DNA of 64,000 nt, taken from contig NZ_JAHWYN010000013.1 in assembly GCF_019351435.1 (NCBI RefSeq), positions 1 to 64,000 on the forward strand, in the 5' to 3' direction. Shown here in pieces: positions 1-64,000 of the stretch. The notes beneath the pieces are model-generated. The model was not told where the DNA came from and did no database searches. It saw only the letters and a list, made by a program, of their open reading frames with translations. Position numbers and translations under genes: made by a program. Source of the stretch: Flavobacterium taihuense (GTDB lineage: Bacteria > Bacteroidota > Bacteroidia > Flavobacteriales > Flavobacteriaceae). Positions within the stretch are counted from its first letter, which is position 1. Each line of letters starts with the position of its first letter.

Positions 1-1
1 A

Positions 2-127
2 TTAGGAGGCTGGAAAGGTTATCTTTCAGAGAGAAAACCTGGCATCACAACCTTTTGGATTGGTCTTCAAAAATTCGCCGCAATTATGCAAGGCTGGATG
101 CTTTTTAGAGATGTGTCCAGACCGTAG
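2..127 (+). CDS. IS4-type transposase, C-terminal fragment cut by the window edge
   Basis: An open frame enters from the left edge and stops at a TAG at 125-127. The 41 visible residues include the run GGWKGYLSERKPGITTFW followed by GLQKF. That resembles the conserved C-terminal end of IS4-family DDE transposases, which usually read GGWKGY-x-SERPPG-x-x-T. The catalytic D, D and E residues would lie upstream, outside the window, so intactness cannot be judged. It marks the left end of the window as a mobile-element fringe and fits the unusual small genes that follow. The family assignment rests on this short tail only. Confidence 0.6.
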   Translation, partial: LGGWKGYLSERKPGITTFWIGLQKFAAIMQGWMLFRDVSRP

Positions 128-157
128 GCACATAAGCAGGCTTTTTATGTATTTGGT

Positions 158-904
158 TTAAAAATAAAACTTTCCTTCCGCTTCAAAACCCAATGGAATC
201 TGCACTGTCATTTTCTCCAGTGCTGATTTTTCTCCTTTTCGCGTATAGATTCCCACAAGTCTTTCACTATCTTTTCCCATCAGGTGTTTTCCTTTTTCCC
301 TTTCCAGCCAGCCAGTAGCGGTCACTCCGACAAAATTTTTATAAAGTTCTTTTCGTGCAAGAGGAGTTGTACTATTGAAATTCTCACGTCTGTTTCCTTC
401 CAGCTCTGCTTGAGGATGTCTGCTGTGGTCATATTTCCACCAGACAGAAATTTCAAGTTCTCCAAACCCAATATCGCGCCATTTTACAACGGAAGGGAAT
501 CCGAAAATTTCAGTAAAAACATGTCCCTGATCATTTCTTGTGTTTTGTGAGTCGGGACTTTCTAATATTATAAGCTTCTTATTAAGAAGATCGTTTACTC
601 CAGCTACCAGCAGATTACGATGCGGGTTCGAAATTTTTGAAATTGCATGCCGGGGTTTCTCCTGAGGAAATTGTGCGTCGCTTTGTTTTTTTGCAGCGCC
701 CGTCTTATTCAGACTGTTCTGGAAGTTTTTGAAATTGGTAAATCCAGCCTGTATGGCCGCTATGTCCAACGCCTGTGTGTGGGTAATGTTCTGTTCTTTT
801 TTGATTTTCTTAGCCTGACGTTTTAATTGTCCATCTGTGTGGCTAGTCGTGTTCTTTTTCATTGTGAAATTAAGTCCCGCCAAAAAATGTCGCCCATCAT
901 CCAT
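158..904 (-). CDS. Hypothetical protein with an N-terminal helical domain
   Basis: A 248-residue protein not assigned to a named family. Residues about 27-70 form a basic, helix-prone stretch ending THTQALDIAAIQAGFTNFKN. This resembles a short domain found at the N-terminus of some plasmid and antitoxin-like proteins, with consensus H-x-QALE-x-x-A-x-x-x-G-x-x-x-W/F. The rest contains mixed beta/alpha sequence with no motif I recognise. The annotated ATG is at 904, but the internal ATG at 862 (MKKNTT) is a plausible alternative and would begin directly with the basic domain. The gene sits convergent to the IS4-type transposase tail and 30 bp from it, so it is probably part of an accessory or formerly mobile segment. 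Function unknown. Confidence 0.55.
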   Translation of the reverse strand: MDDGRHFLAGLNFTMKKNTTSHTDGQLKRQAKKIKKEQNITHTQALDIAAIQAGFTNFKNFQNSLNKTGAAKKQSDAQFPQEKPRHAISKISNPHRNLLVAGVNDLLNKKLIILESPDSQNTRNDQGHVFTEIFGFPSVVKWRDIGFGELEISVWWKYDHSRHPQAELEGNRRENFNSTTPLARKELYKNFVGVTATGWLEREKGKHLMGKDSERLVGIYTRKGEKSALEKMTVQIPLGFEAEGKFYF

Positions 905-1263
905 CTTTCGAAACGAGAAATTAGTTTCGCAATGAGTTTGTAAGTATCCCGGTGCTGATACAGCTTCGCAGTGATGAGCGGCACGCTTCCGATTTCAGCG
1001 TGATGTAAAAATAATAAAAATAAAATTAACAGACTGATAATCTAAGAGATATTTTTTTTAAGATTAAAGGTACTCAAAGAGCGCCTTCATCTGCAAAGGA
1101 GTGATAGCTTTCTACACTTATAGAAAGAGTAATAAAACCGCTTTACGAAGGGACCTTTGAAGCTATGCGAATGTCTCCTGACTTCGCACCCGTAAAATAA
1201 TATTCCAAAACAAAAAAGAGACTCGAAAGTCTCTTTGTGAAATTAATATATCTTTATAAATGA
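905..1263. other. Gene-free stretch between two minus-strand genes
   Basis: No convincing ORF on either strand. A short hairpin (CGAAAC...GTTTCG) lies at about 908-930, just upstream of the preceding gene. The part from 1075 to 1195 has a less A/T-rich composition and could be the eroded remains of a gene, but nothing is recognisable. The right end carries the terminator described separately. Confidence 0.5.
1212..1237 (-). terminator. Intrinsic terminator of the XRE regulator gene
   Basis: Nine-base-pair stem AAAGAGACT/AGTCTCTTT with a short loop. Read on the minus strand it is followed by a T run. It lies about 27 bp beyond the stop of the 1264-1680 gene. Confidence 0.75.
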
Positions 1264-1680
1264 TTATTTATTGATTAATTTTTCAAGCCTTGCCATCATT
1301 TCATCCTTCTCTTTCAACATACGTTCATATAACGCAATTTTTTCTTCGTGCATCTTTAGGACTTGCTCTATAGGATTAAAAGTAGGATTATCATTTCTCT
1401 GATATCCAATACCATTATTGCCAAAAGTATTAGCAATTACATTTACAGCCTGCTCTTCATCAAAATTCTGAAAAGCTTCGACAGGAATTTTTAATACTGC
1501 TGAGATTTGTTTAAGCAGGTTATCTTCAATTACATCTTTTTGCTCCAGCATAGAAATTTTCTTTTGATTCCAGTCTTCTCCCAGATCATAAGCCAATGCC
1601 TCCTGCTTTATGTTAAGCATTTCTCTGAAACGTTTTACGTTTCTTCCCTGATGTATTTTTTGTTCCATAATGAGTGTCAA
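1264..1680 (-). CDS. XRE-family helix-turn-helix regulator
   Basis: A small DNA-binding protein of 138 residues. An HTH_3-type fold spans about residues 8-70: RNVKRFREMLNIKQEALA forms helices 1-2, then a recognition helix, and EQKDVIEDNLLKQISAVLKI is the characteristic closing segment. The C-terminal 35 residues (EKIALYERMLKEKDEMMARLEKL) look like an amphipathic coiled coil, probably for dimerisation. ATG at 1680 gives MTLIMEQ; the second ATG at 1668 (MEQKIHQG) is equally likely. It is divergent from the 1849 gene, so it may regulate itself and that locus from the shared 168-bp gap. This is inference; the target is unknown. Confidence 0.8.
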   Translation of the reverse strand: MTLIMEQKIHQGRNVKRFREMLNIKQEALAYDLGEDWNQKKISMLEQKDVIEDNLLKQISAVLKIPVEAFQNFDEEQAVNVIANTFGNNGIGYQRNDNPTFNPIEQVLKMHEEKIALYERMLKEKDEMMARLEKLINK

Positions 1681-1693
1681 TTTTCTGCAGGCT

Positions 1694-1738
1694 CAAAGAT
1701 AAAGCCATTTGGGTTAAAAAGTTTGAGTTTCAAAGATA
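1694..1738 (-). promoter_or_regulatory. Candidate minus-strand promoter elements for the XRE gene
   Basis: Two copies of TATCTTTG on the minus strand (1694-1701 and 1731-1738) fit the Bacteroidota -7 consensus TAnnTTTG. No well-spaced -33 TTG was found for either, so the choice of site is open. Confidence 0.4.
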
Positions 1739-1788
1739 AAAAAATATCCTGTAAAATATCCCTTTTGTCAGATATTATATCCATATAG

Positions 1789-1878
1789 CGAATAGATTAT
1801 CCTTTTTAAAGAATAGAACTTCGCTTTTCAATATTAAATCTTCTCATTATGAAAAAGAATAAAATATCCTTTGAATCT
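1789..1878 (+). repeat. Direct repeat, copy 1 (leader and start of first paralogue)
   Basis: AATAGATTATCCTTTT through the first ten codons of the gene. It is nearly identical to 2415-2503; the stretch GAACTTCGCTTTTCAATATT and the following AAATCTTCTCATTATG are exact in both copies. It marks the left boundary of the tandem duplication. Confidence 0.85.
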
Positions 1879-2394
1879 TATTTTTGGGCAGCTGATAGAA
1901 TTGAATGCCCTTTTGAATTGGTTAATGCTTTTTATGACTACGCACATCTCGATTTTTACAAACATACTTTGGGAGAAGCAATAATGTACAGCCATAAGAG
2001 AAAAATCTATATGCAGGATAACCCAGGTCAAATTTTTGTTTTCTATACTGCTATGAACTCTTTTCTAAAAGCTTGTTACTGCTTGAAAGTAAAAAGCAAA
2101 AAATGGCAAGTTAAAGAATCAGCTGAGTGTGAGTCAATACTTCATCTGGCTTCTTTGACAAAGGAGGAGTACAATAATCCTTTTATTGTATTTCAAAAAG
2201 CATTTGCTGAGAATACTCCTGACGAATTTGAATTCTTCCTATGTGAAATCGTACACCTTTCATTATCTCCCTGCGCAGAAGAATTTGATTTTGATATGAT
2301 GACGCCCTATCTGTATTTAATCAAAATGCTGGATGCATGCCAGCTTATGCGGGAAAGAGGCATTGAAAAGATCAAAAATAATGAAGAGTCTTAA
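1849..2394 (+). CDS. Hypothetical protein, first copy of a tandem paralogue pair
   Basis: A 181-residue soluble protein with no signal peptide or membrane segment, and no family that I recognise. It is clearly homologous along its whole length to the next gene (2474-3034). Shared landmarks are the identical start MKKNKISFE, the FAHLD/YAHLD segment near residue 34, VFYTA near 65, the CYCLK run with K-KW-VKES, SLTKEEY-NPF, and the C-terminal TPY-x-x-LIKMLDA. It is acidic and rich in aromatic residues. The pair, together with the duplicated leader, points to a recent local duplication inside an accessory segment. Function unknown. Confidence 0.7.
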   Translation: MKKNKISFESYFWAADRIECPFELVNAFYDYAHLDFYKHTLGEAIMYSHKRKIYMQDNPGQIFVFYTAMNSFLKACYCLKVKSKKWQVKESAECESILHLASLTKEEYNNPFIVFQKAFAENTPDEFEFFLCEIVHLSLSPCAEEFDFDMMTPYLYLIKMLDACQLMRERGIEKIKNNEES

Positions 2395-2414
2395 GGATAA
2401 GATATCCAGTAACG

Positions 2415-2503
2415 GAATAGATTATCCTTTTGAAAGAGTGGAACTTCGCTTTTCAATATTAAATCTTCTCATTATGAAAAAGAATAAAATATCCTTCGAA
2501 ACA
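2415..2503 (+). repeat. Direct repeat, copy 2 (leader and start of second paralogue)
   Basis: Second copy of the leader seen at 1789-1878, again ending just inside the coding start. A short related stretch (AATAAATTATCCTTTATCTAA) at about 3030-3050, after the second paralogue, may be the trace of a third unit. Confidence 0.85.
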
Positions 2504-3034
2504 AGATTTTGGGCAGGGTTTGTAGCAGGAAATCCATTTGAGGCATTTGACGCCATTTTTGACTTTGCACATCTTGATTATTATAAACAGAATTTAAGTC
2601 AAGCTGTACTTCACTGCTATAAGACAAAAGTCTACAAGCAGGATGCTCCTTGCAATGCTTTTGTTTTTTATACTGCTATAGGCACTTTTCTCAAAGTCTG
2701 TTACTGCCTGAAAGGGAAAGACAAGAAATGGAAAGTGAAAGAATCTTCCCGCTCCGAAACGGTATTTCATCTTTCTTCCCTGACCAAAGAAGAATACGAC
2801 AATCCGTTTTTGGTGCTTCAAAGTGCATTTAAAGAGAGAACACTGCAGCAGTTTGAATATTTCTTAAGTGAAATTACAGAGCTTTCATTGTCTCCATATG
2901 ATCTAGATGCTGACTCTGATCTTACGACACCTTATATTCATTTAATCAAAATGCTCGATGCAGCGGAACTGATGAAAGAAAGAGGCGTTGAGAGAATAAA
3001 GAAAAATGAACAGGTTGAACCTTCAGTGGAATAA
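2474..3034 (+). CDS. Hypothetical protein, second copy of the tandem paralogue pair
   Basis: 186 residues when started at the ATG at 2474. A longer reading from 2333 would run through the duplicated leader and overlap the previous gene, so the internal start, which matches the first paralogue exactly (MKKNKISFE), is preferred. Differences from copy 1 are spread over the protein, so the two have diverged while keeping the same length, which suggests both are maintained. The leader is much better conserved than the protein body, which could mean a shared regulatory signal or gene conversion. No known domain is visible. Function unknown. Confidence 0.7.
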   Translation: MKKNKISFETRFWAGFVAGNPFEAFDAIFDFAHLDYYKQNLSQAVLHCYKTKVYKQDAPCNAFVFYTAIGTFLKVCYCLKGKDKKWKVKESSRSETVFHLSSLTKEEYDNPFLVLQSAFKERTLQQFEYFLSEITELSLSPYDLDADSDLTTPYIHLIKMLDAAELMKERGVERIKKNEQVEPSVE

Positions 3035-3182
3035 ATTATCCTTTATCTAATCTTCAAAAACACAGTATTATGAAATCGCCATAGCAACAATTGTCGTAAA
3101 ACCAATCAAGATCTGGCGACCCGAGTGAAAGCGAACAGGCGAAGCATACCATATTCCATTAAAAAACAAATATTATCTACAT

Positions 3183-4802
3183 ATGAAAACTTCAAAAAAA
3201 CTTTCATTTCCAAAACTCGAAAACGAATTTTTAGAAAATATCCTGAGACAATTGGTCAATCAGTATGCTGTCATTCAGCTGTTTTTTACCAAACAGGCCT
3301 CTCCCCTTTTCTCAAATCTTATTATCCATGTCGGAAAAAAGACAGATGCAGAACAGCTGCAATCGACTAAGTGGGTGAAAAAAGTTAGAAACCGCTATCA
3401 AATCAATGTCATTTTCATTTATTCTGGAAGGCTCCACCATCGATTTTCTTTGGGGCATCCCTTTATTGAATTATACTGCCGGCCTTCGGCTCTTATTTAT
3501 CAAAATTCAGCAGCTGTAAATCCGCTCGTTATTGCAAGAGACTGGAAGCAATACAAGAAGAAGTTTCATGCGTTTGAAGAGCGTTTTTATAACGACCACG
3601 ACCTTCTTAAGTCACAAATCCACAATCTCATATCAGAAGGTGCTGCAAACAGTGTTTTTACATCCTATGCCAGATTAATGGAATATGATCTGGAATATTT
3701 AGAAGAACTGTATGCAGCAAATACGTTTCATTCGCTGCCTTTGGAGGAAAGGATCAATAACCTGATCGCATACATTCCTGAGATTCAAAAATACTTCGTG
3801 AAGAAAAGCCACAGCAGCTATTATCTTACGGATCTGTTTGCAAAAGCAAAAGAAGCGTCCATCAATGATGGTGAGCCAATACATAAAGATGAAATGTATG
3901 AAGCCGTTGGAATTGCCGAACAAAGTCTCTACCGTTTAATCGAAGAACGGCTTGACGAATTAAAAAAACGGATTAAAAAAGAGTTATCTGAAAGACACGA
4001 AGCTCCATATCAAATTGATAACAAACTAAAAGAGGAGACTCTCGATATTGCTGTCGCAACCATAGTAAAATCTGTTGATGCCGAACAGATCTATTTGTAC
4101 CATCAAATTACCTTCGGTGAAAAAACGACTTATTACCTAATGCTTATAGCTAACGGTGCGGGCAATGAAAAATTAAAATCAATAACCCAATCCCTGAAAA
4201 GTAAAATCGGCGGGGAATGTGATTTTGTTTTGATCAGCCACAACCGTTATTGGATACAAGAGAATCTGTATCAGCATCAAAGCTTCTTTGCCAAGATTAT
4301 ACAAGACAAAAATCGGATCTATTCATCCAGCCCATACCACCCTGAACTGCATTGGGAGGTTCCTCACAGTCCTTATCATGCTGATCTGTATTTTTATTAT
4401 AAACCAGCCAAGGATAGTGCTTTCCAATTTTTCACGATGGCCAATAACGCCAAAGAAAACTACCAAGGCATTGATTACTTTTTTACATTGTTTTTTCTGT
4501 CCTTCTGCAGAACATACATTTTTGCAAAAACCTATTACCTGCCTAATTATCTGTCAAATGAAGCCTTATGGCAATTATGCCTCTATGCCGATCCCGAATT
4601 ACGGAAATACAATTATATGATAGAACAGTTCTGGACGGATTTCTTTCCTTATCTCGATAGACACATGACGCTTAACCATAAGTTGTCAAAGTTCCACAAA
4701 GAAGAGGCTGATCAGATGATTGCTATTGTTGAAAAACTGATGCATGAATTACACAATCTGGTTATTGAAGGTGGATTATTAGATTTTGAGCAAGACCGAT
4801 AA
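3183..4802 (+). CDS. Hypothetical 539-residue protein of an accessory region
   Basis: Large soluble protein with no signal peptide. The N-terminal 110 residues are alpha/beta. Residues about 230-270 are strongly charged and probably coiled coil (EERLDELKKRIKKELSE). The C-terminal half contains IYLYHQITFGEKTTYYLMLI and VLISHNRYWIQENLYQH, then a helical section ending HKLSKFHKEEADQMIAIVEKL. The order recalls a degenerate nucleotidyltransferase-like fold followed by a HEPN-like helical bundle, as in some Bacteroidota mobile-element proteins, but no catalytic GS...D-x-D motif is visible, so this is weak inference. It is followed 29 bp later by a small gene that is likely co-transcribed. Function unknown. 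Confidence 0.6.
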   Translation: MKTSKKLSFPKLENEFLENILRQLVNQYAVIQLFFTKQASPLFSNLIIHVGKKTDAEQLQSTKWVKKVRNRYQINVIFIYSGRLHHRFSLGHPFIELYCRPSALIYQNSAAVNPLVIARDWKQYKKKFHAFEERFYNDHDLLKSQIHNLISEGAANSVFTSYARLMEYDLEYLEELYAANTFHSLPLEERINNLIAYIPEIQKYFVKKSHSSYYLTDLFAKAKEASINDGEPIHKDEMYEAVGIAEQSLYRLIEERLDELKKRIKKELSERHEAPYQIDNKLKEETLDIAVATIVKSVDAEQIYLYHQITFGEKTTYYLMLIANGAGNEKLKSITQSLKSKIGGECDFVLISHNRYWIQENLYQHQSFFAKIIQDKNRIYSSSPYHPELHWEVPHSPYHADLYFYYKPAKDSAFQFFTMANNAKENYQGIDYFFTLFFLSFCRTYIFAKTYYLPNYLSNEALWQLCLYADPELRKYNYMIEQFWTDFFPYLDRHMTLNHKLSKFHKEEADQMIAIVEKLMHELHNLVIEGGLLDFEQDR

Positions 4803-4831
4803 ATTATTTAACCGATTTAAAAATAAAGATC

Positions 4832-5188
4832 ATGGAAAAAGATGAAATTGAAAAGTTAGAAACTATTAAGAGATTGGCCTCCAACTGCCTCAGAACTTTG
4901 AAGCCAGTTGGCGATAAAAGCGGGATTCATACTGCTGAGATAAGAGTGTATGATTATTATGAACTAGCTGCGGTTATTAGAAATCTGCTAAAATTATGTA
5001 TTGTAGCTCTTGATGAAGATGGCGCTGAAGTCCCCAATACGATAAAAAATCAGTCCATCGATGTCGGGCTGATACTGGGCATTGCTCTGCAGTTATTTCC
5101 AATTGATGAATTTGAATTGCTAAACGAAATCAGCATAGTGTTTCCTGCGGATTCTAAAAATGAAGATGAAAATAATATCAATAAGTAA
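4832..5188 (+). CDS. Hypothetical small acidic protein
   Basis: 118 residues, mostly helical, with no recognised domain. It begins MEKDEIEKLETIKRLASN and ends in a charged Asn/Asp/Glu-rich tail. The gene lies 29 bp after the 539-residue protein and is followed by a strong terminator, so it is probably the last gene of that transcript. Confidence 0.6.
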   Translation: MEKDEIEKLETIKRLASNCLRTLKPVGDKSGIHTAEIRVYDYYELAAVIRNLLKLCIVALDEDGAEVPNTIKNQSIDVGLILGIALQLFPIDEFELLNEISIVFPADSKNEDENNINK

Positions 5189-5226
5189 TGGATCAATCCT
5201 AAAAGTCGTGGGGAATATATAAGATA

Positions 5227-5260
5227 TAAAAAAACTCCTTAATTTCTTAAGGAGTTTTTT
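5227..5260. terminator. Bidirectional intrinsic terminator
   Basis: AAAAAACTCCTTAA, four-base loop, then TTAAGGAGTTTTTT. The A run before and T run after the stem let it work on both strands: for the plus-strand 4832 gene, and as a backstop for the minus-strand kinase operon ending at 5396. Confidence 0.85.
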
Positions 5261-5395
5261 ATGGTCCATAGGGACTGTCTACGAATCATTTGATGCATGA
5301 TTTAAAGAAATTTGCTTCAAAGTAGTTATTGTTGTCAGTAATCCAAATTGAAAAAATCATGCATTATGATTTTTTTTAAACTCATATAACAGCGG

Positions 5396-6910
5396 CTATA
5401 TAGTGTCTTCTTTATGAACTAATTCAATTATAACATTATACAACTCTTCTGACTCGAAAGGTTTGGATAAATACCTGTCTATTCCTTCAGAAGAACAAGC
5501 TTCGATAATAGAACCTGTCACAACTGCTGTTAATGCTACAATTGGAATGCTTTTTTTAGTCTTATCTTCCAAGTTACGAATAATCGCAGTAGCTTCATAT
5601 CCATTCATTATTGGCATCATAATATCCATCAAAATAATATCAAAATTTTCCCGAATAACTGCCTCAACTGCTAAACTGCCATTATCTACAGTAACACAAT
5701 CGAAATTAAATTTTGAAAGCACTTTTTGCGCCAAAATTTGATTAATCCGATTATCTTCTACTAAAAGAACTTTTATTTTTCCGCCTCTATTAACAGAAAC
5801 AGCTGATTTATCTTTATTTATAATTGATTTTAAAGGAACTGATTTAGCATTTTCTTTAGCAAAAAGTAAGTTTACTGTGAATTTTGTACCAACACCAAGT
5901 TTACTTTTCACATGGATTTCGCCATTCATAATATTGATGATTTTCTTGATGATGGTCAGTCCTAATCCTGTACCACCATACTTTCTTGCCGTATCATTGC
6001 TTACCTGAATAAATGGATCAAAAATAGTATCTATCTTATCCTGAGGAATTCCTATTCCAGAATCTTTTACTGTAATTTTTATATGATAGAAGCCTGCTTC
6101 TTCTTTATCAAGCTTAATTTTTACTGTAATTTTTCCTTTTTTTTGGGTAAATTTAACGGAATTACTAATTAAATTAAACAGTATTTGAGAAACTCGAATA
6201 GAATCACCATTAAGTATTGCGGGAACTTTTTTATTGATTAAAATTTTAAAATCTATCTCTTTTGCCTGTGTCTTACCAGAAAAGGTATCATAAATAAGCT
6301 TGGTAAGGTTTGATAAATCGAAGGGTTTTTCATAGAGTGCAATTTGTCCTGATTCAATTTTTGCCAAATCCAAAATATCATTAATAATCACGAGAAGAAT
6401 GTCTCCTGAAATCTTTATATAGTCTAATTGCTTTTTGCTCTCTGCATCTAAAGATCGATTTTTTAACAATAAATCCGTGAAACCCAAAATACCATTGAGT
6501 GGCGTACGAATTTCATGACTCATACTTGACAAGAATTCATCTCTTGCCATGGCTAATTGTTCAGAACGTTCCTTTTCCTCTACTAATTTATTATTACTAG
6601 TTTCTAATAATTTTTTAGTAACCATTACTGCTTTTAATTCATCAATATAGGTGTTGAATCCCATACAGAAAACATCTAATTCATCTTGGGCATCTGAAAT
6701 TGGCAAATAATTAAAAAAATCTCCAGCATAGCTATTTGAAATATGTTCAATGATAACATCAGTTCTTTTCTTTTTAGACTCAATTTTTTCAGCCAAAGAA
6801 AGCAATTCTTTATGAACATCCTCTAAACTATTTCCATTTGTACATTGTTGCTGAAACTCGTCTGCATTGATTGAACGAACCAAAACTAATATTTCTTCTA
6901 GCTTAGTCAT
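5396..6910 (-). CDS. Soluble hybrid sensor histidine kinase/response regulator
   Basis: Two-component hybrid kinase of 504 residues. The N-terminal 115 residues lack any transmembrane helix; residues about 55-100 resemble a HAMP-like linker and are followed by a short coiled coil. HisKA holds the phosphoacceptor His132 in SMSHEIRTPLNG. The ATPase domain has the N box near 247-251 (NLISNSVKF), G1 DSGIGIP at 283-289 and G2 GGTGLGL at 312-318. The C-terminal receiver has acidic VEDN at 384-387, phospho-Asp429 in LMDIMMP and Lys483 in SKPF. There is no output or HPt domain, so signal must pass to a separate partner. It is last in a three-gene minus-strand run after an AOS-acyltransferase fusion and a STAS-like protein, suggesting that it senses or responds to the product. 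The lack of membrane segments implies an intracellular signal. Confidence 0.92.
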   Translation of the reverse strand: MTKLEEILVLVRSINADEFQQQCTNGNSLEDVHKELLSLAEKIESKKKRTDVIIEHISNSYAGDFFNYLPISDAQDELDVFCMGFNTYIDELKAVMVTKKLLETSNNKLVEEKERSEQLAMARDEFLSSMSHEIRTPLNGILGFTDLLLKNRSLDAESKKQLDYIKISGDILLVIINDILDLAKIESGQIALYEKPFDLSNLTKLIYDTFSGKTQAKEIDFKILINKKVPAILNGDSIRVSQILFNLISNSVKFTQKKGKITVKIKLDKEEAGFYHIKITVKDSGIGIPQDKIDTIFDPFIQVSNDTARKYGGTGLGLTIIKKIINIMNGEIHVKSKLGVGTKFTVNLLFAKENAKSVPLKSIINKDKSAVSVNRGGKIKVLLVEDNRINQILAQKVLSKFNFDCVTVDNGSLAVEAVIRENFDIILMDIMMPIMNGYEATAIIRNLEDKTKKSIPIVALTAVVTGSIIEACSSEGIDRYLSKPFESEELYNVIIELVHKEDTI

Positions 6911-7000
6911 TTAATTTTTACTTTTAATTGTTTCAATTAATCGTACTAATTTACATATTTTTTAAGAAAAAGCTGTAAAAAAATAAATATTTATAAAGAT

Positions 7001-7393
7001 TTAACTTAGTTCGTTTTTTGCTTTTATTTCCATTAACCATTCAACAGCTTTTTCCTTTTTTGTAAAAAACAAAAAAGGAAAATCAGGTTTATTTAATTTT
7101 AAATAGGAATTAAATATGAACTTGGTAATATGAGAATTTACCAGCACCGCTATGCAGTACAAATAGTCTTGCCCATATCTTTCAGCATAATCTCTAACCT
7201 CTTTCGTTAGATTTTTTAGGTTTGTAATGTCATAGAGCCAATATTGTTTTTCTCCTCCAGAGATTTTTTCCCTCATTTCTATTACTTGCTTTAAGTTGTC
7301 GAGGCTCAATACTGTCTCTTTCTGAAATTTTGAAATTAGAATATCATTTTCAAACCAGAATTTTATTAAATTATTTTCGATAGGATTTTCCAT
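7001..7393 (-). CDS. SpoIIAA/STAS-like regulatory protein (DUF7793-type)
   Basis: 130 residues in an alpha/beta arrangement typical of the SpoIIAA-like proteins common in Bacteroidota. An early beta hairpin (KFWFENDILISKF) is followed by a helix with E-x-R-E-K, the strand YWLYDITNLKNLTKEVRDY, and the C-terminal FLFFTKKEKAVEWL, which matches the usual F-x-x-x-x-KA-x-EWL ending of this family. I see no conserved serine in the anti-anti-sigma position, so phospho-switching is not supported. The gene starts 15 bp after the AOS-acyltransferase stop and 90 bp before the hybrid kinase, so it is probably co-transcribed with both. A role as adaptor or modulator of the kinase is plausible but inferred. 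Confidence 0.7.
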   Translation of the reverse strand: MENPIENNLIKFWFENDILISKFQKETVLSLDNLKQVIEMREKISGGEKQYWLYDITNLKNLTKEVRDYAERYGQDYLYCIAVLVNSHITKFIFNSYLKLNKPDFPFLFFTKKEKAVEWLMEIKAKNELS

Positions 7394-7408
7394 AATATCG
7401 ACTAATTA

Positions 7409-9802
7409 CTATGAGGACAATAAATCCCAATTATACATATTATCTACTTTCATATAGGCAAATATGGATACTAATTTTGCTCCATATTTTTGCTTTTCAT
7501 AATCGGAAGTTAATCCAAGATATGTTTTTGATTTATCTAAATCATTTCCTCTTTTCACCATATAATACATAACCTGTTTGTATAAATGATGGGATTTTAT
7601 ATAATTATAATTTAACCCCACAATTAGGGGACAACAATGATTTTCGCCAATAAAGCCCCATATACCTCCAATTAATTCGTCAGAACCCTTTAGACGAAAT
7701 TCTATAAACTCCCATTCATCATATTTAGATAAAATTTTGGTAATTTTATTTGGGTAAGCAAAAAAGTTAAATGCAAAATTGGCTTTTTTGACATTTGAAA
7801 ATAATTTATAATGTTCTTCCGCTTCTTTATCCGTCAATGTTTTTTTAATGGTAATATCAAATTTATCTTCATATTTGAATACATATCGTTTGATATTATT
7901 TATGCCGTTTTTAGACGTTAGAAAAGATAGTAATTCATCTTCGGTATTCCATTTTGGATGCTCCACGATATTTGTATTCGGCATACTCACTTTTGCAAAA
8001 CCTTCATTCTCGAAGCGTTCATTGAATTGAAAATCGGATTGAAAATCTCTCAGAATAACAACCGTTGAACCAGTGGCTTTTTTAAATTTTTCGACCTCAA
8101 TAAAAAACTGATTAAAGGTTTCATCCACTAAAGAATGGTCTCCCTTAACATATAAATGTTCCCCTTCTGTAAACAAAGAACCCATTGTCAAAGTTTTTGA
8201 ACATAAATAATAAGGCTCTTCCTCCCTTTGCTTTTCAATTTTTCGAGAAATATTTTCTAAGGCCAACATATCATCTTTACAAAGCGCACTTGTAAAAAAT
8301 GTAGCCAATAGTATTTCATTATTTTCATCTTTAATGATTAAATAATGAAATTCCCAATTTTCTTCTACTTTTTCATTATTCGAAAAAATCTCTTCAATGC
8401 AACGCAAACCGTTATGCGAATAGTTCCCATTATCCTTAAAAAGATTGTCCCATAATTGAGCATCAATTTCATTAATACTATTATAGGTTTCGACAAAAAC
8501 ATTCTCTGACTCAGCTGGTTTTACAGTCTTTTTACCCTTAAAAGGAAGATTAAACGTCTTATAGATTTTCTCTAAATCTTCATTTTCCTCATCAACTGCC
8601 AACTGGAAGTTTTTGTCTATTGAATTTACTAATTGATCAATATGCTCTTTTGTATTATGCCTTGTGAGCGTGAATCGCAATCCTGTTTTATCATTCGGAA
8701 CGACAGGATAAGTTGCCGTATTGACATATAGACCATCAGCCAAAACACGCTGAATTAAATTATGCGTTACCTTGACAGACCCAGCACCTATAAAATAAAT
8801 CGGAGTTTCGCTTGAAGAAGTATTGGTCAAATTAAGATCTTCTAATTTCGTATTCAAATACTCCATCAGTTCTTTTAACTCATTTTGATACACTTGAATC
8901 TTATCTGAAAGCAAAATTTCGGCAGACCCTATTGCTGCTCCAACATTTGCTGGAGATAAGGGATGGGTATAAGAGAGAATTCCTCCGTAAATGTCAATTT
9001 TTCGATGCATTTCTATGTCATTAAAAACAGCAATTCCTCCAATACTTCCAAAACCTTTGGCCAAAGTACTGATTAAAACTACCTTCTCACTATGCTTAAA
9101 ATATTCAAACACGCTACCGCATCCATTTGTGCCGGTCCATCCCACACCGTGGGCATCATCAAAATACAAATGAAATTTTGGATATTTTTCCAATAAATAA
9201 AGAAGCTCTTTTTTATGAGGCAAATCACCATACATAGAATAAACTCCGTCAGCCATAAACCAAATCTTGTCATACTGATTATAGCCTCTCTTAATAAAAT
9301 CTTCCAACATTTCCATATTGTTATGGCGTATCATTTTCACCATAGTCCCTTGCAACTTTGCAAATTGACAAGGATATTGCACGCTATAATGCACTTGTTG
9401 GTCTAGAATAATTAAATCACCGGGTTCTATAATAGTCCCTATCATCGATTGATGCGTAACCGATGTTGAAGGATATATTACTACTGGATGATCATCGAAT
9501 ATTTTACTTATTAGATTTTCTAACTCTTCAACATAAGGCGCTTTGACAAAAGCCCTTGAAATAGAGAAATGAGAACCATATCTGCCTAATAACTCGTGAC
9601 TTTTGGCTAAAATATGAGGATGCTTTTCTAATCCCAGATAGCCACAAGTACCAAAGTTGATTAATTCTTCATTATTTATTTTTAAAAATTCACCATTAAA
9701 TTCATCTTCCTGAGAAGAGAGATGCATTATTTTCTTTTTTTTTGCTGCCGTAACTACATAATCAACTACATCATAAGCACTTGCGTGTTTTATCTTTGCC
9801 AA
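7409..9802 (-). CDS. Alpha-oxoamine synthase fused to an acyltransferase-like domain
   Basis: A 797-residue bifunctional-looking enzyme. Residues about 35-405 form a PLP-dependent alpha-oxoamine synthase (family of BioF, KBL, serine palmitoyltransferase and CqsA/LqsA): NFGTCGYLGLEKHP at 49-62, His138 for ring stacking, DDAHGVG at 215-221, and the Schiff-base Lys249 in STLAKGFGSIGG. These enzymes condense an amino acid with an acyl thioester and release CO2. Residues about 440-797 resemble a FemAB/BioF2-like GNAT acyltransferase (LIGGIWGFIGENH, then KQVMYYMVKRGNDL), which could N-acylate the amino-ketone product. Length is about double that of a single AOS. Candidate roles are sphingoid or sulfonolipid base synthesis with coupled N-acylation, or a signal molecule made beside its own kinase. 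The chain contains all key PLP residues, so it should be active. It is first in the three-gene operon. Confidence 0.85.
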   Translation of the reverse strand: MAKIKHASAYDVVDYVVTAAKKKKIMHLSSQEDEFNGEFLKINNEELINFGTCGYLGLEKHPHILAKSHELLGRYGSHFSISRAFVKAPYVEELENLISKIFDDHPVVIYPSTSVTHQSMIGTIIEPGDLIILDQQVHYSVQYPCQFAKLQGTMVKMIRHNNMEMLEDFIKRGYNQYDKIWFMADGVYSMYGDLPHKKELLYLLEKYPKFHLYFDDAHGVGWTGTNGCGSVFEYFKHSEKVVLISTLAKGFGSIGGIAVFNDIEMHRKIDIYGGILSYTHPLSPANVGAAIGSAEILLSDKIQVYQNELKELMEYLNTKLEDLNLTNTSSSETPIYFIGAGSVKVTHNLIQRVLADGLYVNTATYPVVPNDKTGLRFTLTRHNTKEHIDQLVNSIDKNFQLAVDEENEDLEKIYKTFNLPFKGKKTVKPAESENVFVETYNSINEIDAQLWDNLFKDNGNYSHNGLRCIEEIFSNNEKVEENWEFHYLIIKDENNEILLATFFTSALCKDDMLALENISRKIEKQREEEPYYLCSKTLTMGSLFTEGEHLYVKGDHSLVDETFNQFFIEVEKFKKATGSTVVILRDFQSDFQFNERFENEGFAKVSMPNTNIVEHPKWNTEDELLSFLTSKNGINNIKRYVFKYEDKFDITIKKTLTDKEAEEHYKLFSNVKKANFAFNFFAYPNKITKILSKYDEWEFIEFRLKGSDELIGGIWGFIGENHCCPLIVGLNYNYIKSHHLYKQVMYYMVKRGNDLDKSKTYLGLTSDYEKQKYGAKLVSIFAYMKVDNMYNWDLLSS

Positions 9803-9859
9803 AATTCGAGGAAAATTAAGTTATTAATAGACTGGAGGAAACCTTTACTTCAATTGTTT

Positions 9860-9867
9860 CAAATATA
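9860..9867 (-). promoter_or_regulatory. Candidate -7 element for the AOS operon
   Basis: TATATTTG on the minus strand, 58 bp upstream of the start at 9802, fits the TAnnTTTG consensus. No correctly spaced TTG was found, so support is moderate. Confidence 0.45.
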
Positions 9868-10057
9868 AATATAATATAAAAATCTGATATTCAGTCAAAA
9901 AACAAATAAAATTGATCGAAAAGCAAATTGATAATACTTTTAAAACAAAAAACTTACTAAAGAATAATCTCATAAATGCAAAACAGTTTCATTCCCTTTT
10001 TTTATTATCTATAGTAATGTCTTATCCTAGAAATAGCTATACACAAACCAAAAGTGT

Positions 10058-10616
10058 ATGGAACAGAAAGAACAGGAAGTTTATGCTGTCCGCGAGCGTA
10101 AGCAAAGTCATTATGACCAAAGGTTGATTTTAAAAGTGGTAAAGGAAGTGGAAGCAGGTCTTCCCCGCAAGGAAGCCAACCGTATTTACGAATTAGGCAA
10201 AAATTGCCTGTATAATTGCCTGTATAATTGGATGCGTAAATATGGATCTATAAATTATCAGCAAAACATTAAGCGAAAAAGCTATACTAACCTGCAAAAA
10301 AGGACTGTTGTAACAGCCATAGAGCAAGATGAGTATAAAAGAGGCCCAAAGTGCCTATGGTGTCAAAACGGAGAAAATAATTCGGAACTGGCTGACGCAA
10401 TATAAAACAGAAAAAGTCGAACTTTGTGTTATAACAGAATCTGTAATGGCTAAAAAGACCAAACCATTCAACGCTGCGCAAACTCAGGCCTTACAAAAGG
10501 CATTAGAAGAAGCAGAACTGAAGATCAAGGCGCTCAACACGCTAATTGATGTAGCCGAGGAACAACTTAAAATTGACATCAAAAAAAAGTCTGGTGCCAA
10601 GCAGTCCTCAAAATGA
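10058..10616 (+). pseudogene. IS3-family orfA, frameshifted
   Basis: The first segment (from ATG 10058, start MEQKEQEVYAVRERKQ) has the helix-turn-helix region of an orfA protein. At about 10325 the sequence GAGCAAGATGAG carries one base too many: dropping an A restores E-Q-M-S-I-K-E-A-Q-S-A-Y-G and continuity with the leucine-zipper-like second half, which ends at 10616. A perfect 12-bp tandem duplication (CTGTATAATTGC) near 10210-10233 adds the odd repeat CLYNCLYN without changing frame. A run of eight A plus G at 10581-10589 is a normal-looking -1 slippery site for making the orfAB fusion, and the -1 frame is open across to orfB. Confidence 0.75.
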
Positions 10617-11516
10617 AACATGACTATCCCAGATCAGGGATAGGCTTGTTATGCAGACTGTTTGGCAAAACAAGACATGCGTACTACGAGGCTTTATGGC
10701 GAAAAGAAAACAGCCTGGTCAGGGAAGATGTTATTCTTCAGGAAGTCATTGCAGTGCGCAATGATCTGCCAAGAGTTGGAACCCGTAAACTGCACTATCT
10801 TCTGCAATCCTCACTAGAATCACACAAAATAAAAATTAGGAAGGGATTATCTTTTTGATCTGCTTTCCGAGCATAAATTATTGGTTCGGCAACGCAAAAG
10901 GAAAGCCATCACAACTGACTCAAGGCATTGGATGCGTAAATACAGCAATTTAATCAGGGGCATGCCTGTAATAAGGCCTGAACAGGTATGGGTGAGCGAT
11001 ATAACTTATATCCGGCTAACGAATCAATGGGGGTATTTAAGTTTAATAACCGATGCATATTCTCGAAAGATTATAGGATATTGTTTTCGCAATGATCTGA
11101 TGGCAGAAGGATGTATTGAAGCATTAGAAATGGCTTTGAAAAACAGGATGTATCATGAACCAATCATTCACCATTCAGATAGAGGTTCACAGTATTGCTC
11201 TCATCAGTATGTGAATCTATTGCATCAAAACGCTATTGGAATCAGCATGACTGAAAACGGGGATCCCTATGAAAATGCATTGGCGGAACGTGTAAACGGA
11301 ATCATCAAAACAGAGTTCAATCTTCATAGCAGCCAGTTAGGTTTTGAACAAACCTACAATCAGATAAAGCGAAGTATCAAGGTCTATAATGAAATCAGAC
11401 CACATTCAAGTTGTGATTACCTAACCCCAAACCAGGCTCATTTGCAATCAGAGAATCTGAAGAAGCGTTGGAAGAATTACAATAAAAAATTTAACTATGA
11501 AAAAACAGTTGTATAG
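10613..11516 (+). pseudogene. IS3-family orfB (DDE integrase), frameshifted
   Basis: The start ATG at 10613 overlaps the orfA stop as ATGA. The HTH_21 part (YPRSGIGLLCRLFGKTRHAYYE) is in one frame up to about 10840, where an extra A in AAAATTAGGAAGG breaks the frame and leads to a stop at 10856-10858. The rest, beginning about G-R-D-Y-L-F-D-L-L, continues in the next frame to 11516. It keeps the full rve core: Asp in WVSDITYI, Asp in HHSDRGSQYCS and Glu in YENALAERVNG. The catalytic domain is intact but cannot be made together with the N-terminal half unless a frameshift corrects the insertion. Confidence 0.8.
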
Positions 11517-11746
11517 TGAGTTCAGGATTAAGAATTATTTTTGTACAACTATAATAGGATTTATTAGTAATTTGCATAGGTATTTTAGGATGGAACAAAA
11601 GCATGGATAGTGTATAGATAGTGTATGGATAATGTATGAAACAGGTATGAAGATTATTGCGCTCCTACCAATGGCCGAACTCCAATACTTTCACCCCGAA
11701 TGAACGCTATTTTAAGGCAGCTCTAAACGTATAGAAAATTTAAAAA
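11517..11746 (+). other. Intergenic region with short near-repeats after the IS3 element
   Basis: Contains overlapping near-repeats of ATAGTGTATGGATA at about 11605-11640 and no ORF. The following stretch (11650-11725) is less A/T-rich and unexplained. Confidence 0.4.
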
Positions 11747-12544
11747 ATGAAAACTTATTTTGTAGACTCCTTTACGAATGAAAAATTCAAAGGAAATCCC
11801 GCAGCAGTCTGTCTGCCCAACAGAGAATTAGATATTACAACCATGCAAAGTATTGCAGCAGAAATCGGTTTTTCTGAAACTGCTTTTATCAAACAAATCA
11901 AAGACAATACCTATAGCATTCGTTTTTTTACGCCAAAAATTGAAATCCCACTATGCGGACACGCCACCTTGGCTTCGTCCAAAATCATTTTTGATACCAC
12001 CCTCTTTGACACTATAAAATTCATCAACTGCAACAATATTGAATTGTTTATTGAAAAAGTAGGAACTAAAATTAAAATGCAATTTCCGGTTTATGAAACT
12101 GAAGAAACAGAAGTCCCTCAAAAGATGATCGATGCGCTTGGAATTTCAAAAATTGCAAATAAAAGATACAGTCCCATAAATAAAATAATTTTAATTGAAA
12201 TTGAGAGCGCCATCGAGTTAGCCAATTTGGCACCTGATTTTACGGCATTGATAAATTCATATACAGGAATAAATGGTGCTCTGGTAACAGCTATTTCAGA
12301 CAACGAAAATTTTGATTTTCAGTACCGGTATTTTTGGCCTTGGGCAGGAACGAATGAAGATCCTGTAACGGGCGGTGTTCAAACTTTTTTGACAAAATAT
12401 TGGGCTACAAAACTGAACAAAACAAAACTGAATGCCTATCAATCTTCATCTAGAACAGGATCAATGAGCACCGAACTTTTACAGGACAAAGTTTTTATTT
12501 TAGGCGAAGCGGTAACTGTATTGGAGGGGGAATTTATTTTGTAA
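11747..12544 (+). CDS. PhzF-family isomerase-like protein
   Basis: 265 residues, the usual length for the PhzF/YddE family of diaminopimelate-epimerase-fold enzymes. Visible landmarks are FTNEKFKGNPAAV at 10-22, the catalytic-position Glu44 in GFSETAF, CGHATLAS at 70-77 and the C-terminal-half DPVTGG, close to the family DPATGSA. Most bacterial members have no known substrate; phenazine synthesis is not implied, since no other phz gene is present. A second PhzF protein is encoded at 58393-59256, but the two are diverged. The gene is isolated between the IS3 remnant and topB, with a 112-bp gap to topB. Confidence 0.9.
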   Translation: MKTYFVDSFTNEKFKGNPAAVCLPNRELDITTMQSIAAEIGFSETAFIKQIKDNTYSIRFFTPKIEIPLCGHATLASSKIIFDTTLFDTIKFINCNNIELFIEKVGTKIKMQFPVYETEETEVPQKMIDALGISKIANKRYSPINKIILIEIESAIELANLAPDFTALINSYTGINGALVTAISDNENFDFQYRYFWPWAGTNEDPVTGGVQTFLTKYWATKLNKTKLNAYQSSSRTGSMSTELLQDKVFILGEAVTVLEGEFIL

Positions 12545-12655
12545 TTTCGCCCAAGGTGTCCATTCATCATTTTTGCCCGTTCATAACTCCACAAAATTTC
12601 ATTTCAATACCAATTTCTAAATTCCTAATTTGCGCCTTCAAATCAATAGGAGAAA

Positions 12656-14947
12656 ATGAAGGTCTGTATTGCCGAAAAACCAAGTGTAGCACGCGAAATC
12701 GCATCCGTTTTGGGAGCCAATACCAAACACGATGGGTATTTCGAAGGCAATGGCTATCAGGTCACTTATACTTTTGGGCATTTATGTACCTTAAAAGAAC
12801 CCAACGATTACAAACCCAATTGGAAAAGTTGGGACTTGAACAACCTGCCCATGCTTCCCGAAAAATTTGAAACCAAAGTGGTGCAGAATTCAGGGATTCA
12901 AAAGCAATTCAGAATCGTAAAAGGTTTATTTGATAAAGCAGAATTGGTCATCAACTGCGGGGATGCCGGGCAAGAAGGAGAACTCATTCAGCGCTGGGTA
13001 ATGAACGAGGCCAATTACAAAGGCGAAGTCCAGCGTCTATGGATTTCGTCCCTTACCACCGAAGCCATCAAAGAGGGTTTTGAAAACCTAAAACCATCTG
13101 CCAACTACGATAATTTATACTACGCGGGATTTTCCAGAGCCATTGGCGACTGGCTACTCGGCATGAATGCCACCCGTTTGTACACGGTAAAGCATGGCGG
13201 TTACAAACAAGTTTTGTCCATTGGTCGGGTGCAAACTCCAACCTTGGCGATGGTCGTTGACCGATTTAAGGAAATTGAAAATTTCAAACCTCAACCCTAT
13301 TGGGAGTTGCAAACTTTATATAGAGAAACACTTTTTAGCTATGAAGAAGGGCGCTTTTTGAAAAAGGAAGATGGTGAAATTCTAGCCAAAAAAGTCAAGG
13401 AAAGCGAGTTCGAAATTGTTTCTGTCGAAAAAAAGAACGGCAATGAGTATGCACCAAAACTGTTTGACTTAACAGGGTTACAGGTATATTGCAATCAAAA
13501 ATTTGGGTTTTCAGCAGATGAAACGCTCAAAATCGTTCAAACGCTGTATGAACAAAAAGTAGTCACTTACCCGAGAGTCGATACCACATTTTTACCAAAC
13601 GACATCTATCCAAAAGTACCAGGGATTCTACAAAAACTAACCAATTATTCTGAGCTGACACAGCCACTTTTGGAAAAAAAGATTAAAAAATCACCCAAGG
13701 TTTTCAACGATAAAAAAGTAACCGATCACCATGCAATTATCCCAACGGGAGTACAATCCAATTTGCAATACAATCAGCAACAAGTCTATGATATTATTGT
13801 GAAAAGATTTATTGCTGTGTTTTATGACGATTGTTTGGTAGCCAATACCACGGTGATTGGAAAAGCAGCCGATGTACTATTCAAAACCACTGGAAAGGAA
13901 ATCCTGAAAAAAGGATTTCGAGTAGTTTTTGAAGATCCAAACGCCAAAGAAAAAGAAGCCGATATATTACCGAGTTTTGTTGTTGGCGAAAAAGGCCCGC
14001 ACCTACCTTCGTTTTTAGAAAAAGAAACCAAACCGCCCAATCAGTTTACGGAAGCAACTTTATTACGCGCCATGGAAACCGCGGGCAAGCAAATAGACGA
14101 TGAAGACTTACGGGAATTAATGAAAGAAAATGGTATTGGTCGCCCATCAACGCGAGCCAATATTATTGAAACGCTTTTCAAACGCCAGTATATTGTTCGA
14201 AACAAAAAACAGGTATTGCCAACGCCAACGGGAATTCAACTGATTGACACGATTCAGAATGAATTAATAAAGTCGGCTGAACTCACGGGTTCTTGGGAAA
14301 AACAGTTGAAAGATATTGAAAAAGGGGAGTTTACGGCTGGTGCGTTTATTAAGAACATGAAACAGATGGTAGAAGCTTTGGTCTATGAAGTACGAAGTGA
14401 AACCCGACGTGCCAATATTTCGCATGCCGGAAGTATTCAAAAACAAGAAGTTGCAGTTGAGAAAAAGAAAGCAGCGGGAATCTTAGCAGAAGTCTGTCCG
14501 AAATGTAAAAAAGGAACACTCGTAAAAGGAAAATCTGCCTATGGATGTGCCCATTATAAGGCAGGCTGTAATTTTGTACTACCTTACACTTTTGCCGAGA
14601 AAAAAATATCGGAGAATCAATATTTACGATTGCTCCAAAAAGGCTCCACCGTAAATTTGAAGGACTTCAAAACCGAAGCCGGCATTGTGGAAGGTTTGCT
14701 TCGCTTTGATGAAAATTACAAACTCAAATTAGAACCGAAGAAAACTGTCACCAAAACAACACCGGATGAATTAACGTGTCCCAAATGCAAAAAAGGAACA
14801 GTACTCAAAGGAAAAACTGCTTATGGTTGCGGCGATTATAAATTGGGTTGTGATTTTAAAGTTACTTTTGAAGTGGTCAGGGAAAAACTGAAAGATCAAA
14901 AACCAACCAAAGAACTAGTTTATTCTATTTTAAGCGACAGCATTTGA
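12656..14947 (+). CDS. topB: DNA topoisomerase III (type IA)
   Basis: 763 residues. It relaxes and decatenates DNA by cutting one strand through a 5' phosphotyrosine. The Toprim domain starts VCIAEKPSVAREIA, with catalytic-position Glu7, and has the acidic signature CGDAGQEGE at 101-109. This is the Bacteroidota variant of the usual D-x-D-x-EGE and lacks its central Asp. Active-site Tyr305 lies in VVTYPRVDT. GRVQTPTLAMVVDRF and GIGRPSTRANIIETL are the other conserved type IA runs. The C-terminus carries two similar zinc-ribbon-like repeats, CPKCKKGTLVKGKSAYGC near 614 and CPKCKKGTVLKGKTAYGC near 708, likely for single-strand DNA binding. Such TopB proteins occur on chromosomes and mobile elements of this phylum; the neighbourhood of an IS and the isolated position leave both possible. 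Confidence 0.95.
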   Translation: MKVCIAEKPSVAREIASVLGANTKHDGYFEGNGYQVTYTFGHLCTLKEPNDYKPNWKSWDLNNLPMLPEKFETKVVQNSGIQKQFRIVKGLFDKAELVINCGDAGQEGELIQRWVMNEANYKGEVQRLWISSLTTEAIKEGFENLKPSANYDNLYYAGFSRAIGDWLLGMNATRLYTVKHGGYKQVLSIGRVQTPTLAMVVDRFKEIENFKPQPYWELQTLYRETLFSYEEGRFLKKEDGEILAKKVKESEFEIVSVEKKNGNEYAPKLFDLTGLQVYCNQKFGFSADETLKIVQTLYEQKVVTYPRVDTTFLPNDIYPKVPGILQKLTNYSELTQPLLEKKIKKSPKVFNDKKVTDHHAIIPTGVQSNLQYNQQQVYDIIVKRFIAVFYDDCLVANTTVIGKAADVLFKTTGKEILKKGFRVVFEDPNAKEKEADILPSFVVGEKGPHLPSFLEKETKPPNQFTEATLLRAMETAGKQIDDEDLRELMKENGIGRPSTRANIIETLFKRQYIVRNKKQVLPTPTGIQLIDTIQNELIKSAELTGSWEKQLKDIEKGEFTAGAFIKNMKQMVEALVYEVRSETRRANISHAGSIQKQEVAVEKKKAAGILAEVCPKCKKGTLVKGKSAYGCAHYKAGCNFVLPYTFAEKKISENQYLRLLQKGSTVNLKDFKTEAGIVEGLLRFDENYKLKLEPKKTVTKTTPDELTCPKCKKGTVLKGKTAYGCGDYKLGCDFKVTFEVVREKLKDQKPTKELVYSILSDSI

Positions 14948-14958
14948 ATCAATTTAAA

Positions 14959-15113
14959 CATATAAGTCATATAAGTTAAAAAAAAGGAGTTTGTCACATT
15001 GTCTAAAAGAGAATATAAGTGAAAACATTAATTGTAATCTATGTGACTTTGCTTAAATGAACTGTTTTTTTTTACTTAATTTCATTCAAATTAAAACTTA
15101 TATGACTTATATG
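14959..15113. repeat. Inverted-repeat element with 19-bp perfect arms
   Basis: CATATAAGTCATATAAGTT at 14959-14977 and its exact reverse complement at 15095-15113. Each arm is itself a tandem of a short word (ATATAAGT). Nested inside is a second inverted pair (TTGTCACAT and ATGTGACTTTG). No ORF. The element fills most of the gap between topB and the DUF6265-like lipoprotein gene. Confidence 0.8.
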
Positions 15114-15204
15114 GTAAACCTTTAATTCCAAAACTAAAAAAAACAACACTATTCTATTTTTTCATAAATTAGCTAATTCAAAATAATACCAAATATTTAC
15201 GCAA

Positions 15205-15693
15205 ATGTTTCAAAAAACAACCCTTATACTGCTTTTGTTGGCCATTGTCTCTTGTAAAAATACTGAAGCCAACGAGAAAGACCAAATAAAAAAGGCCAAC
15301 TGGTTACTAGGAAAATGGGAAACCAAAACTGCAGACGGAAATCTTTCTGAAAGTTGGAAACAAGTTAACGACAGCACTTTTCAAGGGGAATCCTTTTTTA
15401 TCAAAGGCAAGGACACTTTGCATTTTGAAACCATAACATTGCAACAAAAGGGAGAAGATTTATTCTACAACACCACCGTAAAAGGTCAAAACGAAAACAA
15501 AGCTGTTGCCTTTAAAATGACTATTGGAACAGAAAAACAATTGATTTTTGAAAACCCGAAACACGACTATCCTCAAAAAATCACTTATACGCTAATTACT
15601 AAAGATAGCCTTGTAGCAGCCATTTCTGGAGTTCAACTCGGGAAACCAAGCTCCGAAAAGTTCGGAATGAAAAAAGATTCAATAACAAAATAA
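15205..15693 (+). CDS. Lipoprotein of the DUF6265 type
   Basis: 162 residues with a lipoprotein signal peptide: a hydrophobic run LILLLLAIVSC with the lipobox Cys at residue 17, followed by KN, which in Bacteroidota does not block export. The mature part begins with the W-L-x-G-x-W-E pattern and carries SWKQVNDSTFQGESFF and FENPKHDYPQKITY, typical of the DUF6265 beta-barrel family, which is lipocalin-like in outline. No enzyme role is known. It is probably anchored in the outer membrane facing the periplasm. It is a single-gene unit, closed by the terminator at 15716-15747. Confidence 0.75.
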   Translation: MFQKTTLILLLLAIVSCKNTEANEKDQIKKANWLLGKWETKTADGNLSESWKQVNDSTFQGESFFIKGKDTLHFETITLQQKGEDLFYNTTVKGQNENKAVAFKMTIGTEKQLIFENPKHDYPQKITYTLITKDSLVAAISGVQLGKPSSEKFGMKKDSITK

Positions 15694-15715
15694 CAATTCT
15701 TATCTTACTAAATAC

Positions 15716-15747
15716 AAACCTTGCTCTAAAACAGCAAGGTTTTTTTA
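15716..15747 (+). terminator. Intrinsic terminator after the DUF6265-like gene
   Basis: AAACCTTGCT, loop, AGCAAGGTTTTTTT: a ten-base-pair stem followed by T7. Confidence 0.9.
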
Positions 15748-15783
15748 TGCTCTAAAACCGCCTAAATCATAGACTTAAAACAT

Positions 15784-15864
15784 TTATTTATAATTAATCT
15801 AAATAAGTGTTGCTAAATTAAGTATAATTTTTACATTTGCCTTATTCTTATTTATTCTAAATAA
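15784..15864 (+). promoter_or_regulatory. Iron-type promoter with two palindromic operators (P1)
   Basis: The promoter is TTG at 15810-15812, a 19-bp spacer, and TACATTTG at 15832-15839. It is bracketed by two palindromes: distal TTATTTA-N9-TAAATAA (15784-15806) and proximal TTATTTA-TTC-TAAATAA (15848-15864), the latter placed over the transcription start region. The same layout recurs at 19552-19626 and 25275-25352, always before iron-uptake or redox genes. A Fur- or DtxR-type repressor site is the natural reading, by inference. Confidence 0.75.
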
Positions 15865-15899
15865 TAATAACATATTTAAAAAACTTTATATCTTAACCT

Positions 15900-18269
15900 A
15901 TGAAATATTTGAATCAACAATTACCCCTATTTAAATTGTTCTTATGTCTATTTATTCTTTCAACAGCGACCTCTTTTGCCCAAAACAAAGGAAGCCTAAA
16001 AGGAACCGTTCAAACCAGTGACAATAAACCCGCAGAAGGAGTTTCGGTTACTGTAGAAGAATTAAACAGGACAACCATTGCCGACAATAACGGTGTTTTT
16101 ACAATCAAAAGCATACCTGCTGGTAGCTATACAATAATAGTAACACTAGTTGGTAACAATGATGTCCAACAAAACGTAACAATTGCGGATGGTGAAACTG
16201 CAACCTTAGATATCAATCTTTCTTTATCCAATAATGAATTGAACCAAGTGGTTATTTTAAGTAACAAAAGTGTTTTTAAAACCAATCGTGTTTCTTCTTC
16301 ACTTCGTTTACAGTCTCCTATTATAGAAATCCCACAAAACATTCAGGTCGTAACAGGAAAACTAATTCAAGATCAACAAATCAATAACATGCTTGAAGGT
16401 GTAACCCGCAACGTGAGTGGTGCTACAAGAGTAGAACATTGGGATAATTATGCTAATATTACGATGAGAGGCAGTCAGGTTGCTGCTTTTAGAAATGGTA
16501 TGAACGTGAGTACAACTTGGGGACCGTTGACAGAAGACATGAGTATGGTAGAGCGCATAGAATTTGTAAAAGGTCCTGCAGGATTTATGTTATCAAACGG
16601 AAATCCAAGTGGTTTTTATAATGTGGTAACTAAAAAACCAAGTGGAAGAAACAAAGGAGAGGCAAGTTTGTCTTTGGGTAGTTATGGTATGTATAGAGGT
16701 ACATTGGATTTGGACGGAAAATTGACTAAAGACGGAAAACTTTTGTATCGTTTCAATGCAATGGGAGAAAAGAAAGACAGTTACCGCGATTTTGACTTTA
16801 ATGACCGTTATACTATTGCACCAGTATTAAAATATTTATTTTCAGACAAAACTTCTGCAACACTTGAATATACACAACAATTTTCGAAAGTAAATGCAAT
16901 TGGTAGTAACTATGTTTATGCCAAAAATGGTTACGAAGAATTACCAAGAAGCTTTACTACATCAGAGAAAGAATTAGATCCTACACAAATGCTGGAAAGA
17001 AGTCTTTTGGGGATTTTTGAACATAGTCTAAATGACAAATGGAAAATTACTGCCCAAGGTTCATACTTAAATTACGAACAAGAAGGAATGTCTTTGTGGC
17101 CAGCAGGTTTTGATCCTGCAAATGACGCTATTCTTAAAAGAGCTGGCGGAAACTGGGATATTTTAGGAAAAATATATACTGGACAAACTTTTGTAAATGG
17201 ACAGGCTCAAACCGGATCTGTTTCCCATAAGATACTTTCTGGATTCGATATGAGTGATAAAACCTATTATCATGACTGGTTACAATCTTTCACATTACCT
17301 GATTTAGATATTTATAATCCTGTACATGGCATAACAGCTTCGCCAAAATTTGACAGAAGCAAAGACATGGAAGACAGAGGTGTAAAATATTATAATAATT
17401 ATAAAGGTTTTTATGCACAGGATGAATTAGGATTCTTAGATAATTCACTTCGCTTAACATTGGCAGGAAGATATACTATTCTAAAAGCTGGTGATGCATA
17501 TTCTGGTGGTTCAAAAAATGAAAAATTCACACCGCGTATTGGATTGAGCTATTCTATTGACAAAAATACATCTGCTTATTTTGTGAGAGATGAATCTTTT
17601 ACAGAAAATTATGGGAGTGATTGGCAAGGAAAAAGTTTTAATCCTCAAACGGGAACAAATTTAGAATTAGGGTTCAAAAGAGACTGGTTAAACGGAAAAT
17701 GGAATTCTACGCTTGCAGCCTATCAAATTACCACAGACAATGTCCTTACATTAGATGCTGAACATTCTACGTCAGCTAAGCAATATAGCAAAGAAAATGG
17801 TCAGCAAAAAGTAAAAGGTTTTGAAGTTGACATTAGAGGAGAAATCTTTAAAAACTTAGATATTGTTGTAAACTATGCTTTTACAGAAGGAAAAACTACT
17901 AAAGATACCGACCCAAATATGGTAGGAAATCAAATTCCAGGAAGTACAAAACATATTCAAAACACTTGGTTAAATTATAAAGTAGATAATGGATTACTAA
18001 ACGGATTGGGGCTTTCATTAGGATATCAATATCAAGTAGATAGAGCTCCATGGTATATTTCACCTGATAACACTACTGCACTACCTGACTATTTCCGTTT
18101 GGATGGAGGTGTATCTTATCAAATCAAGAAAGTATACATAAACCTTATTGTTAATAACATACTTAATAAGTACTTGTATTCTGGAGGATATTATAGTTAT
18201 ACCGATATGTATTACTGGCAAGCGGAAGCAGGTACTAATGCAAGGGTAACTGTAAGTTATAAATTCTAA
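15900..18269 (+). CDS. TonB-dependent siderophore receptor with a carboxypeptidase-like N-terminal domain
   Basis: 789 residues. A signal peptide at 1-27 ends ...TSFAQ. Residues about 32-112 form the carboxypeptidase-regulatory-like beta-sandwich common in Bacteroidota receptors (GSLKGTV, GVFTIKSIPAGSY). The plug follows, with IEIPQNIQVVTGKLIQDQ, then MVERIEFVKGPAGFMLSNGNPSGFYNVVTKKP, characteristic of the FhuA/FhuE-type siderophore class. The 22-strand barrel ends in an aromatic residue (VTVSYKF), as needed for outer-membrane assembly. It should import a ferric siderophore with TonB energy; the ligand cannot be told from sequence. It stands behind the palindrome-flanked promoter P1 and is followed by a hairpin and a PepSY protein, so iron repression is likely. 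Confidence 0.93.
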   Translation: MKYLNQQLPLFKLFLCLFILSTATSFAQNKGSLKGTVQTSDNKPAEGVSVTVEELNRTTIADNNGVFTIKSIPAGSYTIIVTLVGNNDVQQNVTIADGETATLDINLSLSNNELNQVVILSNKSVFKTNRVSSSLRLQSPIIEIPQNIQVVTGKLIQDQQINNMLEGVTRNVSGATRVEHWDNYANITMRGSQVAAFRNGMNVSTTWGPLTEDMSMVERIEFVKGPAGFMLSNGNPSGFYNVVTKKPSGRNKGEASLSLGSYGMYRGTLDLDGKLTKDGKLLYRFNAMGEKKDSYRDFDFNDRYTIAPVLKYLFSDKTSATLEYTQQFSKVNAIGSNYVYAKNGYEELPRSFTTSEKELDPTQMLERSLLGIFEHSLNDKWKITAQGSYLNYEQEGMSLWPAGFDPANDAILKRAGGNWDILGKIYTGQTFVNGQAQTGSVSHKILSGFDMSDKTYYHDWLQSFTLPDLDIYNPVHGITASPKFDRSKDMEDRGVKYYNNYKGFYAQDELGFLDNSLRLTLAGRYTILKAGDAYSGGSKNEKFTPRIGLSYSIDKNTSAYFVRDESFTENYGSDWQGKSFNPQTGTNLELGFKRDWLNGKWNSTLAAYQITTDNVLTLDAEHSTSAKQYSKENGQQKVKGFEVDIRGEIFKNLDIVVNYAFTEGKTTKDTDPNMVGNQIPGSTKHIQNTWLNYKVDNGLLNGLGLSLGYQYQVDRAPWYISPDNTTALPDYFRLDGGVSYQIKKVYINLIVNNILNKYLYSGGYYSYTDMYYWQAEAGTNARVTVSYKF

Positions 18270-18292
18270 GATTGTTTTTATTTTGTTTAACT

Positions 18293-18320
18293 AAACTCCT
18301 CATTAACGTGGGGAGTTTTA
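18293..18320 (+). terminator. Terminator-like hairpin between receptor and PepSY gene
   Basis: AAACTCC, an 11-base loop, then GGAGTTTT with more T nearby. It lies in the 61-bp gap, so it may attenuate expression of the PepSY gene rather than end the transcript completely. Confidence 0.6.
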
Positions 18321-18330
18321 TCCTTTTTTA

Positions 18331-19464
18331 ATGAAAAATAATAGCTTAAAAAAACGGATTGGGCAACTACATTTATGGCTCGGATTGTCTTCGGGTATAA
18401 TTGTATTTATTATTGCCATTACGGGCTGTTTGTATACTTTTCAGGAAGAAATACAAAATAGTACCGAAGAATACCGTTTTGTTGAAAAAGAAAATAAACC
18501 TTTCCTCCCTCCTTCTCAATTGGAAGAAATTGCAAAAAAGGAACTACCGGGCAAAGCTCTTCATGCCATCAAATACAATGGAACCGAAAAATCAGCGGAA
18601 GCTATATTCTTCCATTATGAACCGACTTATTATTATATCGTTTATCTAAATCCCTATTCAGGAAAAGTGATAGAAACGGCAAATATGGACGAAGGATTTT
18701 TTAGATTTATCCTGGATGGCCATTTCTACCTTTGGCTGCCACCTGAAATTGGACAGCCTGTCGTTGCCTCGTTCACATTAGTTTTTCTCACACTCTTGCT
18801 CTCCGGATTGTATCTTTGGTATCCCCGAAATAAAAATGCGACCAAACAACGCTTTAGTTTCAAATGGAAAAAAGAAACAAAGTGGAAACGCAAAAACTAT
18901 GATTTGCATAATATCACTGGTTTTTACGTGCTTCTGATTGCCCTTATTTTTGCTATTACAGGTTTAGTTTGGGGTTTCCAATGGTTTGCTTACTCGTATT
19001 ACACAATAACTGGCGGGGAAAAATCATTGATTTATGAAGATCCAATTTCAAAGAAAACCAATACAACTATACAAAAACCTTTGGATAAAATTTGGGCATT
19101 AATGCAAAAAGAATACCCGACGGCAAAATCCATAGAAGTGCATCCGCCTGAAAATGACAGCACCGCAATTGCTGCCAATGCCACTTCGAAAGAAGGAACC
19201 TTTTGGAAAACAGATTACCGTTATTTTGACCAATACACTTTGGAAGAAAAAGAGGTAAAACACATTTACGGAAAATATAAAGATGCTTCAACTTCAGATA
19301 AATTAATGCGAATGAATTACGATATTCACACTGGAGCTGTATTTGGATTAGCCGGAAAAATATTTGCTTTTTTAATTAGCTTGCTTATCGCGAGCCTTCC
19401 TATATCTGGATTTTACATTTGGTGGGGACGAAATAAGAAAAATAAAAATACTGCAGTTACTTAA
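18331..19464 (+). CDS. PepSY-associated transmembrane protein
   Basis: 377 residues of the PepSY_TM family. The start KKRIGQLHLWLGLSSGIIVFIIAITG is the classic first helix with its conserved His. Further helices are near 140-165, 190-215 (YDLHNITGFYVLLIALIFAITG) and 340-365 (FLISLLIASLPISGFYIWW). PepSY sections in the periplasm lie between helices (residues about 50-135 and 230-330). Conserved histidines in helices 1, 3 and elsewhere suggest haem binding and electron transfer to the periplasm, as proposed for ferrisiderophore reduction. It is probably the partner of the receptor at 15900-18269. Family known; the reductase role is inferred. Confidence 0.88.
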   Translation: MKNNSLKKRIGQLHLWLGLSSGIIVFIIAITGCLYTFQEEIQNSTEEYRFVEKENKPFLPPSQLEEIAKKELPGKALHAIKYNGTEKSAEAIFFHYEPTYYYIVYLNPYSGKVIETANMDEGFFRFILDGHFYLWLPPEIGQPVVASFTLVFLTLLLSGLYLWYPRNKNATKQRFSFKWKKETKWKRKNYDLHNITGFYVLLIALIFAITGLVWGFQWFAYSYYTITGGEKSLIYEDPISKKTNTTIQKPLDKIWALMQKEYPTAKSIEVHPPENDSTAIAANATSKEGTFWKTDYRYFDQYTLEEKEVKHIYGKYKDASTSDKLMRMNYDIHTGAVFGLAGKIFAFLISLLIASLPISGFYIWWGRNKKNKNTAVT

Positions 19465-19551
19465 CTTAAATCATTACGCCATACTGTAACAACCAATAAA
19501 CTAATTAATTTTTTCACAGATTTAGAACTTTTATTTTAAACCTTTCATTCG

Positions 19552-19626
19552 TTTTTAAGTCTAAAAATTAATTGCTTTTACACAATTTATTTTTACATTT
19601 GCGCTATTTTTATTTATTCTAAATAA
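19552..19626 (+). promoter_or_regulatory. Iron-type promoter with two palindromic operators (P2)
   Basis: TTG at 19572-19574, a 19-bp spacer and TACATTTG at 19594-19601. The distal box TTTTTA-AGTC-TAAAAA spans 19552-19567. The proximal box TTATTTA-TTC-TAAATAA (19610-19626) is identical to the proximal box of P1. It drives the ankyrin-DUF2271-reductase-ApbE operon. Confidence 0.75.
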
Positions 19627-19723
19627 TATCTGCTTTTTAAGTAAAACATGTTTCTTAAAACTTGATTAATTAAAGAATTAACGTATCGAATCTATTCTAC
19701 ATTACTATACCTATATTAAACTT

Positions 19724-21241
19724 ATGAAAAATATATTTTCAATATCTTTTATTTTAGTTGCCTCCTTATTCGTCAGTGCACAACAAAAAAATACGCTTTT
19801 AGAGCAATCTTTTTGGAAAACAGCCCCAGATGTAGCATCAGTTCAAGCTGAAATTGCAAAAGGCAACAACCCTTCGGCATCCAATGATAGATCCTTTGAT
19901 GCTGTTGTTATCGCTATTAATAACGACGCACCAAATGCGACTATCAAATTTTTATTGGAACAACCAGGTAACGGTGTAAATAAGCCTACTCATGACAACC
20001 GTATTTATCTGCACTGGGCCGCTGGAAAAGGAAATCAAGAAATTGTAGAATACCTTATTGCCAAAGGTTCAGATCTCAATTTAGAAGACAGTCACGGAGC
20101 ATTACCAATTACCGCTGCCGCTAGTAACGGTGTTACCAATACTGCAGTTTATGAAGCTTTTTTTAAAGCTGGCGTAGATCCAAAGAAAAAATACACCAAT
20201 GAAACCAATTTGTTACTAATGGCCATTCCGTTTGACAAAAACCTTGCGCTTACCGACTATTTCGTTACTAAAGGAATGTCCCTTAAAGATATTGATAAAG
20301 ACGGAAGCACGGCTTTTGATTATGCAACAAAAACCGGAAACCTAACTTTGTTGAAATCTATTTTAGAAAAAGGGGTAAAACCAACCGACAACGCCTTACT
20401 CATTGCTGCTCAAGGTTCTCGAAGAGATGCCAACACATTGGAAACCTACAAATACTTGGTTGAAGATTTAAAACTGAAACCCACAGCAACCAATAGTGAG
20501 GGACAAAATGCACTTCATTTTCTAGTTACAAAACCAAAACAAACCGAAATCATAAGTTACTTCCTCTCAAAAGGCGTAGATGCAAATAAATCAGACAACG
20601 ATGGTAACACACCATTGATAGTTGCCGCTTCGGGCAAAGAATCCTATGGAACTGTAGAGCAATTAATCCCCCTTACAAAAAACATAAACGCACAAAACAA
20701 AAAAGGAGAATCTGCTTTGACTAAAGCCATACAGTCTGGCACTAATGAAACGGCAACTCTTCTTTTAGAAAAAGGAGCTGATGCAAAAGTACTTGATAAA
20801 GACGAAAATAATTTAGGCTTTTATCTAATTGATTCCTACCGACCTCAAATGGGAATGGGTCGCGGACCAGAAACTGGCAATGCACCAAAACAAGATCCTT
20901 TTGATACCAAAACAAAATTACTTCAGGATAAAGGATTAAACTTATCCACTCCTCAAAAAGACGGAAATACACTTTATCATTTCGCTGTTGCCAAAAACGA
21001 TTTAACTTTGCTGAAGAAAATTGCAGATTTAAACATAGATATAAATGCAAAAAACAAAGACGGCTTAACCGCTTTACACAAAGCAGCCATGATTTCTAAA
21101 GATGACACTTTATTGAAATACCTACTCTCCATTGGTGCCAAAAAAGAAATTGCAACCGATTTTGACGAAAGCCCTTATGCTTTGGCAAAAGAAAATGAGT
21201 CACTTACAAAAAATAAAACAGATTTAGAATTTTTAAAATAA
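19724..21241 (+). CDS. Exported ankyrin-repeat protein
   Basis: 505 residues with a cleavable signal peptide (ISFILVASLFVSA, cut near residue 19), so it works in the periplasm or on the outer side of the cell. Most of the mature chain is ankyrin repeats: NRIYLHWAAGKGNQEIVEYLIAKG at about 90-113, then further units such as GQNALHFLV, DGNTPLIVAAS, GESALTKAI, DGNTLYHFAV and DGLTALHKAA. Ankyrin repeats bind protein partners. As first gene of an iron-regulated operon that encodes a flavinylated-type protein, its reductase and its flavin transferase, a scaffold role for the redox chain is reasonable but unproven. It is 4 bp from the next gene. Confidence 0.9.
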   Translation: MKNIFSISFILVASLFVSAQQKNTLLEQSFWKTAPDVASVQAEIAKGNNPSASNDRSFDAVVIAINNDAPNATIKFLLEQPGNGVNKPTHDNRIYLHWAAGKGNQEIVEYLIAKGSDLNLEDSHGALPITAAASNGVTNTAVYEAFFKAGVDPKKKYTNETNLLLMAIPFDKNLALTDYFVTKGMSLKDIDKDGSTAFDYATKTGNLTLLKSILEKGVKPTDNALLIAAQGSRRDANTLETYKYLVEDLKLKPTATNSEGQNALHFLVTKPKQTEIISYFLSKGVDANKSDNDGNTPLIVAASGKESYGTVEQLIPLTKNINAQNKKGESALTKAIQSGTNETATLLLEKGADAKVLDKDENNLGFYLIDSYRPQMGMGRGPETGNAPKQDPFDTKTKLLQDKGLNLSTPQKDGNTLYHFAVAKNDLTLLKKIADLNIDINAKNKDGLTALHKAAMISKDDTLLKYLLSIGAKKEIATDFDESPYALAKENESLTKNKTDLEFLK

Positions 21242-21245
21242 TACT

Positions 21246-21725
21246 ATGAAGTCAATACTAAAAATAAGCCTGGTTGCATTAATATACCTTTTCTCTTTTG
21301 AAGCCTCAGCGCAAACCAGTAAATACAAATGCATGCTGCAAATGTCCAACTATGTGGGAGAAGGGGCTTATATTGTAGTTTCGCTCGTAAATGCTAAAGG
21401 GGATTATGACAAAACCCTATATGTAATGGGTGATAATAAAAAATGGTATAAAACACTCAAAGAATGGCACAAATTCTATTCTAAAAAACCAACGGATATC
21501 AGTGCAAAAACAGGAGCTTCGGTTACTGGTGGAGATCGTAGCATCACGACATTGGAAATTGAAGATTCTAAAATTAACAAAGGATATAAATTAAGATTTG
21601 AAACAGCTGTAGAAGACAATAAATACTACACCACAGATTTAGAAATACCCTTGACTACCGAAGGAATTGCTGCAAAGACCGAAGGTAAAGGCTACATCCG
21701 CTACGTAAGATTAAATAAACTGTAA
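21246..21725 (+). CDS. DUF2271 protein with an FMN-attachment-like motif
   Basis: 159 residues with a signal peptide (ALIYLFSFEASAQ). The mature part is a DUF2271-type beta-sandwich ending in Y-I-R-Y-V-R-L. Residues 89-94 read TGASVT. This fits the (S/T)GA(T/S)-x-T motif at which ApbE transfers FMN to NqrC and RnfG, with Thr94 (codon 21525-21527) as expected acceptor. ApbE is encoded in the same operon, and a PepSY-flavodoxin reductase lies between them. I infer a periplasmic flavoprotein that receives electrons from that reductase and perhaps reduces ferric siderophores. The motif is seen; the modification and role are inferred. Confidence 0.85.
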   Translation: MKSILKISLVALIYLFSFEASAQTSKYKCMLQMSNYVGEGAYIVVSLVNAKGDYDKTLYVMGDNKKWYKTLKEWHKFYSKKPTDISAKTGASVTGGDRSITTLEIEDSKINKGYKLRFETAVEDNKYYTTDLEIPLTTEGIAAKTEGKGYIRYVRLNKL

Positions 21726-21740
21726 ATTTTAAACTTTTAT

Positions 21741-21795
21741 ATCTGCGAAAATCTACAAAATCTGCGTACTTGTATTTTACTTAGATTTCGCAGAT
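21741..21795. repeat. Inverted short-word repeat inside the redox operon
   Basis: ATCTGCGAAAATCTA (21741-21755) pairs with TAGATTTCGCAGAT (21782-21795), with one base difference, and the loop contains another AATCTGCG word. A T run follows, so it may also act as a partial terminator between the DUF2271 and reductase genes. Confidence 0.65.
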
Positions 21796-21833
21796 TTTTT
21801 TAAAACAAATAATTTCCAAAATAAATTACATCA

Positions 21834-24011
21834 ATGACTCTTTCTTTTTGGCGTTATTCACACTTGGCTTTAGCTTTGTTTTCATCCTTGTTTTTAATAT
21901 TAGCATCCGTAACCGGTACCATACTTGCCGTAGATGCTATTCAGGAGAAAACACTATCCTATAAAGTTGAAAATTTTGAAAAAATAAAACTTGGAGAAAC
22001 CTTACCGATACTGCGCAAAACCTATCCAGAAATAACCCAATTGAGTGTTGACCACAATCAATTTGTAACGCTTCAAGCTATAGATCAAGACGATAATGAT
22101 ATTAATGCCTATATTGACCCAAGAACTGGCACAATATTAGGCACAACCATCAAGAAAAGTGAATTTATCCAATGGATTACGGCACTGCATCGTTCTTTAT
22201 TCCTCAAAGAAACTGGGCGGTTTATTGTCGGATTTATTTCGTTTCTGTTAGCTCTTATTTCTATTTCGGGATTTGCCTTACTACTTAACCGACAAAGAAC
22301 TATTCGCGGGTTTTTCTCTAAAGTCATAAAAGAAAACTTTGCCCAATATTATCATATTTTTTTAGGACGATTATCACTTATTCCTATTCTAATACTTGCC
22401 CTTTCGGGAACATATTTAACCTTGGAAAAGTTTAATTTTTTTGTCGAAAAAAAAGAAACAAACTCAGAGTTCAAAACTAGTGTTTTAGAAAATGTCCCAG
22501 CGTTCAATAGTATCCTTCTGGCTGATGTTCAAAAAATCGAATTTCCTTTTTCAGACGACCCCGAAGAATATTACATTATTGAATTGAAAGACCGAGAAAT
22601 CGAAGTCAATCAAATTTCTGGGGCTGTGATGAGCGAAAAACGATTCCCAACCACAACACTCTTGTCGAATTTGAGCCTTGATTTACATACGGGTAGAGCC
22701 AGTGTTTTATGGGCTATACTATTAGGAATAGCGAGTTTAAATATTCTCTTTTTTATCTACTCGGGTTTTGCGATGACCTTAAAACGAAGAACGAGTCGCA
22801 TTAAAAACAAATTCAATGCCAAAGAAAGCAAATTCATTTTGTTGGTAGGTTCTGAGAACGGCAGTACACTTCGATTTGCCAATGCCATTCAGAAACAATT
22901 GCTGGCTTATGGAGAAAAAGCATTTATTGCGGAATTAAATACTTATTCGAATTATCCAAATGCGGAACATCTTCTCCTATTTACCTCAACACATGGATTG
23001 GGAGACGCTCCTTCGAATGCGAGTAAATTTACAGAACTGTTTAACAAAACCGAACAAAAGCAAAAAATCAAAGTTTCGGTGATCGGATTTGGTTCAAAAG
23101 CCTATCCTAATTTTTGCGGCTATGCACGTGAAATTGACAGTTTATTGGCTAAACAAATTTGGACCGAACGCATTTTGGAATTACAAACAATAAACGACAA
23201 ATCGGCTGTAGAATTTGTAAGCTGGGTGAAATTATGGAGTGCCAAAACTGGAATTCCACTCTCTACTACCCCGTCAATATACAATGATGTTCCTAAAAAT
23301 TTGGAAAAATTAGAGGTCATAGACAAAACGACTATTGCAAATAACGGATTTACTTTTTTGCTGACACTTAGAACAAATAGAAACACCAAATTTAATTCAG
23401 GTGATTTATTGGCTATTTATCCAGCAAATGACCCGCGAGAGCGCCTCTACTCCATCGGAAATAGCAATGGCAATATACAATTGGCGATAAAACTGCATCC
23501 TTCTGGCTTAGGTTCTGGTTATTTATACAATCTCGAAGCCGGGCAAGTAATAAAAGCCAGAATCATTAAGAACCCTACTTTTCATTTTCCAAAAAAAGCA
23601 CCTAAAGTGGCATTAATTTCAAACGGTACCGGTATCGCACCGTTTTTAGGAATGATTGATCAAAACAACAAAAAAATAGAAATTCATTTGTATTCTGGCT
23701 TCCGAAGAGCAACCGAAACCGTTTTAGGCTATAAAAAATTCGCCAATAAAATGATTGAAAAACAGCAACTCAAAAGTTTTAATTTGGCTTTATCCCGAGA
23801 AGAAGAACATCAATATGTAATGGATTTAATCAGACGAGATGCGCAATTTTTCATCGATTTGCTGATGAATGGTGGTGTTGTAATGATTTGCGGTTCGCTT
23901 GCTATGCAAAAGGATGTGGAATCTGTACTTGATGAATTGTGTTTAGCCAAATCAACTACTGGAATTGCATATTATAAATCAAATGGACAAGTTCTATCGG
24001 ACTGTTATTAG
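21834..24011 (+). CDS. PepSY-flavodoxin-FAD/NADPH reductase fusion
   Basis: 725 residues. The N-terminal 315 residues are a PepSY_TM module with helices near 8-32, 120-145, 175-200 and 290-315 and periplasmic PepSY parts between. A flavodoxin-like domain begins near 333 (FILLVGSENGSTLRFANAI) and binds FMN. A cytochrome-P450-reductase-type FAD/NADPH unit follows (RERLYSIGNSNG near 533, then SNGTGIAPFLGMI and a C-terminal MICGSLAMQKDV). This is the architecture of sulfite-reductase-like flavoproteins joined to a membrane electron conduit, moving electrons from cytosolic NADPH through FAD and FMN to the periplasm. Neighbours DUF2271 and ApbE supply a flavinylated acceptor, so the operon forms a complete outward electron path. 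Confidence 0.9.
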   Translation: MTLSFWRYSHLALALFSSLFLILASVTGTILAVDAIQEKTLSYKVENFEKIKLGETLPILRKTYPEITQLSVDHNQFVTLQAIDQDDNDINAYIDPRTGTILGTTIKKSEFIQWITALHRSLFLKETGRFIVGFISFLLALISISGFALLLNRQRTIRGFFSKVIKENFAQYYHIFLGRLSLIPILILALSGTYLTLEKFNFFVEKKETNSEFKTSVLENVPAFNSILLADVQKIEFPFSDDPEEYYIIELKDREIEVNQISGAVMSEKRFPTTTLLSNLSLDLHTGRASVLWAILLGIASLNILFFIYSGFAMTLKRRTSRIKNKFNAKESKFILLVGSENGSTLRFANAIQKQLLAYGEKAFIAELNTYSNYPNAEHLLLFTSTHGLGDAPSNASKFTELFNKTEQKQKIKVSVIGFGSKAYPNFCGYAREIDSLLAKQIWTERILELQTINDKSAVEFVSWVKLWSAKTGIPLSTTPSIYNDVPKNLEKLEVIDKTTIANNGFTFLLTLRTNRNTKFNSGDLLAIYPANDPRERLYSIGNSNGNIQLAIKLHPSGLGSGYLYNLEAGQVIKARIIKNPTFHFPKKAPKVALISNGTGIAPFLGMIDQNNKKIEIHLYSGFRRATETVLGYKKFANKMIEKQQLKSFNLALSREEEHQYVMDLIRRDAQFFIDLLMNGGVVMICGSLAMQKDVESVLDELCLAKSTTGIAYYKSNGQVLSDCY

Positions 24012-24048
24012 TTTTAAAAAATATTGCCACAGATTTAAAACAAACTTT

Positions 24049-25050
24049 ATGTCGGTCAAACACCAATTTCTATTTCTTTTTTTAATCCTTTGTTCCTTCA
24101 CAAGCAATAGCCAAGTCTTACGTAAAAGAACCACCTTACTCATGGGCGGGCGATTCGACATTACGATTGTGGCCAAAGATTCGCTTACGGCAGAACAAAA
24201 TATAGACGAAGTTATTACCGAAATCACCCGAATTGAATATTTAATATCCGATTGGAAACCAACCACCCAAATATCCGAAGTAAATCAAAATGCGGGAATT
24301 CGTCCTGTAAAAGTAGATCGAGAAGTTTTTGAATTAACACAAAGAGCCATTCATTTTTCTGAAATTACAAACGGAGGCTTCGACATCAGCTTTGCAGCAA
24401 TGGACAGAATCTGGAAATTTGATGGCTCGATGACCGAAATACCATCGGCGGAAGCCATAAAAAAATCGGTAGAAAAAGTAGGCTACAAAAATATAGTTTT
24501 AGACAGTGTTCAATCCACCATTTTCCTTAAACAGAAAGGCATGAAAATTGGTTTTGGCGCATTGGGCGAAGGTTATGCCACTGATAAGTGCCGAAAAATG
24601 ATGCGAGCCAAAGGGATCGAAGCCGGAATAATAAACGGCTCTGGCGACATGAGTACTTGGGGGAAACAGCCTAACGGAAAAGATTGGAATATTGGCATTA
24701 CAAATCCCTTTGACAACGAGAAACTAATTGCCGTGGTCCCAATAAGCAATGGAGCTGTTACGACTTCTGGCAGTTATGAGAAATTTGTGGTTCTTGATGG
24801 GAAACGCTATTCGCACATTATTAATCCTGCTACAGGTTATCCTGCTACAGGATTATGCAGCGTGACTGTCTTTGGCCCCAATGCAGAAACAGCCAACGGC
24901 TTGAGCACTTCGCTAATGGTATTAGGAAAAAAAGCCGGTCTAGAATTACTCAACAATTATCCAAATTATAATTGCTTAATGATTACTGACAATGGAAAAG
25001 TCGTGAAATCGAAAAACTTCCGAATCAAAAAATTAAAGTCCCATCTTTAG
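24049..25050 (+). CDS. apbE: FAD:protein FMN transferase (ApbE)
   Basis: 333 residues from the ATG at 24049. An upstream in-frame start at 23965 would overlap the previous gene and place 28 residues before the signal peptide, so it is rejected. The export signal is FLFLFLILCSFTSNSQ. Family landmarks: LMGGRFDI near the start, SDWKPTTQISEVN, DISFAAMDRIW, IGFGALGEGYATD, GIINGSGDMSTWG, AVTTSGSYE and HIINPATGYPA, the last two lining the FAD and Mg2+ site. It splits FAD and attaches FMN to a Thr in a (S/T)GA-x-x-T motif of exported proteins. The only motif carrier seen here is the DUF2271 protein two genes upstream. Confidence 0.95.
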   Translation: MSVKHQFLFLFLILCSFTSNSQVLRKRTTLLMGGRFDITIVAKDSLTAEQNIDEVITEITRIEYLISDWKPTTQISEVNQNAGIRPVKVDREVFELTQRAIHFSEITNGGFDISFAAMDRIWKFDGSMTEIPSAEAIKKSVEKVGYKNIVLDSVQSTIFLKQKGMKIGFGALGEGYATDKCRKMMRAKGIEAGIINGSGDMSTWGKQPNGKDWNIGITNPFDNEKLIAVVPISNGAVTTSGSYEKFVVLDGKRYSHIINPATGYPATGLCSVTVFGPNAETANGLSTSLMVLGKKAGLELLNNYPNYNCLMITDNGKVVKSKNFRIKKLKSHL

Positions 25051-25357
25051 TTTCGCAAAATTTCAGCTCTAAAAAAAACCAGACTAAATTTAAAGACAAA
25101 AAAGAATCCGCAAACAAGATTTGTAAAGCTATTATTAGGGAGAATATTTCATTCCTTTAAAGCAAATAGCAGGCTGTTTTTTACTTTTTAATATTTTCCG
25201 AGGCCATTTCACGCACAATAACCATATTAGAAATCTGAATTTCAATTAGTTAAATATTTATTAAATTATTATTAATATTTAGTCTAAATAAGCTTGCCGA
25301 ATAGGAAATGAGTTTTTATATTTGCATTGTTATTTTTAATTATTCCAAATAAACAAT
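25051..25357 (+). other. Gene-free leader of the second siderophore receptor
   Basis: 307 bp with no ORF. The right third holds promoter P3. The left part (25051-25250) shows no clear terminator for the ApbE operon, so read-through into the receptor gene is possible. Confidence 0.5.
25275..25352 (+). promoter_or_regulatory. Iron-type promoter with two palindromic operators (P3)
   Basis: TTG at 25294-25296, a 20-bp spacer, and TATATTTG at 25317-25324. The distal box ATATTTA-GTC-TAAATAA (25275-25291) abuts the -33 element. The proximal box TTAATTA-TTC-CAAATAA (25336-25352) ends only 5 bp before the start codon, so a bound regulator would cover the ribosome-binding region as well as the transcription start. 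Confidence 0.72.
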
Positions 25358-27610
25358 ATGAAATATATTTTACTCCCCTTAGCATTCTTATTATTTTGTT
25401 TCAATAGTCAAGCCCAAGAAACAGCAAGTAATACAACCAATTCAAATGACAAAGAGATATATTACTTCTCATCAGACACCATCAAATCAGCTAATGATAC
25501 GGTAAAGAAGAGAAGAGGTGAAGTTTTAAAAGAAGTTATTGTAACAGCAAACAAGCAACCAAAGCCAGTTACAGCTTTACGTTCTGGATTAAAACCAATG
25601 GACACACCACAAAGCGTGCAGGTAATTGGATCTGAAATTATCGAACAACAACAATCCATTCGCTTGAGTGAAGTCCTAAAAAATGCCAATGGTGTTTATG
25701 TAGGTTCAGCACGTGGTGGAGCGCAGGAGTCTTTCTTCTCAAGAGGCTATGATATGTCTGCCAACAATATGTTTAAAAATGGTTTCCGCTATAATGCAGG
25801 TTCTATTCCTGAGGTTTCTTCTTTAGAGAGAGTAGAATTTTTAAAAGGCGGTGCAGCATTGTTATATGGAAATGTAGCTCCGGGAGGAATCTTAAATTTA
25901 GTTACTAAAACGCCTTCTTTCAAAAGTGGTGGGGAAGTATCTATGCAAATGGGAAGTTACTCTTTCTACAAACCCTCTGTAGATTTTTATGGTCCATTAA
26001 ATAAGTCTATAGCCTATAGATTTACAGGTTCTTATGAAAACTCTGAAAGTTTTAGAGATGTTGTAAAAAGAGAACGTATTTATGTTAACCCATCTTTACT
26101 TTTCAATGTTACTGATAAAACTCAAATTACACTACAAGGAGATTTTTTAAGTGATGATTGGACTCCAGATTTTGGAACAGGAATTATCGGAACAGAAATT
26201 GTTGATGTACCACGCAGCAACTTTTATGGGGCACTTTGGTCAAATGGTAAAACAAAATCAGCTAGTGCTTCAGCATTATTAAACCACGATATCAACAAAA
26301 ACTGGAAACTTAATTTCAATAGCTCTTTCCAAACTTACGATAGACAATCAAAATCGACAGCTCAATTAGCAACCGTAAAAGATAATGGAGACTGGACTAG
26401 ACCATTGGTTCAAAATAAAAATTTAGAACAAATACTTGGTGACCAATTGAGTTTACAAGGAAACTTTAATACTGGATCAATAAAACACCAAATATTTACC
26501 GGTATGGATTTTGAAAATTCATTTACTACCGCCTATACCTATGTGTTTACTCCAACCAATTATGACACTATCAATCTTTATACTTTTGATCCTTCAACTC
26601 AAAGAAACGATATTCCAAACTCAAGAAATACGCAAATAGTAAAAACTGACACCAACCGTTTTGGAGTTTATTTTCAAGATTTGATTTCGGTTACAGAGCA
26701 AATTAAAGTTTTGGCGGGTATCCGTTGGTCCTGGCAAGAAGCTGAAGTCAGTACTTACAAAGAAACAGCTACAGGAATCGGAAATCCAGAAACTGCAAAA
26801 CCAACAATTACTCCAAAACGTAAAGATCAGGCTTTCTCTCCAAAAATAGGATTAGTATATCAACCAACAAAAGACATGTCTTTATTTGCAAGCTACTCTA
26901 ACTCGTTTACTCCAAATACTGGCACAACTGTTGATTTACAACCTATTGAGGCATCTGTCATTGACCAATATGAAGCGGGGATCAAAAAAGATTTTTGGAG
27001 AGGAATTTTGAGCACAAACATTACTGTTTACCAAATCACCAACAGTAATTTAGCTCAAACAGCCTTACAAGCTGATGGAACTCCTTATAATGATACAAGT
27101 ATAAAAGTCTTAAGTGGAGCAACAAAGAGTAAAGGTATTGAAGTTGATGTGACTGCAAGACCAATCAACGGATTGAACATCGTTGCTGGATATAGTTATA
27201 ATGATATGCGTTATACCAAAACTTCAGGAAAAAACGGTAGTTTTATCGAAGGAGATCGCGTTGTAAGAACTCCAGCAAATACAGCTAACTTAAGCTTTTT
27301 CTATACATTGCAAACTGGAGTACTAAAAGGGGTGTCTCTTGGAGCAATAGGAAACTATATTGGAGACCGTCTTGGTGGTTGGAACAACCAATATGACAAA
27401 ACCAAACCAGATGGAATTTGGCACAGAGAAATCCCATTAGAAGGATATACAACCATTGACGTATCTGCAGGTTATAGTTGGAAAAAAATCTCAATTCTTT
27501 GCAAACTGTCAAATATTACAAATGAATTAAATTACACGGTACACGAAAATTACAGCGTAAATCCTATTGCTCCACGTCAAGTATTGGTAAGTTTAAAATA
27601 TCAATTATAA
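25358..27610 (+). CDS. TonB-dependent siderophore receptor
   Basis: 750 residues. The signal peptide ends ...NSQAQ near 20. It lacks the carboxypeptidase-like N-terminal domain of the receptor at 15900-18269. A TonB-box-like LKEVIVTAN lies near 56-65, followed by the plug with MDTPQSVQVIGSEIIEQQQ and LERVEFLKGGAALLYGNVAPGGILNLVTK. The barrel ends ...VLVSLKYQL. It belongs to the siderophore class; the ligand is unknown. It has its own copy of the double-palindrome promoter and a strong terminator, so it is a separate unit of the same putative iron regulon. Two receptors of different build suggest uptake of at least two siderophores. Confidence 0.93.
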   Translation: MKYILLPLAFLLFCFNSQAQETASNTTNSNDKEIYYFSSDTIKSANDTVKKRRGEVLKEVIVTANKQPKPVTALRSGLKPMDTPQSVQVIGSEIIEQQQSIRLSEVLKNANGVYVGSARGGAQESFFSRGYDMSANNMFKNGFRYNAGSIPEVSSLERVEFLKGGAALLYGNVAPGGILNLVTKTPSFKSGGEVSMQMGSYSFYKPSVDFYGPLNKSIAYRFTGSYENSESFRDVVKRERIYVNPSLLFNVTDKTQITLQGDFLSDDWTPDFGTGIIGTEIVDVPRSNFYGALWSNGKTKSASASALLNHDINKNWKLNFNSSFQTYDRQSKSTAQLATVKDNGDWTRPLVQNKNLEQILGDQLSLQGNFNTGSIKHQIFTGMDFENSFTTAYTYVFTPTNYDTINLYTFDPSTQRNDIPNSRNTQIVKTDTNRFGVYFQDLISVTEQIKVLAGIRWSWQEAEVSTYKETATGIGNPETAKPTITPKRKDQAFSPKIGLVYQPTKDMSLFASYSNSFTPNTGTTVDLQPIEASVIDQYEAGIKKDFWRGILSTNITVYQITNSNLAQTALQADGTPYNDTSIKVLSGATKSKGIEVDVTARPINGLNIVAGYSYNDMRYTKTSGKNGSFIEGDRVVRTPANTANLSFFYTLQTGVLKGVSLGAIGNYIGDRLGGWNNQYDKTKPDGIWHREIPLEGYTTIDVSAGYSWKKISILCKLSNITNELNYTVHENYSVNPIAPRQVLVSLKYQL

Positions 27611-27674
27611 AAACTTAATTTGATTTTTAATTATATCGAAACATTTTTTTGGCAACATCATTTGCAATAAACCT

Positions 27675-27707
27675 AAAAACCTCGTTTAGCAATAAACGAG
27701 GTTTTTT
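27675..27707 (+). terminator. Intrinsic terminator after the second receptor
   Basis: AAAAACCTCGTTT, a short loop, then AAACGAGGTTTTTT. Confidence 0.92.
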
Positions 27708-27710
27708 GTT

Positions 27711-27742
27711 TTGTAAAAGGAAATGTATTTTAACTATATTTG
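27711..27742 (+). promoter_or_regulatory. Promoter of the APC permease gene
   Basis: TTG at 27711-27713, a 21-bp spacer and TATATTTG at 27735-27742, 57 bp before the start codon. Confidence 0.65.
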
Positions 27743-27799
27743 ATAGTATTCCCAAAATTAATCATTAACTAATCTATTCCTTAACGTAACGACAAAAGC

Positions 27800-29128
27800 A
27801 TGATAGAAACCAAAAAGAACCAATTAAAAAAAAGTCTCGGATTAAGTTTTAATATTGCAGTTTTAATTGGGGGCACAATTGGTGTTGGCATTCTTCGTAC
27901 ACCTGGAGTTATTGCAGGAATGCTGGATGATTATTGGCTTATAATTACCTGTTGGATTTTTGGAGGAATATATATTTTAATTGACGCCAATTCCTATGCC
28001 GAATTAGCAACAATGTTACCCAAAGCCGGTGGTTCCTATAATTATATCAAAAGAGCTTTTGGAGAATACGCCGGTTTTATATCGGGATGGTTTGATTATA
28101 TCGCAAATGCTACCCCGCCAGCTTTTTATTGTATCGTGATCAGCGAATATATTGTTACTTTATTTCCAAATTTGGCAAACCAGACTACAGCAATTGCCAT
28201 TTCATTTTTAGTTGGCTTTACTTTACTGCATGTTGGTGGTGTCAAAAACGGCAGTTACCTGCAACAATTAACCAGTTTACTTAAAGTCATTTGTTTTGTG
28301 ACATTGATTGTGGCTTGTTTTATGTATTCTGGACTAAAATTCAACCCTATCGAAAAGGATACTCCATTCTTTGAAATAGGGCTTCTATTTGGTTTTTTCA
28401 AATCACTACAGTTAGTTATCGGAACATACGATGGTTGGAACTGCGTTTGTTTTTTTTCAGAAGAAGATGAAAATCCTAGTCAAAACGCTCCCAAATCATT
28501 ATATACTGGAGCAATAATTGTCATTGCTCTATATGTTTTAATAAATGTAGCTTTTTTTAAAGTATTGCCGGTTGCTACATTGGCCAATTCACCTTTAGTT
28601 GCTTCTGATGTGGCAAAAGTGGTGTTTGGGAACAATGGTTCCATCATCGTAACTATTATCGCTATTTTTTCATTGATTAGCATCCTCAATGCCTATATGA
28701 TGATTCCAACCCGAATATTATTTGGATTAAGTCGCGATGGCTTTTTTACAAAAAAAGCAACATCAATAAACAAAGGCGGTACTCCAGTAGTGGCACTTCT
28801 GATTTCCTCCTCATTCGCCTTACTATTGATCTGTATCGGTTCCTTTGAAGTCTTATTTTCATTTGGTACCTTCATGACGGTCATTGTTTGGGGATTGGCG
28901 TATTGTTCTCTAATCAAATTAAGAACCAAAGAACCAAATTTACCCAGACCCTACCGTTCTTGGCTTTACCCATGGTCTACCCTATTTATGATATTTGCTA
29001 CACTGGCGCTGTTGCTTGGTTTTGCTTACAGTGACAGGGAAAACTTTGTAATCATTTTAGTCATTGCCTTAATTTCATATCCTGTCTTTTTATTCTTGAA
29101 TCGCAATAAAAAAGGAACAAATACATAA
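27800..29128 (+). CDS. APC-family amino acid permease
   Basis: 442 residues with about twelve hydrophobic helices. The first helix carries the unwound substrate-site motif GGTIGVGILRTPG (residues 24-36), and AELATMLPKAGGSYNYIKRAFGEYAGFISGW is the conserved family run after it. NAYMMIPTRILFGLSRDGFF is the usual helix-8/9 loop. The family exchanges or co-transports amino acids or polyamines across the inner membrane; the substrate cannot be assigned. The gene is monocistronic-looking, lying between the receptor terminator and the SIR2-like gene, which starts 38 bp later and could be reached by read-through. Confidence 0.9.
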   Translation: MIETKKNQLKKSLGLSFNIAVLIGGTIGVGILRTPGVIAGMLDDYWLIITCWIFGGIYILIDANSYAELATMLPKAGGSYNYIKRAFGEYAGFISGWFDYIANATPPAFYCIVISEYIVTLFPNLANQTTAIAISFLVGFTLLHVGGVKNGSYLQQLTSLLKVICFVTLIVACFMYSGLKFNPIEKDTPFFEIGLLFGFFKSLQLVIGTYDGWNCVCFFSEEDENPSQNAPKSLYTGAIIVIALYVLINVAFFKVLPVATLANSPLVASDVAKVVFGNNGSIIVTIIAIFSLISILNAYMMIPTRILFGLSRDGFFTKKATSINKGGTPVVALLISSSFALLLICIGSFEVLFSFGTFMTVIVWGLAYCSLIKLRTKEPNLPRPYRSWLYPWSTLFMIFATLALLLGFAYSDRENFVIILVIALISYPVFLFLNRNKKGTNT

Positions 29129-29165
29129 ATATAATTCAATATATATCTTTATCTTAAAAACCATT

Positions 29166-30296
29166 ATGACTAAAATTACATATTACTTAGGCGCAGGTGC
29201 AAGTTATAATTCGTGTCCAATACTTGAAAATCAAGCCGAAATGATGATAAAAATTGCTGAATTTGAAATAAAAGAGTCAACAACCATCAGTGACGGTTAT
29301 GGTGGGCTAACTAGTTCAATTTATAATTTTATCTCAGAAGAACTAAAGGACTTACCTGATAACAATAAAATTAAAATATTGTGGCATATTGGGTATTTTG
29401 GGTATAAAGCAAAAGAATATAACACTATTGACACTTACGCCAGAAAGTTGTATTTGAATGACGAAATAGATGAATTAAATCTATTAAAAATGTGTGTTAG
29501 TGTTTTCTTCGATCTTTGGGAAAACTTTCATGAAAATAGATACAAGGAATTATCAGATTCTAAATACATAAAGATAGATAATAGATATAAATCTATTTTT
29601 TCAATTCTGCTTAATAAAGAAAATGGGATTAAATTAAATAACAATTTTAAGTTTATAACTTGGAATTATGATCTTCAGATTGAAAGTGCATTTAAAATGT
29701 TTTTAAAAAATGAAGAAGACAATGATTTCAATAGAATTAATGACCATTTTAAATTTAAAGAAAACCAAAATGATTCAGATATAAATGATATTTTTCATCT
29801 AAACGGACATAGAGGTTTTTTTACAGATAAAAATAATAATGAAGAAAAAGAATTCATTATAAAGATTTCAAACCAATTTGACGACTATTGGCATAATATT
29901 GAATGGTTATTTGAATCGACCGAAAAAGGTTCTGCAAATTTCAACAACTTCATAAAATATGCTTGGGAACATAATTTAAAAGACAATTTCTTTAATAAAA
30001 TCTCTAAAGTAATGAATGAAACAGAAGTTCTAATAATTATTGGGTATTCATTCCCAGCTTTCAATAGAGAAATAGATCAATTTTTATTTTCTAAAATACT
30101 TCCTAATAAAATTAAAAAAATAATATACCAAGATCCGAATGGAAGCATACAATTAATCGAAAATTTATTTGAAATTCCTGATCTTATAAAAAAGAAAATT
30201 GAAATTATATCTGAAACAAAATCACTCACTCAATTTTATTTACCTAATAATTACTTTATTACTCAAAAAAAGAAACCTGGATTAGTTTGGAATTAA
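29166..30296 (+). CDS. SIR2-like domain protein, possible defence gene
   Basis: 376 residues with no signal peptide. It begins with the nucleotide-binding GAGAS of SIR2-like proteins (residues 9-13). N167-Y168-D169 in ITWNYD matches the family (T)NYD site. HLNGH at 211-215 stands where most SIR2 proteins have LHG, so the usual catalytic His may be replaced by Asn213, or the adjacent His used instead. IIGYSFPAFNREID near 292-305 is the family's late G-(Y/F)-S-x-x-D pattern. Proteins of this class are NAD+ hydrolases in several anti-phage systems; here no partner gene (Argonaute, HerA, DSR-type helicase) is adjacent. The coding sequence is clearly more A/T-rich than its neighbours, consistent with transfer. 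Family moderately sure; defence role inferred. Confidence 0.75.
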   Translation: MTKITYYLGAGASYNSCPILENQAEMMIKIAEFEIKESTTISDGYGGLTSSIYNFISEELKDLPDNNKIKILWHIGYFGYKAKEYNTIDTYARKLYLNDEIDELNLLKMCVSVFFDLWENFHENRYKELSDSKYIKIDNRYKSIFSILLNKENGIKLNNNFKFITWNYDLQIESAFKMFLKNEEDNDFNRINDHFKFKENQNDSDINDIFHLNGHRGFFTDKNNNEEKEFIIKISNQFDDYWHNIEWLFESTEKGSANFNNFIKYAWEHNLKDNFFNKISKVMNETEVLIIIGYSFPAFNREIDQFLFSKILPNKIKKIIYQDPNGSIQLIENLFEIPDLIKKKIEIISETKSLTQFYLPNNYFITQKKKPGLVWN

Positions 30297-30301
30297 AAAA
30301 C

Positions 30302-30334
30302 AAACCCGACAGATTAAAAAATTTGTCGGGTTTT
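30302..30334. terminator. Bidirectional terminator between SIR2-like gene and valS
   Basis: AAACCCGACA, loop, TGTCGGGTTTT. It sits between two convergent genes. Confidence 0.85.
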
Positions 30335-30358
30335 GTATCTTAAAATAAAAAATTATTC

Positions 30359-32992
30359 TTACTTCAATCCAGCCAAACTCTGCTCGATTGTGGTAATTTT
30401 AGAAAGCGCATCGGCTTCTTTTTGTCGTTCGTTTGCCAAAACTTTCTCTGGCGCACCACTTACAAATTTCTCATTCGAAAGTTTACTTTGAACCGATTTT
30501 AAGAATCCTTGTGTATAAATTAACTCGGCTGTTAATTTTGCAATTTCGGCTTCCACATCAATATTTCCAGTGATTGGAATAAAATATTCATTCGATTTTA
30601 CTCTAAAAGATAATGCTCCATCCACTTTATCCGAAACGTATTCTAATGAAGTAATGTTCCCTAATTTGGTTACAACCGAATCAAAATAAGTAGAAGCTTT
30701 ATCATTGTTTACTACTTTCAATTCGATAGTATCTTTGAAAGGGATATTCTTGTCTTTACGAATGGTTCTAATTCCGGAAATCACTTCAATCGTGCTTTCA
30801 AAATCTGTAATTAATTGTACATTGAAAGGTTTCATTTCTGGCCAAGTCGAAACAATTAATGCTTCCTCAATTGTTCTTTCTGCCAATATTTGCCAAATTT
30901 CTTCTGTCAAGAAAGGCATAAATGGATGCAATAATTTCATGTTATTTTCCAACATTTCTATCGCTTTCGCAAAAGTTACGCTATCAATCGGCTGTTGGTA
31001 CGCAGGTTTTATCATTTCCAAGAACCAAGAACAGAAATCGTCCCAAACCAATTTGTAAATTCCCATCAAAGCATCTGAGATTCTGTATTTCCCAAAGTTA
31101 TCCTCGATTTCCAAAAGTGTTTGTTGCAACTTGGCTTCGTACCATTCAATCGCCACTTTAGATGATTCCGGCTGTGGAATTGCATCAGATACTTCCCAAC
31201 CTTTTATCAATTTGAAAGCATTCCATATTTTGTTGGAAAATGCTTTTCCTTGGTTGCATAATTCCTCGTCAAACATAATGTCGTTACCCGCAGAAGCACT
31301 TAAAAGCAATCCAACACGAACTCCATCGGCACCAAATTTTTCAATTAATTCTAATGGTTCAGGTGAATTCCCCAAAGATTTGGACATTTTACGACGTTGT
31401 TTGTCACGAACCAATCCCGTTAAATACACATTCGTAAAAGGTTTTTTTCCAGTATATTCATATCCGGCAATAATCATTCTCGCAACCCAGAAAAACAAAA
31501 TATCTGGACCGGTAACTAAATCATTAGTTGGATAATAGTATTTAAAATCCTCACTTTCCGGGTTCATAATTCCTCCAAAAACAGACATTGGCCACAGCCA
31601 AGATGAAAACCAAGTGTCAAGTGCATCAACATCTTGCTTAAGGTCATTGGTTGTTAGTTGTTGGTTGTTGGTTTTGGTTTGCGCCAATTTTAAAGCTTCT
31701 TCGATAGTTTCTGCAACCACAAAATCTTCTTTTCCGTCTCCATAGAAATAAGCTGGAATTTGTTGTCCCCACCACAATTGACGAGAAATATTCCAGTCAC
31801 GAATATTGTTTAACCAATGTGCATAAGTGTTTTCAAAACGTTTTGGATGCAATTTAATGTCACCATCAACCAAAACAGATTGTATAGCTGGCTTTACTAA
31901 ATCTTCCATTTTCAAGAACCATTGGTCAGACAAACGAGGTTCAATAACTGCTTTGGTTCTTTCAGAAGTTCCCACTTTATTCAGGTGCGTTTCGGTTTTT
32001 GCCAAAGCACCATTCGATTCTAATTCTTTTACAATCTCAGTACGAACCACAAAACGGTCTTTCCCTTGATAGTGCAATCCAAAACTATTTAGAGTAGCAT
32101 CATCATTGAAAATATCAATAATCTCCAAATTGTGTTTCTCCCCTAATGTTTTATCATTCATATCATGGGCAGGAGTCACTTTCAAACAGCCCGTCCCAAA
32201 CTCAACATCTACATATTCATCTTCGATAATCGGAATCACTCTACCGCAAATAGGAACAATCGCTTTTTTTCCTTTCAAATGCGCAAAACGTTCATCATTT
32301 GGATTGATACAAATAGCTGTATCCCCAAAAATTGTCTCTGGACGTGTAGTTGCCACTGTCAAGAAATCTTCGCTACCTTCAATTTTATATTTTAGGAAAT
32401 ACAATTTTCCTTGTTGCTCTTCATATATAACTTCTTCGTCAGACAAAGTCGTTTTGGCTTCAGGATCCCAGTTCACCATACGGTAACCACGATAAATCAA
32501 ACCTTTGTTGTATAAATCCACAAAAGATCGAATTACAGATGCTGACATATCCGGATCCATAGTAAACTTGGTGCGTTCCCAATCACAAGAACAACCCAAC
32601 TGTTTCAACTGGTCAAGAATAACTCCACCATATTTATCTGTCCATTCCCAAGCATGTTTCAAAAACTCTTCTCGGGTTAAATCATTTTTATTGATTCCTT
32701 CCGCTTTCAATTTAGCAACTACCTTAGCTTCTGTGGCAATGGAAGCGTGATCGGTTCCCGGAACCCAACAAGCGTTGAATCCTTTTAAACGTGCTCTTCG
32801 AATCAATACATCTTGAATCGTATTATTGAGCATGTGTCCCATGTGTAGCACTCCGGTTACATTGGGTGGTGGAATTACGATGGAGTAAGGTGTTCTATGG
32901 TCTGGCTCCGAATGAAAATAATTATTTTTCATCCAATACGCATACCATTTATTCTCGATAGTTTTAGCGTCAAATTGTGCTGGAATTGTCAT
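30359..32992 (-). CDS. valS: Valyl-tRNA synthetase
   Basis: 877 residues, class I. It charges tRNA(Val) and edits misactivated Thr. The HIGH-type HMGH is at 50-53 after PPPNVTGVL, and KMSKS at 535-539. The editing domain contains TVATTRPETIFGD and TPAHDMND. The C-terminus (about 810-877) is the coiled-coil arm (EIAKLTAELIYTQGF...). An unusual feature is an in-frame low-complexity insertion near residues 436-448 (TKTNNQQLTTND), encoded by repeats of GTTGTTGGTT-type words, just before the conserved DLKQDVDALDTWFSSWLWP. It is probably a surface loop. A minus-strand TACTTTTG at 33143-33150 is a possible -7 element. Confidence 0.98.
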   Translation of the reverse strand: MTIPAQFDAKTIENKWYAYWMKNNYFHSEPDHRTPYSIVIPPPNVTGVLHMGHMLNNTIQDVLIRRARLKGFNACWVPGTDHASIATEAKVVAKLKAEGINKNDLTREEFLKHAWEWTDKYGGVILDQLKQLGCSCDWERTKFTMDPDMSASVIRSFVDLYNKGLIYRGYRMVNWDPEAKTTLSDEEVIYEEQQGKLYFLKYKIEGSEDFLTVATTRPETIFGDTAICINPNDERFAHLKGKKAIVPICGRVIPIIEDEYVDVEFGTGCLKVTPAHDMNDKTLGEKHNLEIIDIFNDDATLNSFGLHYQGKDRFVVRTEIVKELESNGALAKTETHLNKVGTSERTKAVIEPRLSDQWFLKMEDLVKPAIQSVLVDGDIKLHPKRFENTYAHWLNNIRDWNISRQLWWGQQIPAYFYGDGKEDFVVAETIEEALKLAQTKTNNQQLTTNDLKQDVDALDTWFSSWLWPMSVFGGIMNPESEDFKYYYPTNDLVTGPDILFFWVARMIIAGYEYTGKKPFTNVYLTGLVRDKQRRKMSKSLGNSPEPLELIEKFGADGVRVGLLLSASAGNDIMFDEELCNQGKAFSNKIWNAFKLIKGWEVSDAIPQPESSKVAIEWYEAKLQQTLLEIEDNFGKYRISDALMGIYKLVWDDFCSWFLEMIKPAYQQPIDSVTFAKAIEMLENNMKLLHPFMPFLTEEIWQILAERTIEEALIVSTWPEMKPFNVQLITDFESTIEVISGIRTIRKDKNIPFKDTIELKVVNNDKASTYFDSVVTKLGNITSLEYVSDKVDGALSFRVKSNEYFIPITGNIDVEAEIAKLTAELIYTQGFLKSVQSKLSNEKFVSGAPEKVLANERQKEADALSKITTIEQSLAGLK

Positions 32993-33014
32993 TTTATTGT
33001 GGATTCGTTGGATT

Positions 33015-33102
33015 GTTTATTCGTTTATTCGTTTATTCTTTGCTTTGTTTGTTGCTTCTTTATCTGAATTAAACAAACGATTCAACAGTTAAACGAGTAA
33101 AC
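33015..33102. repeat. Inverted short-word repeat upstream of valS
   Basis: Three exact tandem copies of GTTTATTC (33015-33038) face an imperfect inverted arm TTAAACGAGTAAAC (33089-33102), with AAACAAACG words between. It would form a long weak hairpin in the valS leader. It belongs to the word-repeat family described in the findings. Confidence 0.65.
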
Positions 33103-33186
33103 CTTTCTACTTTGGTTTGATTTTTGATATGTATATAAAGCACAAAAGTAAATAATTAAGCACAGTATAAAAAGGGAAATAAAAAA

Positions 33187-33216
33187 TTGTGCATTAATTA
33201 AAAGATACTACATTTA
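33187..33216 (+). promoter_or_regulatory. Candidate promoter of the DUF1573 gene
   Basis: TTG at 33187-33189, a 19-bp spacer and TACATTTA at 33209-33216, one mismatch from TAnnTTTG. It is 27 bp before the start codon. Confidence 0.45.
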
Positions 33217-33243
33217 CTATACCTACAAAAAAAACATAAGAAA

Positions 33244-33633
33244 ATGAAAAATATTACAGCTTTTATCGTCTTGCTATTTTTAAGCAACATTGGTTTTGCA
33301 CAAAGTGGTCCAAAAATCAACATTCTTCAAGCAGAAAACACAGTTGACTATGGGAAAGTGTATAAATCAAAGGACAATGGTGTCCGAAGCTTTACATTTA
33401 CCAATACTGGTGACGCTCCATTAAACATAACTGGAATTCAATCTACTGCAAGTTGTACCATATTGTACAAACCCAGCCAAGCAATTGCTCCAGGAAAATC
33501 AGACCGAATTGACATAAAATACAATATGGTTCCTGGTCCAATACGCAAAACCATTACTTTAGAGACCAATGCGGTAAATTACGACGAAGGTCGAGTACCA
33601 TTAAAAATCAAAGGAGAAATACTCACGAACTAA
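33244..33633 (+). CDS. Exported DUF1573 protein
   Basis: 129 residues with a signal peptide (IVLLFLSNIGFAQ). The mature part is a single immunoglobulin-like DUF1573 domain: FDYGKVYK-type start (VDYGKVYKSKDNGVRSFTFTN), TGDAPLNI, a Cys in TASCTI, and the closing PGKSDRIDIKYN. Such proteins are very common in Bacteroidota, located in the periplasm or at the outer membrane, with no established function. It is a single-gene unit that ends in a terminator shared with the convergent protease gene. Confidence 0.88.
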   Translation: MKNITAFIVLLFLSNIGFAQSGPKINILQAENTVDYGKVYKSKDNGVRSFTFTNTGDAPLNITGIQSTASCTILYKPSQAIAPGKSDRIDIKYNMVPGPIRKTITLETNAVNYDEGRVPLKIKGEILTN

Positions 33634-33645
33634 AATAATTTCATC

Positions 33646-33676
33646 AAAAGCGCTTTTAAAAAAGCGCTTTTTTTTT
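33646..33676. terminator. Terminator between convergent genes
   Basis: AAAAGCGCTTTT/AAAAAAGCGCTTTTTTTTT. Its T run overlaps the stop of the minus-strand protease gene at 33675, so it chiefly serves the DUF1573 gene. Confidence 0.8.
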
Positions 33677-35006
33677 ATAAAATATCCTGTAGTTGGAAGG
33701 CAAATTTTAATATTTGATTGTTTCGTTCTACTTCCAAATAAATCCATTTATCTTCTTCCGATTTAAACATTTCGTTCATTTTTTGTAATGAATATCGATA
33801 CGCAGGTGATTTGTTAACAGAAATAATAACATCTCCTACTTGCAAACCAGAATTTGCTGCCGGTGATTTCTTCCGAATATTGGCAATCTCGTATATAGGT
33901 TTGAGTTGAAACTTATATTTAAAATCATTGGTTATATTCTTTCCGCTACTATCAAACGTAATACCCCCTGACAGAGGAACTGTTTCCAACTTTACAGTTT
34001 CTTGCACCCATTGCAAACCATTATGTTTTATTTCAATACCACTCTTATTGTAGGTAAATGGCTCATTGAAATTGGAATTTTTCTTCAAATACAGTCTTTC
34101 GTTTCCGTAATCAAAAATTACCGAAAATCGTTTTAAAATTTCTCCACCAACTGACCCAACTCGATTTTGGACCATGCGAACACTTTTTATAGAGCTGGAA
34201 TCGGGAAATGCAACAATCGGAGATTTAAAGTCGTATTTATCAAATGAAAACTCAGAAATTCTGGCTCTTTTACCCTCTATATCTCCACTAAAACCTTTTC
34301 CTAAAAAATCTTCAAAATTCCTAACAGGTACTTTAATTTGTTCCGATAAATTTTGAAAAAGCCAAACCGAATCACTATTCCCAATATCAATCAACATTTT
34401 CACGTCCAAATTTGATTCATTCATAACAACATTACCTTTCAAATAAGGTTTGAACTTCTCAATCGTAATTGGGACTATACTGAATTTTCTTTCAATTTTT
34501 TTCCTTCTTTCATCGTCATTTTTATAAATAATCACCTTTTTACTGGCGTAATCTATACGAACCAAATTATCTTTGAAGAATTGGTAGCCAATAATACCAT
34601 TTACAGGAATCCCAATTTGGGAAGACAGATTAAAACTCTGATCCAAAATAACATAAATAAGTTGATGATGGGATGTCAAACCATTTAATTCCAAAATATT
34701 GTTAGTGGTTTTTAAACCTTCGATTGCTTCTTCGCTACCCAAACCTCTCAAGGTTATTTTTTCGGAATTATAAAAATTGACATCTGGATTGTCTTCTAAA
34801 CTAAAAAGAATAGTTTCCTCAACACCAGTATCCAAAAGAAAATTCAACTCTACCCCATTCACTTTTATAGGAATAAAAACCAAATTATTAATCAAAATTA
34901 GTGGCACTGTAACTTTTTCGATTTCTTTGTCAAATACAAAACCATCCTGTGCAAAAACAGGCATTATTGATATTAACAAAAGAAAAAATACACAATTTTT
35001 TTTCAT
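33675..35006 (-). CDS. Exported retropepsin-like aspartyl protease with PDZ domain
   Basis: 443 residues with a signal peptide ending ...MPVFAQ at 20. The first protease half has the catalytic-type motif LLDTGVEETIL (Asp59-Thr60-Gly61). The second half has a related LIDIGNSDSVWL near 210, where Asp is kept but Thr is replaced by Ile; GGEILKRFSVIFDYGNERLYL is typical of the family. Residues about 365-440 are a PDZ domain (IRKKSPAANSGLQVGDVIISVN). Found widely in Bacteroidota as periplasmic proteins with unknown substrates. No neighbour suggests a partner. Confidence 0.85.
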   Translation of the reverse strand: MKKNCVFFLLLISIMPVFAQDGFVFDKEIEKVTVPLILINNLVFIPIKVNGVELNFLLDTGVEETILFSLEDNPDVNFYNSEKITLRGLGSEEAIEGLKTTNNILELNGLTSHHQLIYVILDQSFNLSSQIGIPVNGIIGYQFFKDNLVRIDYASKKVIIYKNDDERRKKIERKFSIVPITIEKFKPYLKGNVVMNESNLDVKMLIDIGNSDSVWLFQNLSEQIKVPVRNFEDFLGKGFSGDIEGKRARISEFSFDKYDFKSPIVAFPDSSSIKSVRMVQNRVGSVGGEILKRFSVIFDYGNERLYLKKNSNFNEPFTYNKSGIEIKHNGLQWVQETVKLETVPLSGGITFDSSGKNITNDFKYKFQLKPIYEIANIRKKSPAANSGLQVGDVIISVNKSPAYRYSLQKMNEMFKSEEDKWIYLEVERNNQILKFAFQLQDIL

Positions 35007-35132
35007 TTAGTTAAATTTCCATATTATTACCCAATTATACGATAATAATGGACGAAAAGCAATAAATTAGACACAATCTTTATGATGTTTTTGGAAAATA
35101 AATTGCAATTTTGCACCTCAAATTTTACAATC

Positions 35133-36329
35133 ATGCCTGAAATTTCAATCAGAGGTCGAAGAATGCCGGAATCGCCAATCCGAAAATTGGCTCCTTATGC
35201 AGATATAGCTAAAAAAAAGGGACATAAGGTTTATCATTTAAACATTGGACAGCCCGATATAAAAAGCCCAGAAATTGCGATCAACGCCATAAAAAACATT
35301 GATTTAACCATCATCGAATATGGCCCTTCAGCGGGATACGAAAGTTACCGAAAAAAACTAGCTCAATTTTACACCAAACAAGATGTAAAAGTAGGCTTTG
35401 AGGATATAATGATAACTACGGGAGGTTCTGAAGCACTTTTGTTTGCTCTTGGAAGTATAATGGATCCGGGAGATGAAGTCATTATCCCTGAGCCTTTTTA
35501 TGCCAATTATAGTGCTTTTTCGGAAGAATCAAGTGCAAAAGTTGTACCTGTAATTTCTACTATAGACAATGGCTTTACACTGCCAACAATTGAAGAATTT
35601 GAAAAAGCAATTACGCCAAAAACAAAAGCTATTTTAATTTGTAACCCAAATAATCCCACAGGATATTTATACTCAGAATCTGAAATTAACCAGCTGGGAG
35701 AATTGGTAAAAAAGCATGATTTGTTTTTAATCGCAGACGAAGTATATCGTGAATTCATATACGACGAAAGAGACCTTCACTTTTCCGTAATGAACCTAAC
35801 AGGAATCGAACAAAATGTAATCATGATTGATTCGGTTTCCAAAAGATACAGTATGTGTGGCGCACGTATTGGCTGTATGGTAACAAAAAACAGAGAAGTT
35901 ATTGCTGCAGCAATGAAGTTTGCACAAGCTCGTTTGTGCCCGCCAACAATAGAACAAATTGCTTGTGAAGCTGCAATTGACACACCTCAAAGTTATTTTG
36001 ACGAAGTAATAGTTGAATACAAAGAACGCAGAGATATTTTAATTAGCGAATTGAACAAAATAGAAGGTGTGGTCGTAAAGACTCCTAAAGCTGCTTTTTA
36101 TTGTATCGCTCAACTGCCCATTGACAATGCTGATATTTTTGCACAATGGCTTTTAGAAAAATACGAATTGAATGGTGAAACAGTGATGATAGCTCCAGCA
36201 GCTGGATTTTATTCAACTCCGGGCGTAGGTTTGAACCAAGTACGTATTGCTTATGTTTTGAAAAAAGAAGATTTAATCAGTGCTGTTCGAATTTTAAAAG
36301 AAGCATTGACAGTTTACAATTCAAAATAA
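35133..36329 (+). CDS. PLP-dependent class I/II aminotransferase
   Basis: 398 residues when started at 35133 (MPEISIRGRRMPESPIRKL). The upstream ATG at 35082 adds a poorly matching 17-residue tail. Fold type I aminotransferase of the aspartate/alanine group: LNIGQPDIKSPE near 36, YGPSAGYESYRK near 66, the NPNNPTGYLYSE run, DEVYREFIYD, the Schiff-base Lys in SVSKRYSMCGARIG, and the substrate-binding Arg in GLNQVRIAYV near the C-terminus. It transfers amino groups between amino and keto acids; exact substrates are unclear. Single gene between the protease and folE. Confidence 0.92.
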   Translation: MPEISIRGRRMPESPIRKLAPYADIAKKKGHKVYHLNIGQPDIKSPEIAINAIKNIDLTIIEYGPSAGYESYRKKLAQFYTKQDVKVGFEDIMITTGGSEALLFALGSIMDPGDEVIIPEPFYANYSAFSEESSAKVVPVISTIDNGFTLPTIEEFEKAITPKTKAILICNPNNPTGYLYSESEINQLGELVKKHDLFLIADEVYREFIYDERDLHFSVMNLTGIEQNVIMIDSVSKRYSMCGARIGCMVTKNREVIAAAMKFAQARLCPPTIEQIACEAAIDTPQSYFDEVIVEYKERRDILISELNKIEGVVVKTPKAAFYCIAQLPIDNADIFAQWLLEKYELNGETVMIAPAAGFYSTPGVGLNQVRIAYVLKKEDLISAVRILKEALTVYNSK

Positions 36330-36522
36330 AAGAACATATTACTTATAAATATCAAAAGGCAATAGCAGTTTATGTTATTGTCTTTTTTGTTTGGACATCA
36401 AATTAATCAATCTTTTCATCAATTTTAGATATAATTAAAAGCCGAAACGATAGAAAATGTTTCCTTTTTATTAATTATCTTTACCCCTTAAAAAAACACA
36501 CTCATAATAATAGTATCTTTTA

Positions 36523-37194
36523 ATGATAAACAACGAAGAATTTCAAGACGAAATAGGAAACAATCATATTAGTACAAATGCTCAAAATCCAGTAAGAAAG
36601 GATGCTTTTGACATTACCGATGAAGAAAAGATTGAAAAAATAAAAAAAGATGTAGAAAACATCCTACAAACATTAGGAATGGATTTGACAGACGATAGCT
36701 TAAAAGGAACTCCCAATCGCGTGGCCAAAATGTTTGTAAAAGAAATATTTGGCGGATTGAATCCTGACAAAAAACCAAAAGCTTCCACTTTTGAAAACAA
36801 TTACAAATACGGAGAAATGTTAGTTGAAAAAAACATTACACTCTATTCTACCTGCGAACACCATTTATTACCCATCATCGGAAGAGCGCATGTAGCTTAT
36901 ATTTCGAATGGAAGAGTAATTGGCCTTTCAAAAATGAATCGTATTGTAGAACATTACGCCAAAAGACCTCAAGTACAGGAACGTTTGACAATGCAAATTG
37001 TTCAAGAACTTCAACAAGCACTTGGCACTGAAGATGTGGCTTGTGTGATTGATGCTAAACACCTTTGTGTAAATTCAAGAGGAATCAAGGATATCGAAAG
37101 CAGTACGGTAACTTCTGAATTTGGCGGAAAATTCAAAGACCCACAAACAAAAAGAGAGTTTTTGGATTATATCAAATTGGAGACTAAATTTTAG
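36523..37194 (+). CDS. folE: GTP cyclohydrolase I
   Basis: 223 residues. It opens GTP to 7,8-dihydroneopterin triphosphate, the first step of folate (and in some bacteria queuosine) synthesis. TPNRVAKMF at 63-71 is the conserved entry run. The zinc site is Cys111 and His114 in STCEHHLLP plus Cys182 in DAKHLCVNSRG. GLSKMNRIVEHYAKRPQVQERLT is the allosteric and catalytic segment. The C-terminus has the usual F-x-G-x-x-x-D-P-x-x-x-x-FL. The N-terminal 35 residues are a variable acidic extension. Confidence 0.97.
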   Translation: MINNEEFQDEIGNNHISTNAQNPVRKDAFDITDEEKIEKIKKDVENILQTLGMDLTDDSLKGTPNRVAKMFVKEIFGGLNPDKKPKASTFENNYKYGEMLVEKNITLYSTCEHHLLPIIGRAHVAYISNGRVIGLSKMNRIVEHYAKRPQVQERLTMQIVQELQQALGTEDVACVIDAKHLCVNSRGIKDIESSTVTSEFGGKFKDPQTKREFLDYIKLETKF

Positions 37195-37221
37195 TTTCTA
37201 AAACATCAATTTCAAAACATT

Positions 37222-37278
37222 AAACCATTAAGAGATTAAGTATCATTAAGACTTAAAATTCTTTATTCCTTAATGGTT
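37222..37278. repeat. Inverted short-word repeat between folE and cysS
   Basis: AAACCATTAAG (37222-37232), then repeated ATTAAG words, and CTTAATGGTT (37269-37278) as the opposite arm. No ORF of its own. Confidence 0.65.
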
Positions 37279-37336
37279 ATTATTTTATACAAAGTCAACA
37301 ATTTATTAATTGTCACATTTACTAATCATACAAAAG

Positions 37337-38815
37337 ATGCCACTGTACAAGACACAAACCTTAAAAATATACAATTCTCTTTCGGGAGAAAAAGAAACAT
37401 TTACACCAATCAACGAAGGAAATGTGGGGATGTATGTATGTGGACCAACGGTTTACAGCAATGTGCATCTCGGAAATGTGAGAACTTTTATGTCTTTTGA
37501 TGTAATCTTTAGATACTTATTGCATTTGGATTATAAAGTGCGTTATGTTCGAAACATTACGGATGTAGGACATATTGTGGACGATGTGGATGAAGGTGAA
37601 GATAAAATTGCCAAAAAAGCGCGTTTGGAACAATTGGAACCTATGGAAGTAGTGCAACGCTACACCGTAGATTTTCATGATATTTTGAATGCTTTTAACT
37701 TTTTGCCACCTAGTATTGAACCTACAGCAACGGGACATATTATTGAGCAAATTGAAATCATAAAAACCATTATTGACAAAGGAATTGGTTACGAAGCCAA
37801 TGGATCGGTTTATTTTGATGTGGTTAAATTCAATGAAACCAATCATTACGGAATATTAAGCGGTCGCAATATTGAAGATATGCTGGCCAATACTCGTGAT
37901 CTTGATGGACAATCGGATAAAAGAAACCCACAGGATTTTGCGCTTTGGAAAAAAGCCGAACCACAACATATTATGCGCTGGCCTTCACCTTGGAGTGATG
38001 GTTTTCCGGGTTGGCACCTAGAATGTACAGCAATGAGCACCAAATATTTGGGTAATCATTTTGATATTCACGGCGGCGGAATGGATTTAAAATTCCCGCA
38101 CCATGAATGCGAAATTGCACAAAATGAAGCTTGTACTGGACATACTCCCGTAAATTACTGGATGCATGCCAATATGCTTACTTTGAATGGTAAAAAAATG
38201 GCCAAATCTACCGGAAATAACATTTTGCCAGGAGAGATTTTAACTGGAGATAATGCTTTTTTGAGCAAAGCTTTTTCGGCATCAGTAGCACGTTTTTTTA
38301 TGCTACAAGCCCATTATAGAAGTATTCTGGATTTCTCTGATGAAGCCATCATTGCAGCCGAAAAAGGATATAAAAGATTGATGGAAGCGATGGAATCTTT
38401 AAAAGGCCTTTCTCCAAATGAGACTAGTTCAATAGACATTGCCAGTTGGAAACAATTGTGTTATGATGCCATGAATGATGATTTCAACACTCCAATTCTT
38501 ATTGCACAATTATTCGAAGGCGTTCGTTTTATTAATTTATTAAAAGACGAAAAAGAGACTTTAAATTCTGCTGATTTAAAATTATTCACAACAACAATGC
38601 AGGCTTTTGTATTTGATGTTTTGGGACTGGAAGAAGAAAAAACCAATGGCAATACAGACAAATTAGAAGGTGTGGTAAACATGCTTATTGGCATGCGCAA
38701 ACAAGCGAGAGACAATAAGGATTTTGCGTTGTCTGATCAAATTCGGGATCAATTGATAGCTTTGGGTATTCAATTGAAAGACGGAAAAGAAGGAACAACG
38801 TTTAGTATTCAGTAA
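37337..38815 (+). CDS. cysS: Cysteinyl-tRNA synthetase
   Basis: 492 residues from ATG 37337 ([14 protein letters not shown]). An upstream in-frame ATG at 37310 adds nine residues without family match. Class I synthetase: zinc ligand Cys35 in [14 protein letters not shown] at 44-47, [20 protein letters not shown] with the other zinc ligands, and KMAKS at 287-291 in place of KMSKS, as is common in this family. The DALR-type helical anticodon region and a short C-terminal tail follow. It charges tRNA(Cys). Confidence 0.97.
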
Positions 38816-38847
38816 GCAGTTAATAGTTTGCAGTTAACAAATGGCAG
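38811..38847 (+). repeat. Short-word direct repeat after cysS
   Basis: Near-tandem words AGTAAGCAGTTAATAG and TTTGCAGTTAAC, starting at the cysS stop codon and ending before yidD. Same kind of tract as at 37222 and 33015, but without an inverted arm. Confidence 0.5.
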
Positions 38848-38856
38848 AATTCAGTT

Positions 38857-39105
38857 ATGTTAAACAAAATCATTATTTATCCATTTGTACTACTCGTTCG
38901 GTTTTATCAGGGAGCTATATCCCCGTTTACTCCCGCAGCTTGCCGATTTGAGCCCACTTGTTCGAGTTATATGATACAAGCCTTACAAACCCATGGATTG
39001 TTTTATGGAGGTTATTTAGGAATAAAAAGAATTCTAAGTTGTCATCCTTGGGGCGGAAAGGGATATGATCCCGTTCCCGAGAAAAAATGCAGTGACAAAC
39101 ATTAA
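38857..39105 (+). CDS. yidD: Membrane protein insertion efficiency factor YidD
   Basis: 82 residues, the normal family length. [24 protein letters not shown] carries the conserved Cys pair, and [20 protein letters not shown] is the signature ending. It is a small inner-membrane-associated protein that helps YidC insert membrane proteins. It lies 41 bp after cysS, so it is probably read from the same transcript, rather than beside rnpA/yidC as in many bacteria. Confidence 0.95.
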
Positions 39106-39115
39106 AAAAACAAAA

Positions 39116-39220
39116 TTTCATATGTAGCTAATACTGTTTATGTTGGAATATGTAATTTGTACTTCCTCATTGGTATTGCCGCGAATTTATAGTTAAGCTC
39201 ATTTCTTACCTTTTAGTTAA
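39116..39220 (+). repeat. Dispersed ~100-bp repeat, copy 1
   Basis: Begins TTTCATATG and contains TAATACTGTTTATGTTGGAA, then TATGTAATT, and near the end GCTCATTTC. It matches 40539-40640 in the same orientation over about 100 bp with scattered differences. It lies just after the yidD stop. Confidence 0.7.
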
Positions 39221-39267
39221 CACAATTAATCGAATCAAAATAGTATTTTCACAAAAAATAAAAATAA

Positions 39268-40197
39268 ATGACACACGCTTTGAACATTGTATGGAATCCC
39301 TCTGAAGGTATAGATTTAGGTTTTTTCATTATTCGCTTTTACAGCTTAATGTTTGTAATTGCTTTTGGGCTCGGATGGTACATTATGAAACAAATTTTTG
39401 AAAGAGAGAATGTTTCCATCGACAAATTAGATTCTCTATTTGTTTGGACCGTACTAGCCACCTTAATTGGAGCAAGATTGGGGCATGTTTTCTTTTACGA
39501 TTGGGAATATTACCGTAACAATCTGGCCGAAATCATTTTGCCATTCCGATTGAGCCCCAAATTCCAATTTACAGGATACCAAGGATTAGCGAGTCATGGC
39601 GCTGCTATTTCGATTATTGTTGCAATGTATTTCTTTAGCAAAAAAGTACTTCAAAAACCGCTGTTATGGATCTTGGACAGAGTAGTTATTCCTGTTGCCA
39701 GTGGAGCAATTTTCGTTAGATTGGGAAATTTTTTCAATTCGGAAATTGTAGGTAAAGAAACAACCTCTTCGTTTGGGATTCGCTTTGTGAGAGATCAATT
39801 TACTCCAAGAGAAGCAATCAATGCGACTCAACTTCCTACGCCAAAAGAAGCATACAATGCTATTGCCACCAATCCACAATTCGCCAACTTATTAGAACAA
39901 GTTCCCGCCAAACATCCAGCCCAATTATATGAAGCTTTTTGCTATATATTTGTATTTGCAGCATTGTTTTTCCTTTATTGGAAAACAGATGCTCGTAAAA
40001 AATCAGGATTTTTATTCGGTTTGTTCTTAGTTCTTTTATTCACGGTACGTATAGTTGTAGAATCGGTAAAAGAGAGCCAAGGTGGTTTTGAAAGCGATTT
40101 AGGAAATATATTGTCAACCGGACAATGGTTAAGTATTCCGTTTATAATAGTGGGATTGTATTTTGTAATTACCGCAAAAAAGACAACTGAAATATAA
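39268..40197 (+). CDS. lgt: Prolipoprotein diacylglyceryl transferase
   Basis: 309 residues with about seven membrane helices. It transfers diacylglycerol from phosphatidylglycerol to the lipobox Cys of prolipoproteins, the first step in lipoprotein maturation. Visible motifs: FFIIRFYSLMFVIAFGLGWYIM near the start, GARLGHVFFYDWEYY near 70, GLASHGAAISI near 107, with the essential His, and the Lgt signature RLGNFFNSEIVGKETTSSFG near 150. VPAKHPAQLYEA and a C-terminal R-x-x-VE-x-x-KESQ also match. It is slightly longer than the E. coli enzyme because of an insertion after the signature. Confidence 0.96.
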   Translation: MTHALNIVWNPSEGIDLGFFIIRFYSLMFVIAFGLGWYIMKQIFERENVSIDKLDSLFVWTVLATLIGARLGHVFFYDWEYYRNNLAEIILPFRLSPKFQFTGYQGLASHGAAISIIVAMYFFSKKVLQKPLLWILDRVVIPVASGAIFVRLGNFFNSEIVGKETTSSFGIRFVRDQFTPREAINATQLPTPKEAYNAIATNPQFANLLEQVPAKHPAQLYEAFCYIFVFAALFFLYWKTDARKKSGFLFGLFLVLLFTVRIVVESVKESQGGFESDLGNILSTGQWLSIPFIIVGLYFVITAKKTTEI

Positions 40198-40216
40198 ATT
40201 GAACCTATCATAATTT

Positions 40217-40252
40217 AAAAATAGCCACTAAAAATTCAGTGGCTATTTTTTT
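40217..40252. terminator. Bidirectional terminator between lgt and the ABM gene
   Basis: AAAATAGCCACT, loop, AGTGGCTATTTTTTT between convergent genes. Confidence 0.9.
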
Positions 40253-40253
40253 A

Positions 40254-40544
40254 CTACCTAATTCTTGAAGTCTCAAAAACTGTTATTTTTTCTTCTAAAA
40301 AAAGTTCAGAAACCTGATTAAATTTCAAGAAATACAATTCTTCTTTATGTAAATCCAGCCCCTCTTTATTTTTCCAAACTTCATGAAGAATAAAGACATT
40401 CGGATCTTCTATATTTTGATGCAAATCATATTGAAAACAGGCAGCTTCTTTTTTAGAATTCTTGGTTAAATCTACCAAGATAGCCTTCAATTCTTCTCTA
40501 TATTCAGATTTGCTTTTAATAATAACTGTCAAATTTATTTTCAT
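40254..40544 (-). CDS. Antibiotic-biosynthesis-monooxygenase-like protein (putative quinol monooxygenase)
   Basis: 96 residues from the ATG at 40544 (MKINLTVIIK); a reading from 40550 would need a TTG start. This is the ABM dimeric ferredoxin-like fold, as in YgiN: LTVIIKSKSEYREELKAIL, EAACFQYDLHQ, VFILHEVWKNKEGLDLH and the closing F. YgiN works with the quinone reductase MdaB in quinone turnover, and an MdaB-like gene lies 90 bp upstream on the same strand, so the pair probably acts together. The start codon lies within copy 2 of a dispersed repeat. Confidence 0.85.
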   Translation of the reverse strand: MKINLTVIIKSKSEYREELKAILVDLTKNSKKEAACFQYDLHQNIEDPNVFILHEVWKNKEGLDLHKEELYFLKFNQVSELFLEEKITVFETSRIR

Positions 40545-40640
40545 ATGCAATTAATACTGTTTATATTGGAATATGTAATTCGCATATCTTCATTTGCGTT
40601 TGAGACAAATTTTAGGTCATGCTCATTTCATAATTAGTTC
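40539..40640 (+). repeat. Dispersed ~100-bp repeat, copy 2
   Basis: Second copy of the 39116-39220 element (TTTCATATG..., TAATACTGTTTATATTGGAA). It fills the whole gap between the ABM gene and the MdaB-like gene and overlaps the ABM start codon, so it supplies the ABM leader. Confidence 0.7.
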
Positions 40641-41227
40641 AAAAATAATTGAGTCAAATGATTTCTGTACATTTCTAAATCACTATCAACGTTTGACCCT
40701 TTCATAACATCATGAAAATGCAAGCTTTCTAAAGGTTTCATCCCAGTAAAAGCATTCATTCTGTGGAATCCAAATAACACTCCATCGTCAACGCTTGTTT
40801 CCCCAAAGAATTCATCAGGCAAGGTGAAAGCTTCTTTCGGTGCATTCCAAGAAGAAGTGATCATGTATTTTCTGCCGTGTAGCATCCCTCCTGTACCGTA
40901 ATTAATTGCAGGATTTTTAGAGGATCGCCCGTCACTTTTGTAAATACCGTTGTCATGGCCTTCGGTAAAAACTACATCAATGTATTTCTTGAAAGCGTGT
41001 GGCAATTGAAACCACCAAATTGGAGTATGATAAATAATCACATCGGCCCAAACAAATTTTCCCACTTCTTGAGCTGGATCAAACTCATCGTTTACATCAG
41101 TACTTTTCACTTCAAAATCTTTGTGATTTAAAAAAAAATCAGCAGTCGCATTGGCTATAGTTTGATTGAATCTTCCACCTGAATGTCCGAACTTTTGTCC
41201 CCCATTTATTATAAATATCTTTTTCAT
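40634..41227 (-). CDS. NAD(P)H-dependent quinone oxidoreductase, MdaB-like
   Basis: 197 residues of the flavodoxin_2 family. The phosphate-binding start is IINGGQKFGHSGGRFNQT; ADVIIYHTPIWWFQLPHAFKKYIDVVF is the conserved flavin-site run, and YMITSSWNAPKEAF follows. It reduces quinones by two electrons using bound FAD, protecting against redox-cycling compounds. It is divergent from a LysR regulator 102 bp away, and a minus-strand TAAATTTG at 41253-41260 is a candidate -7 element. The ABM protein downstream is the likely functional partner. Confidence 0.9.
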   Translation of the reverse strand: MKKIFIINGGQKFGHSGGRFNQTIANATADFFLNHKDFEVKSTDVNDEFDPAQEVGKFVWADVIIYHTPIWWFQLPHAFKKYIDVVFTEGHDNGIYKSDGRSSKNPAINYGTGGMLHGRKYMITSSWNAPKEAFTLPDEFFGETSVDDGVLFGFHRMNAFTGMKPLESLHFHDVMKGSNVDSDLEMYRNHLTQLFLN

Positions 41228-41252
41228 AGTATCTTATTTTAATTTGATGATG

Positions 41253-41321
41253 CAAATTTACCACCAACAAGTCTATTATTAAAATAACATAATTCATACC
41301 TTTGTATCATAAATATAATAC
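41253..41321. promoter_or_regulatory. Divergent promoter region of the LysR/MdaB cluster
   Basis: Minus-strand TAAATTTG at 41253-41260 and plus-strand TACCTTTG at 41297-41304, both fitting TAnnTTTG. A near-palindrome GTATCATAAATATAATAC at 41304-41321, just ahead of the LysR start, is a possible LysR binding site. No standard -33 TTG is present for either promoter, which fits activator dependence. Confidence 0.45.
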
Positions 41322-41329
41322 TTATCGAC

Positions 41330-42223
41330 ATGGTAAATTTAGAATGGTATAGAACTTTCAAATACATTTACAAAACCGGCACCTTAACTGGCGCGGCAGA
41401 TGCATTGTTTATTTCACAACCTGGGGCTAGTTTGCACTTAAGTTCGCTCGAAAGTTATGTTGGCTATAAATTATTCGACAGAAGTAGCAGAAAAATGATT
41501 CCTACCGAAAAGGGGAAAGTACTCTACAATTTTATAACCGATGCATTGACAAAATTGGAAGAGGCGGAGAAAAATTTTCAGAGAAGCACCGAAAAAAACA
41601 CCCCAACCATTAGCATTGGAATGTGTTTTGAGACATTTCAGATTACTTTAGAACCGTATTTGGCAACCTTCCCGTTTAATGTGATTATCCAATTTGGAGA
41701 ATATCCAGAAATGATTGAGAATCTAGATAAAGGAATTTTAGATTTAATCATTACTCCGCAAATGATCGTTAAGAACACAATCGATTATCAAGCCTTTTCT
41801 TCAGAAACGATAGTTCTAATTGGTGGTAACGAAACAAATTCTGATGCCTTTGACACTTTAAAAAAACAAAATGACTTAGAAGCAATAGAACTCTGGTTGA
41901 AACAACAAAGATGGTATGGAACCACCGGAGACATGGAGCATTTGAGACGCTTTTGGCAACTTAATTTCAACAAACATGCCGATTTCAGACCAAATTACAT
42001 TGTTCCGAATTTAAACTCCATAGTGCGTTGTTTAAGCAACAGTAGTGGATTGGCAGTAATTCCGGATTTCTTATGCAAAACAGAACTGGAAAGTGGAAAA
42101 ATAAAGCTTTTATGGCAGGGGGAAACTCCTTTAAAGAATACTCTCTATTTTGCTAACAAAAGGAAAACCATTTACACGGAACAGATACAATTAATAAAAG
42201 ATACTTTTATGAAAATAATGTAA
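41330..42223 (+). CDS. LysR-family transcriptional regulator
   Basis: 297 residues. The N-terminal winged helix spans about 1-60 (TFKYIYKTGTLTGAADALFISQPGASLHLSSLE), followed by the linker helix and a periplasmic-binding-like effector domain from about 90 (ISIGMCFETFQITL) to the end. It is divergently placed to the MdaB-like gene, the usual arrangement for a LysR protein controlling its neighbour. I infer that it senses a quinone-like or oxidative signal and controls mdaB-ABM. Confidence 0.92.
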   Translation: MVNLEWYRTFKYIYKTGTLTGAADALFISQPGASLHLSSLESYVGYKLFDRSSRKMIPTEKGKVLYNFITDALTKLEEAEKNFQRSTEKNTPTISIGMCFETFQITLEPYLATFPFNVIIQFGEYPEMIENLDKGILDLIITPQMIVKNTIDYQAFSSETIVLIGGNETNSDAFDTLKKQNDLEAIELWLKQQRWYGTTGDMEHLRRFWQLNFNKHADFRPNYIVPNLNSIVRCLSNSSGLAVIPDFLCKTELESGKIKLLWQGETPLKNTLYFANKRKTIYTEQIQLIKDTFMKIM

Positions 42224-42305
42224 CAAAGATTACTCTCAATAATTAAAAACATGGTTTTGATTATTACATTTTTTTTAGATGATGATAAAAAAGCAAAATG
42301 CCTCC

Positions 42306-42384
42306 TTATAGCCCCGATAGAAGTAAAAATCCTTGTGAGCTGGGGTTCAGCTCACAAGATTGCAACGGATAGCGGGACAAATGC
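42306..42384 (+). ncRNA. Structured RNA element, Flavo-1-like
   Basis: A self-complementary module: AGCCCCGATAGAAGT, then a perfect ten-base-pair hairpin CTTGTGAGCT/AGCTCACAAG (42332-42357), then AACGGATAGCGGGACAAA. The outer parts can pair (CCCCG with CGGG), giving a stem enclosing the hairpin. The fixed outer words AGCCCCGAT and GGATAGCGGGA around a variable hairpin match an intergenic element I know from many Flavobacterium genomes and resemble the Flavo-1 RNA. Strand and family name are from memory and need a covariance-model search. It lies between the LysR gene and the secDF terminator. Confidence 0.5.
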
Positions 42385-42445
42385 CGGTTGAAAATGCCAA
42401 ATCTTTCTGCTCCAAAATCAATTAATCAGGTCAGAGTAAGACAAA

Positions 42446-42479
42446 AAAAAAGATTCAACTTTCGTTGAATCTTTTTTTT
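42446..42479 (-). terminator. Terminator of secDF
   Basis: AAAAAGATTCAAC, TTTC loop, GTTGAATCTTTTTTT. Runs of A and T on either side make it bidirectional, though it sits 18 bp from the secDF stop. Confidence 0.88.
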
Positions 42480-42497
42480 AAAATATACTTGTTATTT

Positions 42498-45473
42498 TTA
42501 AGCTTGCACTTCCTGGTGTTTAACTTCTACTTCATGCTTCTCATCTTTAGAAATCGTATCAACCAATACTGGAGTTGCGATAAACAATGAAGAATAAGTA
42601 CCAATAATAATACCGATAAGCATTGCGAAGATAAATCCTCTAATAGATTCTCCTCCAAAAATAAACATGATTAACAATACAAAAATCATTGTCAATGAAG
42701 TATTGATTGTTCTTGACATTGTAGAGTTAATAGATTTGTTTACAATTTCTGAGAATGAACCTTTTGTTTTACCATCCAAGAACTCACGTACTCTATCGTA
42801 TACAATTACGGTATCATTCATAGAATAACCAATAACAGTCAAGATAGCCGCAATAAAGTGTTGGTCAATCTCCATACCGAAAGGCATGTATTTCCAAAGC
42901 AATGAATAAACTCCTAATACAAAGATAACGTCATGCGCTACCGCTGCAATAGCACCTAAACTATATTGCCATTTTCTGAAACTGATTACTAAATACAAAC
43001 CTACAATAAGCATTGCTCCTAAAACAGCCCAATAAGCATTTGTTTTAATATCTTCAGCCACTGTTGGACCTACTTTTGATGCTTGTACAACACCTAGCCT
43101 TTTACCTTCATAAGCATTTATAAATTTATCGTAAGTCATACCTGAAGCATAATGCTTTTTCAAACTTTCGAATAATTTTTTATTTACATCTTCGTCAGCA
43201 GCACTACCTGTCTCCTGTATCTTATACTTAGTTGTAATTTTTAACTGATTGTCTTCTCCAAATATTTTAACCTCAGCACTACCAAATACAGCAGTTAATT
43301 CTTCTTTAACCAACTCAGGCTCCATTGACTTTTCGAAACGAACTTGGAAAGTTCTTCCTCCAACAAAATCGACACCTTGATCAAAACCGTGAGTTGCAAT
43401 AGATGCAATACTCACAATAGTTACAACAATAGAGAATAGGTAAGTCCATTTTTTAATTCCAAGGAAATCAAAATGGAAGTTAGTAAAGAAATTTTTAGAA
43501 AATTTAGTTACAAAAGATAAATCATTTTTACCTGCAATATTCTTATCAATAAAGATTCTAGCAATAAAGATAGAAGTAAACAAAGAGGTAATAATACCAA
43601 TTAATAAAGTAGTAGCAAATCCTTTGATTGGTCCAGATCCAAATATAAACAATACAGCACCTGTCAAAATGTGAGTCACGTTTGCATCAACGATAGAACG
43701 CATAGCTCCAGTCCAACTATAAGAAGCTTTAACAGCTTCATCCAAAGTTTTACCAGACCTTAATTCCTCTTTCGCTCTTTCATATATAATGATATTCGCA
43801 TCAACCGCAGTACCCATTGTTAAAACGATACCTGCAATACCTGGCAATGTAAGTACAGCACCTAAGCTAGCCAAAATACCAAACATAAACAATAAGTTGA
43901 CTGCTAAAGCAATATTTGCATACCAACCTGCTTTACCATAATAGATCATCATCCAAAGAGATACCAAAAGCAATCCAATTACTGCAGAATTAGTCCCATT
44001 ATCAATAGCTTCTTGACCTAAGGATGGTCCTACAACTTCAGACTGAATTATTTCAGCAGCAGCCGGTAGTTTACCTGCTCTTAATACATTCGCTAAATCT
44101 TTAGTTTCTGTAACATCAAACTGTCCTGAAATCTCAGATCTACCACCTGCAATCGGTCCACTTGAAACACCTGGTGCAGAATATACAATATCATCAAGAA
44201 CAATAGCAATATTGCTCTTTTGAGTATAAGCTCTTCCTGTTAATTCTTCCCACTCTTTTGCTCCTACGTTATTCATTTGCATAGAAACAGCAGGTTTTCC
44301 TAATTGATCAAAAGTATCACTAGCGTCTGTTACAACACCACCACCCATTGAAGCTACATTATCTCTGTTTCCTTTTAAAGCATATAACTCAACAACTTCA
44401 ACCTCTTTTTCTTTTGCATCCTTAATTGTAGTTGGTTTTCCCCATACAAATTTTGCATAACGTTGTTCACCTGCCAATAAAATTCTGATATCAGCTCTTT
44501 TGAAGTAAGAATTGATTGTAGCAGTATCTTTTGGAGAGAAAAGACCTAAAACTGGTCCACCTCCTTGAGCTACAATTTTATCAATGATAGGATTATTTCC
44601 TTTTTTAGTTGCAGTAGAATCTTTTCCATCAGTCAATAAAGCACTTAATGAATCTTTTGCAACAGTTTTAGTTTCAACTTTAGCAATTTCAGTTTTTTTC
44701 AAAGCCTCGTTTGCAGCCATGATGAAATTACCAATTTCTTCAACTTTATAAGTTTCCCAGAACTCTAACTGAGCAGTACTTTGCAATAATTTTTTGATTC
44801 TATCAATATCTTTAGCACCTGGAAGTTCCACAAGGATTTGCCCGGACTCTCCTAATTTTTGAATATTAGGTTGAGTTACACCAAATTTATCGATACGTTT
44901 TCTTAATACACCAAAAGCACTTTCAACAGATTCATCAACTTTTCTTTTGATTACTTTCTGAACTTGAGCATCTGTCATTTGAAAAGTAACTCCACCTTCA
45001 CCTTGCAAACTTCTGTTAGCAAAAATATCTGGAGATGCTAATTTCACTGAACCTTTAGAATTAGCTTCAAAAGCTTCAAAAAACGCATCAATATAAGCTT
45101 GATTTCCTTTTTTATTTGCAGTGGCATCCGCCAAAGATTTATTAAAAACTGGATTTTTCGAATTATTTGATAATCCTTTCAAAATGTCTTTAACAGAGAT
45201 TTGAAGAGTCACATTGATTCCTCCTTCTAAGTCAAGTCCTTTGTTGATTTGTTTATCTTTTACTTCATTGAATGTAAAATCAGTAAAACCTAAGCTAAAT
45301 ACTTTTTCTTTACCAATTGAATCCAAATATTTTACTTCTTTTTCTGGGTTTCCGCCAGCAAAAGATTTTGCATCACTTTTTACTTTGCTTGAAACAAAAG
45401 TGAACGAAAGCTGGTAAATACTTACCAATGCAAATAGAATTGCGAAAAATTTAATAAGTCCTTTATTCTGCAT
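42498..45473 (-). CDS. secDF: Fused protein translocase subunit SecDF
   Basis: 991 residues joining SecD and SecF, the normal state in Bacteroidota. SecD part: first helix near 8-28, periplasmic P1 domain with LDLEGGINVTLQIS, VTQPNIQKLGESGQILVELPG, then helices with GTAVDANIIIYERAKEELRSGK. SecF part from about 660: VDFVGGRTFQVRF and GYSMNDTVIVYDRVREFL, then the final helices. It uses the proton gradient to pull exported proteins out of the Sec channel. A roughly 100-residue Lys/Ala/Asp-rich insertion occurs in P1 (KVETKTVAKDSLSALLTDGK...). It is a single-gene unit with a 120-nt leader. Confidence 0.96.
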   Translation of the reverse strand: MQNKGLIKFFAILFALVSIYQLSFTFVSSKVKSDAKSFAGGNPEKEVKYLDSIGKEKVFSLGFTDFTFNEVKDKQINKGLDLEGGINVTLQISVKDILKGLSNNSKNPVFNKSLADATANKKGNQAYIDAFFEAFEANSKGSVKLASPDIFANRSLQGEGGVTFQMTDAQVQKVIKRKVDESVESAFGVLRKRIDKFGVTQPNIQKLGESGQILVELPGAKDIDRIKKLLQSTAQLEFWETYKVEEIGNFIMAANEALKKTEIAKVETKTVAKDSLSALLTDGKDSTATKKGNNPIIDKIVAQGGGPVLGLFSPKDTATINSYFKRADIRILLAGEQRYAKFVWGKPTTIKDAKEKEVEVVELYALKGNRDNVASMGGGVVTDASDTFDQLGKPAVSMQMNNVGAKEWEELTGRAYTQKSNIAIVLDDIVYSAPGVSSGPIAGGRSEISGQFDVTETKDLANVLRAGKLPAAAEIIQSEVVGPSLGQEAIDNGTNSAVIGLLLVSLWMMIYYGKAGWYANIALAVNLLFMFGILASLGAVLTLPGIAGIVLTMGTAVDANIIIYERAKEELRSGKTLDEAVKASYSWTGAMRSIVDANVTHILTGAVLFIFGSGPIKGFATTLLIGIITSLFTSIFIARIFIDKNIAGKNDLSFVTKFSKNFFTNFHFDFLGIKKWTYLFSIVVTIVSIASIATHGFDQGVDFVGGRTFQVRFEKSMEPELVKEELTAVFGSAEVKIFGEDNQLKITTKYKIQETGSAADEDVNKKLFESLKKHYASGMTYDKFINAYEGKRLGVVQASKVGPTVAEDIKTNAYWAVLGAMLIVGLYLVISFRKWQYSLGAIAAVAHDVIFVLGVYSLLWKYMPFGMEIDQHFIAAILTVIGYSMNDTVIVYDRVREFLDGKTKGSFSEIVNKSINSTMSRTINTSLTMIFVLLIMFIFGGESIRGFIFAMLIGIIIGTYSSLFIATPVLVDTISKDEKHEVEVKHQEVQA

Positions 45474-45598
45474 TATTACTAAAAATTAATTATTTTTATT
45501 TATTTATTTTTGTTTTAAACCCTATAAAATAAGCCATTACGTCATTTTTGAAAAACAAAAAAGAACTGCACGATTTATGTCATTTTTTTTAAACCGAG

Positions 45599-45629
45599 CA
45601 AATATATAATTAACGGAAAGATTAACCAA
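45599..45629 (-). promoter_or_regulatory. Promoter of secDF
   Basis: On the minus strand, TTG at 45629-45627, a 20-bp spacer and TATATTTG at 45606-45599. This predicts a leader of about 120 nt. Confidence 0.65.
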
Positions 45630-45650
45630 TTTATTTATTAATTAAAATCA

Positions 45651-45681
45651 AAAAAAAGACTGCAGAAAATGCAGCCTTCTT
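45651..45681 (-). terminator. Terminator after mdh
   Basis: On the minus strand, AAGGCTGCA, TTTTC loop, TGCAGTCTTTTTTT. The stem is short, but the T run is strong. Confidence 0.7.
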
Positions 45682-45698
45682 TCATTATACGTTTATTA

Positions 45699-46634
45699 TT
45701 ATGCTAAAACAGTTTTTAAATCAGCATTCATGCTTCTTACGGCCTCTGCACTTTTTGCAAAAGCAGCTTTCTCAGCATCATTTAATTTAATATCAACTAT
45801 TTGTTCAATTCCGTTTTTACCGATAATACATGGCACACCGATACAAATATCGCTTTGACCGTATTCACCGTCCAACATTACTGAACAAGCAATCATTTTC
45901 TTTTGATCGTTCAAAATACTATCTACCAAATAAGCAACAGAAGCTCCAGGTGCATACCAAGCTGAAGTTCCTAACAAACCTGTAAGTGTAGCACCACCAA
46001 CCATAGTGGCAGCGGCAACTTTTTCCAATTCTTCTTGAGATAAAAATTCAGAAACTGGAATACCATTATAAGCAGCCAATCTTGTCAAAGGAATCATAGT
46101 AGTATCGCCATGTCCACCAATAACCATAGCCGAAATATCATTAGATGGTTTATCCAATGCTTTAGACAAATAATATCTAAAACGAGAGCTGTCTAAAGCT
46201 CCACCCATTCCGATGATTCTATTTTTTGGCAATCCAGTAGCTTTCAATGCCAAATAAGTCATTGTGTCCATTGGATTAGAAACTACTACAACAATACAAT
46301 TTGGTGAATGTGCCAATACATTCTCTGCAACAGTTTTAACAATTCCAGCATTGATTCCTATTAATTCTTCTCTAGTCATCCCTGGTTTTCTTGGAATCCC
46401 AGAAGTAATCACAACCACATCGCTGTTTGCTGTTTTAGAATAATCATTGGTTACACCCGAAACATTTGTATTAAAACCAGTATTTGTAGCACATTGCATG
46501 ATATCCATAGCTTTACCTTCGGCAAAACCTTCTCTAATATCCAATAATACTACTTCACTTGCAATTCCTCTATAAGAAATTGAATCTGCACAGGATGCTC
46601 CCACATTCCCTGCTCCTACAATGGTAACTTTCAT
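45699..46634 (-). CDS. mdh: Malate dehydrogenase
   Basis: 311 residues of the LDH-like malate dehydrogenase type. The N-terminal VTIVGAGNVGASCA binds NAD; SGIPRKPGMTREELIGINAGIV carries the substrate-binding Arg loop. VVVSNPMDTMTYLA, NRIIGMGGALDSSRFRYYL and VIGGHGDTTMIP with the catalytic His follow. It interconverts malate and oxaloacetate in the TCA cycle. It lies 59 bp after gyrB on the same strand and may be partly co-transcribed with it. Confidence 0.97.
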   Translation of the reverse strand: MKVTIVGAGNVGASCADSISYRGIASEVVLLDIREGFAEGKAMDIMQCATNTGFNTNVSGVTNDYSKTANSDVVVITSGIPRKPGMTREELIGINAGIVKTVAENVLAHSPNCIVVVVSNPMDTMTYLALKATGLPKNRIIGMGGALDSSRFRYYLSKALDKPSNDISAMVIGGHGDTTMIPLTRLAAYNGIPVSEFLSQEELEKVAAATMVGGATLTGLLGTSAWYAPGASVAYLVDSILNDQKKMIACSVMLDGEYGQSDICIGVPCIIGKNGIEQIVDIKLNDAEKAAFAKSAEAVRSMNADLKTVLA

Positions 46635-46692
46635 TTTTATTTGTTTTTTATTAATTTCAAACCAAAAAAGAAAAATACAGTTACTCTAAAAA

Positions 46693-48708
<2,016 letters not shown>

Positions 48709-48762
48709 TTATTCCGTTTATAAGCATTTAAGTTATTAACATTTATAGGTTCATATCCACAA

Positions 48763-48792
48763 AAAAACGTCTTCAAAACTGAAGACGTTTTT
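48763..48792 (-). terminator. Orphan terminator hairpin upstream of gyrB
   Basis: AAAAACGTCTTC, six-base loop, GAAGACGTTTTT: a twelve-base-pair stem flanked by A and T runs. No annotated gene ends here, since gatB::aspS has its own terminator at 49011-49050. Confidence 0.8.
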
Positions 48793-49010
48793 AGAAATAA
48801 ATAATAGAGTTTTATATCTTCTTTTACATACACATCATTATTCGTACTTGCCACAGCTTTATCAGATCGATTATTCCTGTTTTTTAGCTGTTTTACCGCA
48901 CTAAAATATGATTTTTACAGAGAAGCCGTAAAACATTTTTTTAAATGAATAACGTAATATTAGCGCTCCAATATGCAATGTAAAAATACTAACAAGGGAA
49001 TTAAACAAAA

Positions 49011-49050
49011 AAAAAGCCAATTTATACTTAAAAATATAAATTCGCCTTTT
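49011..49050 (-). terminator. Terminator of the gatCAB-aspS operon
   Basis: On the minus strand, AAAAGGCGAATTTATA, loop, TATAAATTGGCTTTTT. It is a long stem with one mismatch, 25 bp after the stop. Confidence 0.8.
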
Positions 49051-49074
49051 AAATAGTTTGAGATTATAAAAAAT

Positions 49075-52000
49075 TTATCTCATAATTCGAACATTCATTT
49101 CTTCTACCTTTTTATCAGACAAAAGAGATGGTGCTCCAAATAATAAATCTTCGCTGGTCCCAGTTTTCGGGAAAGCCATTACTTCTCTAATGGATGCTTT
49201 TTTCTCCAAAATCATCATCAAACGGTCAATTCCCCAAGCAATTCCACCGTGTGGCGGTGCGCCGTATTGGAAAGCCTTGTGCATCGTTCCTACGCTTTTC
49301 ATCATTTCTTCTTTATTGTAACCCATATTTCTATAAGTCGCTTCCAGAATTTCAGATTTATGTGCACGAACTGATCCTCCGCCGATTTCGTAACCATTTA
49401 AGATAATATCGTACTGTTGTGCGATGATAGTTCCAATTTCATCGTCATCGCCTTTCATATGCTTTTCTAAATCGTAAATCGCAGGCATTGAGAAAGGATT
49501 ATGGGTAAAAGTCCATCTTCCTTCATCTGTTCTTTCAAACATTGGAAAATCAACAACCCACGCCGGACATAATTCCTTCGGATTAATCAAGTGAAGCATT
49601 TTGCCCATTTCTTGACGAACTGCATCCAAAGCTTTATTAGCCGTTGCATAATCCGCCGCCGAGAAGAATACAATATCACCCACTTGTGCATTTGTAGCTT
49701 CTATGATTCCTGCCGCAATATCTTCGCCTAAAAACTTAATAATCGGCGACTGCAATTCATCTTCATTTACAATAATATAAGCCAATCCACCTAAGCCGTG
49801 CTGTTGAGCAATAGCAGTAAGGTTTTCGATCTGGCCTTTAGACATACGCTTGTTTCCTTGTTCTTTAGCCGAAACCTTGATACATTTTACAATTCCACCA
49901 TCTTCAATAGGTTTACTAAAAACTTGGAAAGTCGTGTCTTTTACAATATCTGTAATGTCCTGCATTTTCAATCCGTAACGCAAATCTGGTCTGTCGCAGC
50001 CATAGAAGTCCATCGCGTCTTTGTATGTAATAACTTCAAACGGACGCAAAATCCACTTGTTCCCATATATTTTTTTAACTACTTCATTAAACATTTTGGT
50101 GTTTAAATCTATAATCTGCTGCATGCTTGCGTAGGCCATTTCCATATCCAATTGGGTAAATTCCGGCTGACGGTCTCCTCGGGAATCTTCGTCTCTAAAA
50201 CAACGCGCAATTTGGAAATATTTCTCATAACCGCTTACCATCAACATCTGTTTAAACTGTTGTGGAGCCTGTGGCAAAGTATAAAAGAATCCAGCTTGCT
50301 TACGTGTAGGAACAATAAATTCACGTGCGCCTTCATCGGTTCCTGCACTTAAAATTGGCGTTTCAATTTCTAAAAATTCTTCTTCATCCAAAATGTCACG
50401 CAATAATTTAATTACTTTATGACGATTTACGATTGCTCTTCTTACCTCTTCATTTCTGTGATCTAAAAACTTATATTGAAAACGGATTGCTTCGTTCGTT
50501 TTAGTCGCTCTTTTAATCTCAAAAGGCAATGTTTTAGATAAATTTAAAATCTCCAATACCGAAGTTTCCAATTCTATTTTACCGGTACGCAAACCTGCAT
50601 TATAATCATCCTCATTACGCCCTACTACAATACCTTTTACCGAAATTACCGACTCTGGTTTTAATTTTACTAACTCATCAATATTAGGAAATGATTCTCT
50701 ACTGATTCTTACTTGAAAAATCTCATAACTTGAATCACGCAAATCAATAAACATTAATTCCCCGTGATCACGAACACTTGCTATCCAGCCAGACAACATC
50801 ACTTCTACGCCAATGTTTTCTTCTGATAACTGTGAAATTTTATGTGTCCTATAGGTGTCTTTTATAATAATAGGAATTTCAGGAAGTGATTCTTCTTGAG
50901 CCTCTTTATTCTCCAAAACTGTTTCTTTGGAAACTTTTTCAGCTGCTTCCTTGTTTTCTAAAACAGCAGCAGCTCCTAATTTATCTAAAATAATTTGACG
51001 AATTACTTTACCATTAGCACCTTTTCCGATAACGCCTAAAACCTTACCAACTAAAATCCCTGCTTTTCCTTGATCTCCAGCTTTAATATCATTGACTACA
51101 GCCTCATTTTCTGAAAGGACTTTAGCAATCACTTCTTGGATTTTCTCCTCAGAAATAGTATTTTCTTCAAAATACTTATTGTAATCAAAAGTTCGATCTT
51201 TTAAATAACCAACAATTGCATTTTGAACTAAAACCGCCGTAATTTTTTCGGCTTTAAATAATTGGAAAATTTCAGTTAAATGAGCAATACTATGGATTTC
51301 AGCGTAATCTTCAGCCTTAATATTGTTTGCTAAAGTTTTAGCAACAAACGAAGGATCTTTGATTTCGTTATTTATTTCTACAAAAGTTTGAGAACGCAAC
51401 TTATCTGCCGTAAAAAATTTAGCGTCTTGTGGTAAAACACCACCATTAATTAAAATAGATTCTACAGCATATGGCAAAGCGCTTGTATCCACTTTAATTG
51501 CCTCAATCTCCGCTTTAATATTTACAAAAGGTAAATCCGGTTCAGAAATAAAACGGTAATCCGCTTCAAATTCTTTTTTACGCATTACTTTGGTCTGCTT
51601 TAAATCAGCATCCCATAATACAGTCGTTTGATCAGGTCTGAACTCTTTGTGCTCAATGAAATAATTGAATTGTTTTTCAACTTCTTCTTTTAAAGCTTCC
51701 ACCATAAACTTAAACGAGTTTAAGTTTTTGATTTCCGTTCTTGGGTTTAAATCATAACTGTGTTTTTTACGCAAAGACACAGAAACATCCGATTTAAACT
51801 CCCCTTTTTCAAGATTCGCTTCAGAGATTCCTAAGTTTTGAACAATACGCTGAATGTATTGCGCGTAGGTTGAAGCGTCTTCAATATTTCTGATACAAGG
51901 TTCCGTAACAATTTCAATCAGCGGAACACCAGCTTTGTTAAAATCAACCAAAGAAATCTTCTTTTCGTGCATCAATTTTGCAGCATCCTCTTCAATATGA

Positions 52001-52404
52001 ACCTGAGTTAAATTTACGGTAAATTGAGAACCGTCATTTCGGTAACAGGACACATGTCCATCAGGAATTATCGGATTGTGGTATTGCGTTATTTGAATAT
52101 TTTTCGGATTATCTGGATATTCGTAATGCTTTCGATCCCAAGAGATCACTTCATTACTAAATGACGAATCCACCGCTTTTCCAAAGTAAATCGCTTTTGT
52201 AATCGCTTCTTTGTTTAAAGCAGGCAAAACCCCCATTTGTCCCGTACAAACGGAACATATGTTTTGGTTAGGTGTTTCTATTTCTTGATTTGGACAAGAA
52301 CAAAACAACTTGGTTTTGGTATTCAATCGAACGTGAGTTTCCAGTCCAATTACCAATTCTAAATCGTGGGCTTTTATAGCCGCTGTTAATTGCTCCAATT
52401 CCAT
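49075..52404 (-). CDS. GatB-AspS fusion: amidotransferase subunit B joined to aspartyl-tRNA synthetase
   Basis: One continuous 1109-residue frame. Residues 1-470 are GatB: VIGLETHVRLNTKTKLFCSC, zinc-site Cys35, 37, 50 and 53, NKAGVPLIEIVTEP, RTEIKNLNSFKF, and the YqeY-like tail ending GKVLGVIGKGANGKVIRQ. A linker of about 45 residues contains VLENKEA twice. Residues about 518-1109 are bacterial AspRS with the OB-fold, class II motif 2 FRDEDSRGDRQPEF near 735-748, an inserted GAD domain, and motif 3 GIAWGIDRLMMIL near 1053. His547 in VRDHG, about position 30 of the AspRS part, is the residue typical of non-discriminating enzymes (discriminating ones usually have Leu). The start overlaps the gatA stop as TAATG. 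The enzyme should mischarge tRNA(Asn) with Asp and pass it directly to its own amidotransferase half. Confidence 0.95.
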   Translation of the reverse strand: MELEQLTAAIKAHDLELVIGLETHVRLNTKTKLFCSCPNQEIETPNQNICSVCTGQMGVLPALNKEAITKAIYFGKAVDSSFSNEVISWDRKHYEYPDNPKNIQITQYHNPIIPDGHVSCYRNDGSQFTVNLTQVHIEEDAAKLMHEKKISLVDFNKAGVPLIEIVTEPCIRNIEDASTYAQYIQRIVQNLGISEANLEKGEFKSDVSVSLRKKHSYDLNPRTEIKNLNSFKFMVEALKEEVEKQFNYFIEHKEFRPDQTTVLWDADLKQTKVMRKKEFEADYRFISEPDLPFVNIKAEIEAIKVDTSALPYAVESILINGGVLPQDAKFFTADKLRSQTFVEINNEIKDPSFVAKTLANNIKAEDYAEIHSIAHLTEIFQLFKAEKITAVLVQNAIVGYLKDRTFDYNKYFEENTISEEKIQEVIAKVLSENEAVVNDIKAGDQGKAGILVGKVLGVIGKGANGKVIRQIILDKLGAAAVLENKEAAEKVSKETVLENKEAQEESLPEIPIIIKDTYRTHKISQLSEENIGVEVMLSGWIASVRDHGELMFIDLRDSSYEIFQVRISRESFPNIDELVKLKPESVISVKGIVVGRNEDDYNAGLRTGKIELETSVLEILNLSKTLPFEIKRATKTNEAIRFQYKFLDHRNEEVRRAIVNRHKVIKLLRDILDEEEFLEIETPILSAGTDEGAREFIVPTRKQAGFFYTLPQAPQQFKQMLMVSGYEKYFQIARCFRDEDSRGDRQPEFTQLDMEMAYASMQQIIDLNTKMFNEVVKKIYGNKWILRPFEVITYKDAMDFYGCDRPDLRYGLKMQDITDIVKDTTFQVFSKPIEDGGIVKCIKVSAKEQGNKRMSKGQIENLTAIAQQHGLGGLAYIIVNEDELQSPIIKFLGEDIAAGIIEATNAQVGDIVFFSAADYATANKALDAVRQEMGKMLHLINPKELCPAWVVDFPMFERTDEGRWTFTHNPFSMPAIYDLEKHMKGDDDEIGTIIAQQYDIILNGYEIGGGSVRAHKSEILEATYRNMGYNKEEMMKSVGTMHKAFQYGAPPHGGIAWGIDRLMMILEKKASIREVMAFPKTGTSEDLLFGAPSLLSDKKVEEMNVRIMR

Positions 52405-53801
52405 TATATCAATTCTTTTAAGAAGTTAGCAAACTTCAATACTAATTCATCATTATTTTTTGCTGCAGTAATTTGCAATCCTGTGCTTGTTCCTTGTGGC
52501 ACTGTTAAAGTTGGTAATTGTCCCAAACTAAAACCAACCGTATAGGCATCGGATAAATACATAGCCAATGGATCTTTTAAACTGTCTCCAATTTTAGGAG
52601 GCGTGTTTGGTGTAACTGGTGACAAGATAATATCAACTGCTTCAAAATCTTTACTGAAGTTTTCAGAAATCTGATCTCTTAGTGCCAATCCTTTCAAATA
52701 TATTTCATCTGAAAAACCTTGAGACAACACTTGGTTTCCACCAACAATTCTACGTTTTGTTTCTTCTGAAAAGTTTTCAGAACGGGTCACGGCATAAGTT
52801 TCAATTAAATTCTCCGCTTCAATACGATTACCATAATTGGTTCCGTCTAAACGAGACAAATTTGAAGCCGTTTCTGCCATCGCCAAAGTATAGTAAGTAG
52901 AAACCAAAATATCCGATTTGAAAAAATCCAGTTCTTTCACTTCAATTCCTTTGGCTTTTATTTTTTCTATACTTGCTAAGAAATCAGCCTTTATTTGAGC
53001 ATCAATAGCGTCGCTTTCCACGAAGTTTTTAAAATACCCAATTGTTTTTACGTTTGAAGTTGCGATTGCATCTTCACTAATTTCAGTTGATGTGATTGAA
53101 GTTTGATCTTTTGTATCTTTTCCGCTCATCACATTCAGTACAATTCTAATATCTTCAACCGATTTGGCCAATGGACCAACGCAATCCGTCGAAGATGCAT
53201 AAGCCATAAGACCGTATCTGGAAATTCTTCCGTAAGTTGGTTTTAAACCGTAAATATGATTGTATCCAGCTGGCTGACGAACTGAACCTCCCGTATCACC
53301 TCCAATAGAAAAAATAGTATATTCTTTTGCAACGTTAACTGCAGATCCACCACTTGAACCACCAGCAACTAATGTTGGATCGATAGCGTTTTTCACAGCT
53401 CCAAAAATAGTGTTTTCACTAGACGACCCGTGACCGAAACTATCACAGTTTTCTTTAACTAATGGAATAGCGCCAGCATCCAATAATTTCTGAATGGCAG
53501 TAGCCGTATAAGGCGATTTATAATTTTTCAACAAATCAGAACTTGCTGTAGTGTAAGTTCCTTGCAACATAAATACATCTTTAATTCCAAATGGAATTCC
53601 TTCTAACAAACCTATTGTTTCTCCCTTTGCAATTTTAGCATCCACCTTAGCCGCTAAATCTAAGGCCAAAGTATCTAACAAAGAATTTACAGAGTTGTAG
53701 GTGTTTTGTTTAAGCAGATCTAATTTCTCTTGTACCAAAGCTGTACAAGTTATTTGTTTTGACACCAGTTGTTGGTGTATTTTTTTTATTTGAGAATCCA
53801 T
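52404..53801 (-). CDS. gatA: Asp-tRNA(Asn)/Glu-tRNA(Gln) amidotransferase subunit A
   Basis: 465 residues of the amidase-signature family. It frees ammonia from Gln for use by GatB. The Ser-cisSer-Lys triad is visible: Lys74 in FGIKDVF, cis-Ser149 in AGGSSGGS and nucleophile Ser173 in DTGGSVRQPAGY. The 75- and 24-residue spacings equal those of known GatA proteins. NHIYGLKPTYGRISRYGLMAYASSTDCVGP is the conserved continuation. It overlaps gatB::aspS by one base and follows the gatC-like gene by 4 bp, so the three genes form a tight operon. Confidence 0.97.
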   Translation of the reverse strand: MDSQIKKIHQQLVSKQITCTALVQEKLDLLKQNTYNSVNSLLDTLALDLAAKVDAKIAKGETIGLLEGIPFGIKDVFMLQGTYTTASSDLLKNYKSPYTATAIQKLLDAGAIPLVKENCDSFGHGSSSENTIFGAVKNAIDPTLVAGGSSGGSAVNVAKEYTIFSIGGDTGGSVRQPAGYNHIYGLKPTYGRISRYGLMAYASSTDCVGPLAKSVEDIRIVLNVMSGKDTKDQTSITSTEISEDAIATSNVKTIGYFKNFVESDAIDAQIKADFLASIEKIKAKGIEVKELDFFKSDILVSTYYTLAMAETASNLSRLDGTNYGNRIEAENLIETYAVTRSENFSEETKRRIVGGNQVLSQGFSDEIYLKGLALRDQISENFSKDFEAVDIILSPVTPNTPPKIGDSLKDPLAMYLSDAYTVGFSLGQLPTLTVPQGTSTGLQITAAKNNDELVLKFANFLKELI

Positions 53802-53805
53802 TTTT

Positions 53806-54099
53806 TTATCCTTCTATAACTTTAGCAACAACTAAAAAACCATTTTTCTTGTTCGGGAAGTTTTCCAAAATTATTTGTTTCTCAATAGCCGAACTCTCTA
53901 TCACAACATCTTCTCTTAAATTACTTACAGACACACAATTATAATTGACATTATTTAAAGAATTATTATTTGATGGAACTGCATTTTTAATTACATCAAA
54001 TAATTTGTTCACGCTCTCTGAGGGCTGTGCTCCTTTAATACTCGACAATATGTCGACTGTCATTGTTTTGCTCATAATTTCATTTAGTTTTAAAGTCAA
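53806..54099 (-). CDS. gatC: GatC-like subunit with a divergent N-terminal half
   Basis: 97 residues. The C-terminal 45 match GatC: SNLREDVV, then a helix and ENFPNKKNGFLVVAKVIEG, comparable to LRxDxV...NAPxxxDGxFxVPKVLE. The N-terminal half lacks the usual LAxLARLxL helix of GatC and instead reads MSKTMTVDILSSIKGAQPSE; the true start may be any of three Met codons within the first 13 residues. Its place, 4 bp before gatA, supports the assignment. GatC wraps around the GatA-GatB interface, so a changed N-terminus may go with the GatB-AspS fusion. Confidence 0.7.
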   Translation of the reverse strand: MTLKLNEIMSKTMTVDILSSIKGAQPSESVNKLFDVIKNAVPSNNNSLNNVNYNCVSVSNLREDVVIESSAIEKQIILENFPNKKNGFLVVAKVIEG

Positions 54100-54334
54100 A
54101 CTTTTAAGGTGGCGAATTTACAAAAGTTTTATTAGGGAATCACGTTTATTTTAATGATTTCAACTGTTCTCAACATAAAAGAACAACATTTTAACATTAT
54201 GTTAAATTTAATTACAATATGTAACAGTATTTCAAAATAGTTTAGGCAGAATAGAGAATTTCGCAAAACTGCAAAAGAATCAAATCCGTTTTTTGAGTTA
54301 TAAACTGTGATTTTTTTACTTTTGCCAAAAAAAA

Positions 54335-55960
54335 TTATTTCATTTTCTCTCCTTTCAAAAACACTTGAGTCGGAATTAATTTAACCATCTGCTTTTCATC
54401 AACTTTCATCAAATCCTGATCAAACATTACAAAATCGGCCCATTTACCCACTTCAAGACTTCCTTTTTCTTTTTCTTCAAAATTAGAAAAAGCAGCCCAA
54501 ATGGTCATTCCTCTCAACGTTTCTTCCCTTGTCAAAGCATTTTCCATTTGAAAACCAGCCTTTGGATAGTTCTTAATGTCTTTTCTTGCTACAGCAGCAT
54601 GAAATGTCAACATTGGATTTACTTCTTCAACAGGAAAATCTGTACCCAAAGCAACGATTCCTGCTTTTTGAAGTAATTTTTTATAGGCATAGGCATTTTT
54701 CAATCTATCTTTCCCCAATCTTTCGCCTGCCCAATACATATCAGATGTTGCATGAGTAGGCTGTACTGAAGGAATTATTCCAGTCGCAAAATAATCAAAA
54801 TCGGCTTCTTGAATCACTTGTGCATGTTCAATTTTCCATCTTCTGTCTTTTTTACCAGTCAATGCTTCCTTGTATATTTTCAACAAAACGGTATTTGCAG
54901 AATCTCCAATAGCATGTGAATTCAACTGAAAAGGAGAATTAGCAATTTGTTTGGCTACATTTTTTAATTCTTCCACAGAAGAAAGCAATGCACCATATTG
55001 TTTCGGACTATCCGAATAAGGTTTATGCAAACAAGCGCCACGAGAACCCAATGCACCATCTCCATACATTTTAAAAGAACATACATTTAAGTTATCGGTT
55101 TTGTAAATTCCTTTTTTCAAGTACAAATCGATATTCTTCTGATTTGCCGTAATCATCGCATACACATTAATTTTCATTGCTTTTGCTTTTTGCAAGCTAT
55201 CCATCAAATTAATGACATCCGGATCTAAACCAGCATCATTGACAGTTGTCAACCCATATTGAAACATCACTTTTTCGGCGTCCAATAATCCAGCGATTTG
55301 TTTTTTTCGATTTGGTTTAGGTATTATTTTGAAAACCAACTCCATTGGATTATCAATTAAAATCCCATTAGGTTCACCATTTTCCAAAACTATTTCTCCA
55401 CCAGAGACTTTTGTTGATTTTGTGATTCCTGCCAATTTCAAAGCCAAACTATTTACAACAATTGCGTGACCATCTATACGATTTAAAACTACCGGAATAT
55501 TTGGAAAAACTACATCTAAATCTTCTTTCGTTGGAAATTTAGCTACTTGCCAATCATTTTGATCCCATCCATTTCCAATAATAAAAGTAGATTTTCTTTC
55601 TTTTTGATATTTCTTGATTCTATCAATTACTTCAGTCATACTTTTGGTTCCCCGTAAATCGACTTCTTGCAGACTCAGTCCATAACTATAAAAATGACAA
55701 TGGGCATCATACAACCCTGGATAAACAAATTTCCCTTTTGCATCAATAGTATTTTTGGAATCATAAGAATTTGCTATTTCATCATCGGAACCAATAGCCA
55801 CAATTTTACCAGATTGAATCGCCATAGCCGAGGCTTTACCAAAATCTTTATTTACGGTATAAATATTGGCATTCGCAACAATAGTATCTACAGCAATCTT
55901 ATTTTTTTGATTACAGGAAACCAATAAAATCAATGAAAGCAAAAAAGAAATTTTCTTCAT
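54335..55960 (-). CDS. YtcJ-like amidohydrolase lipoprotein
   Basis: 541 residues with a lipoprotein signal (LLSLILLVSC, lipobox Cys16). Metal-dependent amidohydrolase of the YtcJ type: KGKFVYPGLYDAHCHFYSYG near 80 gives the first metal-binding His pair, SHAIGD and KIEHAQVI the later His residues, and ALGTDFPVEEVNP the catalytic Asp. ADFVMFDQD in the C-terminal composite domain is usual. Exported members of this group are common in Bacteroidota; substrates are unknown. It is 87 bp after the Gre-like gene on the same strand and probably its own unit or the end of a longer transcript. Confidence 0.88.
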   Translation of the reverse strand: MKKISFLLSLILLVSCNQKNKIAVDTIVANANIYTVNKDFGKASAMAIQSGKIVAIGSDDEIANSYDSKNTIDAKGKFVYPGLYDAHCHFYSYGLSLQEVDLRGTKSMTEVIDRIKKYQKERKSTFIIGNGWDQNDWQVAKFPTKEDLDVVFPNIPVVLNRIDGHAIVVNSLALKLAGITKSTKVSGGEIVLENGEPNGILIDNPMELVFKIIPKPNRKKQIAGLLDAEKVMFQYGLTTVNDAGLDPDVINLMDSLQKAKAMKINVYAMITANQKNIDLYLKKGIYKTDNLNVCSFKMYGDGALGSRGACLHKPYSDSPKQYGALLSSVEELKNVAKQIANSPFQLNSHAIGDSANTVLLKIYKEALTGKKDRRWKIEHAQVIQEADFDYFATGIIPSVQPTHATSDMYWAGERLGKDRLKNAYAYKKLLQKAGIVALGTDFPVEEVNPMLTFHAAVARKDIKNYPKAGFQMENALTREETLRGMTIWAAFSNFEEKEKGSLEVGKWADFVMFDQDLMKVDEKQMVKLIPTQVFLKGEKMK

Positions 55961-56047
55961 AATAAACAGTTTAATTATTGGAGCTAATATAAAGAAAGAG
56001 CTCCAATAAACCGCAAATCATGAAATGAATTGTTTTAAAAAGAGAGA

Positions 56048-56497
56048 CTATAAAATTTCCTCTATCGTATATTGGGTGGTATTAATATCAAAAGAAAATC
56101 CTGTTTTTTCCCCCATCAATTTATTTCCAAGTGGAGATTGCGGAGACAAAGCAATAACATTAATACCTTCAACATTAATTTTTGGAAGGGCAAGACTTAG
56201 GTACAAATAAATCCCATTAGCTTTCACCAAACTTCCCAGAATAATAGTTTCTGCCACAACAGAAGGATCCAATTTATCCAAAACTGCTTTTTGAGTCAGT
56301 ACTTCCTTGAGTTTCGTATTGAGTTTTTCTTGTTCGATATGCATCATAGACAAGGCCGTTTCATGCTTATCGCCTGCCGAACCTTTGGCATCGTTCTTAG
56401 AATCTTCGGTCAAAGCCACAATCATGTCCCTGAAAGCATCTATTCTATCTTGAATTAATTGATGGTAACGATGGTATATTTTTTGTTTGAAAGTCAT
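56048..56497 (-). CDS. GreA/GreB-like protein
   Basis: 149 residues. The N-terminal half is a helical hairpin with conserved acidic residues (VALTEDSKNDAKGSAGDKHETALSMM), followed by the C-terminal FKBP-like Gre domain with LGSLVKANGIYLYLSLALPKINVEG and VIALSPQSPLGNKLMGEKTG. Gre factors enter the RNA polymerase secondary channel and promote transcript cleavage. This short type is widespread in Bacteroidota, and whether it keeps that activity is untested. Some databases name it 3-oxoacyl-ACP synthase, for which I see no basis. It is 40 bp after the outer-membrane protein gene. Confidence 0.78.
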   Translation of the reverse strand: MTFKQKIYHRYHQLIQDRIDAFRDMIVALTEDSKNDAKGSAGDKHETALSMMHIEQEKLNTKLKEVLTQKAVLDKLDPSVVAETIILGSLVKANGIYLYLSLALPKINVEGINVIALSPQSPLGNKLMGEKTGFSFDINTTQYTIEEIL

Positions 56498-56535
56498 TTA
56501 TTAGACTACTTAGATTTTTAGATTCTTAGATTTTT
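56495..56535 (-). repeat. Short-word tract upstream of the Gre-like gene
   Basis: Repeated TTAGATT/TTAGATTTTT words in the 40-bp gap before the Gre-like start. No inverted arm. Confidence 0.4.
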
Positions 56536-56537
56536 TT

Positions 56538-58328
56538 TTAAAAATCAAATTTATAATTTGCTCCCAACATTACTTGGAAACCTTGAACGGGATAATTCAA
56601 CCATTTTTGGTACCCATTATTCATAATGTTATTGGCTTTTAAAAAAGTTGTAAATCGTTCGCTGTATTTGAATCGAACATTGGCATTCAAATCAAAATAA
56701 CCATCCAATGTGATTGGTCCAGGAGCAGTAACATAAACAATATTTGTATTCAACTGTTGGTCTTTGCGTTCGCCTACGTAAAACAAATTGATCCCAGCGA
56801 ACCATTTGTCAGTAACGGCAAAATCAACTTTCGAATTCAATTGAAGCTCTGGTAAATTCCAAGCTTCTGATTGTGTTTTATTGGTATAACTGTTAATCGT
56901 TGCATCAGCCTCCACAGTTACACCTTTCATCAAATCGGCTTTTATTTCTCCATATAAACGCATAATTTTCATGTCATCGTAAATTACCTGAAATGAATTC
57001 CCGAAAGCATAATTGGCATTGGTGTCTTTTTCATTATAGTCATTACTCTTGAACAATGCCTTATTTTCGTCATATATATAGCATGCTTTTATATCATAAC
57101 TCACAGTACTTGTCAATTTCCCTTTTAATCCTGCGTGAACATCATACAATTCATTCGTTGGTTTTATATATAATGTTGGAGAAACGAATGGATTTCCATC
57201 AACAAAATCTTGATAAGTATTTTGTTGTAAATTCCCAACCGCACTCGCATAAAATATCATCAAATCTCCCACCACTTTATAAGAAGCAGTAACCGATGGA
57301 TAGATATAAAATTTATTTGTGTTATTTTCTTTCCCCATACTATATACCAAGCCTGCTCCAATATCAATGGTCCAATCATCTCTTTTCATTACAAAACTGG
57401 GCACTATTCCCAAGTTTGTAAATCCATACTTAATATCTGCAGTATTGGTTTCTAAATAATTTTTCTTGAAACTACCATCTACATAATCCACAAACACTTT
57501 GGTTTTTATGGCTTCGTCCATAACATCAAATTTAAAAGTTGGCGCAAGCAAAAATCGATTCTCGGAAGAACTGAATGCATCCGAAAAATGTATAAGTTGA
57601 AGATTCACATCATTTACAATCCCTTCTTCAAAAGCAAGATTTCCACCAGCCGTAATCGTATTGTACGATTGTTGTGGATTAATACCATTGACTAATGCCA
57701 TACTCTCTGGAAGCGTTAATGTATTCCCAAAATCGGCTGGCAAACCATACCAATTGTAAATTTGGTTTTGATAACCCAGTTTCACATTCCAAGACATTTC
57801 TTGTTCGTTTGACCCATAAATCAAATCAATTTTGGTATCATAATAAAAGTCGTCCAACGTAATATCTTTTATACCACCCTGAGAAGAATTATGGCGAAAC
57901 ATTCCTCCTATATATTCATTGTTATTCAGATCTTCATTCACGTACAATTCGGCATTGAAAGCACCGTAATTTCCAATACCAAGAGTTGCATAATTCTTAA
58001 ACAATCGATCTTGTTTTGCTTTTTCAACACTTTGAGCATTTCCTTTGGAAGGAGAAAAAGTAGACGCAACGGGAAAAGGTAAAATAGAATATTTCACAAT
58101 CTCTTTTTTTGCATTCTCATCCGTTGTTATTACGGGAACTTCTTTTATTTTGAAAGCATCAGAAATTGTTGGAGTATACGGCTTCACCACATTTACCACC
58201 TCGGTTCCAATATTATCTTTTTTGTCTTGGGCAAAAGAAAATTGTGAAAATAGCAAAAGAAAAATCCCCACTCTTCCCGAGAACCTAGATTGTTTATTTA
58301 CGAATGCTCTTATGTTTTTAATTATCAT
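56538..58328 (-). CDS. Outer-membrane beta-barrel of the TonB-dependent-receptor type without plug
   Basis: 596 residues. A signal peptide (FLLLFSQFSFAQ, cut near 34) is followed by a short N-terminal segment with a TonB-box-like VVNVVKPYTPTISDAFK, and then alternating amphipathic strands to the end, finishing KANNIMNNGYQKWLNYPVQGFQVMLGANYKFDF. The C-terminal phrase is typical of TonB-dependent receptor barrels, but no plug domain is visible and the protein is short for a receptor. It probably acts as a barrel partner of the large TPR protein encoded in the same run (59265-62279). Function unknown. Confidence 0.78.
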   Translation of the reverse strand: MIIKNIRAFVNKQSRFSGRVGIFLLLFSQFSFAQDKKDNIGTEVVNVVKPYTPTISDAFKIKEVPVITTDENAKKEIVKYSILPFPVASTFSPSKGNAQSVEKAKQDRLFKNYATLGIGNYGAFNAELYVNEDLNNNEYIGGMFRHNSSQGGIKDITLDDFYYDTKIDLIYGSNEQEMSWNVKLGYQNQIYNWYGLPADFGNTLTLPESMALVNGINPQQSYNTITAGGNLAFEEGIVNDVNLQLIHFSDAFSSSENRFLLAPTFKFDVMDEAIKTKVFVDYVDGSFKKNYLETNTADIKYGFTNLGIVPSFVMKRDDWTIDIGAGLVYSMGKENNTNKFYIYPSVTASYKVVGDLMIFYASAVGNLQQNTYQDFVDGNPFVSPTLYIKPTNELYDVHAGLKGKLTSTVSYDIKACYIYDENKALFKSNDYNEKDTNANYAFGNSFQVIYDDMKIMRLYGEIKADLMKGVTVEADATINSYTNKTQSEAWNLPELQLNSKVDFAVTDKWFAGINLFYVGERKDQQLNTNIVYVTAPGPITLDGYFDLNANVRFKYSERFTTFLKANNIMNNGYQKWLNYPVQGFQVMLGANYKFDF

Positions 58329-58392
58329 CTTTCTTTTTTTCTATCTACCGTTTTCTGTTCTGACTTCTTTATTCTGTAATCTGTCTTCTCCT

Positions 58393-59256
58393 TTACACTT
58401 CCCATTCTCCTTTTGCAATAAATTGCGTTTTGCCACCAATTTTTATATCAAAATTATCCCCAGTCAATTCCCCGTCAAAATAGATTTGAGAAGGTCTATT
58501 GATGAAATCACCTTGATGGTTAACCATTTTAATTTCTGGCGAATGATATTTCAAAAGATAGGCCTGCAAGCAAGTACTCGCACTCCCTGTCGCTGCATCT
58601 TCGATCAATTGATTATTTTCGATACAAAACATTCTGCTGTAAAGCTTTCCTTTATCGAAACAATACAAATACAGTGCTCTATGATTTGTTTTACAATGCC
58701 ATTGCAACCACTCATTCATTTCTCCCAAATCAAAACGTACACTTTCTAAAGCCTTTATACTACTCAAAGGAACAATCACAAACGCACTTCCTGTAGTCAC
58801 TTCCTGAATGGGCAATTTATCCTCAAAATCGGCACTGGTTAAATTACTAAAAGACAAAATATCTGACTTTGAAAAAATATCCAAAAAACGAGGTTGTGCC
58901 GCCTGCAACCAAACTAAATCTCCCGATTGTTGAATCGGAATTTCGCCAATTGGCACCGATAATTTAAAATTTCGAGGATGAGTTTCTACTATTTTATTCA
59001 TCAAAACCCACGAAGTCCCAATTATAGGATGACCTGCAAATTGCATTTCACTAACAGGAGTAAAAATTCGAATTGACGCACTGTTATTTTCAGGTTGAAT
59101 ATTAGTAATAAAAGTACTTTCAGCAAAGTTAATTTCGCGTGCTATTTTCTGCATCTCTTCTGAACTCAATCCATCGGCATCCAAAAAAACCGCTAGTTGA
59201 TTTCCGGCATATTTTTTCTCTGCAAAAACATCTACTATATAAAAAGGTAATATCAT
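58393..59256 (-). CDS. PhzF-family isomerase-like protein (second copy)
   Basis: 287 residues. VDVFAEKKYAGNQLAVFLD at 8-26, the catalytic-position Glu46 in NFAESTFI, the GHPIIGTSWVL run and EDAATGSASTCLQAYLL near the C-terminal half are all conserved family features. It keeps the usual DAATGSA motif, which is altered to DPVTGG in the copy at 11747-12544, so the two likely differ in substrate. The gene is 8 bp after the TPR gene and 64 bp before the barrel gene, an unusual metabolic insert in a cell-envelope operon; the reason is not evident. Confidence 0.9.
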   Translation of the reverse strand: MILPFYIVDVFAEKKYAGNQLAVFLDADGLSSEEMQKIAREINFAESTFITNIQPENNSASIRIFTPVSEMQFAGHPIIGTSWVLMNKIVETHPRNFKLSVPIGEIPIQQSGDLVWLQAAQPRFLDIFSKSDILSFSNLTSADFEDKLPIQEVTTGSAFVIVPLSSIKALESVRFDLGEMNEWLQWHCKTNHRALYLYCFDKGKLYSRMFCIENNQLIEDAATGSASTCLQAYLLKYHSPEIKMVNHQGDFINRPSQIYFDGELTGDNFDIKIGGKTQFIAKGEWEV

Positions 59257-59264
59257 TTGCTTTT

Positions 59265-62200
59265 CTATTTAGTTATTGATGAATTTGTTTTGGCTTCTTC
59301 TGCTTTTATTCTATTCAATTCGGTTTTGGCTTCTTCAACCACATCCGAATAATCCGCGAAATTTTCAATTACATTATCTAGTACATAAGTCGCTTGATAA
59401 CTGTCTTTTAATCCGTAATAATTCTTTGCCATTAGAACCAACCCTTTGGCTCCAAAATAGCGGTAACTCGAATAATTTTTAGCTAATTTTTGAATAGCTG
59501 TATTCGAAAGCTCAAATTTTCCGTCTTTATTTTTAAAATAAGCGTCATAATACAAAGCTTCTGCAGCCAATTCGCCTTTGCTTACCGTTAATAATTTTGC
59601 GTAAGCAGTCTTAGCTTTGGCTTCGTCTCCAGACTGCATGGCAGAACGGGCAACGATGATTTGGGCATCACTTTTTACATTTTCCTCCGCTTTTGGATTC
59701 GCCAAAACCTTGTCGGCATAAACCACTGAATTTGGATAATCCTTTGTTTCATAATAACATTTCATCAAATTCGCTTGCGCAAAAGTCTTATTCTGTGGAA
59801 AATCTGCTTCTTTTTCTATACGAACCAAAACCGGAATTCCTTTGTCACAATTTTTATCTTTCAAAAATATTTGCGCTAATCGAACCAAAGACTGCTCGGT
59901 ATATTCGCAACGAGGCTGACTTATCACATACTCATAATTAGGAACCGATTTACTTTCCGAGCCTTCGGCGTAATACAATTGTGCCAATTGAAAATTGGCT
60001 TTCAGAATATGAACTCCATTTGAAAATTTGGCGACATAACTGCTGTATCCTGAAATAGCCTGTTTGGTGTTATTCAGTTCAAATTGTTTTTCGGCGGCCT
60101 CAAAAGTATCGTTATCCAAATCCAAATCAGTAACCGCCACAAAATCCAATGTACGAACCCAAGTAGCATATTCATCTACTTTTCCATTGTCAACATAAAT
60201 TAGTCGAGCGGTTGATACTGCTTCATACGCTTCGGGAGTTTTAGGATATTCAGAAGCTACTTTTTTAAATTTAGTTATAGCCAAATCATCACGATCCGAA
60301 TTATAATAAATTAATCCCTGACGTAAAATTGCTCTTGAAGTATACGAACTGTTTTTAAAACCATTTACTAATTTATCATAGGCTTTTATAGCCAAATCTT
60401 GTTTGTTTTCGGCAACATACGTATTTCCTAATTCAAACAAAACATCGTCTTGGTAATCTGATTTTGGATACAATGTCAAAAACGCATTCAGTTCCTCAAT
60501 TTTTTTACTGTTTTTGGAAAGAAATCCATAACAAAGCGCTTTTTGAAAATAAGCATAATCAGCGTCTACACTTTTGGATTCTATTACCTTTATGTAAGCA
60601 TCCAATGCCGATTGGTATTTAGTTGTTACGAATCTACAGTCGGCAAGACGTAAATAAGAATCATTCAAGCGAAATTTATCGACTTTATTATTGTCTATCT
60701 GACTTTGGAAAGAATTCCCGGCAGAATCATATTCTTTCAACTTAAAATTAGCGTAAGCCATATTATAATTGATATTTTTAAACTCAACGGTTTCTTTGGC
60801 TTTTGCCAAATCCGAGAACTGCTGATAACTCAATAAAGCGTCTTTGTAATTTTCTAAATTATAGTCCGATTCTGCTTTCCAAAAAGTGGCACGCGCAGTA
60901 ATAACAGCATCTTTTTGTTCTTTTGCTGCTTTTTCAAACATCGATAAAGACTCAAAATAATTCCCTTCGGTGTATAATTCTAAACCTCTGTAAAAAACTA
61001 CTTTTTGATAGGCTATTCGGTTTTCAGGAGTTTTGTTTTTCTCCAATAAAACCAATGCTTCCTTATAATTTTTGGATGAAATATAAGAATCAATCAACAG
61101 TTTTTCGATAACATCGTTATTCGGATTCGTTGGATATTTATTGATAAAACCCAACAGAATTTCAGGAACACTTTGGTATGAATTCCCAATCTCATAACTC
61201 AATTTGGCATAATTAAAGCTGGCATCTTCTTGCAACTTTAAATTGAAATTCATTTCGGAAGCATTCTTGAAAGCATTCAAAGCCTGTTGTTTTTTTCCTG
61301 ATTCTAAATAACTTTCTCCCAAATGATAATAGGCGTTCTGGGCTATAAAATCGTTCCCATCAATAATTTTATTGAATTGCGAAATGGCATTTTCGTAGTC
61401 TTTTTGAACATAATAGGCATAACCCAATTGATAGAAATCGTTGTTACCCCATTTTCCTTTTTTGCCTTTATAACCTACCAAATAAGAAATTGCTTTGTCG
61501 TATTGTTTTAAATTAAAATAGCTTTCGCCAATAATTTTATTCAATTCAGATTGCTCAGCAGGAGTGGAATTCGGCATAGCTTTGATTCCTAAATCGATAG
61601 CTTTTTGAAAATCACCCGATTTGAAACTCATATCCGATTTGTAATAGGATAATTTCTCAGCATATTTTTCATTTCCTGAAACTTGGTCAAATTGTTTATT
61701 GGCTTCTACATAATCATCCGATTCGTAAGCCATAAAACCCATATAGTATTTGCTTTGGGTAGCATATTCATCCGAATTGACAACTCGGCTAAAATATTTT
61801 TTTGCTTCTTTCAGTTTTTTGGAATCAAAATAAGCATATCCTTTTTGAAAATTATACTTGTTGCGCTCTCCGTCTTTCAAAACACTTTCATCAACTTTTT
61901 CAAACCACTTCATGGCTTCTTTATAATCTCCATGATCAAAATAATAATAAGCTACGTCAATAAAAGCCTGATTTTGTTTCCGACTGGCAGGATGTTCCTC
62001 CACAAAACGATTGATGAGTTCCTCGGCATTATCCTGATCCGTACGTATAGCGCAATTAGCAATATAGTAAGCACAATCCGATTGCAACCCCTCTGTTGTA
62101 GCAGTTTCTTGAACCTGCTTAAAAATTATTTGAGCCGATGCATATTGTTTGTCTTCGTATAAAGAAAGTGCCTTATCGAAGTCTTTTGATGAATATGTAT

Positions 62201-62279
62201 TAATAGCAGATTGTTGAGAATAAAGGGACGTTATTTGAACAATAAAAAGAAATAAAAAAAGTCCAGGAAGTTTATGCAT
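59265..62279 (-). CDS. Large exported tetratricopeptide-repeat protein
   Basis: 1004 residues with a signal peptide (LFLFLFIVQITSLYSQQ). Nearly the whole mature chain is TPR-like helix pairs, such as YYFDHGDYKEAMKWFEKV, NKYNFQKGYAYFDSKKLKEAKKYF, AYYHLGESYLESGKKQQALNAF and LRQGLIYYNSDRDDLAITKFKKV. TPR arrays hold protein complexes together; in the periplasm of Bacteroidota they often support outer-membrane machines. With the barrel gene downstream, a membrane-associated scaffold is likely. A minus-strand TATATTTG at 62300-62307, 21 bp before the start codon, is a candidate -7 element. Exact role unknown. Confidence 0.9.
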   Translation of the reverse strand: MHKLPGLFLFLFIVQITSLYSQQSAINTYSSKDFDKALSLYEDKQYASAQIIFKQVQETATTEGLQSDCAYYIANCAIRTDQDNAEELINRFVEEHPASRKQNQAFIDVAYYYFDHGDYKEAMKWFEKVDESVLKDGERNKYNFQKGYAYFDSKKLKEAKKYFSRVVNSDEYATQSKYYMGFMAYESDDYVEANKQFDQVSGNEKYAEKLSYYKSDMSFKSGDFQKAIDLGIKAMPNSTPAEQSELNKIIGESYFNLKQYDKAISYLVGYKGKKGKWGNNDFYQLGYAYYVQKDYENAISQFNKIIDGNDFIAQNAYYHLGESYLESGKKQQALNAFKNASEMNFNLKLQEDASFNYAKLSYEIGNSYQSVPEILLGFINKYPTNPNNDVIEKLLIDSYISSKNYKEALVLLEKNKTPENRIAYQKVVFYRGLELYTEGNYFESLSMFEKAAKEQKDAVITARATFWKAESDYNLENYKDALLSYQQFSDLAKAKETVEFKNINYNMAYANFKLKEYDSAGNSFQSQIDNNKVDKFRLNDSYLRLADCRFVTTKYQSALDAYIKVIESKSVDADYAYFQKALCYGFLSKNSKKIEELNAFLTLYPKSDYQDDVLFELGNTYVAENKQDLAIKAYDKLVNGFKNSSYTSRAILRQGLIYYNSDRDDLAITKFKKVASEYPKTPEAYEAVSTARLIYVDNGKVDEYATWVRTLDFVAVTDLDLDNDTFEAAEKQFELNNTKQAISGYSSYVAKFSNGVHILKANFQLAQLYYAEGSESKSVPNYEYVISQPRCEYTEQSLVRLAQIFLKDKNCDKGIPVLVRIEKEADFPQNKTFAQANLMKCYYETKDYPNSVVYADKVLANPKAEENVKSDAQIIVARSAMQSGDEAKAKTAYAKLLTVSKGELAAEALYYDAYFKNKDGKFELSNTAIQKLAKNYSSYRYFGAKGLVLMAKNYYGLKDSYQATYVLDNVIENFADYSDVVEEAKTELNRIKAEEAKTNSSITK

Positions 62280-62299
62280 TGTTGTTTTTATTTAATGTT

Positions 62300-62307
62300 C
62301 AAATATA
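62300..62307 (-). promoter_or_regulatory. Candidate -7 element for the TPR-PhzF-barrel transcript
   Basis: TATATTTG on the minus strand, close to the TPR start codon. No clear -33 TTG. Confidence 0.45.
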
Positions 62308-62418
62308 TTTAATCTGTTTCTATAACGAAAGGCTGGTTGCTTTTATTATGAATTATTTTTAAATCAGACTACTCACCTCTGCCTCTCCTCCAAAGGAAAA
62401 GGAAACTTGAATTGTTAT

Positions 62419-62448
62419 TTGGAATTTAATTTTTGCGTTTTACTTTTG
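62419..62448 (+). promoter_or_regulatory. Promoter of ftsE
   Basis: TTG at 62419-62421, a 19-bp spacer and TACTTTTG at 62441-62448, an exact fit to TTG-N19-TAnnTTTG, 48 bp before the start codon. Confidence 0.65.
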
Positions 62449-62495
62449 TATTTGGATTTTATCTTTTTACTTTTACCCAATAAACATATTCTATC

Positions 62496-63179
62496 ATGTC
62501 ACAATCTGTACTGTCTTTAAAAAACGTAAACATATACCAAGAAGGGAAAATCATTTTGTCTGATGTTAATTTAGAAGTCAATCACGGCGAATTTATATAC
62601 ATCATTGGAAAAACGGGTTCCGGTAAAAGTAGTTTATTAAAAACGTTATATGCAGATTTGCCCTTAACAGAAGGCGAAGGCAAAATTGTAGAATTTGATT
62701 TGGCTACCTTAAAAGAAGATGACATTCCATTTTTGAGAAGAAAAATCGGAATTGTTTTTCAAGATTTTAAATTACTCCCAGATCGTTCTGTAAAAGACAA
62801 TATGCTTTTTGTTCTAAAAGCAACCGGCTGGACGGATAAAGAAGAGATGGATGCCAAAATTGACGAGGTACTTTCTAAAGTAAACATGAAAGACTTTGCA
62901 ACCAAAATGCCTCATCAACTTTCTGGAGGAGAACAACAACGAATTGCTATAGCAAGAGCATTGTTGAATGATCCGGAATTTATCCTAGCCGACGAACCAA
63001 CAGGAAATCTTGATCCACAAACCAGCATTGAAGTTCTTGAAGTTTTAAGAAAAATCAATGCTAATGGAAAAACAGTCATTATGGCTACTCACGATTATGC
63101 CTTGCTCATGAAGTATCCTTACAAAACATTAAAATGTGAAGACGCTACCATTTTTGAAGTGGTACAAAGAACGGTGTAA
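62496..63179 (+). CDS. ftsE: Cell-division ABC ATPase FtsE
   Basis: 227 residues, the normal FtsE length. Walker [10 protein letters not shown] at 38-46, Q-loop in [21 protein letters not shown] (the FtsE-like QDFKLL), signature LSGGEQQR and Walker [13 protein letters not shown], then a switch His in MATHDYAL. FtsE with FtsX couples ATP hydrolysis to peptidoglycan cleavage at the division site. No ftsX is present here; the next gene is a glycosyltransferase that overlaps the stop codon (TAATG), so the two are translated together. In this phylum ftsE and ftsX are often separated. Confidence 0.9.
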
Positions 63180-64000
63180 TGTTATCAATTCTTATCCCTG
63201 AATACAATTACAATACATTTCCACTAGTTTCAGAATTACATAAGCAGTGCTTAAATTGTGGAATTCAGTTTGAAATTTTATGTCAGGATGATGCTTCAGG
63301 CTCAAATTGGAATACCGAAAACCAAAAAATAAACGCTTTAAATAACTGTTCCTTTTTTATTAATAATTCCAACCTAGGAAGAGGAGAGAACATCAACTCA
63401 TTAGTAAAAAAATCAAAATTAGACAGGTTGCTCATCATGGATTGCGACACTTTTCCAACCCAAAATAATTTTATACAAAAATATTGCGAAGTCATTCCGA
63501 ATACATCAGTCGTATTTGGAGGTATTCAATACAAAAAAGAAATACCTTGCAAAGAGGAGCTTTTACGCTGGGTTTACGGAAATAAAAGAGAATCTATCTC
63601 TGTTCACTACAGGAATGAAAACCCAAATTTAAGGGCATTAACTTCCAATTTGTTGATCAAAAAAGAAATTTTAGAACAAAACCCTTTTGATGCAACCATT
63701 ACAAAATATGGCTATGAAGATTTGTGTTTTCTCTCGGTATTAAAAACAAAAAGCATTAAGGTTTCTCATATTGATAATCCAACCTATCACTTGAATTTAG
63801 AGACTTCGGTTGTTTTTTTAGACAAAACAAGAACAGCTATTGAAAACCTAGTTAACATTATCAATTCAGGCAAATTCCCAAATATTGAGAGCAAAATCAA
63901 TTCGGTTTATATTATTTTAAAAAAGTTAAGACTCGTTGCAATAACTACTTTCATCTTCAAAAAAACTGAATCAACGATAATTGCCAATTTATTTTCTAAA
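63179..64000 (+). CDS. Family 2 glycosyltransferase, cut by the window edge
   Basis: ATG at 63179-63181 overlaps the ftsE stop by one base. The open frame runs at least 274 residues to the window end, so the C-terminus is missing. GT-A features: [17 protein letters not shown] at the start, the nucleotide-binding CQDDAS near 38, NLGRGENIN near 66, a DCDTF motif near 89 that corresponds to D-x-D, and YGYEDLCF near 181, matching the (E)D acceptor-side acid. It probably builds cell-surface polysaccharide or lipid-linked sugars. The donor and acceptor are unknown. Confidence 0.85.
   Translation, partial: MLSILIPEYNYNTFPLVSELHKQCLNCGIQFEILCQDDASGSNWNTENQKINALNNCSFFINNSNLGRGENINSLVKKSKLDRLLIMDCDTFPTQNNFIQKYCEVIPNTSVVFGGIQYKKEIPCKEELLRWVYGNKRESISVHYRNENPNLRALTSNLLIKKEILEQNPFDATITKYGYEDLCFLSVLKTKSIKVSHIDNPTYHLNLETSVVFLDKTRTAIENLVNIINSGKFPNIESKINSVYIILKKLRLVAITTFIFKKTESTIIANLFSK

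Follow-up and report, generated by a model that had tools for sequence, protein, structure and literature searches.

A four-gene run in Flavobacterium taihuense, found within a window of 64,000 nucleotides (NCBI RefSeq assembly GCF_019351435.1, contig NZ_JAHWYN010000013.1, positions 1 to 64,000), probably encodes an assimilatory ferric reductase that is induced by iron starvation and exports electrons to liberate chelated iron. The genes, encoding an ankyrin-repeat protein, a DUF2271 protein, a PepSY/flavodoxin/FAD-NAD(P) reductase and an ApbE-family protein, are consecutive on one strand 3' of an iron-type operator (Table 1), the order given in the original prediction. This reading draws on gene content, gene order, conservation, the sharing of operators, and the conservation of His and motif residues, all observed here, together with the low-iron induction recorded by others for an apparent orthologue. 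The core of the operon is of a known kind, a PepSY-like flavinylation system (Meheust et al., 2021); two features of the locus were unexpected, namely an ankyrin protein that is exported and conserved, and a flavin-attaching enzyme with an altered residue.

Table 1. Features of the locus, with positions numbered from the first nucleotide of the window.
Feature	Position	Strand	Evidence
Fur-type operator copy TATTTATAATTAATCTAAATA preceding receptor 1	15785..15805	+	1 mismatch to pattern; Fur box 17/19
Second operator copy TATTCTTATTTATTCTAAATA, 3 nt past TACATTTG (15832-15839)	15843..15863	+	Fur box 15/19
TonB-dependent siderophore-type receptor 1	15900..18269	+	Plug, barrel; TIGR01783 253 bits (cut-off 223.5)
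Stand-alone PepSY_TM protein, 377 aa	18331..19464	+	PF03929 4.9e-66; sequence match to FoxB structure 7abw
Promoter -7-like element TACATTTG	19594..19601	+	Sequence
Operon operator TATTTTTATTTATTCTAAATA	19605..19625	+	Pattern match; Riemerella Fur box 16/19
Ankyrin-repeat protein, exported, 505 aa, full-length solenoid	19724..21241	+	Domain scan; model mean pLDDT 93
DUF2271 protein, exported; putative FMN site SAKTGAS (86-92) with acceptor Ser92	21246..21725	+	PF10029 7e-37
RNA hairpin in DUF2271-reductase gap; possible attenuator or processing site	21741..21795	+	z -3.79
Fusion of a PepSY diheme-type membrane part with a CPR/NOS-like FMN-FAD-NAD(P)H reductase	21834..24011	+	Pfam domains
ApbE-family protein, exported, 333 aa; Asn283 at metal-ligand Asp position	24049..25050	+	PF02424 3.7e-81
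Operator copy TATTTTTAATTATTCCAAATA ahead of receptor 2, 6 nt past TATATTTG (25317-25324)	25331..25351	+	Fur box 16/19
TonB-dependent siderophore-type receptor 2	25358..27610	+	TIGR01783 281.5 bits (cut-off 223.5)

The operator postulated ahead of the operon proved to be real; it and the other copies agree with the 19-base Riemerella Fur box, ATTTAGAATTATTCTAAAT, at 15-17 positions. With up to two mismatches allowed, the operator pattern returned 22 matches in the genome, some of them the same place counted on both strands, versus seven for a reversed control. Sites with no more than one mismatch number six in the 4.7 Mb genome, and four of these lie in the locus (15785, 15843, 19605 and 25331), ahead of both siderophore-type receptors and the operon. 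The fifth adjoins a class-V aminotransferase gene, read as cysteine-desulfurase-like, and the sixth lies just downstream of an ORF read as ferritin-like. Elements of the form TAnnTTTG are taken by us to be the -7 promoter element of Bacteroidota. Of 48 same-genus loci, 40 had a 23-mer version of the operator (up to five mismatches) ahead of the ankyrin gene, compared with 27 of 468 upstream regions of neighboring genes. Regulation by iron or Fur is reported for some PepSY-like flavinylation systems, and the Fur-box-like operator may be its counterpart here.

The ankyrin and DUF2271 genes are spaced by 4 bp, and a gap of 108 bp separates the DUF2271 gene from that of the reductase. Given the strong hairpin within this gap, for which none of 200 shuffled sequences was equally stable, the single operon originally proposed is likely, yet it may be internally attenuated, with expression of the reductase possibly decoupled from that of the ankyrin and DUF2271 genes. 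Within the genus, 26 of 47 such gaps fold below -12 kcal/mol. A terminator scan of positions 19000-25600, with a loop limit shorter than the loop of this hairpin, gave no plus-strand terminator among three terminator-like sites (all minus-strand; shuffle mean, 5.0). The long ORF of apbE opens at a TTG within the reductase gene; the ATG at 24049, where a signal-peptide-like leader begins (by eye), is the likelier start. Values of dN/dS for the four operon genes were 0.045-0.147.

The reductase is composed of PepSY_TM, Flavodoxin_1, FAD_binding_6 and NAD_binding_1 domains (Pfam). Its PF03929 match (1.7e-33), beside ApbE and DUF2271, fits the definition of PepSY-like flavinylation systems, a PepSY-like protein (PF03929 or PF16357) within a flavinylation gene cluster, and its flavodoxin plus FAD/NADP module is that of CPR-type diflavin enzymes. 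Comparison of its model with known folds identified a CPR/NOS-like diflavin part (Z 27-28); the FoxB fold (7abw) was absent from the matches listed, all of which were to diflavin proteins, the PepSY part being modeled at lower confidence. An alignment of 11 reductases shows four invariant histidines (His10, 119, 174 and 285), which lie within or next to four TM-like segments. Absent from the original prediction, these residues are expected to hold two hemes that span the membrane. The proposed path from NADPH through FAD and FMN to the PepSY part is supported as a chain of domains starting at NAD(P)H, along which electrons would presumably flow. A second PepSY protein, encoded at 18331 and likewise absent from the original prediction, matched FoxB over two stretches (1.1e-13).

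In the literature, PepSY-like flavinylation clusters are implicated in iron reduction, DUF2271 is described as flavinylated by ApbE, and transposon insertions in the Caulobacter locus are reported to lower fitness in EDTA. These systems (Meheust et al., 2021; PMC8238504) have in common with the operon a PepSY_TM protein, ApbE, DUF2271, often an NAD-binding domain, and a probable link to iron and Fur. Unlike them, the PepSY part is here fused to flavodoxin and FAD/NAD(P) domains, the ankyrin protein is a near-constant partner, ApbE and its site are non-canonical, and DUF4198 was not found among ten window proteins scanned. The ferrisiderophore reductases FoxB and HiuB also possess a PepSY_TM part and an adjoining receptor, and have His residues for two hemes; the four invariant His of the present reductase may correspond to the two pairs of heme-ligating His in the TM helices of the FoxB type. 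In the accessible FoxB text, the electron donor is given as unknown and neither a diflavin part nor a flavinylated partner is described. With XusABC, the xenosiderophore system of Bacteroides, the likeness lies in a receptor, a lipoprotein and a PepSY inner-membrane reductase acting jointly; a term search of its text found no mention of ankyrin or flavin.

The original prediction had placed the ankyrin protein in the operon, as found, but outside the proposed path. The protein is nevertheless an almost invariable partner: its orthologue and DUF2271 occur together in 72 of 73 Bacteroidota DUF2271 loci, and in 40 of 42 ankyrin loci. All 50 fold matches listed for its model were ankyrin, designed-repeat or other ankyrin-repeat proteins, with no functional hint among them. 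Periplasmic AnkB of Pseudomonas and the ankyrin protein Cj1386 of Campylobacter are possible analogues. Most likely, the solenoid would be a dedicated partner on which DUF2271, the reductase or the carrier is scaffolded or docked. Our literature searches found no report of an ankyrin protein as a DUF2271 partner.

A run of genes in Riemerella anatipestifer for a receptor, an ankyrin protein, a periplasmic protein and a "nitric oxide synthase" is apparently the orthologous operon, judged by annotation and order rather than by sequence comparison, and it is induced by iron limitation. In published RNA-seq data for strain CH-1 in low iron, log2 changes are 3.31 for the receptor (B739_0173), 3.64 for a hypothetical protein (0174), 2.41 for "Ankyrin" (0175), 3.06 for "Predicted periplasmic protein" (0176) and 1.05 for "Nitric oxide synthase" (0177). 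For strain RA-YM, a table with an ambiguously worded heading covers the run from receptor to ApbE with tags 04481, 04491, 04496, 04501 and 04506, all entered as up under iron restriction, while 04486 is unlisted; ferritin, Dps and Suf genes are also given as up. The RA-YM genes changed in wild type and fur mutant alike, and hence control in Riemerella may bypass Fur. The accessible literature on this run offers no flavinylation or reductase interpretation.

The exported flavoprotein matured by ApbE, as first proposed, stands in part: DUF2271 and ApbE are both exported, and the former has an [S/T]GA[S/T] site (TGAS, residues 89-92). The Asp that begins the canonical motif, given as D-x-x-[S/T]-G-A-[S/T] (PMC12052999), is absent from SAKTGAS. 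Besides its family domain, ApbE has the catalytic Ser and His and a signal-peptide-like leader (by eye); Ser240 and His256 are kept in 47 of 47 linked copies, one fusion included, and Thr287 is kept too. Alignment to PDB chains and spacing suggest that Asn283 stands where E. coli Ftp has D280 and the V. cholerae protein Asp285, the metal-ligand/triad Asp, and Asn occurs there in 46 of 46 linked copies in the genus, window included. The change is a lineage switch in one clade, where linked ApbE has Asn (35 of 35) and DUF2271 has an acceptor Ser, mostly without the motif Asp; Thr-type DUF2271 loci have the motif Asp and no linked apbE (0 of 33). Having arisen about once, the switch marks a lineage and does not prove co-adaptation; no report of it was found in literature searches. 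A general rule that an Asp-less Ser acceptor requires an Asn-type ApbE was rejected on counter-examples. The second ApbE of the genome keeps Asp and adjoins a DUF3570 protein with ASGAS and SSGAS sites (no Asp, Ser end), which argues against simple specificity; in Dyadobacter beijingensis, DUF2271 is Ser-type although all three ApbE matches have Asp; genome G530 combines an Asn-type ApbE with the lack of any DUF2271 match; and in Brumimicrobium (L336) the acceptor is Ser (DGITGAS) but apbE is not linked. A genome search at E 0.001 for an FMN_bind protein as an alternative ApbE substrate gave none.

With the motif Asp missing and Asn at the metal ligand of ApbE, flavinylation is not to be assumed. 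The cluster ApbE may no longer be an FMN transferase, acting instead as an FAD pyrophosphatase or flavin carrier, and the DUF2271 of this clade would then not be covalently flavinylated. The uniform Asn, the lost motif Asp and the Ser acceptor would fit such a loss, as would the single residue change reported to switch the activity of E. coli Ftp. We consider this loss unlikely given the retention of Ser240, His256, Thr287 and the GA[S] acceptor, the dN/dS of ApbE (0.045-0.089), the tracking of Ser-type DUF2271 by Asn-type ApbE across genomes, and the minor effect reported for a D to A change of the motif in one tested system.

Both receptors that flank the operon exceed the siderophore-receptor cut-off; receptor 2 falls well under the heme-receptor cut-off, and no heme-receptor match was listed for receptor 1. 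Receptors lie at most four genes away in at least 38 of 73 loci, and gene order is identical in the relatives L275, L281 and L293, with the receptor confirmed in L293. Among other Flavobacterium species, F. panacis DCY106 and F. ginsenosidimutans THG 01 (loci L269 and L274) also carry the locus. Other iron-linked neighbors elsewhere are HmuY-like proteins and imelysin. In other genera, the trio adjoins receptors together with lipoproteins that are either HmuY-like (heme-type) or unnamed. The final acceptor may therefore be a ferric siderophore, as first proposed, or else heme or another ferric chelate. A "XusB-like" label for a neighbor of approximately 450 aa was rejected, having no Pfam, NCBIfam or PDB sequence support.

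The trio might accordingly serve heme iron rather than siderophore iron, by reducing it or by supplying electrons for heme use. Many marine Flavobacteriaceae have the trio beside HmuY-like lipoproteins and a receptor (19 of 73 loci have an HmuY-like neighbor by labels derived mostly from window proteins, with Pfam HmuY in four of five such neighbors scanned), and in Riemerella low iron likewise brings a strong induction of HmuY; the receptor scores in the window and the lack of an HmuY-like gene among its ten proteins scanned make this rather unlikely here. Electron export for respiration or redox stress, regulated by iron only owing to its hemes, appears less probable still. Flavinylation systems serve many redox partners, a scaffold-like ankyrin protein could hold another acceptor, and the neighbor labels, derived mostly from window proteins, would miss oxidoreductases, but the operator is common to the iron receptors and iron or heme uptake genes are neighbors in many genera. 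Reduction of copper or another metal, as proposed for PepSY_TM in copper systems, is very improbable: Bordetella-type operons do place PepSY_TM proteins after copper receptors, but the promoter of the Bordetella copper operon is reported to lack a Fur site, whereas the operator here is Fur-box-like and, in the apparent orthologue, expression changes upon iron chelation.

For the preferred ferric reductase, we infer flavinylation, electron flow, substrate and ankyrin role as follows. In iron-replete cells, a Fur-like repressor would occupy the operator near the transcription start. Upon starvation, ferric chelates would enter the periplasm through both receptors, while the reductase would pass electrons from cytosolic NAD(P)H to FAD and then FMN. 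The electrons would cross the inner membrane via two hemes on the four invariant His and reach FMN covalently bound to DUF2271, attached by the co-encoded ApbE; DUF2271 would then reduce the ferric chelate, releasing Fe(II) for uptake, with the ankyrin solenoid docking DUF2271, the reductase or a carrier. A doubtful extension is that the clade has a specialized pair, in which the Asn-type ApbE flavinylates an Asp-less Ser site on DUF2271 poorly served by the other ApbE of the cell, and the ankyrin protein is an obligate third component, docking the flavoprotein so that it bridges the PepSY diheme reductase and the incoming ferric chelate; the module would form a dedicated, insulated electron wire for iron, spread over several Bacteroidota families.

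Little is known of how Bacteroidota carry out the final step of iron release, for which the conserved ankyrin-DUF2271-reductase unit is a concrete candidate. The operon reading would account for the iron-induced "nitric oxide synthase" that has been published for Riemerella. An Asn-type ApbE, if it proves active, would probe the extent to which the metal site and the recognition motif of this modification can vary, which bears on flavin-tagging tools.

The original prediction placed an ankyrin-repeat protein, a DUF2271 protein, a PepSY_TM/flavodoxin/FAD/NAD reductase and ApbE, in that order, in one operon (19724-25050, + strand), and both content and order were borne out. The siderophore-type receptors named at its flanks were likewise recovered as two TonB-dependent receptors, each of which passes the cut-off of TIGR01783, a siderophore-receptor model. 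Signal-peptide-like leaders were recognized by eye on the ankyrin, DUF2271 and ApbE proteins, the start of ApbE should be 24049 rather than the TTG at 23965, and purifying selection is strong on all four genes (dN/dS 0.045-0.147; four relatives, crude NG86, dS 0.9-1.8). The stand-alone PepSY protein at 18331 matched FoxB in sequence (structure 7abw, E 1.1e-13). Upstream of receptor 1, a DUF6265 protein (15205-15693) is retained near the locus in several close relatives (beside it in L149, L158, L159, L165, L166, L170, L172, L173 and L176). A 376-aa ORF at 29166-30296, without a match in Pfam, bears a likeness by eye to SIR2-like proteins.

Of the electron path proposed earlier, the NAD(P)H, flavin and PepSY domains were found; a heme step, absent from that version, is now predicted. 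His10, 119, 174 and 285 of the reductase are invariant among 11 aligned members and are located within or next to four TM-like segments, which, given the published diheme arrangement of FoxB, predicts two hemes across the membrane. The 108-nt gap between the DUF2271 and reductase genes folds at -17.3 kcal/mol (z -3.8). Within the genus this gap is at least 40 nt in 30 of 47 loci and folds below -12 kcal/mol in 26 (raw energies) with differing sequences; in other genera it is under 35 nt in 35 of 40. The hairpin possibly lowers reductase output.

The putative iron-type operator ahead of the operon was also found, and copies of it stand before both receptors. The four sites agree with the published Riemerella anatipestifer Fur box, ATTTAGAATTATTCTAAAT, reported with EMSA on four promoters, at 17 (15785), 15 (15843), 16 (19605) and 16 (25331) of 19 bases.

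Operator sites in the operon and receptor locus
Feature	Position	Strand	Context
Operator TATTTTTATTTATTCTAAATA	19605-19625	+	3 nt downstream of TACATTTG; before ankyrin gene
Operator copy	15843	+	before receptor 1; same arrangement, 3 nt spacing
Operator copy	25331	+	before receptor 2; 6 nt downstream of TATATTTG
Additional operator copy	15785	+	before receptor 1

With up to two mismatches, TATTTNNANTTATTCTAAATA gave 22 matches in the 4.7-Mb genome, where some places count on both strands, and the reversed control gave 7. Six sites have 0-1 mismatch, and four of them fall within the operon/receptor locus. One of the others is next to a gene for a class-V aminotransferase (PF00266; its start codon is 26 nt from where the site begins) that we read as cysteine-desulfurase-like; the second (L397:1530-1730) lies a little 3' of an ORF (901-1416) that we read as ferritin-like, and precedes a short Cys-/Lys-rich reading frame with a TTG start. 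Weak sites are mostly background, since 88 sites matched a looser palindrome and 38 its control, on each strand. Within the genus, 40 of 48 loci carry a 23-mer form (up to five mismatches) ahead of the ankyrin gene, compared with 27 of 468 control regions and with 4 of 41 loci from other genera, in which some other gene usually comes first.

With R. anatipestifer CH-1, the published iron-limited list includes B739_0173 (receptor, log2 3.31), B739_0174 (hypothetical, 3.64), B739_0175 (Ankyrin, 2.41), B739_0176 (Predicted periplasmic protein, 3.06) and B739_0177 (Nitric oxide synthase, 1.05), and contains no ApbE (PMC5429918). The Pfam description of DUF2271 is the same as the annotation of B739_0176, and a NOS reductase module heads the tied fold-comparison list for the diflavin part of the reductase (Z 28.0, 241 residues). 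In strain RA-YM, 04481 (receptor), 04491, 04496, 04501 (nitric oxide synthase) and 04506 (ApbE) were reported to rise under iron restriction; because these tags are listed as rising in the wild type and fur mutant alike, this response may be Fur-independent (PMC5609570). Matched by gene order and annotation, these runs are apparent orthologs of the operon. Loci L275, L281 and L293 run receptor, lipoprotein, ankyrin, DUF2271, reductase, ApbE, the receptor of L293 being backed by Pfam.

Across a family sample of 120 genomes (120 genera as drawn), 40 had an ankyrin match of at least 200 bits, 44 a DUF2271 match above cut-off and 39 both; a DUF2271 match lay within 500 bp downstream on the same strand in 40 of 42 ankyrin loci. 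Among the best 80 of the named Bacteroidota loci listed by a reductase alignment, which share organisms with the other genome set and so are not independent of it, 73 had DUF2271, 72 of these with the ankyrin gene, and 71 kept the strict order ankyrin-DUF2271-reductase. Four of the seven loci lacking DUF2271 start at a contig end; L291, L301 and L330 do not. The ankyrin protein was modeled as a confident solenoid (pLDDT 93) except for its leader and a Met/Gly-rich, low-confidence insert near residues 371-390 (about 20834-20893), which most other genera lack and which is a possible metal or partner contact. The word "ankyrin" is absent from the main text of Meheust 2021 (PMC8238504), and our literature search found no paper naming DUF2271 together with ankyrin.

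The DUF2271 acceptor site (SAKTGAS in the window) ends in GAS in the 47 loci of the genus, with the motif Asp absent in 46 and apbE adjacent in 45. Outside the genus, the Asp was present in all of 43 loci, the site being D[AG]xxGAT in 36, GET in 5 and GPT in 2, and no linked apbE was found in them. Among the best 80 named loci, apbE was linked in 35 of the 40 with a Ser acceptor (10 of these 35 carry it on the opposite strand) and in none of the 33 with Thr; the Asp was missing in 37 of the 40. GET in place of GA[ST], in L077, L089, L092, L095 and L107 and in 10 of 73 named loci, is either a tolerated variant or a loss of flavinylation. ApbE-DUF2271 fusions occur in L248, L249, L254 and L255, and at L108:7412-8935, outside the 43 loci, with Gly at the ApbE metal-ligand position and an Asp-less site.

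At that ApbE position, Asn replaces Asp in all 35 linked copies of the named loci and all 46 of the genus set, window included, and Asp was read in all 31 other copies (the second ApbE of this genome and the 30 best matches of the family search). The equivalent residue in E. coli Ftp is reported as metal ligand D280, with T284; a review places it in the catalytic triad, and describes the motif Asp as strictly conserved, yet its change to Ala as having little effect, and Ser for the Thr acceptor as costing 10-55% (PMC12052999). Four Ser-type genomes without linked apbE were checked, and three carry an Asn-type copy elsewhere, the cluster contig of one stopping directly behind the reductase; the fourth, Dyadobacter beijingensis, had no Asn-type copy. 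ApbE copies of two Thr-type genomes checked were all Asp-type. The best 30 ApbE matches in 395 genomes of the phylum comprised 22 Asn-type, 21 in genomes with DUF2271, and eight Asp-type, one in such a genome. At locus L381 (G530) an Asn-type ApbE is present, and its genome gave no DUF2271 match.

The association is no test of co-adaptation between transferase and acceptor. A quick-method reductase tree of 80 rows required two changes of the Ser/Thr label and four of linked apbE, and neither of two independent pairs was informative; the association of Ser acceptor and linked Asn-type ApbE is thus essentially a single event, retained during spread across families (Flavobacteriaceae, Weeksellaceae, Sphingobacteriaceae, Spirosomataceae and Hymenobacteraceae). 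A simple recognition rule linking Asn-type ApbE to Asp-less Ser sites is argued against by the second ApbE of this genome, which keeps Asp beside a DUF3570 protein with Asp-less, Ser-ended sites (ASGAS and SSGAS). Its cluster, L218 (G000:C56) 7232-10941, also encodes thioredoxin-like and Rieske proteins and is a second flavinylation cluster.

Background was drawn from passages of PMC8238504, PMC11334425, PMC12004947, PMC7190382, PMC12424826, PMC13142918, PMC10434189, PMC12052999, PMC4767422, PMC12914433 and PMC13038864, and for Riemerella of PMC5609570 and PMC5429918. Much of the original idea is already published for other bacteria. By gene content the operon belongs to the PepSY-like flavinylation systems and would work as they do; it differs from them in its ankyrin partner, its fused diflavin donor, and its Asn-type ApbE with an altered site. 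Our literature searches found no prior report of the ankyrin unit or of the altered transferase, and both are testable.
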